Assembly: GCA_003252455.1 (NCBI GenBank)
Contig: QKED01000035.1
Coordinates: forward strand, 1 to 41,228
Length of the DNA stretch: 41,228 bases
From: Gammaproteobacteria bacterium
GTDB lineage: Bacteria; Pseudomonadota; Gammaproteobacteria; Thiohalomonadales; Thiohalomonadaceae
Direction: 5' to 3'
Part shown: piece after piece, positions 1-41,228 of the stretch
How positions within the stretch are numbered: the stretch's first letter is position 1
How the letters are laid out: each line of letters begins with the position of its first letter
The notes under the pieces: generated by a model
Seen by the model: only the letters and a program-made list of their open reading frames with translations
What the model was told of the DNA's origin: nothing
Databases searched by the model: none
Position numbers and translations under genes: made by a program

Positions 1-1
1 G

Positions 2-2833
2 CTACAAGGAGGCGAGCTGCGCCCGCAGCGCAGCGAGTTCACCATCACGGCGGTGGTAGCCGGTGTCCTGGATGAGCTGGTCGGCCTGATCGAGGTGGTC
101 GCGCGCCGCCTCGGGGTCGCCCTGGGCCTGCCGCAGCCGCACCGACTCCAGGTGGTAGTCGGTGAGGTGGAGGCGCATCCCGGCGGGTTCGGCGATATCA
201 AAGACCTCTTGCAGGGTCTGGTGGGCTGGCTCGTATTCACCGGTGAGACGCTGGAGGGCGGCCTGGGTGATGAGGCCGTTGGGTAGATATTGTTGCTGAC
301 CTGCCGCGCGAAGTCCGGCGACGGCCTGCTTGGACCACTTCTTGGCCTGGGACAGGGCCTCGGGGTCGGCGGGGTCTGGCCCTGCTCCCCTCTCCCCTTG
401 GGGAGAGGGGCCGGGGGTGAGGGTGAAGGCGCGCAGGAGGTGGGCGCGGGCCAGGGTGAGTTGGTCCAAGGCGATGGTCAGCAGGTCTGCCTGATTTTGT
501 ATTGCCCACTCCAGCGTCTGTTCCGCCCGTTCCAGCACCTCCCCAAACCCACCGTCGTCCCCCTCGCCCTGGGCCAGCAGCAGGTCGCAGTATTGGAAAC
601 CTTGCAGGGAGTAGAGGCGGGGGTAGGTGGGCTGGAGTGCCCGCTGCTGCGCCTCCGCCTCACGGAAGCGGGCCAGGGCCGCCGAGGGGTCACCGGCCTG
701 GTGCAGGGCGTCGGCATGGGTGGTACGACTGATATTGCGCCACGACTCATCCCCGGAGCGGTCCGCGTACTCCACGGCGAGTCGACCGCTCTCGACCGCC
801 GCCGCCACCTCGCCGAGGGCGAGTTGCAGTTCGCTGAGGTTGCTGGCGTTGACGGCGGCAGCTTTCCACTCTTTCTGCTTTACGCGCACATCGACACTCG
901 CCTGCATCGGCTCCAGCGCCTCCCGCAGCCGCCCCAGGGCGCGCAGGCGGTAGCCTGCCCAGTTGAGCACACCAGCCTGTTCCGCCTCCCCCAAACCAGC
1001 GGCGGGGGTGTGCCAGGGTGTGGTGAAGAAATGGGCCACGGCGGCGAGGTCATCGCTGAAGGCGCCGAGTTTCTTGACGATATAGGCCTCGCCTTCGCGT
1101 CGGACACGCGGCCAGTAGACCTCGTGAAAGGCGCGCTGGTGCAGCCCCGCCGCGCAGCCGTGGGCGACGGCGGTGAGCAGTGGCTGCATCTCCTCCAGGG
1201 TATCGGGCTGCTCCTTCTCCGGCAGGTTGCGGTAGTAGTCGTAGAGCCGCTCGTGGGCGGTGCGCCACGCCTCGGGCTGGTGGTGTTGCAGCTGGCCACC
1301 GAAGAACTCGCGGATGAGGGGGTGGCAGTCGAGCAGGCCGGGGCGGGTGGGGTGCGCGGAGAGGAGGCGGTGCTGCTCTTGCAGGTCGCGGATGGCCACC
1401 CGCCAGGCGCGTTCGGGGATGGCGTCGGTGAGGCCCGCTATCTGCGCCTGCCAGAGCAGCTCCAGCACCTCGGTGTCGATGGGGTGGTCGAAGAGCCCCA
1501 GCAGGTAGAGCAGGCGCAGTTCGGGCAGGGGTTGGCTCGCCTCGTCGGTGAGCCACCGCTGGTAGCCCTGCATCACCTTGAAGGCGTGACGGCCTGGGCC
1601 ATCGGCGTCGTCGATCAGGGCGTCGAGGGTGTCGCGCTTGCGGATGTCGCCCTCCAGGTAGGTGCGCACGGCGTTGCCGAGCAGGTGCAGGGTGAGGGCG
1701 TGCCCCTCCACCTCGGTCACGGCTCGTTCCAACTCCTGGCGCGGGCCCTGTGCGCCGAGGGTGTGGAGCAGTTGCACGCCATCCTCGGTGGTGAGGTTCT
1801 CTAGGGGGTGTTGCACGGTGTTGGGGCGGTCGGCGACGTCGTGCACCTCGATGCGGCTGGTGATGATGCAGAGGTGGCTGTGGCCATGGGCCAGGCGCGT
1901 GAGCAGGCGGGCCATGGCGCGCTCCTTGAGCCGCCCGTCCATCCCCTTGCCGCCGTGCTGCAGCGGCTCCAGGCCGTCCAGCACCAGCAGGCAGCGGCGC
2001 GCGGCCAACTGCTCGGCGAGGGCGTCGGCGCGCGCCTCGTCGGTGTCGTAGGCGGCGGGGTCGAGCCCCAGTTGTTTGAAGGCCTCGGTGAAGAGCGGCG
2101 AGGCGGAGACCTGTTTGTCCTCCGAGCTGCCCTGGGAGTAGAAGGACCAGACGATGCGGTTACCCAGCTCCGCATCGTGCTGGTTGAGCCAGTGGCGCAG
2201 CAGCTTGGTCTTGCCCGTGCCACCTGCGGCGATGAACTGGATGATGCGGGTGGGTGGGGTGGCGGGGTTTTCGCAGGAGACGGCGGCGAGGGCGTCGTCC
2301 AGTAGTTGCAGCTCGGCCTCGCGACCGAAGAAGTCGCCTTTGACGGTGGGGAGGCGATCGATGAAGAGTGATTTATCCATCACCTTTTCGACCTTGGCTT
2401 TCGGTTTTTTTCCGGTGATACCCCAGATCAGGCGCTCGATCACTCCATCAGTGAGACCTGCCCGCATGTCGATATAGGTGCGGTTGGAGAGGAACATCGG
2501 CAACTTTGGTTGCTCATAGTCGCCCGGGAGCAGGACAGGGATTACCGGGATCCCCTTCGATACCGCCTGTCTCAGTAGAGCTTGTATCTCTTCGTTCTCC
2601 CACGGGCCAATACCATTGCTACCAACGAATGCCCCTGCGCTGCTACAGGCGGCAATGGCTTGCTCTAGTAGGGGGATCCAGTTCAGACCAGGTTGCAACT
2701 CATCCTCATCCAGCCAGGCTGTCACCTCCCTCTGACACAACAACTGTTTGATCTGTCTGATCACCACCTTATCGGCGCTGTTGTGTGAGAGGAAAACGTC
2801 GAAAGTTTCCGGTAGCGGTGGCTGGTCGGGCAT
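2..2833 (-). CDS. TIR domain / P-loop NTPase / TPR protein (NLR-like, putative defence)
   Basis: The 943-residue protein starts at 2833 behind an AAGGGAG Shine-Dalgarno and ends with TAG at 2-4, so it is complete. Residues about 10-140 form a TIR domain: FDVFLSHNSADK at the start and GPWENEEI at 76-83, whose last Glu (E82) sits where TIR NADases have the catalytic Glu. A P-loop NTPase follows (FFGRE near 168, Walker A GGTGKT at 194-199, Walker-B-like LLVLDGLE near 285), then a long alpha-helical TPR-type C-terminus. This order resembles prokaryotic NLR-like proteins, in which the repeats sense a trigger, the NTPase oligomerises and TIR consumes NAD+. That role is inferred. It stands alone, convergent with nothing in the window and divergent from the ars block. 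A palindromic element adds about 20 Pro/Gly-rich residues inside the TPR region (see the repeat at 387-410). Confidence 0.85.
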   Translation of the reverse strand: MPDQPPLPETFDVFLSHNSADKVVIRQIKQLLCQREVTAWLDEDELQPGLNWIPLLEQAIAACSSAGAFVGSNGIGPWENEEIQALLRQAVSKGIPVIPVLLPGDYEQPKLPMFLSNRTYIDMRAGLTDGVIERLIWGITGKKPKAKVEKVMDKSLFIDRLPTVKGDFFGREAELQLLDDALAAVSCENPATPPTRIIQFIAAGGTGKTKLLRHWLNQHDAELGNRIVWSFYSQGSSEDKQVSASPLFTEAFKQLGLDPAAYDTDEARADALAEQLAARRCLLVLDGLEPLQHGGKGMDGRLKERAMARLLTRLAHGHSHLCIITSRIEVHDVADRPNTVQHPLENLTTEDGVQLLHTLGAQGPRQELERAVTEVEGHALTLHLLGNAVRTYLEGDIRKRDTLDALIDDADGPGRHAFKVMQGYQRWLTDEASQPLPELRLLYLLGLFDHPIDTEVLELLWQAQIAGLTDAIPERAWRVAIRDLQEQHRLLSAHPTRPGLLDCHPLIREFFGGQLQHHQPEAWRTAHERLYDYYRNLPEKEQPDTLEEMQPLLTAVAHGCAAGLHQRAFHEVYWPRVRREGEAYIVKKLGAFSDDLAAVAHFFTTPWHTPAAGLGEAEQAGVLNWAGYRLRALGRLREALEPMQASVDVRVKQKEWKAAAVNASNLSELQLALGEVAAAVESGRLAVEYADRSGDESWRNISRTTHADALHQAGDPSAALARFREAEAQQRALQPTYPRLYSLQGFQYCDLLLAQGEGDDGGFGEVLERAEQTLEWAIQNQADLLTIALDQLTLARAHLLRAFTLTPGPSPQGERGAGPDPADPEALSQAKKWSKQAVAGLRAAGQQQYLPNGLITQAALQRLTGEYEPAHQTLQEVFDIAEPAGMRLHLTDYHLESVRLRQAQGDPEAARDHLDQADQLIQDTGYHRRDGELAALRAQLASL
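387..410. repeat. REP-like palindrome inserted in frame within the TIR/TPR gene
   Basis: The arms CCCCTCTCCCC (387-397) and GGGGAGAGGGG (400-410) form a perfect 11-bp inverted repeat around TT, followed by CCGGGGGTGAGGG. This palindrome with its GGGGGTGAGGG flank is a common intergenic repeat of GC-rich proteobacteria. Read on the minus strand it encodes LTPGPSPQGERG, a low-complexity stretch between two TPR helices. The reading frame stays open on both sides. Confidence 0.8.
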
Positions 2834-3159
2834 AACGACAACTCCCTTGTTCCTTTTTCGTTAAGGGATGATACCGCTAGTAAGGGCGAAGGCAACCATT
2901 CACGCTAGAGGATGGGCCGCTTTGAATCACTGCCGCAAAGCTAAGCTTGGCCGGACGGGTGTTTCACACCCGTTCGACCCGATATCCACTCTACCGAGTC
3001 CAGTTAGAGACCGTGCGTTGCAAGTAACGATGCGGACGGGGCTGCAAGCCCCGTCCGGCAGAAGTACCAGGGCAACCATTCACGCTAGAGGGTGGGCGGC
3101 TTTGCCTCCGCCTGGCGTGGTGTGAAGAGGGCCGATGCAATCCCACGCGCATTCACGGC
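2834..3159. other. Non-coding spacer with repeats between the TIR gene and arsR
   Basis: No credible gene lies here; the 85-aa ORF at 2868-3125 is made of repeats. The spacer holds a duplicated 34-bp sequence and two GC-rich hairpins (listed separately). Its left end holds the 5' leader of the minus-strand TIR gene, and its right end leads into the arsR promoter. Confidence 0.7.
2891..3104. repeat. 34-bp direct repeat pair framing two hairpins
   Basis: Copy 1 is at 2891-2924 and copy 2 at 3071-3104, exactly 180 bp apart. Both begin GGCAACCATTCACGCTAGAG and differ at two of 34 positions. Between them lie two hairpins: 2952-2976 (CGGACGGGTG... pairing with ...CACCCGTTCG) and 3033-3057 (CGGACGGGGC... 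pairing with ...GCCCCGTCCG). The arrangement resembles a small non-autonomous repeat element of the REP type. No terminal transposase site or coding sequence is visible. Confidence 0.7.
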
Positions 3160-3189
3160 TTGGCAGGCGAGCGCCACTGCCGGTAGACT
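3160..3189 (+). promoter_or_regulatory. Candidate arsR promoter
   Basis: TTGGCA (3160-3165) and TAGACT (3184-3189) are separated by 18 bp and lie directly before the palindromic operator at 3190-3209. Transcription would start inside the operator, about 20 bp before the arsR ATG at 3216. No clear Shine-Dalgarno is visible in that short leader. The match is by eye only. Confidence 0.4.
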
Positions 3190-3209
3190 ATATCTATTCA
3201 TATAGATAT
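3190..3209. promoter_or_regulatory. ArsR operator (perfect AT-rich palindrome)
   Basis: ATATCTAT-TCAT-ATAGATAT is a perfect 8-bp inverted repeat with a 4-bp spacer. It lies 6 bp before the arsR start codon in otherwise GC-rich DNA. Operators of ArsR/SmtB repressors are typically AT-rich inverted repeats overlapping the promoter of their own operon, so autoregulation and control of the downstream resistance genes is the likely role. Confidence 0.75.
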
Positions 3210-3215
3210 AAGCCC

Positions 3216-3566
3216 ATGGACCCCACCACCCTCTTCAAGGCCCTCGCCGACCCCACCCGCCTACGCCTCGCCCTGCTGTTGCAGGGCGGTGAGGAACGCT
3301 GCGTCTGTGAGCTGACCGCCATCCTCGATCTGCCGCAGCCGAAGGTCTCCCACCACCTGGCGGCGCTGCGCAAGGTGGGGCTGGTGAGCGACCGCAAGGA
3401 GGGGCTCTGGGTGCACTATCGGCTCAGCCAGGGGCTGGCACCCTGGGTGCGTGAACTACTGCGGGTGAGTGCGCAGGGGGTGGGGGGCGAGGCGCCCTAT
3501 GCCAGCGATAACGCCGCCCTGGCCAACTCTCTTGGCACGGCGGCCTGCCCCAAGCCCGCAAAGTGA
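3216..3566 (+). CDS. arsR: ArsR-family metalloregulator
   Basis: The 116-residue winged-helix repressor starts at ATG 3216 (MDPTTLFKALADPTRLRL), which matches the family N-terminus. An in-frame ATG at 3135 would add 27 residues without similarity and would place the operator inside the gene. The Cys29-Val-Cys31 motif (RCVCEL) matches the alpha-3 As(III)-binding CVC pair of E. coli-type ArsR, and PQPKVSHHLAALRKVGLV is the recognition helix region. With arsenite bound, such repressors leave their operator. A third Cys near the C-terminus (AACPK) might add a ligand. It is the first gene of the resistance block and lies 34 bp before the rhodanese gene. Confidence 0.92.
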   Translation: MDPTTLFKALADPTRLRLALLLQGGEERCVCELTAILDLPQPKVSHHLAALRKVGLVSDRKEGLWVHYRLSQGLAPWVRELLRVSAQGVGGEAPYASDNAALANSLGTAACPKPAK

Positions 3567-3600
3567 AGATCGATAACAACAACCCACAACGAGTAGAACC

Positions 3601-4515
3601 ATGCCCCGCCTAATCCTTCTCTGCCTGACCCTCTGCCTCTCGCTCCCTGCGCTGGCCGCGCGTGACTTCCTGGTCGACGCCGCCTGGCTGGAGGAGCACA
3701 TCGACGACCCCGGCCTTGTGCTGCTAGAGGTGCGCTACCACCCGCACCGCTACTTCACCGTCGGCCACATCCCCGGTGCGGTGCAGGTGCAGCGCTTCAA
3801 GGACCTGGGCGACAATTTCGGCGTGCCGCTGATGCGCTTCCCCTCCCATGAGGTGTTCCAGGCGCGCTTGCGTGGCTGGGGGGTGAACGACGACTCCACC
3901 CTGGTGATCTACGACGACTCCTCGACGGCCCTCGCCTCGCGCCTCTACTTCATGCTCGACCTCTACGGTTTCGATATGAGCCGCGTGAAGGTGATGCAGG
4001 GCGGCACCACCGAGTGGAGCGCGTTCAACGACCTCTCCACCGAGGCGGTCTCCCCCGAGCCCGGTAACGTCACCCTGCAACCGGCCAAGGCGGGGGTGCT
4101 GGTCGAGTGGACCGACGTCTACGACGATGTGGTCTCGCGCCGGGATGAGCAGTTCGTGCTGATCGACGCCCGGCCGCACGCGATGTATACCGGCGAGGTG
4201 GTGCGCCACGCCATCCAGGCCGGGCACATCCCCGGTGCGATCAACATCGTCAGCCTCGACGGCACCGACGGGCAGAGCCAGAAGTGGCACGACGAGGCGC
4301 GCGTCGCCGCCCTCTACGCCAACGTGCCGAAGGATAAAACGCTCTACCTCTACTGCCACGACGGCTTTCGCATGTCTCTCGCCTGGATGCAGCTCAAGAG
4401 CCTCGGCTATGAGGATGTGCACCTCTATAACGGTGGCTGGTCGCACTGGGGCAATGAGCTGACCCTGCCGGTGGTCGAGGGCGAAGCGCCCTACGATGAG
4501 GCCTACGCCCTCTAA
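3601..4515 (+). CDS. Periplasmic two-domain rhodanese (sulfurtransferase)
   Basis: The 304-residue protein has a signal peptide (MPRLILLCLTLCLSLPALAA, cleavage near 20) and two rhodanese domains at roughly 25-145 and 165-295. The second carries the active-site loop Cys252-HDGFR (CX4R), the six-residue loop of sulfur-transferring rhodaneses. The equivalent first-domain site reads YDDSST, with Asp instead of Cys, so that domain is probably structural, as in thiosulfate and mercaptopyruvate sulfurtransferases. It sits between arsR and the permease, 11 bp before the latter. A role in arsenic detoxification, for example thiol or sulfane-sulfur supply or thiolation of arsenic species outside the membrane, is inferred from position alone. 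Confidence 0.85.
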   Translation: MPRLILLCLTLCLSLPALAARDFLVDAAWLEEHIDDPGLVLLEVRYHPHRYFTVGHIPGAVQVQRFKDLGDNFGVPLMRFPSHEVFQARLRGWGVNDDSTLVIYDDSSTALASRLYFMLDLYGFDMSRVKVMQGGTTEWSAFNDLSTEAVSPEPGNVTLQPAKAGVLVEWTDVYDDVVSRRDEQFVLIDARPHAMYTGEVVRHAIQAGHIPGAINIVSLDGTDGQSQKWHDEARVAALYANVPKDKTLYLYCHDGFRMSLAWMQLKSLGYEDVHLYNGGWSHWGNELTLPVVEGEAPYDEAYAL

Positions 4516-4526
4516 GGAGCCGCACG

Positions 4527-5480
4527 ATGTTCACCGCCCTCGCCGATCTCCTGGTCCTCGACCTCGCCGGTCTCAGCCGTGGTACGCCACTGGGTGAGAC
4601 GCTGCACTTCCTGGTGATGGACCTGGCGAAGATCTTCACCCTGCTGGTGGTGATCATCTACGCCATGGGGCTGCTGCGTGCGCTGCTCTCGGTGGAGCGG
4701 GTACGCGACTATGTGCGCGACAAGCCCACCTGGCTCGCACGCACCCTGGCTATTCTGCTCGGTGCGGTGACGCCGTTCTGCTCCTGCTCGTCGGTGCCGC
4801 TCTTTATCGGCTTTGTCGAGGCGGGCATCCCGCTAGGCGTCACCTTCTCCTTCCTCATCGCCAGCCCGATGATCAACGAGGTGGCGGTGGCGATCCTCGT
4901 CGGCATCCTCGGCTGGAAGCTGGCGGCGCTCTATGTCGCCGCCGGGCTCAGCGTCGCCTACGTCGGTGGCGCGGTGATGGAGCGCTTTAAGCCCGAGCGC
5001 TGGGTCGAGGAGTATGTGTGGAAGATCCGCATGGGCGAGATGCAGCTGCCGAGCCCCGACACCAGCCTGCGTGGGCGCCACCAGTTCGCCATGGGCGAGG
5101 TGCGTGAGATCGTCGGGCGCATCTGGAAGTGGGTGGTGGCCGGTGTGGCGGTGGGGGCGCTGTTCCACGGCTATGTGCCGGAGCAGTGGGTCAGCGACCA
5201 CCTTAGCGGCGGCGAGTGGTGGAGCGTGCCCAGCGCCGTACTGCTCGGCATCCCGCTCTACTCCAACGCCACCGGCGTCATCCCTGTGGCGGAGGCGATG
5301 CTCGCCAAGGGGGTGGCCATCGGTACCACCCTGGCGCTGATGATGAGCATCGCCGCACTCTCACTGCCCGAGATGCTGATCCTGCGCAAGGTGATCCGCT
5401 GGCCCGCGCTGGCGCTCTATGCCGGTGTGCTGGCGGTTGCCTTTACCCTGGTGGGGTGGGGTTTCAACCTGCTCACCTGA
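4527..5480 (+). CDS. ArsP/DUF318-type (SO_0444-like) permease
   Basis: This 317-residue integral membrane protein has about eight hydrophobic segments. The motif TPFCSCSSVPLFIGFVEAG, with Cys85 and Cys87, and the later LLGIPLYSNATGVIP are characteristic of the DUF318/permease family, which includes ArsP (efflux of trivalent organoarsenicals) and SO_0444-type exporters. The paired cysteines are likely As(III) or soft-metal ligands. A polar loop near 150-190 separates the two membrane halves. It follows the rhodanese by 11 bp and precedes a CxxC thioredoxin-like protein by 31 bp, a neighbourhood common for this family. The exact substrate (arsenite, methylarsenite or another metal) cannot be read from the sequence. 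Confidence 0.85.
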   Translation: MFTALADLLVLDLAGLSRGTPLGETLHFLVMDLAKIFTLLVVIIYAMGLLRALLSVERVRDYVRDKPTWLARTLAILLGAVTPFCSCSSVPLFIGFVEAGIPLGVTFSFLIASPMINEVAVAILVGILGWKLAALYVAAGLSVAYVGGAVMERFKPERWVEEYVWKIRMGEMQLPSPDTSLRGRHQFAMGEVREIVGRIWKWVVAGVAVGALFHGYVPEQWVSDHLSGGEWWSVPSAVLLGIPLYSNATGVIPVAEAMLAKGVAIGTTLALMMSIAALSLPEMLILRKVIRWPALALYAGVLAVAFTLVGWGFNLLT

Positions 5481-5511
5481 CTGTCACTCAAACCCGATAT
5501 AAGGAAAAGCC

Positions 5512-5748
5512 ATGAAGACCATCCAGGTGCTCGGCACCGGCTGCAAAAACTGCGACACCACCTACAACCTGATCGAGATCGCCGCCAAACAGGCAGGCGT
5601 GGAGGTGAAGCTGGAGAAGGTGACCGACATCGCCGAGATCATGGCCATGGGGGTGATGAGCACCCCCGGCGTAGTCGTCGACGGCAAGCTGGTGCATGCC
5701 GGTGGGCTGCCCGGTCCTGATCAGGTCCGCGGCTGGGTCAACGACTGA
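5512..5748 (+). CDS. Thioredoxin-like small redox-active disulfide protein
   Basis: The protein has 78 residues in one thioredoxin-fold unit, [14 protein letters not shown], with the CxxC pair at Cys11 and Cys14 and the cis-Pro loop [11 protein letters not shown]. This matches the 'redox-active disulfide protein 2' / thioredoxin_3 family, usually about 75-80 residues and often encoded next to DUF318 permeases. It could deliver thiol-bound arsenic or metal to the permease cysteines or keep them reduced. The start has an AAGGA Shine-Dalgarno 7 bp upstream. Palindromic repeats follow the stop codon. Confidence 0.88.
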
Positions 5749-5756
5749 CGCCATGG

Positions 5757-5822
5757 AGTACAGCGCTAGCGCTGTGCTTCTACTGAACCATCTACATAGG
5801 TACAGCGCGAGCGCTGTACTCC
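5757..5822. repeat. Two TACAGCGC-type palindromes upstream of GAPDH
   Basis: AGTACAGCGC-TA-GCGCTGTGCT at 5757-5778 and GTACAGCGC-GA-GCGCTGTAC at 5800-5819 (followed by TCC) are strong hairpins of one repeat family. They fill most of the 100-bp gap between the disulfide protein and GAPDH. A third copy lies just downstream of GAPDH at 6898-6918. All end in or near TGTACTCCAA. Confidence 0.8.
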
Positions 5823-5848
5823 AATTCGACAGAGACGGAGAAGCGACT

Positions 5849-6850
5849 GTGGCAGTGCGATTCGGGATTAACGGCTTTGGCCGCATGGGACGGCTCGGCC
5901 TGCGCGCCGGTTGGGGCTGCGAGGAGCTGGAGCTTGCGCGTGTCAACGAGATCGCCACCGACGCGGCGGGCTCGGCCCACCTGCTCAAGTTCGACTCGGT
6001 GCACGGCACCTGGGGGCCGGAGTGCTCGGGTGAGGGTGAGGTGATCACCATCGATGGTCACAGCGCCGCCTACAGCCAGTCGCCGACCATTGAGGGTGCC
6101 GACTGGTCCGGCTGCGACATCGTCATCGAGGCGACCGGCAAGCACCACAAAAAGCCTGAAAAGCTCCAAGCCTACTTCGACCAGGGGGTGAAGAAGGTGT
6201 TGGTCGCCGCGCCAACTGAGGGCGCGCTCAACATCGTCTACGGCATCAACGATGGCGATTATGACCCGGCGGTGCACCACCTCATCACCGCCGCCTCCTG
6301 CACCACCAACTGCCTCGCCCCGGTGGTGAAGGTGATGCACGAAAAGGTCGGCATCAAACACGGCTGCATGACCACCATCCACGACATCACCAACACCCAG
6401 ACCATTGTCGACAAGGGCCACAAGGACCTGCGCCGCGCCCGCGCCTGCGGCAACTCGCTGATCCCCACCACCACCGGCTCGGCCAAGGCGATCACCAAGA
6501 TCTTCCCCGAGCTGACCGGCAAGCTCAACGGCCACGCCGTGCGCGTGCCGCTGCTCAACGCCTCGCTCACCGACTTCGTCTTCGAGGCGGCACGCGAGGT
6601 GACGGCGGAGGAGATCAACGGCTACTTCCGTGAGGCCGCCGAGGGTGAGCTGAAGGGCATACTCGGCTACGAGGAGCGCCCGCTGGTCTCGGTGGACTAT
6701 GTGAACGACCCGCGCTCCTCCATCGTCGACGCCCTCTCCACCATGGTAATCGACGGTACCCAGGTGAAGATCTACGCCTGGTACGACAATGAGTGGGGCT
6801 ATGTGAATCGCATGATGGAGCTGACGCGCAAGGTGGCTCGGGCGATGTGA
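5849..6850 (+). CDS. gapdh: Glyceraldehyde-3-phosphate dehydrogenase of the ars type
   Basis: The 333-residue enzyme begins at GTG 5849 with a GGAG Shine-Dalgarno 8 bp upstream; the reading [16 protein letters not shown] is the standard GAPDH N-terminus. An ATG at 5696 is in frame but would translate the palindromic repeats. The Rossmann motif GINGFGRMG (residues 7-15) and the catalytic ASCTTNC with Cys151 are present, and length is normal. In ars operons that also carry arsJ, GAPDH uses arsenate in place of phosphate to make 1-arseno-3-phosphoglycerate, which ArsJ exports; the breakdown product arsenate then stays outside. The presence of arsJ at 8711 supports this role over glycolysis. Confidence 0.9.
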
Positions 6851-6897
6851 GGGGTGACGGACTGGCGAAGAATACTCGGGCTGTGAATGCCAAACGC

Positions 6898-6918
6898 ACA
6901 GCGCGAGCGCTGTACTCC
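6898..6918. repeat. TACAGCGC-type palindrome downstream of GAPDH
   Basis: ACAGCGC-GA-GCGCTGT at 6898-6913, followed by ACTCC, is the third copy of the palindrome found twice just upstream of GAPDH. It lies in the 120-bp gap before the CopZ-N-like gene. Confidence 0.8.
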
Positions 6919-6970
6919 AAGGAGCCAGTACACTCTACCGACTATCACACGGCCACCTGGGGCTAACGCC

Positions 6971-7393
6971 ATGAGTGATACCTGCTGCCAAGCAAAACCG
7001 CGTCAACCGCTCCTCTGTCCCGCTTGCGGCGGTCGGGCTCTGGCGGTGGGGCGCGACACCCTTCTGTTTCACCTCAAGGCGCCCTGGCGCTTCGAGCTGG
7101 TGGCTGAGGGTTACGGCCACTGTCCCCACCCCGGCTGCGAGCTGGTCTACTTTGCGGGCAGCGCTGAGCGCTATCTCGCCGCACAACTGCACCACCCCGT
7201 GGCCAGCAAGCTGCCGGAGGCCGAGGAGGTGACCCTCTGCCACTGCTTTGGCATCAGCCGCCGCGAGGCCCACGACCCACAGGTCCGCGCCTTCGTCGTT
7301 GAACAGACGCGCCTGGAAAGGTGCCGTTGCACCACCCATAACCCCAGTGGGCAGTGCTGCCTGCGCGACTTTCCGCCGCTTGAGGAGGGGTGA
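6971..7393 (+). CDS. CopZ N-terminal-like Zn / [2Fe-2S] metallochaperone
   Basis: The 140-residue protein is rich in cysteine. Residues about 12-65 carry a zinc-site pattern (CPAC at 16-19; CPHPGC at 51-56), and about 88-135 carry a second cluster (LCHCFG, RCRC, QCCLRDF) of the BFD-like [2Fe-2S] kind. This is the layout of the N-terminal domain of Archaeoglobus-type CopZ, here without the usual C-terminal heavy-metal-associated domain. MSDTCC at the start adds two more Cys. I chose ATG 6971; an upstream in-frame ATG at 6887 would read through the palindrome. Its stop is 1 bp before the CDF exporter's ATG, so the two are probably translationally coupled. It may sense or pass metal to the exporter; that is inference. 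Confidence 0.75.
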   Translation: MSDTCCQAKPRQPLLCPACGGRALAVGRDTLLFHLKAPWRFELVAEGYGHCPHPGCELVYFAGSAERYLAAQLHHPVASKLPEAEEVTLCHCFGISRREAHDPQVRAFVVEQTRLERCRCTTHNPSGQCCLRDFPPLEEG

Positions 7394-7394
7394 G

Positions 7395-8366
<972 letters not shown>

Positions 8367-8393
8367 GATTAACCCAACCACAAGGAGCCAAGG

Positions 8394-8714
8394 ATGCGTC
8401 CCTTCCTAATCCTCATGTGCCTACTTGGTACGTTGCTGCCGTTCAGTCAGTTTATCCCCTGGCTGATGCAGCACGGCCTCGACCCGCTGCTGTTGCTAGA
8501 GCAGGCAGCGACCAGCCGCATCGCCGCATTCGCCTGGCTCGATGTGCTGGTCTCGGCACTGGTGCTGATTGCCTTCATCTGGGTCGAGGGGCGGCGCCTC
8601 GGTATGCCACGCCTCTGGCTGCCGACCCTGGCCACCTGTGGCGTCGGCGTCTCCCTGGGTCTGCCCCTGTTTCTCTTATTGCGTGACTATCACCTGAACA
8701 AAGCCACCGCATGA
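8394..8714 (+). CDS. DUF2834 small membrane protein
   Basis: The 106-residue protein has three predicted membrane helices (about 3-20, 45-65 and 80-98) and the family-like motifs LLPFSQFIPWL, FVEGRRL-like WVEGRRLGMP and SLGLPLFLLLR. DUF2834 proteins have no established function. It overlaps arsJ by 4 bp (ATGA), so both are made from one transcript. An accessory role with the MFS exporter is possible but not shown. Confidence 0.75.
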   Translation: MRPFLILMCLLGTLLPFSQFIPWLMQHGLDPLLLLEQAATSRIAAFAWLDVLVSALVLIAFIWVEGRRLGMPRLWLPTLATCGVGVSLGLPLFLLLRDYHLNKATA

Positions 8715-9922
8715 ACCCCACCCTACGCAACTATCTCGTCGTCACCAGCGGCTACTGGGCCTTCACCCTCACCGACGGTGCCATCCGCATGTTGGTGGTG
8801 CTCTACTTCCACCTGCTCGGCTACTCGCCGTTCGAGGTGGCGATGCTGTTCCTCTTCTACGAGTTCTTCGGCATCGTCACCAACCTAGTCGGGGGCTGGC
8901 TGGGGGCGCGCATCGGCCTCAACCTGACCATGCACATCGGCATGGGCATGCAGGTGGTGGCGTTGGCGATGCTCACGCTGCCGGATGCCTGGCTCTCGGT
9001 GCCCTATGTGATGGCGGCGCAGGCGCTCTCGGGCATCGCCAAAGACCTCAACAAGATGTCCGCCAAGGCGTCGGTGAAGGCGATCGCCGGGGAGGGGCTG
9101 GAGGGGGAGTCGCGGCTGTTTGGTTGGGTGGCGGCGCTGACGGGCTCGAAGAACGCGCTCAAGGGGGCGGGCTTCTTCCTCGGTGCGCTGCTGCTGGAGT
9201 GGCTCGGCTTTCGTGGGGCGTTGGCGCTGCTCGCCGGTGCGCTGCTCGCTGTGCTGCTGGTGACTGCGGCGCTGCTGCCCAGTGGGGTAGGGCAGATGAA
9301 GAGCAGGCCGAAGTTCACGGCAGTCTTCTCCAACATCCCCGCCATCAACCAGTTGGCGGCGGCACGCTTCTTCCTCTTTGGTGCGCGGGATATCTGGTTC
9401 GTGGTCGGCCTGCCGGTCTGGCTCTACGAGGTGCTGGGTTGGAGCTTCACCGAGGTGGGCGGCTTCATGGCGCTGTGGGTGATCGGCTACGGCTTCGTGC
9501 AGGCCTTCACCCCGCGCCTGCTGCGTAGTGCGGGCCACGCGCCGGACGGTGGCAGTGCGCGCAATTGGGTCCTCCTGCTCGCCGTGGTGCCTGCGGCTAT
9601 TGCCATGGGGCTCGCGCAGGCGTGGGACCCCGCCTGGGTCGTGGTGGGGGGCTTGGCACTCTTCGGCCTGGTGTTTGCCGTCAACTCCTCGCTCCACTCC
9701 TACCTCATCCTTGCTTGGTCCGACCACGACAAGGTGGCGCTCAATGTCGGCTTCTACTACATGGCCAACGCCGGTGGGCGTCTGGTGGGTACGCTGCTCT
9801 CGGGCTGGCTCTATCAGCAGCAGGGGTTGGTCGGGTGCCTGTGGGGCAGTGCCATCATGCTGGTTCTGGCTGGGGGGATCTCGTTCTTGCTGCCGCGCGA
9901 GGGTGGTGGGGAAGAGGGTTAA
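8711..9922 (+). CDS. arsJ: ArsJ organoarsenical MFS efflux permease
   Basis: This 403-residue protein of the major facilitator superfamily has about 11-12 helices. Its N-terminus (MNPTLRNYLVVTSGYWAFTL), the segment SGIAKDLNKMSAKASVK and the region NVGFYYMANAGGRLVGTLLSG match ArsJ. ArsJ exports 1-arseno-3-phosphoglycerate produced by the operon's GAPDH. The start overlaps the DUF2834 stop (ATGA). The TAA stop lies inside a dispersed repeat (GGTTAACCACGAAGG). It is the last gene of the plus-strand block and converges on rlmJ. Confidence 0.9.
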   Translation: MNPTLRNYLVVTSGYWAFTLTDGAIRMLVVLYFHLLGYSPFEVAMLFLFYEFFGIVTNLVGGWLGARIGLNLTMHIGMGMQVVALAMLTLPDAWLSVPYVMAAQALSGIAKDLNKMSAKASVKAIAGEGLEGESRLFGWVAALTGSKNALKGAGFFLGALLLEWLGFRGALALLAGALLAVLLVTAALLPSGVGQMKSRPKFTAVFSNIPAINQLAAARFFLFGARDIWFVVGLPVWLYEVLGWSFTEVGGFMALWVIGYGFVQAFTPRLLRSAGHAPDGGSARNWVLLLAVVPAAIAMGLAQAWDPAWVVVGGLALFGLVFAVNSSLHSYLILAWSDHDKVALNVGFYYMANAGGRLVGTLLSGWLYQQQGLVGCLWGSAIMLVLAGGISFLLPREGGGEEG

Positions 9923-10055
9923 CCACGAAGGGCCCGAAGAGCACGAAGTGGGGAGGTGAGGTCGTGGTGGTCTTGCCAGCATGGCGGAGTGCCATGGGTG
10001 TGCTGCGTTGCCAGCCTCACGGCAGGGCCTTGGGAGAGGTATCCAGGCAGAGGCT

Positions 10056-10087
10056 CACTGCCGTTAAGTTAAGCCTGGCCGGGCGGG
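10056..10087. repeat. Copy of the 2928-2959 repeat on the other side of the ars block
   Basis: CACTGCCG..AAG.TAAGC then TGGCCGG.CGGG is shared with 2928-2959: 27 of 32 positions agree by eye, in the same orientation. Each copy leads into a GC-rich hairpin. The pair brackets the resistance block. Confidence 0.6.
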
Positions 10088-10119
10088 CACTGCGCACCGG
10101 GTGGTGTGACCGAGGCCTC

Positions 10120-10143
10120 ACACGCCAAGGCGTGTACTCCAAA
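10120..10143. repeat. Hairpin with TGTACTCCAA tail
   Basis: ACACGCC-AA-GGCGTGT (10120-10135) is followed by ACTCCAA. The TGTACTCCAA end is identical to that of the palindromes at 5800-5824 and 6898-6920, so it is probably a diverged member of that family. Confidence 0.6.
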
Positions 10144-10370
10144 GTGCCTAGCCGTGGGTTCACCTTAACTCAATGGAAGTGACGCGGAGCCTGGATACTA
10201 GTACTGAATAAGATTTACCACGAAGGGTACGAAGAGCACGACGGAATTTGGTGAGGTAGGGCAACGCTTGCCAATTGACTCCTGTCCCAGTTGAACGCGC
10301 GTGGCCTGCAATGACGGCGAGCTTGGGGAATTAAGAAAGCAATCCTTCGTGCTCTTCGTGACCTTCGTGG

Positions 10371-11219
10371 TTAATCCCCATTTCCGCCCTCGGGCACCAG
10401 CCAATCACACAGGTACTCCCCACCCGGCCCGGACAACGCAGCATGCAGCTCTTGCACCAGCGTGCCAGCGGTCTCGACGAAGCCCCAGGGCGGATTGACC
10501 ACCGCCACGCCGCTACCGTACATCCCGGATGTGCGCCCCCGCACGCTCAGTTCGACGCGCAGGATCGGCGCGGCACCACTGGCGGCTAGACCGTTGAGAA
10601 AGGGTTCGACAGGGCGGTTGGCGAGTAGCGGATACCAGATGCCGAAGACCGCCCCACGCATGCGCCGATAGGCCTCGCGCAGGCTCTTGGCCACATGGGC
10701 GTACTCGTCCTTGATCTCGTAGGCGGGGTCGATATGCACCAGGGCGCGCTTCTCGCTGGCAGGGAGTAGGGAGCGCACTGCCTCCAGGCCGTCACGCTGG
10801 TGTAGCTGCACGCGTCGGTCGTCGCGCATGTTCGCCTGGAGCAGGGGGAACTCGTTCGGGTGCAGCTCGCACAGGGCGAGGCGGTCCTGGGCGCGGGTCA
10901 GCTGCTTGGCCAGCCAGGGTGAGCCGGGGTAGTGGCGAAGCTGGCCATCGGGGTTGAGGGCGCGTACCTGGTCGAGGTAGTCCGCCAGGGCCTGCGAGGG
11001 GGAGGGGAGGGCCATCAGCCGGGCGATCCCCTCCATATACTCGCCGGTCTTTTGCGCCTGCGGGTCGTCGAGGTCGAAGAGGCCGGCGGCGGCGTGACTC
11101 TCCAGATAGAGGAAGGGCTTATCCTTTTTGCCCATCGCCTTGAGGAGTTGTACCAGTAGGGCGTGCTTCAGGCAGTCGCCGGGGTTGCCGGCGTGAAAGG
11201 CGTGGCGATAGGCGAGCAT
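10371..11219 (-). CDS. rlmJ: 23S rRNA (adenine-2030-N6)-methyltransferase RlmJ
   Basis: The 282-residue protein begins MLAYRHAFHAGNPGDCLKHALL, the RlmJ (YhiR) N-terminus, at ATG 11219 behind a GGAG Shine-Dalgarno. Ninety nucleotides of in-frame extension upstream to 11384 have no family similarity. RlmJ uses S-adenosylmethionine to methylate N6 of A2030 in 23S rRNA. The class motif IV, normally DPPY, reads Asp164-Pro-Ala-Tyr here; Asp164 has the same number as the catalytic Asp of the E. coli enzyme. Length fits the family (280 in E. coli). It diverges from the DeaD-type helicase and ends in a dispersed repeat. Confidence 0.9.
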   Translation of the reverse strand: MLAYRHAFHAGNPGDCLKHALLVQLLKAMGKKDKPFLYLESHAAAGLFDLDDPQAQKTGEYMEGIARLMALPSPSQALADYLDQVRALNPDGQLRHYPGSPWLAKQLTRAQDRLALCELHPNEFPLLQANMRDDRRVQLHQRDGLEAVRSLLPASEKRALVHIDPAYEIKDEYAHVAKSLREAYRRMRGAVFGIWYPLLANRPVEPFLNGLAASGAAPILRVELSVRGRTSGMYGSGVAVVNPPWGFVETAGTLVQELHAALSGPGGEYLCDWLVPEGGNGD

Positions 11220-11288
11220 GCGGGCACTCCAGTGGCAGAAGTATAAGTGGGGTCTAAAATAGTTCGGGTATTGCCCGCACGGGCAGCG

Positions 11289-11294
11289 TATAAT
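11289..11294 (+). promoter_or_regulatory. Candidate -10 box of the DEAD-box helicase gene
   Basis: A perfect TATAAT lies 61 bp before the helicase ATG and is flanked by the inverted repeat CGGGCA (11280-11285) / TGCCCG (11294-11299). No good -35 is seen at 16-18 bp (TTGCCC at 11271 is only 12 bp away). The opposite strand carries TATACT at 11240-11245, which could serve rlmJ. Confidence 0.4.
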
Positions 11295-11354
11295 GCCCGG
11301 TTTTCCGCCCGCCGCCCAGTGGCGGTTCCCCCAGAGCACAGGTATCACCCAGGA

Positions 11355-13157
11355 ATGTCCGACACCCCCGTCACCTTCGACCAACTCGCCCTCTCCGCCC
11401 CCTTACGTCAGGCCCTCGACGAGGCCGGCTACGAGGCCCCCTCCCCGATCCAGGCGGCGGCAATCCCCCCTCTGCTCGAAGGACGCGACATCATCGGTCA
11501 GGCGCAGACCGGCACCGGCAAGACCGCTGCCTTCGCCCTGCCGCTGCTGCAGAAGGTGGAGCTGACCCAGCGCGCCCCTCAGGTGTTGGTGCTCGCACCG
11601 ACTCGCGAGCTGGCGATCCAGGTGGCCGAGGCGTTTCAGAGTTACGCCCGCCACCTCTCTGGCTTCCATGTGCTGCCTATCTATGGTGGCCAGGGCATGG
11701 GCCAGCAGCTGACGCAACTGAAGCGCGGTGTGCACGTGGTCGTCGGTACCCCTGGGCGCGTCGCAGACCACCTGCGCCGCGGGACCCTGGAGACCCATGC
11801 GCTGCGCGCCGTGGTGCTCGACGAGGCGGACGAGATGCTGCGCATGGGCTTTATCGACGAGGTCGATTGGATCATCGCCCAGACCCCCGCCGATCGTCAG
11901 GTGGCGCTCTTCTCCGCCACCATGCCCGGGCCGGTGCGGCGCATCGCCGAACAGTATCTGCGCGAGCCGGTCGAGGTGAAGATCGCCGCCAAGACCTCCA
12001 CCTCGCTCTCCATTCACCAGCGCTACTGGTTGGTCAGCGGCCTGCACAAGCTCGATGCCCTGACCCGCCTGTTGGAGGTGGAGCCGTGCGATGCCGCCAT
12101 CGTCTTCGTGCGCACCAAGAGTGCCACCGATGAGGTCGCCGAGAAGCTTGAGGCGCGTGGTTATGCCGCCGCCGCACTCAATGGCGACCTGCCCCAGGCG
12201 CTGCGCGAGAAGGTGGTCGAGCGGGTGAAGAGCGGTGACCTCGACATCATCGTCGCCACCGATGTGGCCGCCCGTGGCCTTGATGTGTCACGCATCAGCC
12301 ACGTGATCAACTACGATATCCCCTACGACACCGAGGCCTATGTCCACCGCATCGGCCGCACCGGGCGCGCCGGGCGCAACGGTGAGGCGATCCTCTTCGT
12401 CGCCCCGCGCGAGAAGCGCATGCTGCGCTCCATCGAGCAGGCCACCCGTCAGCCCATCGAGCCCATGTCCATGCCGACCCGCGACGAGGTCAACACCCGT
12501 CGTGTGGAGCGTTTCCGTGAGCGTATCGCCCACACCCTGGCCAGCGCTGACCTCGACTTCTTCCGCGGTCTGGTCGACAGCTTCCAGCACGACGAAGAGG
12601 CCGAGCTGCTCGACATCGCCGCCGCCCTGGCAATGCTCGCCCAGCAGGAGCAGCCGCTGCTCCTCAGCGAGGCCGACATGCCCGATGTCGTCGAGCGTCC
12701 CATGCGTGACGAGCGCGACGAGCGCGGCGGTGATCGCCCCGAGCGCGGCCCGCGCAACGAAGAGCCGATGACCACCTACCGCCTGAGCGTCGGTGCCCGC
12801 GATGGTGTCGAGCCCAAGCACATCGTCGGTGCCATCGCCAACGAGATCGGTATCAAGAGCGCACAGATTGGTCGTATCCGCGTCAACTTCGATCACACCA
12901 CCGTCGAGCTGCCCGACTCCCTACCGCCGCAGCTGCTGCGCCACCTGCGCGAGGTGAAGGTGTTCAATCGCCCCCTGCTCATTGAGGTGCACGATGGTGA
13001 GGTGAGCTATGGCCGCCGTGACGACCGTGGTGGGCCCAAGCCGTTCCACAAGAAGAAGTTCGGCGACAAGAAGTTCAGTAAGGAGGGGGGTAAGGGCGGC
13101 AAGAAGTTCGACAAGCCCGAGGGCGGCTTCAAAAAGAAGAAGAAGCAAGAGAAGTAA
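11355..13157 (+). CDS. deaD: DEAD-box RNA helicase, DeaD/CsdA type
   Basis: The 600-residue helicase starts at ATG 11355 (MSDTPVTFDQLAL). Visible motifs in order are the Q motif (PSPIQ near 29), motif I AQTGTGKT (50-57), Ia PTRELA (81-86), GTPGR (130-134), DEAD (155-158), SAT (186-188), ATDVAARGLD and HRIGRTGRAGR. A DbpA-type RNA-binding domain covers about 476-548 and the tail from about 554 is Lys/Gly-rich. Length and layout match DeaD/CsdA, which unwinds structured RNA in ribosome assembly and cold adaptation. The in-frame ATG at 11247 would read the promoter region and is rejected. A hairpin follows the stop. Confidence 0.92.
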   Translation: MSDTPVTFDQLALSAPLRQALDEAGYEAPSPIQAAAIPPLLEGRDIIGQAQTGTGKTAAFALPLLQKVELTQRAPQVLVLAPTRELAIQVAEAFQSYARHLSGFHVLPIYGGQGMGQQLTQLKRGVHVVVGTPGRVADHLRRGTLETHALRAVVLDEADEMLRMGFIDEVDWIIAQTPADRQVALFSATMPGPVRRIAEQYLREPVEVKIAAKTSTSLSIHQRYWLVSGLHKLDALTRLLEVEPCDAAIVFVRTKSATDEVAEKLEARGYAAAALNGDLPQALREKVVERVKSGDLDIIVATDVAARGLDVSRISHVINYDIPYDTEAYVHRIGRTGRAGRNGEAILFVAPREKRMLRSIEQATRQPIEPMSMPTRDEVNTRRVERFRERIAHTLASADLDFFRGLVDSFQHDEEAELLDIAAALAMLAQQEQPLLLSEADMPDVVERPMRDERDERGGDRPERGPRNEEPMTTYRLSVGARDGVEPKHIVGAIANEIGIKSAQIGRIRVNFDHTTVELPDSLPPQLLRHLREVKVFNRPLLIEVHDGEVSYGRRDDRGGPKPFHKKKFGDKKFSKEGGKGGKKFDKPEGGFKKKKKQEK

Positions 13158-13168
13158 CCCGTCACCTC

Positions 13169-13193
13169 GTGAGGGTGCCGGTCGCACCCTCAC
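13169..13193 (+). terminator. Hairpin after the helicase gene
   Basis: GTGAGGGTGC / GCACCCTCAC form a perfect 10-bp stem with a 5-nt loop, 12 bp after the helicase stop. There is no T-run, so it is a candidate terminator or transcript-end stabiliser only. Confidence 0.5.
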
Positions 13194-13215
13194 CCTATCG
13201 ATCCCCTCTCGATCT

Positions 13216-13243
13216 GGGCACGGCGCCCCTCAATGCCGTGCCC
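13216..13243. other. Hairpin GGGCACGGC / GCCGTGCCC
   Basis: The inverted repeat has 9-bp arms (13216-13224 and 13235-13243) and a 10-nt loop. It lies just behind the first hairpin; the two may act together at the helicase transcript end. Confidence 0.45.
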
Positions 13244-13705
13244 CCTCTGCCCGCTCTTCCGCACAGATCACCACGCCACACGCCCATGCGCATGTGCAGC
13301 GTCTCTGCCACCGAAGTCAGGTTCTGTGACCCCGAATTCTGGGGCTCATCTAGCGTGCACTTCGCAACGGCCTCGGCGCGAATACCAGTATCACACTGTA
13401 TCGACCGAAATGGGGCGTCGATGGATGGCCGGGCGTCGGTAGATCCGTTGTGCCCGCTTTTCAGACTCGATACCCGTTACTGTCACTTTTTCGTGATTGA
13501 GCACTCAGCCAGGGCATCAATGGCTACTTTCTATCTTCTGGTGGTTCGATATTATGGCCATCGAATTTAATGCGGAGGTATATTTAAACCTTACCTTTTC
13601 GGTATTATGGGTAATGTGTTTATGATAACCGTAACCTGTGGAATAGTATCGATTTTTACAATCCACATACTGTATGACTGAATAATGTTCTATTGTCGAT
13701 CGCAG

Positions 13706-13736
13706 TTGCAGTGGATAGTTTTAGACATACTAATAA
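13706..13736 (+). promoter_or_regulatory. Candidate promoter of the PKD/DUF1566 lipoprotein
   Basis: TTGCAG (13706-13711) and TACTAA (13728-13733) are 16 bp apart in the AT-rich stretch, about 60 bp before the ATG at 13794. The match is moderate and found by eye. Confidence 0.3.
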
Positions 13737-13793
13737 CACCATGGGTCGAGGGTATTTGCGCTCCTCTCCCGAACTGTATAGGAGTCGATCGTC

Positions 13794-16079
13794 ATGCCGT
13801 GGAGATCACTGGGGAGACTGACCCAAAAGGGGGGTCTGATCGCCCTCGTACCCTTCATCTTGGCCGGATGCACCTCGTCAGAGAGTAATCCGGCGAATCT
13901 CTCACCGACCGCTGTTGCGGGTGTGAACCAGGTGGTCAACGAGCAGACGTTGGTCCATCTGAACGGTACCGCCTCCAGTGATGCCGATGGCCAGCTGACT
14001 AACTACTTTTGGTCTCAGATCGAGGGCCCGAGTGTCACCCTGACGGGGGCCAACAGCGCCACATCGAGTTTTACTGCCCCCACCCTCACCGACCCGACGG
14101 ATCTCACCTTCCGCCTCTTCGTGCTCGACGACAGTGGGGCGACCGGTCGGTCGGATGTCACCATCCGGGTCATGCCGGTGAATACCGAGCCCACTGCGCA
14201 CGCGGGTAGTGCGCAGGGCGTCTCCGAGCAGAGCCTAGTTACCCTAACGGGAGTGGATTCCAGTGACAGCGACGGTGATTTGGTCGCCTATCAGTGGGTC
14301 CAGATCGCCGGCGCGGAGGTCCCCCTGGTGGATGCGCAGGCACTACAGGCCCACTTCACCGCCCCCGTCCTCACCGCCCCTGCCGACCTCGTCTTTCGGC
14401 TCACCGTCACCGACAACGAGGGTGCGAGCGATAGCGCCGAGGTGGTGGTGAGTGTGAGCCCAGTGAATGTGCCTCCAGTGGCGCGTGCGGGAAGTGCGCA
14501 ACGCGTCAGCGAGCAGAGCCAGGTGCAACTCGATGGGCGCGCATCGAGCGATAGTGATGGCTCGGTGCTCGCTTACGCCTGGAGCCAGAGCGGTGGCACC
14601 GTGGTCACCCTGGTCGGGTCAGACAGCGCAACGCCCAGCTTCGTCGCCCCCACCCTTACCGCACCGGCCGACCTCACCTTCCAACTGCTTGTCACCGACA
14701 ACGAAGGTGCCTCGTCGAGCGACCAGGTCACCATCAGCGTCGACCCCGTCAACGCCACCCCTGTCGCGAGCGCGGGGGCGGATGTGACGGCAGACGAATT
14801 GGCGCAGGTGACCCTCGACGGTCGTGGGTCTGTCGACAGTGACGGTCAGATCACCAGCTACACATGGCGTCAGACCTCAGGTCCGAGTGTCACCTTGAAC
14901 GGGGCCGATACGGCGCAACCGGGCTTTCTCCTACCGGCACTGACCGACGTGGTGACGCTCGGCTTCGAGCTCACCGTCGTCGACAATGAGGGGGCGAGCG
15001 ATACGGCCAGTGTGACCGTCTTCGCCGTGCCGCTCCCCTCCCTCTCTGTGAGCGCTGTGACCACGGCGGAGGGCGACTCCGGCACGACCATGCTCACCTT
15101 CACCGTCACGCTGAGCGCATTGGCCAATGGTGTGGTGACTGTGGACTATACGACCGTCGATGGCACCGCCACGGCCGGGAGTGACTACACCGCCGTGACT
15201 GGCACCCTGACCTTTAACGCCGGTGAAACCAGCGCCATGGTCGATGTGACCCTCTTGGGTGATATGCAGAACGAGGGCGACGAGACCCTCCTTCTCACCC
15301 TCTCCAACCCCTCGGCCAATGCCAAGTTGGCAAGCCCCGCCAATGCCATCGGTACCATCGCCAACGACGATATTCACGCTCATCCGCTGAATGACACCGG
15401 TATCGCCTTCGGTGGGAACTATCCGAATGGGAACAATGGCAACTGCACAGGGCACAATATCGCCCAGCAGGATTGCAGTAGCGGTCGTGATGTCACGCAC
15501 AACGATTCGACGGATGGTTTTGCGGGCTTCAGTTACACCAAACTCGACCGTGACGGCACCCAACTCCCCGCCGAGGCAACGACCTGGTACTGCATCCTCG
15601 ATAACGTGACCGGTCGGGTCTGGGAGTCTAAAGTGGCAGGCGGCAGTGAGACCGTCGACCGGCTACACAACCCAGACGACACCTACACCTGGTTCAACAG
15701 TGACCCCAACCGCAATGGCGGGACCGAGGGCTACGCCGACTATGCCGGCGATACCTGTTACGGCTACCAGGCGGGTGAGCCCTCTACCTACTGCAACACC
15801 GAGGCCTATGTGGCACGGGTCAATGCCCTGGGTTGGTGTGGTGCGCAGGATTGGCGCATGCCCACACGCGAGGAGCTACTGGGGCTGGTCAACTACAACC
15901 GTACCTACTACAGCATCGACCCGGACTGGTTCCCGGATACCGACCACCGCACCTGGAGCGGCACCCCCTATTCCAGCTTCTGGAATGGTGCCTGGGTCGT
16001 CTCCTTTGAATATGGCAAATCCGGTTACGGATATCGCTATCAGTCGAACGAGGTGCGTCTGGTGCGTGACACACCGTAA
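13794..16079 (+). CDS. Surface lipoprotein: four PKD-like repeats, Calx-beta, DUF1566
   Basis: The 761-residue protein has a lipoprotein signal ending LAGC (Cys26). Four PKD/REJ-like Ig repeats of about 90 residues follow (roughly 35-399), each with a D(S/A)DG turn, a (Y/F)xWxQ strand and VTDNEGA. A Calx-beta domain covers about 400-510 (GTATAGSDY, GDETLLLTLS), then a Cys-rich linker and a DUF1566 (Lcl C-terminal) domain at about 590-758 (WYCILDNVTGRVWE, WRMPTREELLGLV, NEVRLVRDTP). It is probably outer-membrane anchored and exposed, acting in adhesion or ligand binding. AGGAG precedes the start by about 8 bp. The DUF1566 tail between TYR-rich residues 735-757 looks unusually varied, discussed under findings. 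Confidence 0.82.
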   Translation: MPWRSLGRLTQKGGLIALVPFILAGCTSSESNPANLSPTAVAGVNQVVNEQTLVHLNGTASSDADGQLTNYFWSQIEGPSVTLTGANSATSSFTAPTLTDPTDLTFRLFVLDDSGATGRSDVTIRVMPVNTEPTAHAGSAQGVSEQSLVTLTGVDSSDSDGDLVAYQWVQIAGAEVPLVDAQALQAHFTAPVLTAPADLVFRLTVTDNEGASDSAEVVVSVSPVNVPPVARAGSAQRVSEQSQVQLDGRASSDSDGSVLAYAWSQSGGTVVTLVGSDSATPSFVAPTLTAPADLTFQLLVTDNEGASSSDQVTISVDPVNATPVASAGADVTADELAQVTLDGRGSVDSDGQITSYTWRQTSGPSVTLNGADTAQPGFLLPALTDVVTLGFELTVVDNEGASDTASVTVFAVPLPSLSVSAVTTAEGDSGTTMLTFTVTLSALANGVVTVDYTTVDGTATAGSDYTAVTGTLTFNAGETSAMVDVTLLGDMQNEGDETLLLTLSNPSANAKLASPANAIGTIANDDIHAHPLNDTGIAFGGNYPNGNNGNCTGHNIAQQDCSSGRDVTHNDSTDGFAGFSYTKLDRDGTQLPAEATTWYCILDNVTGRVWESKVAGGSETVDRLHNPDDTYTWFNSDPNRNGGTEGYADYAGDTCYGYQAGEPSTYCNTEAYVARVNALGWCGAQDWRMPTREELLGLVNYNRTYYSIDPDWFPDTDHRTWSGTPYSSFWNGAWVVSFEYGKSGYGYRYQSNEVRLVRDTP

Positions 16080-16092
16080 CGGACCGTCGTGC

Positions 16093-16126
16093 GGGGGAGG
16101 GGACTGCGCCTGCGGATCCCCCCCTC
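16093..16126 (+). terminator. Candidate terminator hairpin after the PKD lipoprotein
   Basis: GGGAGGGGA pairs with TCCCCCCCTC around a 13-nt loop with one A-C mismatch. It begins 14 bp after the stop; no T-run follows. Confidence 0.45.
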
Positions 16127-16380
16127 GGCCCGCCATGCCGCGTGGGGCACATCGTTCACTCGCCGAGCGCAGTGCTATCCGCTCGCGGCCAACCGCCAGG
16201 GCCAGGTGCCCGCGCGATCTGCCCCCTTTCGCCCGGAGGTGTTAGGGCTACCGCGTAGCGCACCGGCCCAGGGCCACAGTCGATAACCACCGACGCAAGG
16301 GGTGGTCTCGCCACGCCTGGTGGACCTGTCAGGCGTGTCCCCCGTTTTGCCACTCTTCTGCCGCTATGCGGCCCGTACTA

Positions 16381-16394
16381 CGTAGGAGCCTACG
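16381..16394 (+). promoter_or_regulatory. Stem containing the Shine-Dalgarno of the short DUF1566 gene
   Basis: CGTAG (16381-16385) and CTACG (16390-16394) can pair around GAGC, directly before the ATG at 16395. The AGGAG ribosome-binding site (16384-16388) lies partly in the stem and loop. The stem is short, so an effect on translation is only possible. Confidence 0.4.
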
Positions 16395-16895
16395 ATGAAT
16401 CAGCGCGTTTACGCAGCCGGGATTATCCTCTCTTCACTCCTGGGCGCTCAGGTGCATGCCTGCAACGGCGCAATCCCCGCCTCGACCCCGGTGAGTCGCT
16501 TCAGTGTCGAGGGCGACGAGGTGACCGACAAGGTGACCGGGCTCATCTGGCGCCGTTGCAGCGCCGGTCAGAGTGGTACAGGGTGTAGCGGCGATGTGTC
16601 GACCTTCAAATGGGATCAGGCCCTCGACTACGCCGAGCAGCAGGCCTTGGCGAGTGGTGTCGCGTGGCGGTTGCCGAATGTCTCCGAATTGGCCACATTG
16701 GTCGAGGTGAGCTGCTCCTCTCCGGCCATCAATTCGACTCTATTCCCCAGCACCCCCGGCATCGACTACTGGACCAACTCGCCCTATGTGAACAGCTCGA
16801 CCTACGCCTGGGCCGTGGCATTCGGTGATGGGAGCACCATCTTTACCACGCGCTACTACACGCTGGGTGTGCGCCTCGTCCGCGGTGGCTTCTGA
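16395..16895 (+). CDS. Secreted single-domain DUF1566 (Lcl C-terminal) protein
   Basis: The 166-residue protein has a signal peptide (MNQRVYAAGIILSSLLGAQVHA, cleavage near 22) and one DUF1566 domain filling the rest: VTDKVTGLIWRRC, WRLPNVSELATLVE, YWTNSPY and the terminal LGVRLVRGGF. Six cysteines in the mature part suggest disulfides outside the cytoplasm. It resembles the C-terminal domain of the preceding lipoprotein in layout, but codon choice at the conserved VRLVR ends differs, so they are not a recent duplicate. The function of this lectin-like-fold family is unclear; binding of a surface ligand is the usual guess. Confidence 0.8.
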   Translation: MNQRVYAAGIILSSLLGAQVHACNGAIPASTPVSRFSVEGDEVTDKVTGLIWRRCSAGQSGTGCSGDVSTFKWDQALDYAEQQALASGVAWRLPNVSELATLVEVSCSSPAINSTLFPSTPGIDYWTNSPYVNSSTYAWAVAFGDGSTIFTTRYYTLGVRLVRGGF

Positions 16896-17054
16896 GCCAG
16901 CTCACGGTCAAGCGTTCGCACGCCCTCACCCAGGTTCAGCGCGTGTGGGAGGGGGGGCCGGAGGGGATGATTCTGCACGTGTGCGATGATGGGATATGGA
17001 ACTGTTCGACGTCGGAATCGTCCAAACTCGGGTCTATCAACCGGAGTAACTTGA

Positions 17055-17573
17055 ATGCGCAGCCTGGAAACACTGCTCGAACGTTTTATCTTCAATGCCC
17101 GCTGGCTTCTCGCCCCCTTTTATGTCGGGTTGGTCCTCTCGATCGCCATCCTATTGGTGAAGTTCGCCAAGGAGTTCATCTCCCTGGCGAGCAACGTCTT
17201 TACCGCCACAGGCGGGGAGATCATCGTCTCCATCCTCACGCTGGTGGATGTGGCCATGGTGGCCAACCTGCTGCTGATCATCATCTTTGCCGGGTACGAG
17301 AACTTCGTCTCCAAGATCGACACCGGCGACCACGAAGACCGCCCCTCGTGGATGGGTAAGGTGGGCTTCTCGGACCTCAAGCTGAAACTCATCGGCAGTA
17401 TCGTCGCCATCAGTGGTATCGAGCTGCTCAAGGCCTTCATCAGCATCGCCGACTACAACAACGAGCAGTTGGCGTGGAAGGTGGGTATCCACATGACCTT
17501 TGTGGTCTCGGGTGTCCTCTTCGCCGTCATGGACTGGCTCGGCTCGAAGAAGCATGCCGAGGGGGCGCACTGA
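17055..17573 (+). CDS. yqhA: UPF0114 / YqhA-family inner-membrane protein
   Basis: The 172-residue protein has four hydrophobic helices and the family motifs LERFIFNARWLLAPFYVGL, DVAMVANLLLIIIFAGYENFVSK and WMGKVGFSDLKLKLIGSIVAIS. This is typical of the YqhA/TIGR00645 family, normally 160-185 residues. The molecular function is not established. GGAG lies 8 bp before the ATG. It converges on cysS across a strong hairpin. Confidence 0.88.
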   Translation: MRSLETLLERFIFNARWLLAPFYVGLVLSIAILLVKFAKEFISLASNVFTATGGEIIVSILTLVDVAMVANLLLIIIFAGYENFVSKIDTGDHEDRPSWMGKVGFSDLKLKLIGSIVAISGIELLKAFISIADYNNEQLAWKVGIHMTFVVSGVLFAVMDWLGSKKHAEGAH

Positions 17574-17624
17574 GTACGTAGCTCATGGGTAAGCGCCTTC
17601 GCGCGTGAGCCCGAGGGGTGAAAC

Positions 17625-17660
17625 AGCAGGGCCCCGACACAGCCGTGTCGGGGCCCTGCT
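17625..17660. terminator. Bidirectional hairpin between yqhA and cysS
   Basis: AGCAGGGCCCCGACAC and its exact complement form a perfect 16-bp stem around AGCC, between two convergent genes. T-runs are short on both sides, so it is a strong stem with weak U-tracts, serving both strands. Confidence 0.75.
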
Positions 17661-17692
17661 GCTATTGGCGAGGTGCAACCGCGTCGTGGAGG

Positions 17693-19102
17693 TTATTCGC
17701 GACGCCAGGTGGTGGTGCCGGCGCCATCCTCCAGCACGATGCCGTTGGCCTTGAGCTCGTCGCGGATGCGGTCGGACTCGGCGAAGTTCTTCGCCTTGCG
17801 TGCAGCGGTGCGCTCCTCGATGAGGCGCTCTATGGTGATGGCGTCGAGCCCCTCTTTGGGCGTGCCGCCCTGCATGAAGGCCTCGGGGTCGAGTTGCACA
17901 AGGCCGAGGAGGGCGGCGAGCTGCTTGAGCTGGGCGCCCTTGCTGGCCGCGGCGCTCGGGTCACTCTCGCGCAGGCGGTTGACCTCGCGTGCCAGCTCGA
18001 AGAGCACGGCGATCGCCTCGGGGGTGTTGAAGTCGTCGTCCATCACCTCTAGGAAGCGCACGCTGTGTGGGTCCGACTCGTCGAGCGGTGCCTCGGGCAG
18101 CTCCAGGCCGCGCAGCGCGGTGTAGAGGGTGGTGAGGGCCCCCTTGGCGTTGTCCAGGTGCACGTCGGAGTAGTTGAGCGGGCTGCGGTAGTGGCTGGTG
18201 AGGATGAAGTAGCGGATCACCTCGGGGTGGTACTTCTCCAGCACCTCGCGGATGGTGAAGAAGTTGCCCAGGGATTTGGACATCTTCTCGTTGTCGACGC
18301 GCACGAAGCCGTTGTGCATCCAGACGTTGACGAACGGCTCGTCGTGGCACGCCTCGGACTGGGCGATCTCGTTCTCGTGGTGCGGGAACTGCAGGTCGAG
18401 CCCGCCGCCGTGGATGTCGAAGTGGTGGCCGAGGCAGTGGGTCGACATGGCCGAGCACTCGATGTGCCAGCCGGGGCGCCCCTCGCCCCAGGGGGAGGCC
18501 CAGCTCGGCTCGCCGGGCTTGGCGCGCTTCCACAGCACGAAGTCGAGCGGGTCGTTCTTCGCCTCCTCGACCGCCACGCGTTCACCGGCGCGCAGGTCTT
18601 CGAGGTGTTTGCCGGAGAGCTTGCCGTAGCCGTCGAACTCGGAGACATCGAAGTAGACGTCGCCGGTCTTGCCCACGTAGGCGGCGCCCTTGCCCACTAG
18701 GGTCTCGACCATCTGCACGATCTCATCGATGTGGGTGGTGGCGCAGGGCTCGAAGTCGGGGCGGCGCACGCCGAGCAGGTCGGCGTCCTCGTGCATGGCG
18801 GCGATGAAGCGCCCGGTCAGCTCACCGTACGCCTCGCCGTTGTCGTTGGCGCGGGCGATGATCTTGTCGTCGATGTCGGTGATGTTGCGCACGTAGGTGA
18901 CGTTGTTCTCGCCGTAGACCTTGCGCAGATAGCGGTTGACCACGTCGAACACCACCAGCACGCGGGCGTGGCCGATGTGGCAGTAGTCGTAGACGGTCAT
19001 GCCGCAGACGTACATGCGCACGCGGGTAGGGTCGATCGGGGTGAAGGGGGCCTTGGCCTTCACCAGGTTGTTGTGGATCTGCAGCTTGTGCACGTGGGCC
19101 AT
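17693..19102 (-). CDS. cysS: Cysteinyl-tRNA synthetase
   Basis: The 469-residue class I synthetase has normal length. It charges tRNA-Cys. The zinc-site start [10 protein letters not shown], the HIGH-type motif CHIGHAR, the WHIECS zinc-ligand segment and KMSKSLGNF are all present. The DALR-type C-terminal helices contain the [26 protein letters not shown] signature. It lies 63 bp downstream of gltX on the same strand and is probably co-transcribed. Confidence 0.96.
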
Positions 19103-19165
19103 GGGTGGCTCCTTGCTTGGTCTGGGCTAAGAGGGTCTTGGCGAAAATGTTTGGCGAGTGCTCGA

Positions 19166-20566
19166 TCAGCGTGCCGCTTCGAGGCGGGCGCGGGCGCGGG
19201 CGTAACCGAGCATGGGCAAGATGCGCCCCATTTCGGGTCCACCGGGATGGCCGGTGAGGGCCAGACGCAGTGGGTGAAACAGCGCCTTGCCCTTGACGCC
19301 GGTGGCCTCCTTGACGGCACCGGAGAAGGCCTTGAAGTCGTCGGGGTGGCGGTCGAGGGCGGCCAGCGCGGCGGTGAAGAAGTCGCGACCCGCCTCGGCC
19401 ACCGCCTCGCGTGCGGCATCGTCCAGCTCCAGCGGGTCGTTGAACAGGCGCAGGGCCCACTCGAAGGCGTGCTCGGGGAAGCTCACGTTGGGGCGTACGG
19501 CGGCGATGAACTCGGCGCGCTTGTCGGCGGGGACGACACCCTCGACTAGCACCCCCATCCAGCGCCACACCTCGTCGTCGCTGAGCGCGGCGAGGGCCTG
19601 GTGCTGCCAGTGCAGCAGCTGATGGGGGTCGTAGCGCGCCGGGGCGCGACCGAGACGCGCGAGGTCGAAACCGGCGGCGAGTTGCTCCAGGCTGAGTAGC
19701 TCGTCGCTCTCGTAGGTGTGACCGAGGCGCCCCAGGTAGTTCTGGATCGCGGTGGGCAGGTAACCGGCCTCGCGTAGCTCACGCAGGCTGCGGCTGCCGT
19801 GGCGCTTGGAGAGCGGTGCGCCATCGGGGCCGGTGATGGTAGAGGCATGGGCGTAGGTGGGGGCGGGGAGGCCAAGGGCCTCCAGGATCAGCAACTGGCG
19901 CGGGGTATTGGTGAGGTGGTCCTCACCGCGGACCACATGCGTCACGCCCATCTGCGCATCGTCTACCGCGTTGGAGAAGAAGAAGGCTGCAGAGCCGTCG
20001 GCGCGGCGGATGATGAAGTCGCCGATATCTTTGCCGCTGTAGCTCTGTGGGCCGCGCACGGCATCCTCGAAGGCGATGGTGCGCGCATCCGGCACGCGAA
20101 AGCGCAGGGTGTGGGGCACGCCCTGGGCCATGCGTGCGGCTCGCTCGTCGGCGGAGAGGCGCGCGCAGCGGCCCGAATAGCGTGGCGGTTGTCCGGCGTT
20201 GAGCTGCGCCTTGCGCGCCAGTTTCAACTCCGCCTCGGAGCAGAAACAGGGGTAGGTGTGCCCATCGCTCGCCAGGCGTTGGTAGTGCTCGGCGTAGATC
20301 GCCCCCCGCTGGGACTGATAGTAGGGGGCGTCGGGGCCACCGACCCCAGGGCCCTCCTGCCACTCAAGGCCGATCCAGCGCAGGTCCTCTTCGAGGGCGG
20401 TGACGAACTCGTCGCGTGAGCGTTCGGCATCGGTATCTTCGATGCGCAGGAGGAAGCTGCCGCCGTGCCCACGCCCGTAGAGCGCGGAGAAGAGGGCGGT
20501 GCGGGCGTTGCCCAGATGGATGAATCCTGTGGGGCTGGGGGCGAAGCGTGTCTTGGTCGATGGCAT
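19166..20566 (-). CDS. gltX: Glutamyl-tRNA synthetase
   Basis: The protein is 466 residues from ATG 20566 (MPSTKTRFAPSPTGFIHLGNART); ten more in-frame residues upstream lack similarity. HLGN in the N-terminus is the HIGH motif and LSKRHGSRSL the KMSKS equivalent. A CFC...C cysteine pattern (about 112-135) is a possible zinc site. It charges tRNA-Glu. Many gammaproteobacteria carry two GltX paralogues; this window alone cannot say whether this is the only one or whether it also mischarges tRNA-Gln. It diverges from the cyclophilin pair. Confidence 0.94.
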   Translation of the reverse strand: MPSTKTRFAPSPTGFIHLGNARTALFSALYGRGHGGSFLLRIEDTDAERSRDEFVTALEEDLRWIGLEWQEGPGVGGPDAPYYQSQRGAIYAEHYQRLASDGHTYPCFCSEAELKLARKAQLNAGQPPRYSGRCARLSADERAARMAQGVPHTLRFRVPDARTIAFEDAVRGPQSYSGKDIGDFIIRRADGSAAFFFSNAVDDAQMGVTHVVRGEDHLTNTPRQLLILEALGLPAPTYAHASTITGPDGAPLSKRHGSRSLRELREAGYLPTAIQNYLGRLGHTYESDELLSLEQLAAGFDLARLGRAPARYDPHQLLHWQHQALAALSDDEVWRWMGVLVEGVVPADKRAEFIAAVRPNVSFPEHAFEWALRLFNDPLELDDAAREAVAEAGRDFFTAALAALDRHPDDFKAFSGAVKEATGVKGKALFHPLRLALTGHPGGPEMGRILPMLGYARARARLEAAR

Positions 20567-20695
20567 GTGGGGTCGGCTTGGCGGCGGCGGTTTCACCGTG
20601 GGGGCAAAGATTATATTATGTCGCCCACTCTAGGGCGACCGGCCAATGGCTCCGGCGCCTCGATACCCACGCAATCGATGATTGGAGAGATGCGA

Positions 20696-21310
20696 ATGTT
20701 GAAGCGACTCCTGTTGCCGCTCTGGCTGTTGCTCGGTCTGGCCCTCGGACCGGTGCAGGCAGAGGAGACCGAGGCCCCGGCGAGTGCCGACGCGGTGCGC
20801 GTTGCCATGCTCACCAGCAAGGGCGAACTGGTACTCGAACTCTACCCCGACAAGGCACCGAAGACGGTGGCCAATTTCCTGCAGTATGCCAATGAAGGTT
20901 TCTACGACGGCACCATCTTTCATCGTGTCATCGATGGCTTCATGGTGCAGGGCGGCGGCTTCACCGCCGACATGGCGCGCAAGGAGACCCACGCACCGAT
21001 CATGAACGAGGCGGACAACGGCCTGCGTAACATCATCGGCACGGTCGCCATGGCACGTACCAGTGACCCCCACTCCGCCACCTCGCAGTTCTTTATCAAT
21101 GTGGCCAACAACAGTTCGCTGGACTTTCGCGACAAGACCCCGCGTGCCTGGGGCTATGCGGTGTTCGGTCGTGTGGTCAAGGGTATGGATGTGCTCAAGG
21201 CAATCAAGTCCGTCGACACCAGCGCCCAGGGGATGCACCGCGATGTACCGGTGGAGCCCGTCACTATTCAATCGGTACGCGTCATCACGGACGCGGCCCC
21301 CAAGGAGTAA
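20696..21310 (+). CDS. ppiA: Periplasmic cyclophilin-type peptidyl-prolyl isomerase
   Basis: The 204-residue protein has a signal peptide (LKRLLLPLWLLLGLALGPVQA) and a cyclophilin domain from about residue 33 ([40 protein letters not shown]). GGAG is 8 bp before ATG 20696; an ATG six bases earlier is too close to it. It catalyses cis-trans isomerisation of prolyl bonds during folding in the periplasm. It is directly followed by a cytoplasmic paralogue 3 bp later, so the two are one operon and probably arose by duplication. Confidence 0.9.
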   Translation: MLKRLLLPLWLLLGLALGPVQAEETEAPASADAVRVAMLTSKGELVLELYPDKAPKTVANFLQYANEGFYDGTIFHRVIDGFMVQGGGFTADMARKETHAPIMNEADNGLRNIIGTVAMARTSDPHSATSQFFINVANNSSLDFRDKTPRAWGYAVFGRVVKGMDVLKAIKSVDTSAQGMHRDVPVEPVTIQSVRVITDAAPKE

Positions 21311-21313
21311 CTC

Positions 21314-21808
21314 ATGATCAGAATGCACACCACCCACGGCACCATCGACATCGAGCTCGACCACGCCAAGGCCCCCATCACCGCCGCTAACTTCGAGACG
21401 TACGTGAAGGCCGGTCACTACGACGGCACTATCTTCCACCGCGTGATCGACGGCTTCATGATCCAAGGCGGCGGCTTCGACAAGGATATGCGTGAGCGCC
21501 GCACCGGTGCGCCGATCAAGAACGAGGCCGACAATGGCCTCTCCAACCGTACCGGCACCATCGCCATGGCGCGTACCATGGAGCCCCACTCCGCCACCGC
21601 GCAGTTCTTCATCAACGTGAAGGACAACGGCTTCCTCGACCACACCTCCCCCTCACCGCAGGGCTGGGGTTACGCGGTCTTCGGTAAGGTCGTGGATGGG
21701 CTGGAGGTGGTCGATGCGATCAAGGCCGTGGCCACCGGCAACTGGGGTCCCCACTCCGATGTGCCGCTGCAACCCGTCGTGATCGAGAAGGTCGAGATCG
21801 TCGACTGA
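21314..21808 (+). CDS. ppiB: Cytoplasmic cyclophilin-type peptidyl-prolyl isomerase
   Basis: The 164-residue protein has no signal peptide and shows the full cyclophilin set: [42 protein letters not shown] and [10 protein letters not shown]. Length equals E. coli PpiB. It helps protein folding in the cytosol. It starts 3 bp after the ppiA stop behind AAGGAG, and a strong terminator follows. Confidence 0.93.
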
Positions 21809-21837
21809 CCGTCGACGTCCGCACGCTGCAGAGATAG

Positions 21838-21870
21838 ACAGGGGTGCCATGGGCACCCCTGTTTGCGTTT
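21838..21870 (+). terminator. Rho-independent terminator of the ppi operon
   Basis: ACAGGGGTGCC / GGCACCCCTGT form an 11-bp stem with a 3-nt loop, followed by TTGCGTTT, 29 bp after the ppiB stop. It lies between convergent ppiB and dam and could also serve dam. Confidence 0.8.
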
Positions 21871-21886
21871 GGCCCCGTGTGTGGGG

Positions 21887-22717
21887 TCACCCGCCACTGG
21901 CGCGAAACAGGGCCAGCAGCTCCCCCACCTCGACCCGCTCTTCGATCTTACAACTGATGTTGCGCCGGACATTGAGGTGGGTGATCTCCGCGTCGGCATA
22001 GAGGGTGCGGGTGTAGGGGGTGTCGTGGTTGGAGATGAGCACGCTCACCCCCTTCGCGGCACAGGCCCTGGCGAGCTGTGCCAACTGCTCCTGCTGCCGT
22101 GGTAGGAAGCCATCGCCGCTGTAGTTGGTGAAGCTCGACGAGTGGGAGAGGGGCACGTAGGGCGGGTCGCAGTAGACCACATCCCCTGGCCGACACCCCT
22201 TCAGGGTCGAGCTGAAATCGCGCACGGCAAAGCGGGCCCGGTGTGCGTGCTGATGGAAGTGCTGCATCTCCTTGGCCGGGAAGTAGGGTCGTTTGTAGTG
22301 GCCGAATGGGACGTTGAAGGCGTGCCGACTGTTATAGCGGCACAGGCCGTTGTAGCCATGGCGATTGAGATAGAGGAAGAGTTGACTGCGCCGGCGCTTG
22401 TCGTCGCTGGCGTTGAACTCCTCACGTAGGCGGTAGTACGCCTCACCGCTGTTGTACTCGGCAGCGAAGAGGCGACTGCAGTCGCGGATGAAGCGCTCAC
22501 CCTCGCGCTTGAGGTGGCGGTAGAGCTCGATGAGATCGGGGTTGCTGTCGCACAACTGGTAACTGTTGAAGTGCCCGTTGACGAAGAGCGCACCGGAGCC
22601 GACGAAGGGCTCGACCAGACGCCCACCGGGCGGCAGGTGCTGCTCGATGGCATCCAGGAGGCGGTATTTGCCGCCCGCCCACTTGAGAAAGGGTCGTACC
22701 CGTTTGGCGTTGCTCAT
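21887..22717 (-). CDS. dam: DNA adenine methylase (GATC), Dam
   Basis: The 276-residue enzyme shows the Dam motifs in order: KWAGGK (12-17), EPFVGSGALF (36-45), the catalytic DPPY (184-187) and the late HDT.YTR segment. It methylates N6 of adenine in GATC and serves mismatch-repair strand choice, replication timing and gene regulation. It is encoded with argA, not with a restriction enzyme, and its start overlaps the argA stop by 4 bp. This fits a housekeeping rather than a restriction-modification role. Confidence 0.93.
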   Translation of the reverse strand: MSNAKRVRPFLKWAGGKYRLLDAIEQHLPPGGRLVEPFVGSGALFVNGHFNSYQLCDSNPDLIELYRHLKREGERFIRDCSRLFAAEYNSGEAYYRLREEFNASDDKRRRSQLFLYLNRHGYNGLCRYNSRHAFNVPFGHYKRPYFPAKEMQHFHQHAHRARFAVRDFSSTLKGCRPGDVVYCDPPYVPLSHSSSFTNYSGDGFLPRQQEQLAQLARACAAKGVSVLISNHDTPYTRTLYADAEITHLNVRRNISCKIEERVEVGELLALFRASGG

Positions 22718-24054
22718 CCGATGCGTTTCACGAACACCTTGGAGCGACGCTGATAGTTGTACAGCGCCTGTTTGGCCATAGGCAGAGAGGCGATGGGGGC
22801 CTCCTCGAAGCCGTGGCGACGGAACCAGTGGGCGGTGCGGGTGGTGAGCACGAAGAGCTTGTCCAGGCCGAGCCGCCGTGCGCTGTGCTCAACGTAGTCG
22901 AGCAGTTGCTCGCCGCGTCCACCGCCCACGTAGTCGCGATGCACGGCGAGGCACGCCAGCTCGCCGTAGCCCTCATCGGGGTAGGGGTAGAGGGCGACGC
23001 AGGCGAGGATCAGGCCGTCGCGGTCGAGGACGCTGAAGTGGTCGATCTCCATCTCCAGGCGCTCGCGTGAGCGGCGTACCAGGATCCCCTCCTCTTCGAG
23101 CGGGGCGATGAGCTCCAAAATACCACCCACGTCATCGATGGTGGCCTGGCGTAGGCCCTCGAAGCGATCGATGCTGATGAGGGTGCCGATACCGTCGCGG
23201 GTGAACAGCTCCAACAGGAGCGAGCCGTCCATGTGCCGGTCGATGAGGTGGGTGCGGCGTACCCCGCCACGGCTGGCGTTGATGGCGCTGGAGAGGGCCT
23301 TACCGAGCTGTTCGGGGAGGCGTTGACCGCTGTTCAGGTGCGCCTCTGCCTCGTGCAGGGTGAGTTGGCGCAGCAGAGCGCCCTCGGCGTCACAGAGGCC
23401 ACTGGCATCGAGCAGGTAGATGAGTTTATCCGCCTTGAGTGCCACAGCGGTGGCAGTGGCCACCTCCTCGGCGCTCAGATTGAACAGCTCTCCAGTGGGG
23501 GAGTAGCCGATCGGCGAGAGGAGCACGATGTTGCCCTCGCGCAGGAGACGGTCGAGCTGCTCGCTGGCGATGCGCCGCACCTCACCCGTGTGGTGGTAAT
23601 CCACCCCATTACGCACCCCCAGCGGGTTGGCGGTGACGAAGTTGCCGGAGACGACGCGGATCGTGGCCCCGGCCATGGGGGTGTTGGCCAGCCCCATGGA
23701 GAGCAGCGCCTCGATATCGAGGCGTACGCAACCGGCGGCCTGTTTGACGCAGCTGAGCGCCTGCGCATCGGTGACCCGCAGGCCGTTGACGTAATTCAAC
23801 TCCAGGCCGCGCTCCTGCAGGCACGCCTCGATCTGGGGGCGTGAGCCGTGCACCAGGACGAGCTGGACGCCGAGTCGGCTGAGCAGGGCGATGTCGTGCA
23901 CCAGCCCGGCGAACTGCTGCTCGGCGAGCAGCTCACCCCCGAAGGCGATGACAAAGGTGCGTCCGCGAAAGGCGTCCACATAGGGGGAAAAGTCGCGAAA
24001 CCAACGGACGAAGTTGCCGGATTCCAGTTTTCCGCTGATGGGTGACATGCGCAT
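22714..24054 (-). CDS. argA: N-acetylglutamate synthase
   Basis: The 446-residue enzyme has an amino-acid-kinase-like domain (about 25-285; VIAFGGELL, LVLVHGSRPQIE) and a GNAT acetyltransferase domain (about 300-440; YGELACLAVHRDYVGGGRGEQLLDYVE). This is the classic ArgA architecture. It acetylates glutamate with acetyl-CoA as the first step of arginine synthesis and is normally feedback-inhibited by arginine through the kinase-like domain. The start is ATG 24054 or, two codons later, 24048. It is translationally coupled to dam and lies 186 bp downstream of argE on the same strand; that spacer shows no clear promoter. Confidence 0.94.
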   Translation of the reverse strand: MRMSPISGKLESGNFVRWFRDFSPYVDAFRGRTFVIAFGGELLAEQQFAGLVHDIALLSRLGVQLVLVHGSRPQIEACLQERGLELNYVNGLRVTDAQALSCVKQAAGCVRLDIEALLSMGLANTPMAGATIRVVSGNFVTANPLGVRNGVDYHHTGEVRRIASEQLDRLLREGNIVLLSPIGYSPTGELFNLSAEEVATATAVALKADKLIYLLDASGLCDAEGALLRQLTLHEAEAHLNSGQRLPEQLGKALSSAINASRGGVRRTHLIDRHMDGSLLLELFTRDGIGTLISIDRFEGLRQATIDDVGGILELIAPLEEEGILVRRSRERLEMEIDHFSVLDRDGLILACVALYPYPDEGYGELACLAVHRDYVGGGRGEQLLDYVEHSARRLGLDKLFVLTTRTAHWFRRHGFEEAPIASLPMAKQALYNYQRRSKVFVKRIG

Positions 24055-24240
24055 GGCCTAGGGGTGAGATCAATCGGCTATTTTCGGCTGCAACGCGGCG
24101 CACGGCAAGAGTGGTGGGCGGTCACGGTACGTCCAGGGGCGGCGGGATCCGGGGGCCGCTGCGCCAGGGCTATCCCCAGAGTGGCGCCGCGTTCTGGTGA
24201 GGCGGTGGTCGTCGGTACGCCGGGGTGCTGGGGTGTGGGG

Positions 24241-25389
24241 TCAGAGACAGAAGCGGGCGATGAGCCCGCGCAGCAGCTCCACGGTGGGATTGAGCTGGTC
24301 CAGGGCGATGAACTCGTCGGGCTGGTGGGCCTGGTCGATGGAGCCGGGACCGAGGATCAGGGTCTGCGCCCCCATGGCGGTGAAGAAGGGCCCCTCGGTG
24401 CCGTAGGCGACACTACCCGCGCTGATGCCGGTGAGCTTTTCAGCGGCCTGCACGATGGCGGCGCTGGCCGGGGTCTCCATCGCCTCGGCCCCGGTGAAGA
24501 GCGGTTCGACGCTGAGCCCCAGCCCGAGCATGGTGGCGAGTGGCGCGAGGCGGGCGCGCATCTCCTCGCGCAGGTCGTCCAACCCCATACCCGGGAGCGG
24601 GCGCAGGTCGATGTGCAGTTCGCACTCACCACAGATACGGTTGGGGTTGTCGCCACCGTGGATGTGGCCGAGGTTGAGGGTCGGCACCTCGACGGCGAAG
24701 AGTGGGTTGCGATAGCGCGCCTGCAGCTCGCCGCGCCATGTGAGCAGCTCGCCCATGACCTGATGCATCCCCTCCAGGGCGCTGTTGCCGAGTCGCGGGT
24801 CACTGGAGTGGCCGGAGCGACCGGTGAGGCGGATGCACTCCATCATAATCCCCTTATGGGCGATCACCGGCTTGAGGCTGGTCGGCTCGCCGACCACGGC
24901 GTGGGCCGCCTTGGGTTCACCGCGCTCCTGTAGCAGGCGGGCGCCATCCATACTGCTCTCCTCGTCGGCGGTGGCGATGATATAGAGCGGCTCGCGCAGT
25001 GGCTGGCCGACGAAGGGGCGGGCCGCCTCCAGGGCCATGGCAAAAAAGCTCTTCATATCACAGGTGCCGAGGCCGTAGAGACGCTGGTTGCGCTCACTCA
25101 GGGTAAAGGGGTCGGCGCTCCAACGGCGGTCGTCGAACGGCACCGTGTCGGTGTGCCCGGCGAGGATCAGGCCGCCAGGCCCGGTGCCCAGGGTGGCGAC
25201 CAGATTGGCCTTGCTGCCGTCTCCGTTCACCGGCATCACCTCCACGGCGAAGCCCATCTCGTCGAGCCACCCGGCCAGCAGGTCGATCACCGCTCGATTG
25301 CCGTGATCGAAGTCGGGGTTGACGCTGCTGATGGAGGGGATGCCAATCAGCGCGGCGATACGTTCGATCAGGGAGGGGAGGCGCTGCAT
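24241..25389 (-). CDS. argE: Acetylornithine deacetylase
   Basis: The 382-residue M20-family zinc hydrolase shows AGHTDTVPFD (metal His and catalytic Asp), the DMKS bridging-Asp segment and ATADEESSMDGA (catalytic Glu pair). It removes acetate from N-acetylornithine in arginine synthesis, so argE and argA give this organism the linear pathway. The related enzyme DapE is less likely given the N-terminus and length. The gene diverges from the SPOR lipoprotein across an AT-rich spacer. Confidence 0.92.
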   Translation of the reverse strand: MQRLPSLIERIAALIGIPSISSVNPDFDHGNRAVIDLLAGWLDEMGFAVEVMPVNGDGSKANLVATLGTGPGGLILAGHTDTVPFDDRRWSADPFTLSERNQRLYGLGTCDMKSFFAMALEAARPFVGQPLREPLYIIATADEESSMDGARLLQERGEPKAAHAVVGEPTSLKPVIAHKGIMMECIRLTGRSGHSSDPRLGNSALEGMHQVMGELLTWRGELQARYRNPLFAVEVPTLNLGHIHGGDNPNRICGECELHIDLRPLPGMGLDDLREEMRARLAPLATMLGLGLSVEPLFTGAEAMETPASAAIVQAAEKLTGISAGSVAYGTEGPFFTAMGAQTLILGPGSIDQAHQPDEFIALDQLNPTVELLRGLIARFCL

Positions 25390-25434
25390 AGACTTTTTTC
25401 CTACCGATGGGTGGATTGGGGTGGCATTGTGCCG

Positions 25435-25488
25435 AAGTTAGATTTAAGATTAAGAAAAGTTTCTAACTTACAGTAAACCTTGAAACTT
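25435..25488. promoter_or_regulatory. Overlapping inverted repeats in the argE / SPOR lipoprotein spacer
   Basis: AAGTTAGA (25435-25442) pairs with TCTAACTT (25462-25469), while AAGTTTC (25457-25463) pairs with GAAACTT (25482-25488). The two share bases 25462-25463, so only one can form at a time. The region is AT-rich and probably holds the divergent promoters. Confidence 0.4.
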
Positions 25489-25563
25489 CTCTGGATGGTG
25501 CCCGCCCGGGACAGGGAGGACACTGTAGGTACCGGTCAACGATTGATGGGAGAACGACGACTC

Positions 25564-26115
25564 ATGTCTGGAGTTAACAAGTTTATGGCGGGTCGCTTCG
25601 GTAAGAAGATGCTGGCGGTCGCCCTCGGCGCCGTCTTGCTGCCTGGCTGTTCATACATCAAGCTCAAGGGTTCCGACGAGGCGCCGATGGACGAGGATGT
25701 CGCCCTGCGCCCGGCCAGCCTGCCCGAGCCCGAGGCGGTGACCCTGCCCACCCTGCCGAGTCTGCCCGAGCCCGCCCCGGCGATGGAAGAGCCCGTTGCC
25801 CCGGCCCCTGAGAACTACGCCATGCCCCCGGCAGAGCCCGAGGTGATGGTCGCCGAGGCGCCCGCTGCACCGGCGGCAGTCTACAGCCTGCAACTGCTCG
25901 GCACCACCAATATGCTGGCGGCGCAGAAGTTCATCGACGACTACCAGCTGGGTGATCGCGCCTCCATCGGTGCCACCTCACGTCAGGGTAGTGCTTGGTT
26001 CGTGGTGCTCTACGGCGCCTACCAGACCTCCGCCGAGGCCAAGGCCGACATCGCCAAGCTGCCCGCCGCCGTGCGTGCCACCAAGCCCTGGCCGCGTAAG
26101 CTCGATACCCTCTAA
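25564..26115 (+). CDS. Lipoprotein with Pro/Glu-rich linker and SPOR-like domain
   Basis: The 183-residue protein begins at ATG 25564, with GGAG about 11 bp upstream; in-frame ATGs at 25480, 25545 and 25585 are alternatives. It has a lipobox LLPGC (Cys29), a Pro/Glu-rich linker (about 45-110) and a C-terminal SPOR-like domain of about 70 residues (VYSLQLLGTTN... WFVVLYGAYQTSAEAKADIAKLP). SPOR domains bind denuded glycan strands of peptidoglycan, often at the septum. It is probably anchored in the outer membrane and reaches the cell wall. It is monocistronic with a strong terminator. Confidence 0.8.
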   Translation: MSGVNKFMAGRFGKKMLAVALGAVLLPGCSYIKLKGSDEAPMDEDVALRPASLPEPEAVTLPTLPSLPEPAPAMEEPVAPAPENYAMPPAEPEVMVAEAPAAPAAVYSLQLLGTTNMLAAQKFIDDYQLGDRASIGATSRQGSAWFVVLYGAYQTSAEAKADIAKLPAAVRATKPWPRKLDTL

Positions 26116-26208
26116 ACCCCTCTCTTGAGCGAGACGCCGCCCCCACGGGCGGTGTCGCGCGTCACATGCCTGACTCATTGCAGTAGCGGTTGCCACACCG
26201 CACTTCTT

Positions 26209-26243
26209 GCCCCGAGTACCCGACGGTGCTCGGGGCTTTTTTT
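26209..26243 (+). terminator. Rho-independent terminator after the SPOR lipoprotein
   Basis: GCCCCGAGTACC / GGTGCTCGGGGC make a 12-bp stem (one G-T pair) with a CGAC loop, followed by seven T. It is the clearest intrinsic terminator of the window. Confidence 0.92.
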
Positions 26244-26383
26244 GTCTTGCCGAGTGCGCGGCAGCCCCGACATTTTGTCGTCACTGCGTTGGCGGGTAGA
26301 GGGAACGACCTGGCGTGAGCCGACGTGTGCCACTCGCCTGCACATCATGGCGCACAGGGGAACGCCTCTGCGTGTGGATTGAC

Positions 26384-27811
26384 TCAGAAGCTATAGCGTA
26401 GCTCGGCGAAGAGTCGGTCATTGTCGCCGATGGCGCTGAAGGGGAGGTTGTGCCCCCACTGGTAGTCGACATAGCCGAGGCTCAGATTGAGGGCATCGGC
26501 CAGGTCGTAGTCCGCACTCAGGCGGGTGAGCCCGCCGCCTTCGAAGTGGGCACCACTGGCCAGGCGTAACAGGGTGAGTTCGAGGCGGTCGTGGAGCAGC
26601 TTGTAACTGGCGCGTAGGGCGTGCTGGTAGTTGTCGCGTGCAATGCCGACCGTAGCGTGGTGCGTCGAGTAGTCGTCCCAGCGACGCACCAGGCTCTCCC
26701 AGGAGAGGGTGGTGTCGCGCAGGCCCGCGTACTCCACGCCGAGCAAGAGGCCGCTCTGCGCCTGTGCGGCGCCGATCGCCGTGAGGCGTAGGCCGTCGAA
26801 GCGGGCCAGCTCGCCTTTGAGTAGCCAACTGCCGACGGCCCAGTTGGCGGCGACACCGCTCATCTGGATGCGGGCGTGCTGACGCACGGCGCCTGTGGCG
26901 GTGGGCTGTAGGTAGGCGTTGTCGTCGTAGACCCAGGCGCGATAGAGGGCCAGGTCCCACCCGCTGAAGATGCCGTTGAGGGCGAGGGCATATTCACTGT
27001 GGTCGCCGCCGCTGCTCGGTCTCACCTCGTGCGGGGCTGGGCTGGCGAGGGGGTAGAAGTCGGAGCCGAAGGCGGGCTCCTTGTTGAAGCGCACCTCGGG
27101 GATGGCGATGGCGCTGAACGACCAGTCACCGCGATAGGCATCGAGACGGGCCATGCCGGTGGGTAGGCGCAGGTCTTCGATGTCGACCATGCCGATCTCG
27201 CGCTGGTCCATGGGGTTGAGTAGGTCGGTGAGGCGCAGGTTGTCGGATTTACCCCAGACGACGATCTGCCGACCGAGCTTGAGGTCCAGTGCGGCTCCCA
27301 GGCGACCGCGTAACCACGCCTCGTGCAGCTCGCTCTCATCCTCCTGGCTGTCGAGCAGGGGCTGAGGGTAGTCGCTACGCCCATTGATGCCATAGGCGAA
27401 ATCGTGCAGCACTCGCCCACCGAGGCGCACGGCCCAACGGTCATTCAGGTCGTAGTCGAACTGCAGGTTGACCTTGGCGCGCAGGCGCGAGAGGCCGCGC
27501 TGGTCGACCCCGCCACTGGGGGGGGCGTCGTGCGCGGTATTCCACGCGGCGGAGAGGCCGAGGTCGCCGTCGATGGCGTAGGGGCCGCTGCTGCGCGGGT
27601 CGTGGGCCGGGAGCGGCAGGCCGTTGGGGGGGAGCCCGTTGTCCGCGGGCTGGTGCATCAGGTCTGGGGCATCGAAGCCGTCGATCACCGACTCCAACGA
27701 GCTGGGGGCGTCATCGAAACCCTGCATCAGCTCGCCGAGGCTCGGTTCACCCTCGGCCTGGAGTGTGGTGGCGACGGCGAGCAGCAGGAGGGGGTAGTGG
27801 GGGCGCATCAC
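26384..27811 (-). CDS. DUF1302-type outer-membrane beta-barrel protein
   Basis: The 475-residue protein has a signal peptide (ending near LQAEG) and alternating strands through to a terminal ELRYSF, a typical outer-membrane assembly signal ending in Phe. LKLGRQIVVWGKSDNLRLTDLLNPMD is the hallmark of DUF1302 family barrels, which recur with LolA-like and MMPL proteins. It is the last gene of the tetR operon, 5 bp after the LolA-like gene. It may be the outer-membrane receiver or pore for the substrate moved by the RND transporter. This is inference from context. Confidence 0.78.
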   Translation of the reverse strand: MMRPHYPLLLLAVATTLQAEGEPSLGELMQGFDDAPSSLESVIDGFDAPDLMHQPADNGLPPNGLPLPAHDPRSSGPYAIDGDLGLSAAWNTAHDAPPSGGVDQRGLSRLRAKVNLQFDYDLNDRWAVRLGGRVLHDFAYGINGRSDYPQPLLDSQEDESELHEAWLRGRLGAALDLKLGRQIVVWGKSDNLRLTDLLNPMDQREIGMVDIEDLRLPTGMARLDAYRGDWSFSAIAIPEVRFNKEPAFGSDFYPLASPAPHEVRPSSGGDHSEYALALNGIFSGWDLALYRAWVYDDNAYLQPTATGAVRQHARIQMSGVAANWAVGSWLLKGELARFDGLRLTAIGAAQAQSGLLLGVEYAGLRDTTLSWESLVRRWDDYSTHHATVGIARDNYQHALRASYKLLHDRLELTLLRLASGAHFEGGGLTRLSADYDLADALNLSLGYVDYQWGHNLPFSAIGDNDRLFAELRYSF

Positions 27812-27816
27812 GGTCC

Positions 27817-28611
27817 TCAGAGCCCCATCTCCAGACGACGCACGGTGAAGAGGTCGTCATCCATCGGGTAGTTGTACTGCACATTGTTGAAGTAGAGCTC
27901 GGTCTTGTGCAGTGCAACCTTACCCTGGCGGGTGGTCATCTCCATCTGGCGGATGGTCCAGACCCCGTCGATCAGCTCCAGCTGTTTGACGTCGAAGTAC
28001 TTCAGCTTGCTGCTGTCGGCCACCCAGTGCACGGCGCGGACCACCACGAAATTGTCCTGGCGCACGAAGAGCAGCGACTTGCTGTAGCCGCTCTCGTCGA
28101 TCTCCTCGCGGCTCTTCGGCTCCGCTTGGATGATCCAGACGGCGACGTCGCCCACCTTGTCCTCCTTCACCAGGGTGAAGTCGTAGGCATCCAGATTGCG
28201 CCGCGTCATGTCAGAGTAATTGAAGTCGGAGCCCATGAAGCTGCCGCTCTTATCCGAGCTGGCGATGCGCTTGGATTTGCGCAGCGCGGGGAGGTAGAGC
28301 CACTGGTCGTCGTCCTTGCCCGGGTCGTCGTAGTCGTAGGTGAGGAAGCCGGTCTCCTTCACGTCCGCCGGGGTGAGGAAGAACATGATGAACTGCTTGT
28401 CCTCACCCACGTCGTGGGCGAAGCGGCGGATGGTACGCACGCGGCGCTGCCCCTGTTTGTCGATGAGGTGCATCTCCATGTCGGTGCTCATGCGGTCGCC
28501 GTCGTCGCGGTCGTCGACCGCCTGCATGATCTCGCGCGGGGTCATGGCCAGGGCGGAGGTGCTGGCGGCGAGGAGGGCCAGTGCGGTGAGGAGTCGGCGC
28601 GGGTTGAACAT
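27817..28611 (-). CDS. LolA-like periplasmic (outer-membrane lipoprotein-sorting type) protein
   Basis: The 264-residue protein has a signal peptide (MFNPRRLLTALALLAASTSALA). The mature part matches the LolA-like family found beside MMPL transporters: RREIMQAVDDRDDGD-type start, WLYLPALRKSKRIASSDKSGSFMGSDF, and VWTIRQMEMTTRQG. The fold is a hydrophobic half-barrel that can shield an acyl chain. It lies 23 bp after the RND gene and 5 bp before DUF1302, and probably ferries a lipid-like substrate across the periplasm. It is not LolA itself, which is shorter and linked to lolCDE. Confidence 0.82.
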   Translation of the reverse strand: MFNPRRLLTALALLAASTSALAMTPREIMQAVDDRDDGDRMSTDMEMHLIDKQGQRRVRTIRRFAHDVGEDKQFIMFFLTPADVKETGFLTYDYDDPGKDDDQWLYLPALRKSKRIASSDKSGSFMGSDFNYSDMTRRNLDAYDFTLVKEDKVGDVAVWIIQAEPKSREEIDESGYSKSLLFVRQDNFVVVRAVHWVADSSKLKYFDVKQLELIDGVWTIRQMEMTTRQGKVALHKTELYFNNVQYNYPMDDDLFTVRRLEMGL

Positions 28612-28634
28612 CGGGATTCTCCTTGCGTGGGTGA

Positions 28635-31109
28635 TCAGTAGTCGCTGTCGTCGTCGATGAGGTGGCTGCGGTGCAGCTCGGCCATCAGCGCCGGGGCGAG
28701 GAAGAAGTCGGCGAGCAGCGCCATGATGATGGCAAAGCCGGTGAGCAGCCCGAAGTTGACCAGGTTGCTCAGGCTGGCGAAGGCGTAGAGGAAGAAGCCA
28801 CCGGCCAGCACCAGGGTGGTGGTGAACATGGCGCGACCGGTGCTCATCAGGGTCTTGCGCACGGCGTCGAGCACCACCCCGCTGTCGTGGTGGTAGCGCC
28901 GGTAGTTGTGCATGAAGTGGATCGTGTCGTCCACCGCGAGGCCGATAGCGATGGAGCCGATGAGGATGGTGAAGAGGTCGAGCGGTAGACCGAACCAGCC
29001 CATCAGCCCGACGGTGAGCAGGATCGGCGCGATATTGGGGATCATACTCACCAGGCCGATCTTGATGTCGCCGATGAGCAGGATCATCATCAGGGTAATC
29101 ACGGCGGCGGCGATGAGGTAGCTATGGGCCATGCTGATGATGGTGGCGTGCATGGTACGCCCGAGGAGTGCGGCCATGCCGGTGATCTCGATACGCGCCT
29201 GGTCACCGAATTGCGCCTCGAAGATCTGCTGTAGCGTGTCGGTGAATCCACGGTAGAGGGTGGCGTCGACCCAGGGCATCTTCACCGTGAAGCGGGCGGT
29301 CTGGAACTGACTGTCCACGAAGTCACTCATGTCATCGGAGCCGGAGTTCTCGAACAGTAATAGCTCCTGGGCGATGAGCGCGCGGTCGTCAGGGATGGTG
29401 TAGTAGGCATCGTCGTTGTCGTGCAGGGCGCGGTTGGTCTCCTTGAGAATATCCGCCAGGGAGAGGCTCTTGCCGACATACAGTTCGCCCTGCTCGATCG
29501 CCTCCACCTGCGGGCCGAGGCGATCGAGCCCCTGCAGCAGGGCGGGGGCGTAGAGGCCGTTCGGCGTACCGCTGTCAACGAGTACCTCCACCGAGCTGGC
29601 CCCTTTGAGCCGTGCGTTGATGAAGTCGTTGGCGATGCGTGCCGGCTCGGTGAGCGGCAACCACTCGAACGGCTTATGCGAGAACTTCACCTGCAGCGCA
29701 CCGGCCACACCGATGCCCATCAGGATCAGGCTGACGAGGATGATGGTCCGGCTGCGCGTCACCGCCAGTTCGGCGATGCGCGCGAGCAGGGCGTCCATGC
29801 GTTGGTGGCGCTCGGCGTGCACCTCCCCCTGTTTGGCGCGCACGGGGAAGAGGGAGAGCAGCGCCGGGATCAGCACCAGGGTGAAGAGCAGTGAGATGAG
29901 TACCCCCATGGCGGCGGCCTGACCCAGGTCGGCCACCGGTGATACGGCGGCCCCGGCGAAGGAGGCGAGACCAGCGGCGGTGGTGAGTGAAGTCATGACG
30001 ATGGCCAGGCCCGAGTGGCCGAGGGCCGAGACGATCGCCGCGCGCTTGTGGTCGTCGTCCACGTTCTTCTCGCCGCGCTGGGTGGCGAAGTGGCTCTCCT
30101 GCAGCTCACGATAAAAGATCGCCAACAGGTGCACCGAGGCCCCGACGCCCACGGCGAGCAGGAAGGAGGGGAGGATCTGCGTCGGCAGCTTGATCGGGAT
30201 ACCCAGTGCGCCCATCAGACCGAGGGTGGAGACGAGCGAGAGGATCACCGTGAGCATCGGCAGCACCACGCCCGAGACGCGCTTGAACAGCAGCGCCAGC
30301 AGCAGCGAGATGAACAGCAGCGCGGCGAGCATGAACTTGCCCATGTTCTTTTTCATCTCGCGCTTGAGCACGCCGCTGACCACGGGTGAGCCGGCCAGTT
30401 GCACATGGAACTCGGGGCTGTCGAAGCGTGCCGCCACCGCGTAGGCCTTGGCCACCAGCTCGCTGTTCTCTTCGTCGGAGAGGAAGGGGCGGCGTACCTC
30501 CGGGGCTGCATCCTGGGCACCGGGCTCGTCGAAGCCGGCCATGACGTCGACCTCGTCGAGGCCGACGTGGGTGTAGTTGTCGGTCTTCAGCACCAGGGTG
30601 GTGACCTGCCCATCGGCGGAGATGAGCATGTTGCGATAGACCGGATTGGCCATCGCGCGCGCCTTGATCACCGCCAGTTCCGCCGCGCTCTGCGGCCACT
30701 GCTCCAGCAGATCTTCGACCACGAGTTCGCCATCGGCGCCGCGCGTGTTACGTGCATTGACCAAACTGGTGATGTCGTCGAGGTAGGGCACCTCGTCGCG
30801 CAGCGCCTCGTGTAGGGCCTTCAACCGGGTGAGGAAGGGGAGCGAAAAGATCTCTCCACCGCTCACCGTGAGCACCACCATCTCATCGCGCCCGAACACC
30901 TCTCGGAACTGATTGTAACGGATCAGCACCGGGTCACTTGCGTGCAAAAAGCCCTCGGTGGAGGTATCGATGTGCAGGTGGCGCATCTGACTGGCGAGTG
31001 CGCCCACCAGCACGACGACGACGAGCAACACCAGCCAGTGATAGCGGTAGACGACATCACCGAAGCGGCTGAAGCCCTGTTCGATGGAGTGACGGATCCG
31101 TGCGCTCAT
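28635..31109 (-). CDS. MMPL/RND-superfamily transporter
   Basis: The 824-residue protein has two repeats of one helix, a large periplasmic domain and five helices: helix near 24-43, periplasmic part to about 250, helices to about 430; then again from about 455. The DD pair in AIGLAVDDTIHFMHNYRR and the segment AVGVGASVHLLAIFYREL are typical of proton-driven MMPL/HAE3-like carriers of hydrophobic or lipid substrates. AAGGA precedes the ATG. It follows tetR by 15 bp and carries no adaptor (MFP) or TolC partner nearby; the LolA-like and DUF1302 proteins take those positions. Confidence 0.88.
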   Translation of the reverse strand: MSARIRHSIEQGFSRFGDVVYRYHWLVLLVVVVLVGALASQMRHLHIDTSTEGFLHASDPVLIRYNQFREVFGRDEMVVLTVSGGEIFSLPFLTRLKALHEALRDEVPYLDDITSLVNARNTRGADGELVVEDLLEQWPQSAAELAVIKARAMANPVYRNMLISADGQVTTLVLKTDNYTHVGLDEVDVMAGFDEPGAQDAAPEVRRPFLSDEENSELVAKAYAVAARFDSPEFHVQLAGSPVVSGVLKREMKKNMGKFMLAALLFISLLLALLFKRVSGVVLPMLTVILSLVSTLGLMGALGIPIKLPTQILPSFLLAVGVGASVHLLAIFYRELQESHFATQRGEKNVDDDHKRAAIVSALGHSGLAIVMTSLTTAAGLASFAGAAVSPVADLGQAAAMGVLISLLFTLVLIPALLSLFPVRAKQGEVHAERHQRMDALLARIAELAVTRSRTIILVSLILMGIGVAGALQVKFSHKPFEWLPLTEPARIANDFINARLKGASSVEVLVDSGTPNGLYAPALLQGLDRLGPQVEAIEQGELYVGKSLSLADILKETNRALHDNDDAYYTIPDDRALIAQELLLFENSGSDDMSDFVDSQFQTARFTVKMPWVDATLYRGFTDTLQQIFEAQFGDQARIEITGMAALLGRTMHATIISMAHSYLIAAAVITLMMILLIGDIKIGLVSMIPNIAPILLTVGLMGWFGLPLDLFTILIGSIAIGLAVDDTIHFMHNYRRYHHDSGVVLDAVRKTLMSTGRAMFTTTLVLAGGFFLYAFASLSNLVNFGLLTGFAIIMALLADFFLAPALMAELHRSHLIDDDSDY

Positions 31110-31124
31110 GGGGGGTCCTTGGGG

Positions 31125-31736
31125 TTAGGGGCGCAGGGCGCCGAGGATGTAGTCGTACATCATGCCGGCGGCCTGTTCCAGGGTGATGAAGTGTGCCGCC
31201 GAGACCCCCTGTGGGTGGCGTGCGGCGACACGCTCGCGGATCGGCGCGTTGGCCGCATAGAGGTTGAGCCCCCCGACGATCATCATGTGGATGACGAAGG
31301 GGTTGACCGGGCGAAACTCGCCGCTCGCGGCCCCGGCTTCGAGGATTTGACGCAGCAGGCCCACCAGCTTGCCCATGTGATCGAGGGCGTGGTCGGGGAT
31401 GCCGCTGCCGCCATCCGCCACCTCGCGCAGCAGGAGTGGGGCGGCACAGCCGAGTGATGCGGCCACCGCACCGATAAAGGCACGTAGCTGCGCCTTGGCG
31501 CCCACGGCGGTGCCGACGGCGGCCTCAGTCTCGCGGATGAGGCCTCCGAGTTCGCGCTCGAAGACCGCCTCGTAGAGAGCCTGTTTGTCGCCGATGCGGT
31601 AGTAGAGGGTCGCCTTGTTGAGGCCGGCGGCGGCGGCGATGGCGTCGACCCTGGCCCCGGCAAGCCCCTTGCGCGCGAACTCCTCGGCGGCGACGGCGAG
31701 GAGTTGATCGTTGTCGGTACGGCTCTCTTGGGACAT
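31125..31736 (-). CDS. TetR/AcrR-family repressor
   Basis: The 203-residue regulator has an N-terminal helix-turn-helix (AEEFARKGLAGARVDAIAAAAGLNKATLYYRIGDKQALYEAVF) and a ligand-binding helical domain. It is the promoter-proximal gene of the RND/LolA/DUF1302 operon, and a clean palindrome abuts its start codon, so it most likely represses its own operon until an inducer binds. The inducer is probably the transported hydrophobic compound or a precursor; that is inference. Confidence 0.88.
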   Translation of the reverse strand: MSQESRTDNDQLLAVAAEEFARKGLAGARVDAIAAAAGLNKATLYYRIGDKQALYEAVFERELGGLIRETEAAVGTAVGAKAQLRAFIGAVAASLGCAAPLLLREVADGGSGIPDHALDHMGKLVGLLRQILEAGAASGEFRPVNPFVIHMMIVGGLNLYAANAPIRERVAARHPQGVSAAHFITLEQAAGMMYDYILGALRP

Positions 31737-31738
31737 TC

Positions 31739-31754
31739 AACTAACCGTTTAGTT
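31739..31754. promoter_or_regulatory. TetR operator palindrome
   Basis: AACTAA-CCGT-TTAGTT is a 6-bp inverted repeat with a 4-bp spacer, and the ACTAAACGGTTAGT form on the coding strand is a classic TetR-type operator. It ends 2 bp before the tetR start codon, leaving no room for a separate ribosome-binding site. Confidence 0.75.
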
Positions 31755-31885
31755 AAAATATTGGGGCACGATAATCCAACGCCCAGCGGGGGTCAATATC
31801 CGGTGCGGGATGGGGGCTTGCCGAGGGGTGAGGATTGTCTCTGTATACCGGTTGTCTGGCTGCAACAAGGTGTTACCGACAACCC

Positions 31886-32842
31886 TCAGTGGTAGTAGCC
31901 GTGCCAGTGATGCCGACGTTGGCGCTCGATGGGGAGCAGTTGTCGATGCAATAGGTGGCCGGTGTGCAGCGGCAGCCGTGGGTGAAACGACTCGACCAGG
32001 GAGAGTAGTCGGTCGATGCGCTCCTGGGTGTGGGGGTGGGTGCGTAGCAGTGAGGGTTGGTCGCTGTGGCGGTCGGGCCAGAGCAGGCGTCTGAGCCAGG
32101 GGCTGCTGCCGTATTCGATGCGTGCGAGGGCGTGGGCCAGACCTTGGGGGTCGCCGGTCAGGCGCACCGCGTCGAGGTCGGCGTCGAACTCACGGGTGCG
32201 CGAGAGGGCGAGTTGCAGGAGGGCGCTCACACTGGGGGCGAAGATGAGGACCAGCAGGCCGAGCCAGGGGGGTGAGCTGTCGATGAAGAGGTAGAGTGGC
32301 AGGGTGAGCAGCAACAGGAGTTGGCCGAAGAGCGAGAGCAGACGGGTGACACGGCTGAGGCTGTCGGCCATGCCCATCACCAGGGTGTCGTGGTTGCGGA
32401 TGTGGCTCACCTCGTGGGCCAGTACCCCGGCCAGCTCGCGGTAGTCGAGGCTGCGCAGTAGACCGTCGCTCACTGCGAGCGCGGCATGTTCGGCACGCCC
32501 GAGGGTGAAGGCGTTACGTACCGGGCTCGGCAGATAGTAGAGGGCGGGTGGGTGCGTGAGCCCCGCGCGTCGGGCCAGCTCGGCGCTCAGTTCGTGGAGT
32601 GCAGGTGCCTCCCACTGGGCCAACGGGCGTGCACCGTACATGCGCATCACCCAGCGTGGCGAGAGACTCGGGGCGAAGAGGATCGGGAGTAGGGCGGGGA
32701 GCAGGAGCAACATCCACCCCTCGCCGCCGAGCAGCCAGCCGGTGAGGGCGAGGAGGAGTCCCATCCCAGCGAGCAGGAGGAGTGTCTGCAGGGTGTTGGC
32801 CAGCTTGTGGCGTACCAGTTGGTGTGGGTCGAGTCGGCTCAT
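31886..32842 (-). CDS. M48-family (HtpX-like) membrane zinc metalloprotease
   Basis: The 318-residue protein has two N-terminal helices (about 18-57), the zinc motif HEVSH (143-147) with catalytic Glu144, two more helices (about 170-215) and the third-ligand segment [10 protein letters not shown]. This layout is that of HtpX, which degrades misfolded membrane proteins, though the sequence is a diverged relative. The C-terminus is His-rich ([12 protein letters not shown]). Its start overlaps the macrodomain stop by 4 bp, so both are made together. Confidence 0.87.
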
Positions 32843-33360
32843 ACCGGGACCTCCTCGTAGCTCGCACCGAAGGCCTCCAGCGTCTGGCGGTAGAGTGCCT
32901 GGTCTTCATCACTGTAGGCGCAGAGGATCAGCCGCTCGAAGTCCGCCTCGGCCTCGACCAGTGCGGCCACGGCAATCTCTGCCGCCGCGCGCTTAGGGAA
33001 GCGGTAGACCCCGGTGCTGATGGCGGGAAAGGCGACATGGCGAAGGCGCTGCGCGCGCGCCAGACGTAGGCTCTCGCGATAGCAAGAGGCGAGGAGGGTG
33101 GCCTCCCCGTGGTCTCCCCCACGCCACACCGGGCCAACGGTGTGGATCACCCAAGGGGCCGGCAGGGCGAACCCGGGGGTGATACACGCGTGGCCCGTCT
33201 CGCAGCCATCTAGGGCGCGACAGGCGTCGAGTAGCGCGGGGCCGGCGGCGCGGTGGATCGCCCCATCCACCCCGCCGCCACCGCGTAGGCTGCGGTTGGC
33301 GGCGTTGACGATGGCGTCCACGGCGAGGCGGGTAATGTCACCTCGATGGAGCTGAATCAT
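32839..33360 (-). CDS. Macrodomain protein, O-acetyl-ADP-ribose deacetylase type
   Basis: The 173-residue single macrodomain shows the ADP-ribose-binding signatures of the YmdB/MacroD class: [30 protein letters not shown] and [13 protein letters not shown]. Such enzymes hydrolyse O-acetyl-ADP-ribose and can remove ADP-ribose from acidic residues. The gene is first of a two-gene minus-strand operon with the M48 protease and diverges from the coiled-coil gene. Confidence 0.9.
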
Positions 33361-33509
33361 CCCTCTACTCCGGAAAATGGCCCTAACAGTGGGTTTAAGA
33401 CCGGTCTCGGCCTTTCACCCAAGTGGTGAATATGTATATGCTAACCGCAGATTTATAGATATGTGAGCGAATCCATATCGTATACACCTCGCACAAGGAG
33501 TATCTCACT

Positions 33510-34613
33510 ATGGCCATGAGCGCATTGATCTTCGGCGTCATCATCGGTTGGGTTCTGGAGTGGTTCATGGACCGTCGGTTCTGGCGCCAGCAGCGCGAGA
33601 GTGCGCTGCGCAACGACCACTCCGAGGCGATGGCCCTGCAGCAGCAGCTCGACGAGCAGCGACGCGAGGCGAAGAGCGAGCTCAAGGAGTTGAGCCAGCG
33701 CGAGCGTGCCGCCAGCCGTGAGCTTGAGGAGGTAAGGCGGCGTCAGGTCGACCAGGGGGCTTTGGTCGATCAGCTGACGCTGGAACGGGATGCCGCGGTG
33801 CAGGCCAAAGAGCAGTCGGCTGCCCAGCTCACCGGTGAGCTGGACGGCTGCAAGTCACGCCTGGCCGAGCTCAACGGCGAGGCCGCCGAGGCGCGTCAGA
33901 CCTATCAACATATGCAGGTATCGCTACAAAAGGTCGAAAAGGAGCTGAGTGAGCAGCGCGCTGCGGCAGCCGCCGAGGTGAGTCAACTGAAGGTCGCGCT
34001 GGAGGCGAACGAGGCGGAGTACCTACGCCGCATCGAGCAGCTCAAGGCCGAGGTCGGCGAGTACGCCTCGCGTCTCAAGAGTGCCGAAGAGGCCCTGGAG
34101 GCGACGGTCGACGCCGCCGAGGCGATGAGTGACCACGGCGATGGGCCGTTGGAGGCGCTGCAGGCGGAGTTGAGCGAGGTCCAATCGCGCCTGAAGAGTG
34201 CCGAAGAGGCCCTGGAGGCGACGGTCGACGCCGCCGAGGCGATGGCCGAGCAGGGCGAGGCGCCACTGGCCGAGCTGCAGGCAGAGCTGAGCGAGACCCA
34301 GTCGCGCCTAAAGAGTGCCGAAGAGGCGCTGGAGGCGACCATCGATGCCGCCGAGGCGCTGGCCGAGGTGGGCGATGAGTCGAACACCTCGGTGGCCGCC
34401 GCGGCCGAGTCCAGCCTCCCCGACCGTCTGGAGGATATCCGGGGTATCGGTCGGGTCTTTGCCAAGCGCTTGGAGGAGGCGGGTATCGACAGCTTCGCCA
34501 AACTGGTCCAGACCGACCCGGCACAGCTGTGCGAGGTGACCGGGCTGCGTCCCGGGCAGGCGGCGTTGGCCGAGAGCTGGATTACCCAGGCCCAGGCCCT
34601 TCTTGAGGGGTGA
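33510..34613 (+). CDS. Membrane-anchored coiled-coil protein with C-terminal helix-hairpin-helix
   Basis: The 367-residue protein has one N-terminal membrane helix (ALIFGVIIGWVLEWFM), a long charged coiled coil (about 25-305) and a helix-hairpin-helix domain (LEDIRGIGRVFAKRLEEAGIDSFAKL... TGLRPGQAALAESW). The coiled coil ends in tandem 39-residue repeats. Helix-hairpin-helix domains of this class usually bind DNA or act in protein contacts, so the protein might tie nucleic acid or a partner to the membrane; the activity is unknown. AAGGAG lies 9 bp before the ATG. It lies 47 bp before the TPR protein on the same strand. Confidence 0.7.
   Translation: MAMSALIFGVIIGWVLEWFMDRRFWRQQRESALRNDHSEAMALQQQLDEQRREAKSELKELSQRERAASRELEEVRRRQVDQGALVDQLTLERDAAVQAKEQSAAQLTGELDGCKSRLAELNGEAAEARQTYQHMQVSLQKVEKELSEQRAAAAAEVSQLKVALEANEAEYLRRIEQLKAEVGEYASRLKSAEEALEATVDAAEAMSDHGDGPLEALQAELSEVQSRLKSAEEALEATVDAAEAMAEQGEAPLAELQAELSETQSRLKSAEEALEATIDAAEALAEVGDESNTSVAAAAESSLPDRLEDIRGIGRVFAKRLEEAGIDSFAKLVQTDPAQLCEVTGLRPGQAALAESWITQAQALLEG
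34071..34380 (+). repeat. 39-residue (117-bp) tandem repeats in the coiled-coil gene
   Basis: Units start at 34071, 34188 and 34305; the third is partial. Each begins RLKSAEEALEAT(V/I)DAAEA. The first 57 bp of the units are almost identical in DNA, which points to recent duplication. The 39-residue period is compatible with coiled-coil heptads plus a skip. Confidence 0.9.
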
Positions 34614-34660
34614 CCATCGCCCACGTCACCGCGCCACCCCTCACTACCTGGAGCTGAGCC

Positions 34661-35812
34661 ATGCACCACCCCCACCTACAAGACGCCCTGGACGGCCACG
34701 AGAAGGGTAAACACTACGTCTTGGTCGGCCTCACCGCCCTGCTGACCCTCTCCCTGCTCTTCAGCCCCGGCGAGTCGCACAAGTCCGGTGAGTCGGCACA
34801 ACCGCCGTCGACACCGCCGTCACCCCCCGCAATCGACCTCTCCCGCGTGCTCGACCCAGCGCCGCCGGTGCAGACCGAGGGCGCCCCCGAGGGGAGCGAC
34901 CAGGCGGTCGATGCCGCACTGGCAGAGGCCATGCGTAGCGCCATGCAGGAGGCCACTGGGGCGACCTCGGTCGGCCCACAGGCGGAGCCGAGTGAGGGGC
35001 TGTTTCAGCGTGAGCCGGGGTTGGTGGGTGCGAGTGACACCCCTGTGAGCCCTGCGGTAACCGATGAACAGCCCGCCACCCTGGCACTGACCGCGCCGCT
35101 CAACGAGGTGTCGACCGCCAGCACACAGCCCCCGGTCGAGGTCGTCACCCCCTTCGTGGTGCCTCAGGCGACCATCCCCACCGCCAGTTATGTGAGTGAG
35201 CCGCGTCAGGCGCGGGGGGAGGCCGTGCGCGTCTCCTCATCGGTGGTGACGTCGAGCGGCGGTGAACAGACTCTGGTGGTGACCGAGGAGCGGATTGCGT
35301 CGGGTGCCGACGAATCCGGTGCGGAGACTGCGCGCGTTGTGCCCGCCGCCCCGTCAGTAGCGGCGGTTGGTGTAGAGGACGAGGTAGGGCAGAACGGTCG
35401 AGTGCCGCCGGTCGTGGTGGACCCGGCCTCCGTGGACGCGCGCGATGCAGCCTATCAGGAGTTCCTGCTGCGCCGCAGCGCCATGGAGAAGCTCTCCGAG
35501 GGCTTCCGCCTGCGCGCCCAGGGGCACTACACCGCCGCCATCGAGAGTCTGCGTGCGAGCGCGGAGCACGACCCGAGCAGCTTCGTCGCCCTGCGCGAGC
35601 TGGGGAATACCTACCTCTACTCACTCGGTGAGCGTGACAAGGCGGTGGAGGCCTACAGCGCCGCCGCGCTGCGCGCCATCGAGGCCGGGGTGATGGGGCA
35701 GGCGATGATGCTCATCGACCAGGTGGCCGACCTCGATCCACGCCAGGCGGTTGAACTGCGCAAGGCGTTTCCCCCCGGCTGGCCGGACCTCACCGCCCGC
35801 CCCACGCGCTAG
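34661..35812 (+). CDS. Membrane-anchored protein with Pro/Ala/Ser-rich linker and TPR-like C-terminus
   Basis: The 383-residue protein is not recognised. One membrane helix (YVLVGLTALLTLSLLF, about 19-34) follows a short His-rich cytoplasmic head. A long low-complexity Pro/Ala/Val/Ser/Glu linker covers about 40-260. The C-terminal 110 residues (AYQEFLLRRSAMEKLSEGFRLRAQGHYTAAIESLRASAEHDPSSFVALRELGNTYLY) look like two or three TPR units. The C-terminal TPR part is probably periplasmic and acts as a scaffold. Its stop overlaps the stop of the convergent pspC by 3-4 bp. Confidence 0.65.
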   Translation: MHHPHLQDALDGHEKGKHYVLVGLTALLTLSLLFSPGESHKSGESAQPPSTPPSPPAIDLSRVLDPAPPVQTEGAPEGSDQAVDAALAEAMRSAMQEATGATSVGPQAEPSEGLFQREPGLVGASDTPVSPAVTDEQPATLALTAPLNEVSTASTQPPVEVVTPFVVPQATIPTASYVSEPRQARGEAVRVSSSVVTSSGGEQTLVVTEERIASGADESGAETARVVPAAPSVAAVGVEDEVGQNGRVPPVVVDPASVDARDAAYQEFLLRRSAMEKLSEGFRLRAQGHYTAAIESLRASAEHDPSSFVALRELGNTYLYSLGERDKAVEAYSAAALRAIEAGVMGQAMMLIDQVADLDPRQAVELRKAFPPGWPDLTARPTR

Positions 35813-36186
35813 CGCTTGGGTTCACCCCGGCGCATGCGCGACTGGATGGAGAAGGCGTCGGAGGTGACATAGTCCTCCAGCCCCTCCAGCCCCTGTTCGA
35901 TCGCGGCAAACTCACGGCCCAACTGCTCGACCCGGGCGATGATCAGGTCGCGGAGGTTGGGGTAGGGGCGCTTGGGCAGGATCAGGATCAGTGCCAAGTA
36001 GATGAAGAAGGTCGGGGCGAAGAGCAGGGCGACGAAGAGCACACCGATGCGCACCCCGACCGCCGAGAGCCCCAGGGCGTCGGCGATCCCGGCGCAGACA
36101 CCGAAGAAGACCCCCTTGCGCGGGTCGCGATAGAGTTTACTTGACCCCGCCTCGGGCGGCGGCGTTACTCCCCCCTCAGTAGCCAT
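35809..36186 (-). CDS. pspC: PspC-domain protein
   Basis: The 125-residue protein starts at ATG 36186 (MATEGGVTPPPEAG) and contains a PspC domain (KLYRDPRKGVFFGVCAGIADALGLSAVGVRIG, then a membrane helix through LILPKRP). The C-terminal part is helical. In enterobacteria PspC and PspB are inner-membrane sensors that draw PspA away from PspF under envelope stress. No pspA or pspF is in this window. The gene overlaps the end of pspB by 11 bp. Confidence 0.87.
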   Translation of the reverse strand: MATEGGVTPPPEAGSSKLYRDPRKGVFFGVCAGIADALGLSAVGVRIGVLFVALLFAPTFFIYLALILILPKRPYPNLRDLIIARVEQLGREFAAIEQGLEGLEDYVTSDAFSIQSRMRRGEPKR

Positions 36187-36409
36187 CTCGTGACCTCCAT
36201 TTCGGGTGCTGGTCGTCGAGGATCGCCTCAAGCGACTCGATGCGTTTACGGTAGTTGGCTGCCTCTGCCTCCAGGGCATCGAGGCGCTGCTGCGCCTCCT
36301 CTGGGATCCCCTCGGTGGCGCGACGCGAGGCGGCGCGATAGTGGAGGATCAGCCACAGGGGGATGATGAAGACGACAATGAAGGGGATCAGCTCGTAGAG
36401 TTGTTTCAC
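36176..36409 (-). CDS. pspB: PspB-like phage-shock membrane protein
   Basis: The 77-residue protein starts at GTG 36409 (VKQLYELIPFIVVFIIPLWLILHYRAASRR) with one membrane helix and a C-terminal coiled coil (EEAQQRLDALEAEAANYRKRIESLEAIL). Size and layout match PspB. In-frame ATGs further upstream (36472) would add unrelated residues. It overlaps pspC and comes first, the same order as in the enterobacterial psp operon. Confidence 0.78.
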   Translation of the reverse strand: MKQLYELIPFIVVFIIPLWLILHYRAASRRATEGIPEEAQQRLDALEAEAANYRKRIESLEAILDDQHPKWRSRDGY

Positions 36410-36706
36410 GGCGCTGCGCTCGCTCTTGAGTGGAGTGGGGCGATTGTAAGGTGACGCACACATGCGGGGCAAAAGGTCCGAGGGGGGAGGTTCATCTCCC
36501 CCGGAGGCATGGGTATCATGTGGGCGCAGTCATGGCCAGGTGTCGGCCAGCATCAACAGGGTAGACGCAGACTCATCGACGGGCCGGAGCGCTTGCGCTC
36601 GCGCCCGCTGTTCTCAGGGGGTGTGTGGGTTGGACGCGTGTCGACCCCACACTGAGCACGTCGAGTCTGTGTCGGCCCTGCCCACCACAATTACGAGGAC
36701 AACGAC
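36410..36706. other. Divergent spacer between pspB and the ATPase operon
   Basis: No gene is supported in these 297 bp. Two inverted repeats stand out: GGGGGAG (36483-36489) / CTCCCCC (36496-36502) and GTGTGGG (36623-36629) / CCCACAC (36646-36652). The promoters of both flanking operons should lie here, but no convincing -35/-10 pair was found. Confidence 0.5.
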
Positions 36707-36904
36707 ATGGCGGAGCAGGAGTCACAACCGCAAGAGCACGATTTTCGGGTGCGTAACGCCCTGGGTATCTTTACCGATTATGCCGACCGCGAACGGGCGC
36801 GGCGTGAGAACGCCGACGAGTATTTCGACCCCGCGCTGCACGACGAGGCGGTGGCCCTGGTGACCTCTTGGTTGCGGCACGACGAGGGGGGGGACGTGGC
36901 ATGA
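36707..36904 (+). CDS. Small acidic protein coupled to the Rad50-like ATPase
   Basis: The protein has 65 residues, with no membrane segment or known motif. It is acidic and largely helical (GIFTDYADRERARRENADEYFDPALHDEAVALVTSWLRHD). GAGG lies 8 bp before the ATG. Its stop overlaps the ATPase start (ATGA), so the two are translationally coupled and probably interact. I do not recognise a family. Confidence 0.7.
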   Translation: MAEQESQPQEHDFRVRNALGIFTDYADRERARRENADEYFDPALHDEAVALVTSWLRHDEGGDVA

Positions 36905-39153
36905 TCATCCGCTCGCTCAAGGCGACCAACCTGCTGAAGTATCGCACGCTGGCGTTGAACGACCTCCCCGCGAAGGCGCTCATCGCCATCACCGGGGTCA
37001 ACGAGTCGGGCAAGACCGGCCTGGTCGAGACCATCTGTCTCGCCCTGTTTGGTCGCACCTTCTACCTGGAACCCGATAACCTGACCAAGGGGATCCTCTG
37101 GGGCGAGACCCACGGCGAGGTAGAGATGGTGTTCACCGGCAATACCGGGCGCGACTACCGCATCACCCGAACCATCGATAGCGAGGGGCGCCAGAGCGCC
37201 CGCCTCACCACGGACGGTTCGGACGACGCCCTGGCCAAGGGCCCCAGCGCGGTCCTCGCCCGCGTGGTCGAGCTGGTGGGCTTCGACTACCGCGAGTTCA
37301 TCGAGTCCATCTATCTGGCGCAGAAGGGGACGGTCACCAGCAGCCACCCGAGCGCCGCCACCGCCAGCGCCGTCAGCGGGGTGCAGAAGCTCAACCAGGT
37401 CGAGCGGACCCTGGGCGAGGAGATCCTCACCCTCAAGGCCGCCATCGGCGAACACGAACAGCAGCTCGACGAGCTCCAGGGCCAGTACCGGCGTCTCGCC
37501 TTCGACCCCAATCAACTCCCGAACCTGGAGCAGGAGCAAGAGGCGAGCCGCGCCCTGGCCAGCGAGAGCGCCGACGCGGCCCGGGAGTGGGAGGAGGTGA
37601 TCGCCGAGATCAACCAACACCTGGGCAGCCTGCACGCCCTGCGTGGGCAGCTCGCCGCCCTGAGCGGCGAGAGCCCCGTCGGCGAGTGGCGTGTCGCCCA
37701 CAGTGCCCTCGCCACGACCCTCGACCAACTCGCCGAGAGTCTGCCGGAGGATGAGGAGAGTGCCGAGGGTGAGTCTGCCGCCCGCGTGCTAGAGAGTGCC
37801 CGTGCCACCCAGGCCGAGTTTGACCAGCGCATGGCCGGGCTCGACGCCCTGCTCGCGCTGGTCGACGCGCAGGGGGCCGAGGCCGATGCCGCCCTGGCCG
37901 ATGAGGGCGAGGCGGCCTTGGCGGTGCAGATGGCCGAGCTGCAGGCGGAGCAGCGACGTGCCGGGGCCAGCCGGGGACGTCGTGGCCTGCTCTTCTGGCT
38001 CTGCCTGCCCCCTGCCGCGCTGCTCCTCGGGGCCTGGTACCTCATCGCGCACCTGCCGCAGAGTGCCACCGCCGTGAGCCTGATAGAGATCATCGGCGCT
38101 CGCTTCCCGCAGTGGCAGAGTGTCAGCCACACCCCCTGGCTGCTCTATACCGGTGGTGCGCTCGCCGTGGTGGCCCTGTTCGCCTTCTTCGCCATGCTCG
38201 GTGCTGGCTCCACACGCGGGGGGGCCGAGCGCCGCCTCGCCGCGCTCCAGGGAGAGGCCGCCGATATGCAGGCCTATCGGGAACGGCTGCAGGGCTTTGC
38301 CGCGTTGAGCGTGCCGCAGTTACTCGACACCCTGGAGGCGCGCCAGCAGGCGGCGCTCAGTGCGCAGCTCGCCACCTTCCGCGAGGGCGCCGGGGCGCTG
38401 TTCGTCGACGTAGAGGCCTTGGCCGCGTGGCACGCGCAGAGTGATCAGCAGATGGGACTCACCGAGGATGCCGTGCGCGCCGAGCTGGAGGCGTGTCACC
38501 AGGAGCTGACCACGCAACAGGGTGAACACGACCGTTATCAGAGCCGGATCGGTGAGCTGGAGGGGGCGATCTTGCGCGAGCAGGAGCGGGTGCGCCAGGC
38601 CCAAGAGTTGAACCTGGTGCGTGCCGATATGGAGGCCAACCGTGACCAGACCCAGCGCCAGATCCGCGTGCGAGAAGAGGCCAGCCTACTGTTGCGCGGT
38701 GCCTCACGTCAGGCGATGGAGCAGTTCAACCGCGACCTGAAGATCTTCATGAGCCGGGTGATGCCCCAGCTGACCGAGGATCGCTACCACTATCTGATCC
38801 TCGACCCCTCGCTCGATGTGGAGGTCTTCTCCCGCGACAAGCACGATTTCATCGGTTGGGACGAGATCTCCACCGGCACCCAACAGCAGATCCTCCTGGC
38901 CCTGCGACTGGCCCTCTCCGCCGCCCTCGCCGAGGGGGCCGCCGGCGGGCAGGGGCAGACCATCATGCTCGATGAACCGTTCGCCTTCTACGATGCCAAG
39001 CGCATCGCCGATGCACTCAACGCCCTGCCCAAGGTGAGCGAGCGCTTGACCCAGATTTGGGTCATCTCCCAGGAGTTCGCCGACATGCGTCCGTTCGACC
39101 TTCATATTGACTGCCAGCGCGGTCAGGACGTCCTGGTGGTGAACGGTGGCTGA
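36901..39153 (+). CDS. Rad50/SbcC-YhaN-like ATPase with central transmembrane hairpin
   Basis: The 750-residue protein starts at ATG 36901 (MIIRSLKATNLLKYRTLAL). Walker A GVNESGKT (32-39), the Q-loop (IYLAQKGT, Gln141), an ABC signature-like STGTQQQ (657-663), Walker B IMLDEP (688-693) and the D-loop (FYDAKRI) form a complete head of the Rad50/SbcC/RecN type, split by coiled coils. In place of a zinc hook lie two membrane helices (about 362-385 and 411-434) joined by a 25-residue loop. No CxxC hook and no Mre11/SbcD nuclease gene are present. B. subtilis YhaN-type ATPases are the nearest layout I know. It overlaps MoxR by 8 bp. The function is unknown; a membrane-tethered machine acting on DNA or protein is possible. 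Confidence 0.8.
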   Translation: MIIRSLKATNLLKYRTLALNDLPAKALIAITGVNESGKTGLVETICLALFGRTFYLEPDNLTKGILWGETHGEVEMVFTGNTGRDYRITRTIDSEGRQSARLTTDGSDDALAKGPSAVLARVVELVGFDYREFIESIYLAQKGTVTSSHPSAATASAVSGVQKLNQVERTLGEEILTLKAAIGEHEQQLDELQGQYRRLAFDPNQLPNLEQEQEASRALASESADAAREWEEVIAEINQHLGSLHALRGQLAALSGESPVGEWRVAHSALATTLDQLAESLPEDEESAEGESAARVLESARATQAEFDQRMAGLDALLALVDAQGAEADAALADEGEAALAVQMAELQAEQRRAGASRGRRGLLFWLCLPPAALLLGAWYLIAHLPQSATAVSLIEIIGARFPQWQSVSHTPWLLYTGGALAVVALFAFFAMLGAGSTRGGAERRLAALQGEAADMQAYRERLQGFAALSVPQLLDTLEARQQAALSAQLATFREGAGALFVDVEALAAWHAQSDQQMGLTEDAVRAELEACHQELTTQQGEHDRYQSRIGELEGAILREQERVRQAQELNLVRADMEANRDQTQRQIRVREEASLLLRGASRQAMEQFNRDLKIFMSRVMPQLTEDRYHYLILDPSLDVEVFSRDKHDFIGWDEISTGTQQQILLALRLALSAALAEGAAGGQGQTIMLDEPFAFYDAKRIADALNALPKVSERLTQIWVISQEFADMRPFDLHIDCQRGQDVLVVNGG

Positions 39154-40075
39154 GTCACCCCTCGTTCGCCTGCAGACGGCCCTCGGTGGGGTGATGCAGG
39201 GGCAGTCACGGGCCATCCGTCTGCTCCTCGCCGCCCTGGTGGCAGGGGGGCATGTGCTCTTGGAGGACTACCCCGGTACCGGCAAGACCACCCTGGCCAA
39301 GGCCCTCGCCGCTGCGCTGCGTGCGCAGTTTCGGCGCATCCAGTTCACCCCCGACCTGCTCCCCTCCGATATTCTGGGGGTGAGCGTGTTTCGCCCCGAG
39401 GAGGGGCGTTTCAGCTTTCAACCGGGGCCGATCTTCGCCCAGGTCGTGCTCGCCGACGAGATCAACCGCGCCTCGCCGCGCACCCAGTCGGCGCTCTTGG
39501 AGGCGATGGGTGAAGGGCAGGTGAGCGTGGATGGGGCGCTGCGCCCGCTCGATGAGCTGTTTTTCGTCATCGCCACGCAGAACCCCATCGAGTTCCACGG
39601 TACCTACCCGCTGCCCGAGGCGCAGCTCGATCGCTTCGCCCTACGCTTCTCCCTCGGCTATATCGGCCTCGACGAGGAGCTGGCACTGCTCGATGCGCAG
39701 CGTCTGGAGCACCCGCTGGCCAGGCTCTCGGCGGTGGTCGATGTCGAAGAGCTGTTGACACTGCGCCGGGCGGCACGCGAGGTGGTGGTCGCGCCGGAGC
39801 TGCGACGCTACATGGTGCAAGTGGTGGCCGCCACCCGCGAGCACGAGGGGGTCGCCCTCGGCGCCAGTCCGCGCGCCTCGTTGGCGTGGATGAAGTGTGC
39901 CCAGGCCCTGGCCCTGGTCGATGGGCTCGACCTGGTCACCCCCGAGCAGCTGCGCGAGCTGGCGGTGCCGGTGTTGGCCCATCGCCTGGTGCTCGACGCC
40001 CAGAGTCGCTTTGCCGGACGCAATGCCGAGCGCCTGGTGGAGGGATTGCTGGATCAGACCCCGGTCCCGGTGTGA
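39146..40075 (+). CDS. MoxR-family AAA+ ATPase
   Basis: The 309-residue ATPase starts at GTG 39146, inside the end of the ATPase gene. Walker A PGTGKT (43-48), Walker B VLADEINRA (Asp104-Glu105), sensor 1 ATQNP and the MoxR-typical LPEAQLDRF are clear. MoxR proteins act as chaperones for assembling cofactor- or metal-containing complexes and VWA/DUF58 partners. The following DUF58 gene overlaps its stop (GTGA), the standard MoxR-DUF58 pairing. Confidence 0.93.
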   Translation: MAESPLVRLQTALGGVMQGQSRAIRLLLAALVAGGHVLLEDYPGTGKTTLAKALAAALRAQFRRIQFTPDLLPSDILGVSVFRPEEGRFSFQPGPIFAQVVLADEINRASPRTQSALLEAMGEGQVSVDGALRPLDELFFVIATQNPIEFHGTYPLPEAQLDRFALRFSLGYIGLDEELALLDAQRLEHPLARLSAVVDVEELLTLRRAAREVVVAPELRRYMVQVVAATREHEGVALGASPRASLAWMKCAQALALVDGLDLVTPEQLRELAVPVLAHRLVLDAQSRFAGRNAERLVEGLLDQTPVPV

Positions 40076-41228
40076 TCGCCCGTCTGATCCGCAGCTTCAC
40101 CTATCGTGGCCTGCGCCTACTGACCGCAGCGAGCCACGAGTTTCAGCGCAACCTCACCCCCTTGGGGCAGTACCTCTTCGCACTCAGTGGCGCGGCACTG
40201 CTCTATGGGGTGGACACCCGCCAAAGCCTTGCCTACCAGCTCTTCAGCCTGCTCACCGCGCTCTTCGTGGTGGCCGGGGGGGCGCTGTTAGTCAATCGCC
40301 TACGCCTGCGTCGGCTCCCCACTCTCTGCGCCGAGTTGCCGCGCATCGCCACCGTCGGGCAGGCGTTCGACTACCCGATCAACCTGCACAATCCGCACCC
40401 GCGACCCCTGGCCCTGCTCGCGCTCGACCAACGCCTACCCGACCCTCGTCCGAGCCGCCAGCGCTTTCTCACCACCCCGGCGCCCGACGAGGGGCAGGCG
40501 TTCGCCTTCGACCGGCTGCTCGGCTATCCACGCTGGCGCTATCTGGTGAGTATCGGCAGTGGTGCCGTGAGCGGTACGCCTGCCGACCTGCCGCTGCTCG
40601 CCCCGGGTGGCCGTGCGCGGGTCGACCTGCACCTCACCCCATTGCGCCGTGGCTATCTGCACCTGCAACACTGGGAGCTGCTGTTCGACGAGCCGTTGGG
40701 GTTACTCACAGGGCGTCGGCGCCTGGGTAAGGGGGGGCGGGTGCTGGTGCTGCCCAAGCGCTATCCGGTTGGTCCCATCGTGCTCCCCGGCAGCCGTCAC
40801 TATCAGCCGGGGGGGATCACCCAGGCCGCCGCCGTCGGCGAGTCGCAGGAGTTCGTCGGGCTGCGCGACTACCGTCCCGGCGACAGCCCACGGCACATCC
40901 ACTGGCGCAGTTGGGCGCGGAGCGGCAAGCCGCAGGTGCGTGAGTATCAGGATGAGTTCTTCACGCGCCACGCCCTCCTGCTCGACACCTTCGCCGCCGA
41001 GGGACCCGATGCGGAGGCGACGTTCGAGTGCGCGGTGAGTGTCGCCTGTTCGCTCATCGAGCCGTTGAGTGGGGGGGATGCGCTCCTCGACCTGCTCTTT
41101 ATCGGTACCGAGGCCTATCAGTTCACCAGCGGGCGCGGTCAGCTCGACCCGCTCCACCTGCATGAGCTGCTCGCCTGTGCCGAGGTGTGTCGGTGTGCGC
41201 CGTTCCGCCAGCTCGAAGAGTTGGTCAT
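40072..41228 (+). CDS. DUF58 domain protein (partial, runs off the window)
   Basis: Starts at GTG 40072 overlapping the moxR stop and stays open for 385 codons to the window end, so the C-terminus is missing. Two membrane helices (about 30-50 and 57-77) are followed by a beta-rich extracytoplasmic or cytoplasmic region and the DUF58 signature GLRDYRPGDSPRHIHWRSWARSGKP-like stretch near 265-290. DUF58 proteins have VWA-like folds and act with MoxR; a transglutaminase (TgpA-like) gene commonly comes next. The partial coding region accounts for the whole right end. Confidence 0.88.
   Translation, partial: MIARLIRSFTYRGLRLLTAASHEFQRNLTPLGQYLFALSGAALLYGVDTRQSLAYQLFSLLTALFVVAGGALLVNRLRLRRLPTLCAELPRIATVGQAFDYPINLHNPHPRPLALLALDQRLPDPRPSRQRFLTTPAPDEGQAFAFDRLLGYPRWRYLVSIGSGAVSGTPADLPLLAPGGRARVDLHLTPLRRGYLHLQHWELLFDEPLGLLTGRRRLGKGGRVLVLPKRYPVGPIVLPGSRHYQPGGITQAAAVGESQEFVGLRDYRPGDSPRHIHWRSWARSGKPQVREYQDEFFTRHALLLDTFAAEGPDAEATFECAVSVACSLIEPLSGGDALLDLLFIGTEAYQFTSGRGQLDPLHLHELLACAEVCRCAPFRQLEELV

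Follow-up and report, generated by a model that had tools for sequence, protein, structure and literature searches.

A Recurring Operon of a TetR Regulator, an MMPL Permease, a LolA-Like Protein, and a DUF1302 Barrel: Candidate Export Relay for a Hydrophobic Compound

Introduction

The closest described counterpart of the operon analyzed here is AmeABCD of Castellaniella defragrans, encoded in a monoterpene island; it combines a DUF1302 barrel, a LolA-superfamily periplasmic protein (AmeB, 451 aa, of the DUF1329 family), AmeC as a further protein of the YCF48 type, and an HAE3 RND permease at the inner membrane, and deletion of ameABCD lowered monoterpene hydrocarbon tolerance and raised Nile Red accumulation (excerpts of PMC6394551). 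In Porphyromonas gingivalis, PG1178-PG1181 unite TetR, MMPL, lipoprotein-sorting, and hypothetical proteins in one cluster, which differs by also including ABC ATP-binding proteins (excerpts of PMC10434189). HpnN and the MmpL transporters share the permease superfamily; however, HpnN is said in the excerpted text to need no periplasmic or outer-membrane partners (PMC6394551), and MmpL4/5 have MmpS partners and belong to the mycobacterial envelope (excerpts of PMC12803245). The LolCDE-LolA-LolB and MacB systems are comparable in pairing a shuttle of LolA fold with a permease of the MacB/FtsX type, as may the C77 cluster of the host genome described below; the engine in the window is an RND, and the cargo of the Lol pathway is lipoprotein. 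MacB uses MacA and TolC. The literature searched yielded no study treating DUF1302, LolA, and MMPL proteins together, and no functional data on the module subtype described below.

Operon Structure and Component Proteins

The window, that is, the entire 41,228-nucleotide stretch analyzed, contains a minus-strand operon coding for a TetR regulator, an MMPL/HAE3-like RND permease, a LolA_like (PF17131) periplasmic protein, and a DUF1302 barrel, with these features:

31739..31754, minus strand: probable TetR operator, palindrome AACTAA-ACGG-TTAGTT, separated by 2 bp from the ATG of tetR
31125..31736, minus strand: TetR-family regulator, with which the operon begins (TetR_N PF00440, 42.5 bits)
28635..31109, minus strand: MMPL/HAE3-like RND permease, 824 aa (PF03176, 100.9 bits)
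27817..28611, minus strand: LolA_like periplasmic carrier, 264 aa (PF17131, 185.3 bits, cut-off 30)
26384-27811, minus strand: DUF1302 outer-membrane barrel, as called (PF06980, 109.7 bits, cut-off 23.2)
27593..27748, minus strand: acidic N-terminal barrel tail (residues 21-72), modelled as disordered

The coordinates, with intergenic gaps of 15, 23, and 5 bp, and the Pfam assignments bear out the initial annotation, which had described four genes spaced by 5-23 bp with one part for every envelope layer. The true start of the barrel is more likely the ATG at 27808, since a GAGG can be read just upstream; the feature would then span 26384..27808 and the last gap would be 8 bp. The same annotation's remark that a classical adaptor or TolC is missing was also supported: the Pfam scan of 30 window proteins reported no HlyD adaptor or OEP/TolC family, the companions of a classical tripartite HAE1 pump, and the barrel is porin-like. 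No intrinsic terminator was identified for the operon; a strong hairpin at 26209-26236 was rejected in this role because its T run lies on the plus strand, which suits the convergent SPOR gene. A sigma-70 scan returned two sites against 1.0 expected, and therefore no promoter is claimed; an Rfam search of positions 25400-33400 gave nothing at gathering scores.

The permease contains two MMPL stretches (Pfam) and the conserved charged residues of a duplicated permease; H327, D727, and H731, residues of the proton-relay type that we assign by RND topology to TM4 and TM10, are invariant in 32/32 rows of an alignment that used 31 of 85 references. The best-scoring NCBIfam model, TIGR00921 (HAE3), reached 208.5 bits and stayed under its cut-off of 351.9. 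In profile searches, its best solved relatives were MmpL4, MmpL5, and HpnN.

The periplasmic protein has a signal peptide and no lipobox, as read from the sequence, and is assigned to LolA_like by its Pfam gathering score together with its fold; PF07044 (DUF1329) scored 27.9 bits on it, just above the cut-off of 23.1, next to 185.3 bits for PF17131 on the same protein. Its AlphaFold2 model (pLDDT 91.7) adopts the LolA fold, which binds lipids, and superimposes on LolA3 (PGN0947, 9tp6) with Z 31.3 and an rmsd of 1.7 over 235 residues. LolA3 is also the closest solved relative, about 40% identical; presumably, PGN0947 is the lipoprotein-sorting gene of the PG1178-PG1181 cluster.

The barrel was modelled with about 18 strands (pLDDT 86.6) and ends in YSF. 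Its PF06980 match places it in DUF1302 and covers profile positions 79-409 only. The top structural matches were BenF/Occ/OprD and AlgE with VIA-align (Z about 22 to 23), and OmpT/OmpF-type porins with Foldseek; a PDB sequence search for barrel relatives gave only three matches near E = 1, to galectin-9.

Recurrence of the Module

Among the best 80 of 294 MMPL relatives, whose loci were examined, LolA_like followed MMPL in 55/68 loci with enough sequence, and the barrel was present in 45/57. The initial annotation had named a lack of co-occurrence across genomes as one of the observations that could overturn its proposal; the proposal passed this check, and the three envelope parts are a recurring unit. 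The profiles for LolA, barrel, and TetR were made from hits in the same loci later scored with them; plain phmmer searches with the window proteins, run before these profiles, had scanned 85 loci and detected LolA_like at 63 of them, the barrel at 54, and TetR at 36. A reverse search starting from LolA_like recovered the same module of MMPL, LolA_like, and barrel, with MMPL not seen in 13/30 short loci. Since the module recurs across phyla, its arrangement is not due to chance. Magnetovibrio blakemorei MV-1, a cultured and non-pathogenic bacterium, has consecutive genes for TetR, MMPL, LolA_like, and barrel. The divergences of MMPL, LolA_like, and barrel are correlated (rho 0.65 to 0.67 in 43 sets; 0/500 permutations as high). 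The alignments comprised 48/58 usable LolA references plus the window; 46/46 barrel references covered to 85% or more on the plus strand, from 55 barrel ORFs, plus the window; and 19/40 for TetR. The tree retained 83/86 rows by length, and the longer stretches around loci (sets of 18 and 10) were hand-picked.

The association has its exceptions. No LolA_like gene adjoined MMPL in 13/68 loci, and a TetR gene lay just upstream of MMPL in 37/71 loci having at least 800 bp upstream and was absent in 34/71. In the host's own family carriage is patchy, with a match of E < 1e-100 in 4/20 genomes. PF17131 is broad, matching also in 6/14 control genomes, archaea included, and the carrier family alone therefore says little. 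When flanking ORFs of at least 150 aa were clustered at the 80 loci, the commonest cluster was seen in only 7/80, at varying distance and strand; the neighborhood therefore offers no substrate clue and fits a stand-alone unit.

The initial annotation had further suggested a distinct tripartite path. The recurring three-layer unit upholds this in part; the path can be called distinct in a restricted sense only, as AmeABCD was published with the same logic (excerpts of PMC6394551) and PG1178-1181 are similar (excerpts of PMC10434189). The two architectures nevertheless differ in several respects. The window carrier matches PF17131 far better than PF07044, whose cut-off it only just exceeds, and AmeB is a DUF1329 protein; genes run TetR, RND, carrier, barrel in the window and barrel, carrier, YCF48, RND in both Pfam-scanned AmeABCD-type loci (L187 and L191); and the YCF48 gene of these two loci has no equivalent beside the window operon, whose gaps are at most 23 bp. 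PF06980 scores of 492 to 605 bits in 30 AmeA-type loci compare with 109.7 bits for the window barrel. AmeABCD is a sister architecture and no orthologue, a point that counts against the relay discussed below.

The Acidic Barrel Tail

Residues 6-69 of the barrel model have pLDDT below 50, and the tail holds two copies of an LxxhhxGFD motif, LGELMQGFD and LESVIDGFD. The strict form LxxhhxGF[D/E] occurs in 32/47 module barrels, is absent from 15/47, and was found in 0/30 AmeA-type barrels, a set in which the longest ORF was used for the 5/30 loci where the barrel profile found none. The motif totals 48 occurrences against a shuffle maximum of 2; this final pattern was fixed after inspection of the tails, and an earlier spacing gave 3 occurrences. 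Net tail charge is negative in 47/47 barrels. The finding of an acidic tail that bears this motif and is disordered in the model is new here. The net charge of the window carrier is -9, compared with a family median of +1, and simple charge attraction to the acidic tail is therefore not general.

TetR and Its Predicted Operator

The pattern AAC[CT]N4-8[AG]GTT was found in 35/38 tetR upstream regions, the window included (shuffle maximum 9). Loci without TetR had an operator-like motif in 4/37 cases, about as rare as in shuffled sequence (mean 2.3, maximum 7). In the host genome, the sole zero-mismatch match of TAACYAANNNNTTRGTT is the site before tetR; matches with one mismatch occurred at about the frequency obtained with the reversed pattern, and therefore no further TetR targets are claimed. 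The conserved palindrome upstream of tetR, with a strict form unique in the host genome, is new here. An inverted repeat at the start of the tetR operon is what a TetR-controlled operon would show, and it is very probable that TetR controls its own operon through this predicted operator, in agreement with the regulation first proposed for the locus.

Proposed Function and Alternatives

On balance, we lean toward reading the operon as a self-contained, locally regulated export relay for a hydrophobic compound, mediated by a LolA-fold carrier. Gene content, order, and conservation, the operator-like palindrome, the modelled folds of carrier and barrel, and the tail motif are directly supported. 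The RND permease, presumably proton-driven and exporting outward, would load the molecule into the LolA_like groove; the carrier would then cross the periplasm, and the acidic tail, in which the LxxhhxGF[D/E] motif is repeated, may catch it in its loaded state. The substrate would exit by way of the barrel, with its roughly 18 strands, or insert into the outer leaflet; TetR would sit on the palindrome before its own gene and be released once the compound accumulates. This reading draws support from the recurrence of the module in both search directions and the correlated divergence of its partners; from the invariant proton-relay-type residues of MMPL; from the lipid-binding fold of the carrier and the likeness of the barrel to substrate channels and to the exporter AlgE; from the conservation of palindrome and tail motif; and from the export-type phenotype of the ameABCD deletion in an analogous system (excerpts of PMC6394551). 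The loci without LolA_like (13/68) or TetR (34/71), the short loci in which the reverse search saw no MMPL (13/30), the rarity of the operator-like motif where TetR is missing, the 15/47 barrels without the strict motif, the negative charge of the window carrier, and the breadth of PF17131 count against it.

The relay could instead serve envelope biogenesis: a lipid made by the cell itself (hopanoid-like, glycolipid, or pigment) would pass from inner to outer membrane, and TetR would sense this lipid or a precursor. The best solved permease relatives, the mycobacterial siderophore exporters MmpL4/MmpL5 and the hopanoid-linked HpnN, would suit this role, as would the LolA- and LolB-like proteins of the Flavobacterium flexirubin operon (excerpts of PMC11885536); we nevertheless regard it as rather unlikely, given that no synthesis genes accompany the module (no flanking family above 7/80 loci, clusters being partly annotated) and that carriage in the host's family is patchy. 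That LolA_like is instead an accessory LolA in lipoprotein sorting, as the name and fold of its family suggest, appears very improbable: in P. gingivalis, LolA3 shows only weak LolB binding and is without the arginine of LolA (excerpts of PMC13103446), deletion of lolA3 in Flavobacterium johnsoniae, by analogy, left gliding and secretion unaffected (excerpts of PMC11885536), and the carrier genes adjoin MMPL or MacB-type permeases.

The tight operon would also accommodate a classical sealed pump, with LolA_like as the adaptor in a stable permease-barrel complex, and the authors of the AmeABCD study proposed such a role for AmeB and AmeC (excerpts of PMC6394551). Two structural features make this improbable: the carrier is modelled as one compact domain of LolA fold, about 240 residues long, with a LolA-type match over its full length, and the barrel is porin-like, with no TolC tunnel. 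The substrate-specific OprD/Occ/BenF channels among the best structural matches of the barrel are of a kind that serves uptake, and would be in keeping with import, in which a hydrophobic substrate enters by the barrel and is ferried across the periplasm by the carrier, with the permease running in the direction of uptake. An MMPL with a LolA-like domain and a neighboring porin in Thalassolituus, induced by C28 alkane, were read in this sense as alkane uptake (excerpts of PMC6304351). No catabolic gene family was seen to recur nearby at the 80 loci, and the characterized analogue AmeABCD behaves as an exporter (excerpts of PMC6394551), so that we attach little probability to import. As a side observation on the export relay, PG1175-1181 are induced by iron starvation, not obviously a solvent response, which sets the P. 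gingivalis cluster apart and counts against the relay (excerpts of PMC10434189).

The module bears on the periplasmic transit of hydrophobic molecules where no sealed tunnel exists, and points to a possible role for DUF1302 and LolA_like, both poorly understood families. It is small and recurrent, comes with its own regulator and a predicted operator, and includes a carrier that has a relative of solved structure as well as a tail motif testable with peptides; the inducer of TetR is a possible route to substrate identity. More tentatively, and with probability somewhat against it, Gram-negative bacteria may possess a general class of shuttle-relay exporters in which the LolA-fold carrier and the 18-strand barrel form an interchangeable outer half, powered by an RND (MMPL) or a MacB/LolC-type ABC engine, and the repeated motif of the disordered tail docks the loaded carrier; the tail motif would then play, toward a mobile carrier, the part that an adaptor plays in a sealed tunnel. 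In the C77 cluster of the host genome, a LolA_like/barrel pair adjoins a MacB-type ABC permease; the occurrence of this pair beside such a permease in the same genome is new here.

Operon Architecture and Conservation

Four minus-strand genes, separated along the operon by gaps of 15, 23, then 5 to 8 bp, encode a permease, a carrier and an outer-membrane barrel together with a regulator:

31736-31125, minus strand, first gene of the operon: tetR
31109-28635, minus strand, second gene: MMPL permease (HAE3-like RND)
28611-27817, minus strand, third gene: LolA_like carrier (PF17131)
27811 or, more likely, 27808 to 26384, minus strand, fourth gene: DUF1302 barrel (PF06980)

In the sequence reading, carrier and barrel both have a signal-peptide-like start that lacks a lipobox; the last residues of the barrel are YSF, an ending of a kind common among outer-membrane proteins. 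In line with the claim of the initial annotation that no classical adaptor or TolC accompanies these genes, Pfam reported neither an HlyD-type adaptor nor an OEP/TolC family member among the 30 window proteins scanned.

This three-layer module with its own regulator is real and widespread. The MMPL protein, scanned against one genome per species, yielded 294 relatives, and the best 80 loci were retained; they stem almost entirely from metagenome-assembled genomes and, by record names, from Gamma-, Alpha- and Betaproteobacteria, Thermodesulfobacteriota, Nitrospinota, Nitrospirota, Myxococcota, Campylobacterota, Calditrichota, Spirochaetota and others. Within these best 80 of 294 loci, LolA_like adjoins the MMPL gene in 55 of the 68 loci that extend 900 bp or more downstream, a barrel lies downstream in 45 of the 57 that extend 2500 bp or more, and TetR stands directly 5' of MMPL in 37 of the 71 that extend 800 bp or more upstream; the co-occurrence across genomes that had been proposed as a check is thus borne out. 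In a tree of 83 permeases the window protein falls within a 25-row set (support 98), in which 24 rows have a LolA_like neighbor and the remaining one lies at a contig end. Pairwise distances of MMPL, LolA_like and barrel are correlated (rho 0.65 to 0.67; 43 sets; permutations as high, 0 of 500), as are those of the partners versus TetR (rho 0.32 to 0.49; 28 sets; 0 or 1 of 500), which supports interaction but falls short of proof, because common descent alone explains part of the correlation. Median identity to the respective window protein is highest for the carrier (56%), followed by MMPL (49%), barrel (40%) and TetR (31%).

The reverse search, starting from LolA_like in the host genome and 38 relatives, found matches in 20 of the 39. 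Thirty short loci were read: MMPL, LolA_like and barrel occurred together in 14; MMPL and LolA_like with no barrel seen in three; LolA_like and barrel with no MMPL seen in three; LolA_like without either in six (one with TetR); and four matched none of the four models. Within the host family, a match with E below 1e-100 was present in 4 of 20 genomes; the window subtype is therefore accessory.

Possible Exchange of the Inner-Membrane Engine

The host genome carries three LolA_like genes above the Pfam cut-off, one each in the window and on two other contigs, C16 and C77, plus a weaker fourth match. The C16 gene is flanked by MMPL and by a barrel that no Pfam model matches and that was detected with the module's barrel profile; the C77 gene has a MacB/FtsX permease and the associated ATPase on one side and a likely barrel (weak Wzi match, below cut-off) on the other. 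The carrier/barrel pair therefore occurs with two kinds of engine, and the C77 set is likely an ABC-driven counterpart of the window module. Such a swap is plausible since the periplasmic domains of RND and MacB/FtsX proteins are described as variations on one architecture in a review (PMC8277102). Among 18 hand-picked places, mostly from the 30 short loci and re-read at 5.6 to 11 kb, MMPL was found in 10 (not in every case adjacent), a C77-type ABC ATPase or MacB-type permease match in place of MMPL in six, and neither in two; in two of the six (L185, L186) the carrier was found by genome search alone and missed by the later profile.

The second MMPL/LolA_like/barrel set spans 5517-10286 of the C16 locus, close to the contig end, and its barrel contains, by eye, a segment resembling GRQ..VWG...NPLD, a loop that is conserved among the barrels of the module. 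On C77 (3450-9136), the MacB-type permease and ABC ATPase precede LolA_like and the likely barrel; a histidine kinase and a LytTR response regulator lie downstream on the same strand. A further locus, L096 (396-8915), holds two facing modules, MMPL-LolA_like on the plus strand and TetR-MMPL-LolA_like-barrel on the minus strand, with just one barrel gene detected, between them.

Regulation

The palindrome AACTAA-ACGG-TTAGTT ends 2 bp 5' of the tetR ATG. Its looser form, AAC[CT]N4-8[AG]GTT, is found in 35 of the 38 regions upstream of tetR, that of the window among them (mean 3.2, maximum 9 in 300 shuffles), in none of 37 stretches from within MMPL genes, and upstream of MMPL in 4 of 37 loci that lack TetR (mean 2.3, maximum 7 in shuffles); the loci are related, and these counts are not independent. 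The sole zero-mismatch site of a stricter form in the host genome lies 5' of the window's tetR. Since the palindrome is kept upstream of tetR and its strict form is unique in this genome, the regulator very probably controls its own operon, and hardly any other gene, through this putative operator.

Permease, Carrier and Barrel

By profile, the closest solved relatives of the permease are MmpL4, MmpL5 and HpnN. H327, presumably in TM4, and D727 and H731, presumably in TM10, are invariant in 32 of 32 alignment rows, a pattern that fits proton coupling. The carrier model (pLDDT 91.7) best matches LolA3 of Porphyromonas gingivalis (PGN0947, PDB 9tp6; Z 31.3, rmsd 1.7 over 235), followed by a DUF1329 protein (4z48) and 3bk5. 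The barrel model is confident over residues 77-474, with about 18 strands by our count of those listed (299-310 taken as a loop hairpin), and resembles channels of the BenF/Occ/OprD kind as well as the AlgE exporter, at a Z of about 22 to 23 and an rmsd of about 3 to 4. One of the barrel's most conserved stretches, GRQ..VWGKSDN...NP.D.RE.G (window 27191-27274, residues about 179-206), extends from strand 5 to a long loop, which may fold into the lumen and form a plug.

The N-terminal barrel tail (about residues 21-72; pLDDT below 50 across 6-69) is negatively charged in all 47 module barrels (median net charge -13) and carries the motif LxxhhxGF[D/E], of which the window barrel has two copies, LGELMQGFD and LESVIDGFD. 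Residues 23-120 hold 48 occurrences of the strict motif, and the rest of the proteins one; it is found in 32 of the 47 related and thus non-independent barrels, 15 of which have at least two copies. In 1000 shuffles of the tails it turned up 0.08 times on average and never more than 2 times. Several of the 15 barrels without it show variants by eye, e.g., DDFFEDD and LEGFGDD. The tail may be a docking site for carrier or permease. The strict motif was not found in the first 180 ORF residues of 30 of 30 AmeA-type proteins, the DUF1302 barrels of the comparison loci; in eight that were printed, barrel-like sequence seemingly begins soon after the signal peptide, and these proteins may simply be tail-less.

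Relation to Known Systems and Candidate Function

The published AmeABCD system of Castellaniella defragrans comprises a DUF1302 barrel, a DUF1329 LolA-superfamily protein, a YCF48-type protein and an HAE3 RND permease, and its deletion reduced tolerance of monoterpene hydrocarbons (PMC6394551). Its arrangement was recognized by Pfam and position in two of the loci read, L187 and L191, and an MMPL-type RND in 8 of 10 picked AmeA-type regions. The window module differs in gene order, in lacking the YCF48-type protein, in carrier family (LolA_like versus DUF1329) and in the barrel tail, and is therefore a sister type to AmeABCD and not a member.

Other partial analogs exist. In P. gingivalis, PG1175-1181 (TetR, MMPL, a lipoprotein-sorting protein, a hypothetical protein and ABC ATP-binding proteins) increased 13 to 136 times on iron starvation (PMC10434189), and LolA3 binds LolB only weakly, which disfavors a role in the Lol pathway (PMC13103446). 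The best reading, on balance slightly favored, is that a carrier relay exports a hydrophobic compound; uptake is a less probable alternative, compatible with the rise of an MMPL plus LolA-like domain protein and a neighboring porin with C28 alkane in Thalassolituus (PMC6304351). Beyond the export reading, the barrel tail motif, which the literature search did not target, and the proposed RND/ABC engine exchange are, as judged from the literature searched, apparent novelties open to testing.

Elsewhere in the window, a 943-aa TIR-domain protein with weak AAA and TPR matches and a defense-like make-up lies at the edge (5-2833), and at 36462-40075 there is an AAA_23 (Rad50/SbcC-like) protein, with a 133-aa ORF that Pfam does not match ahead of it and a MoxR-type ATPase after it.
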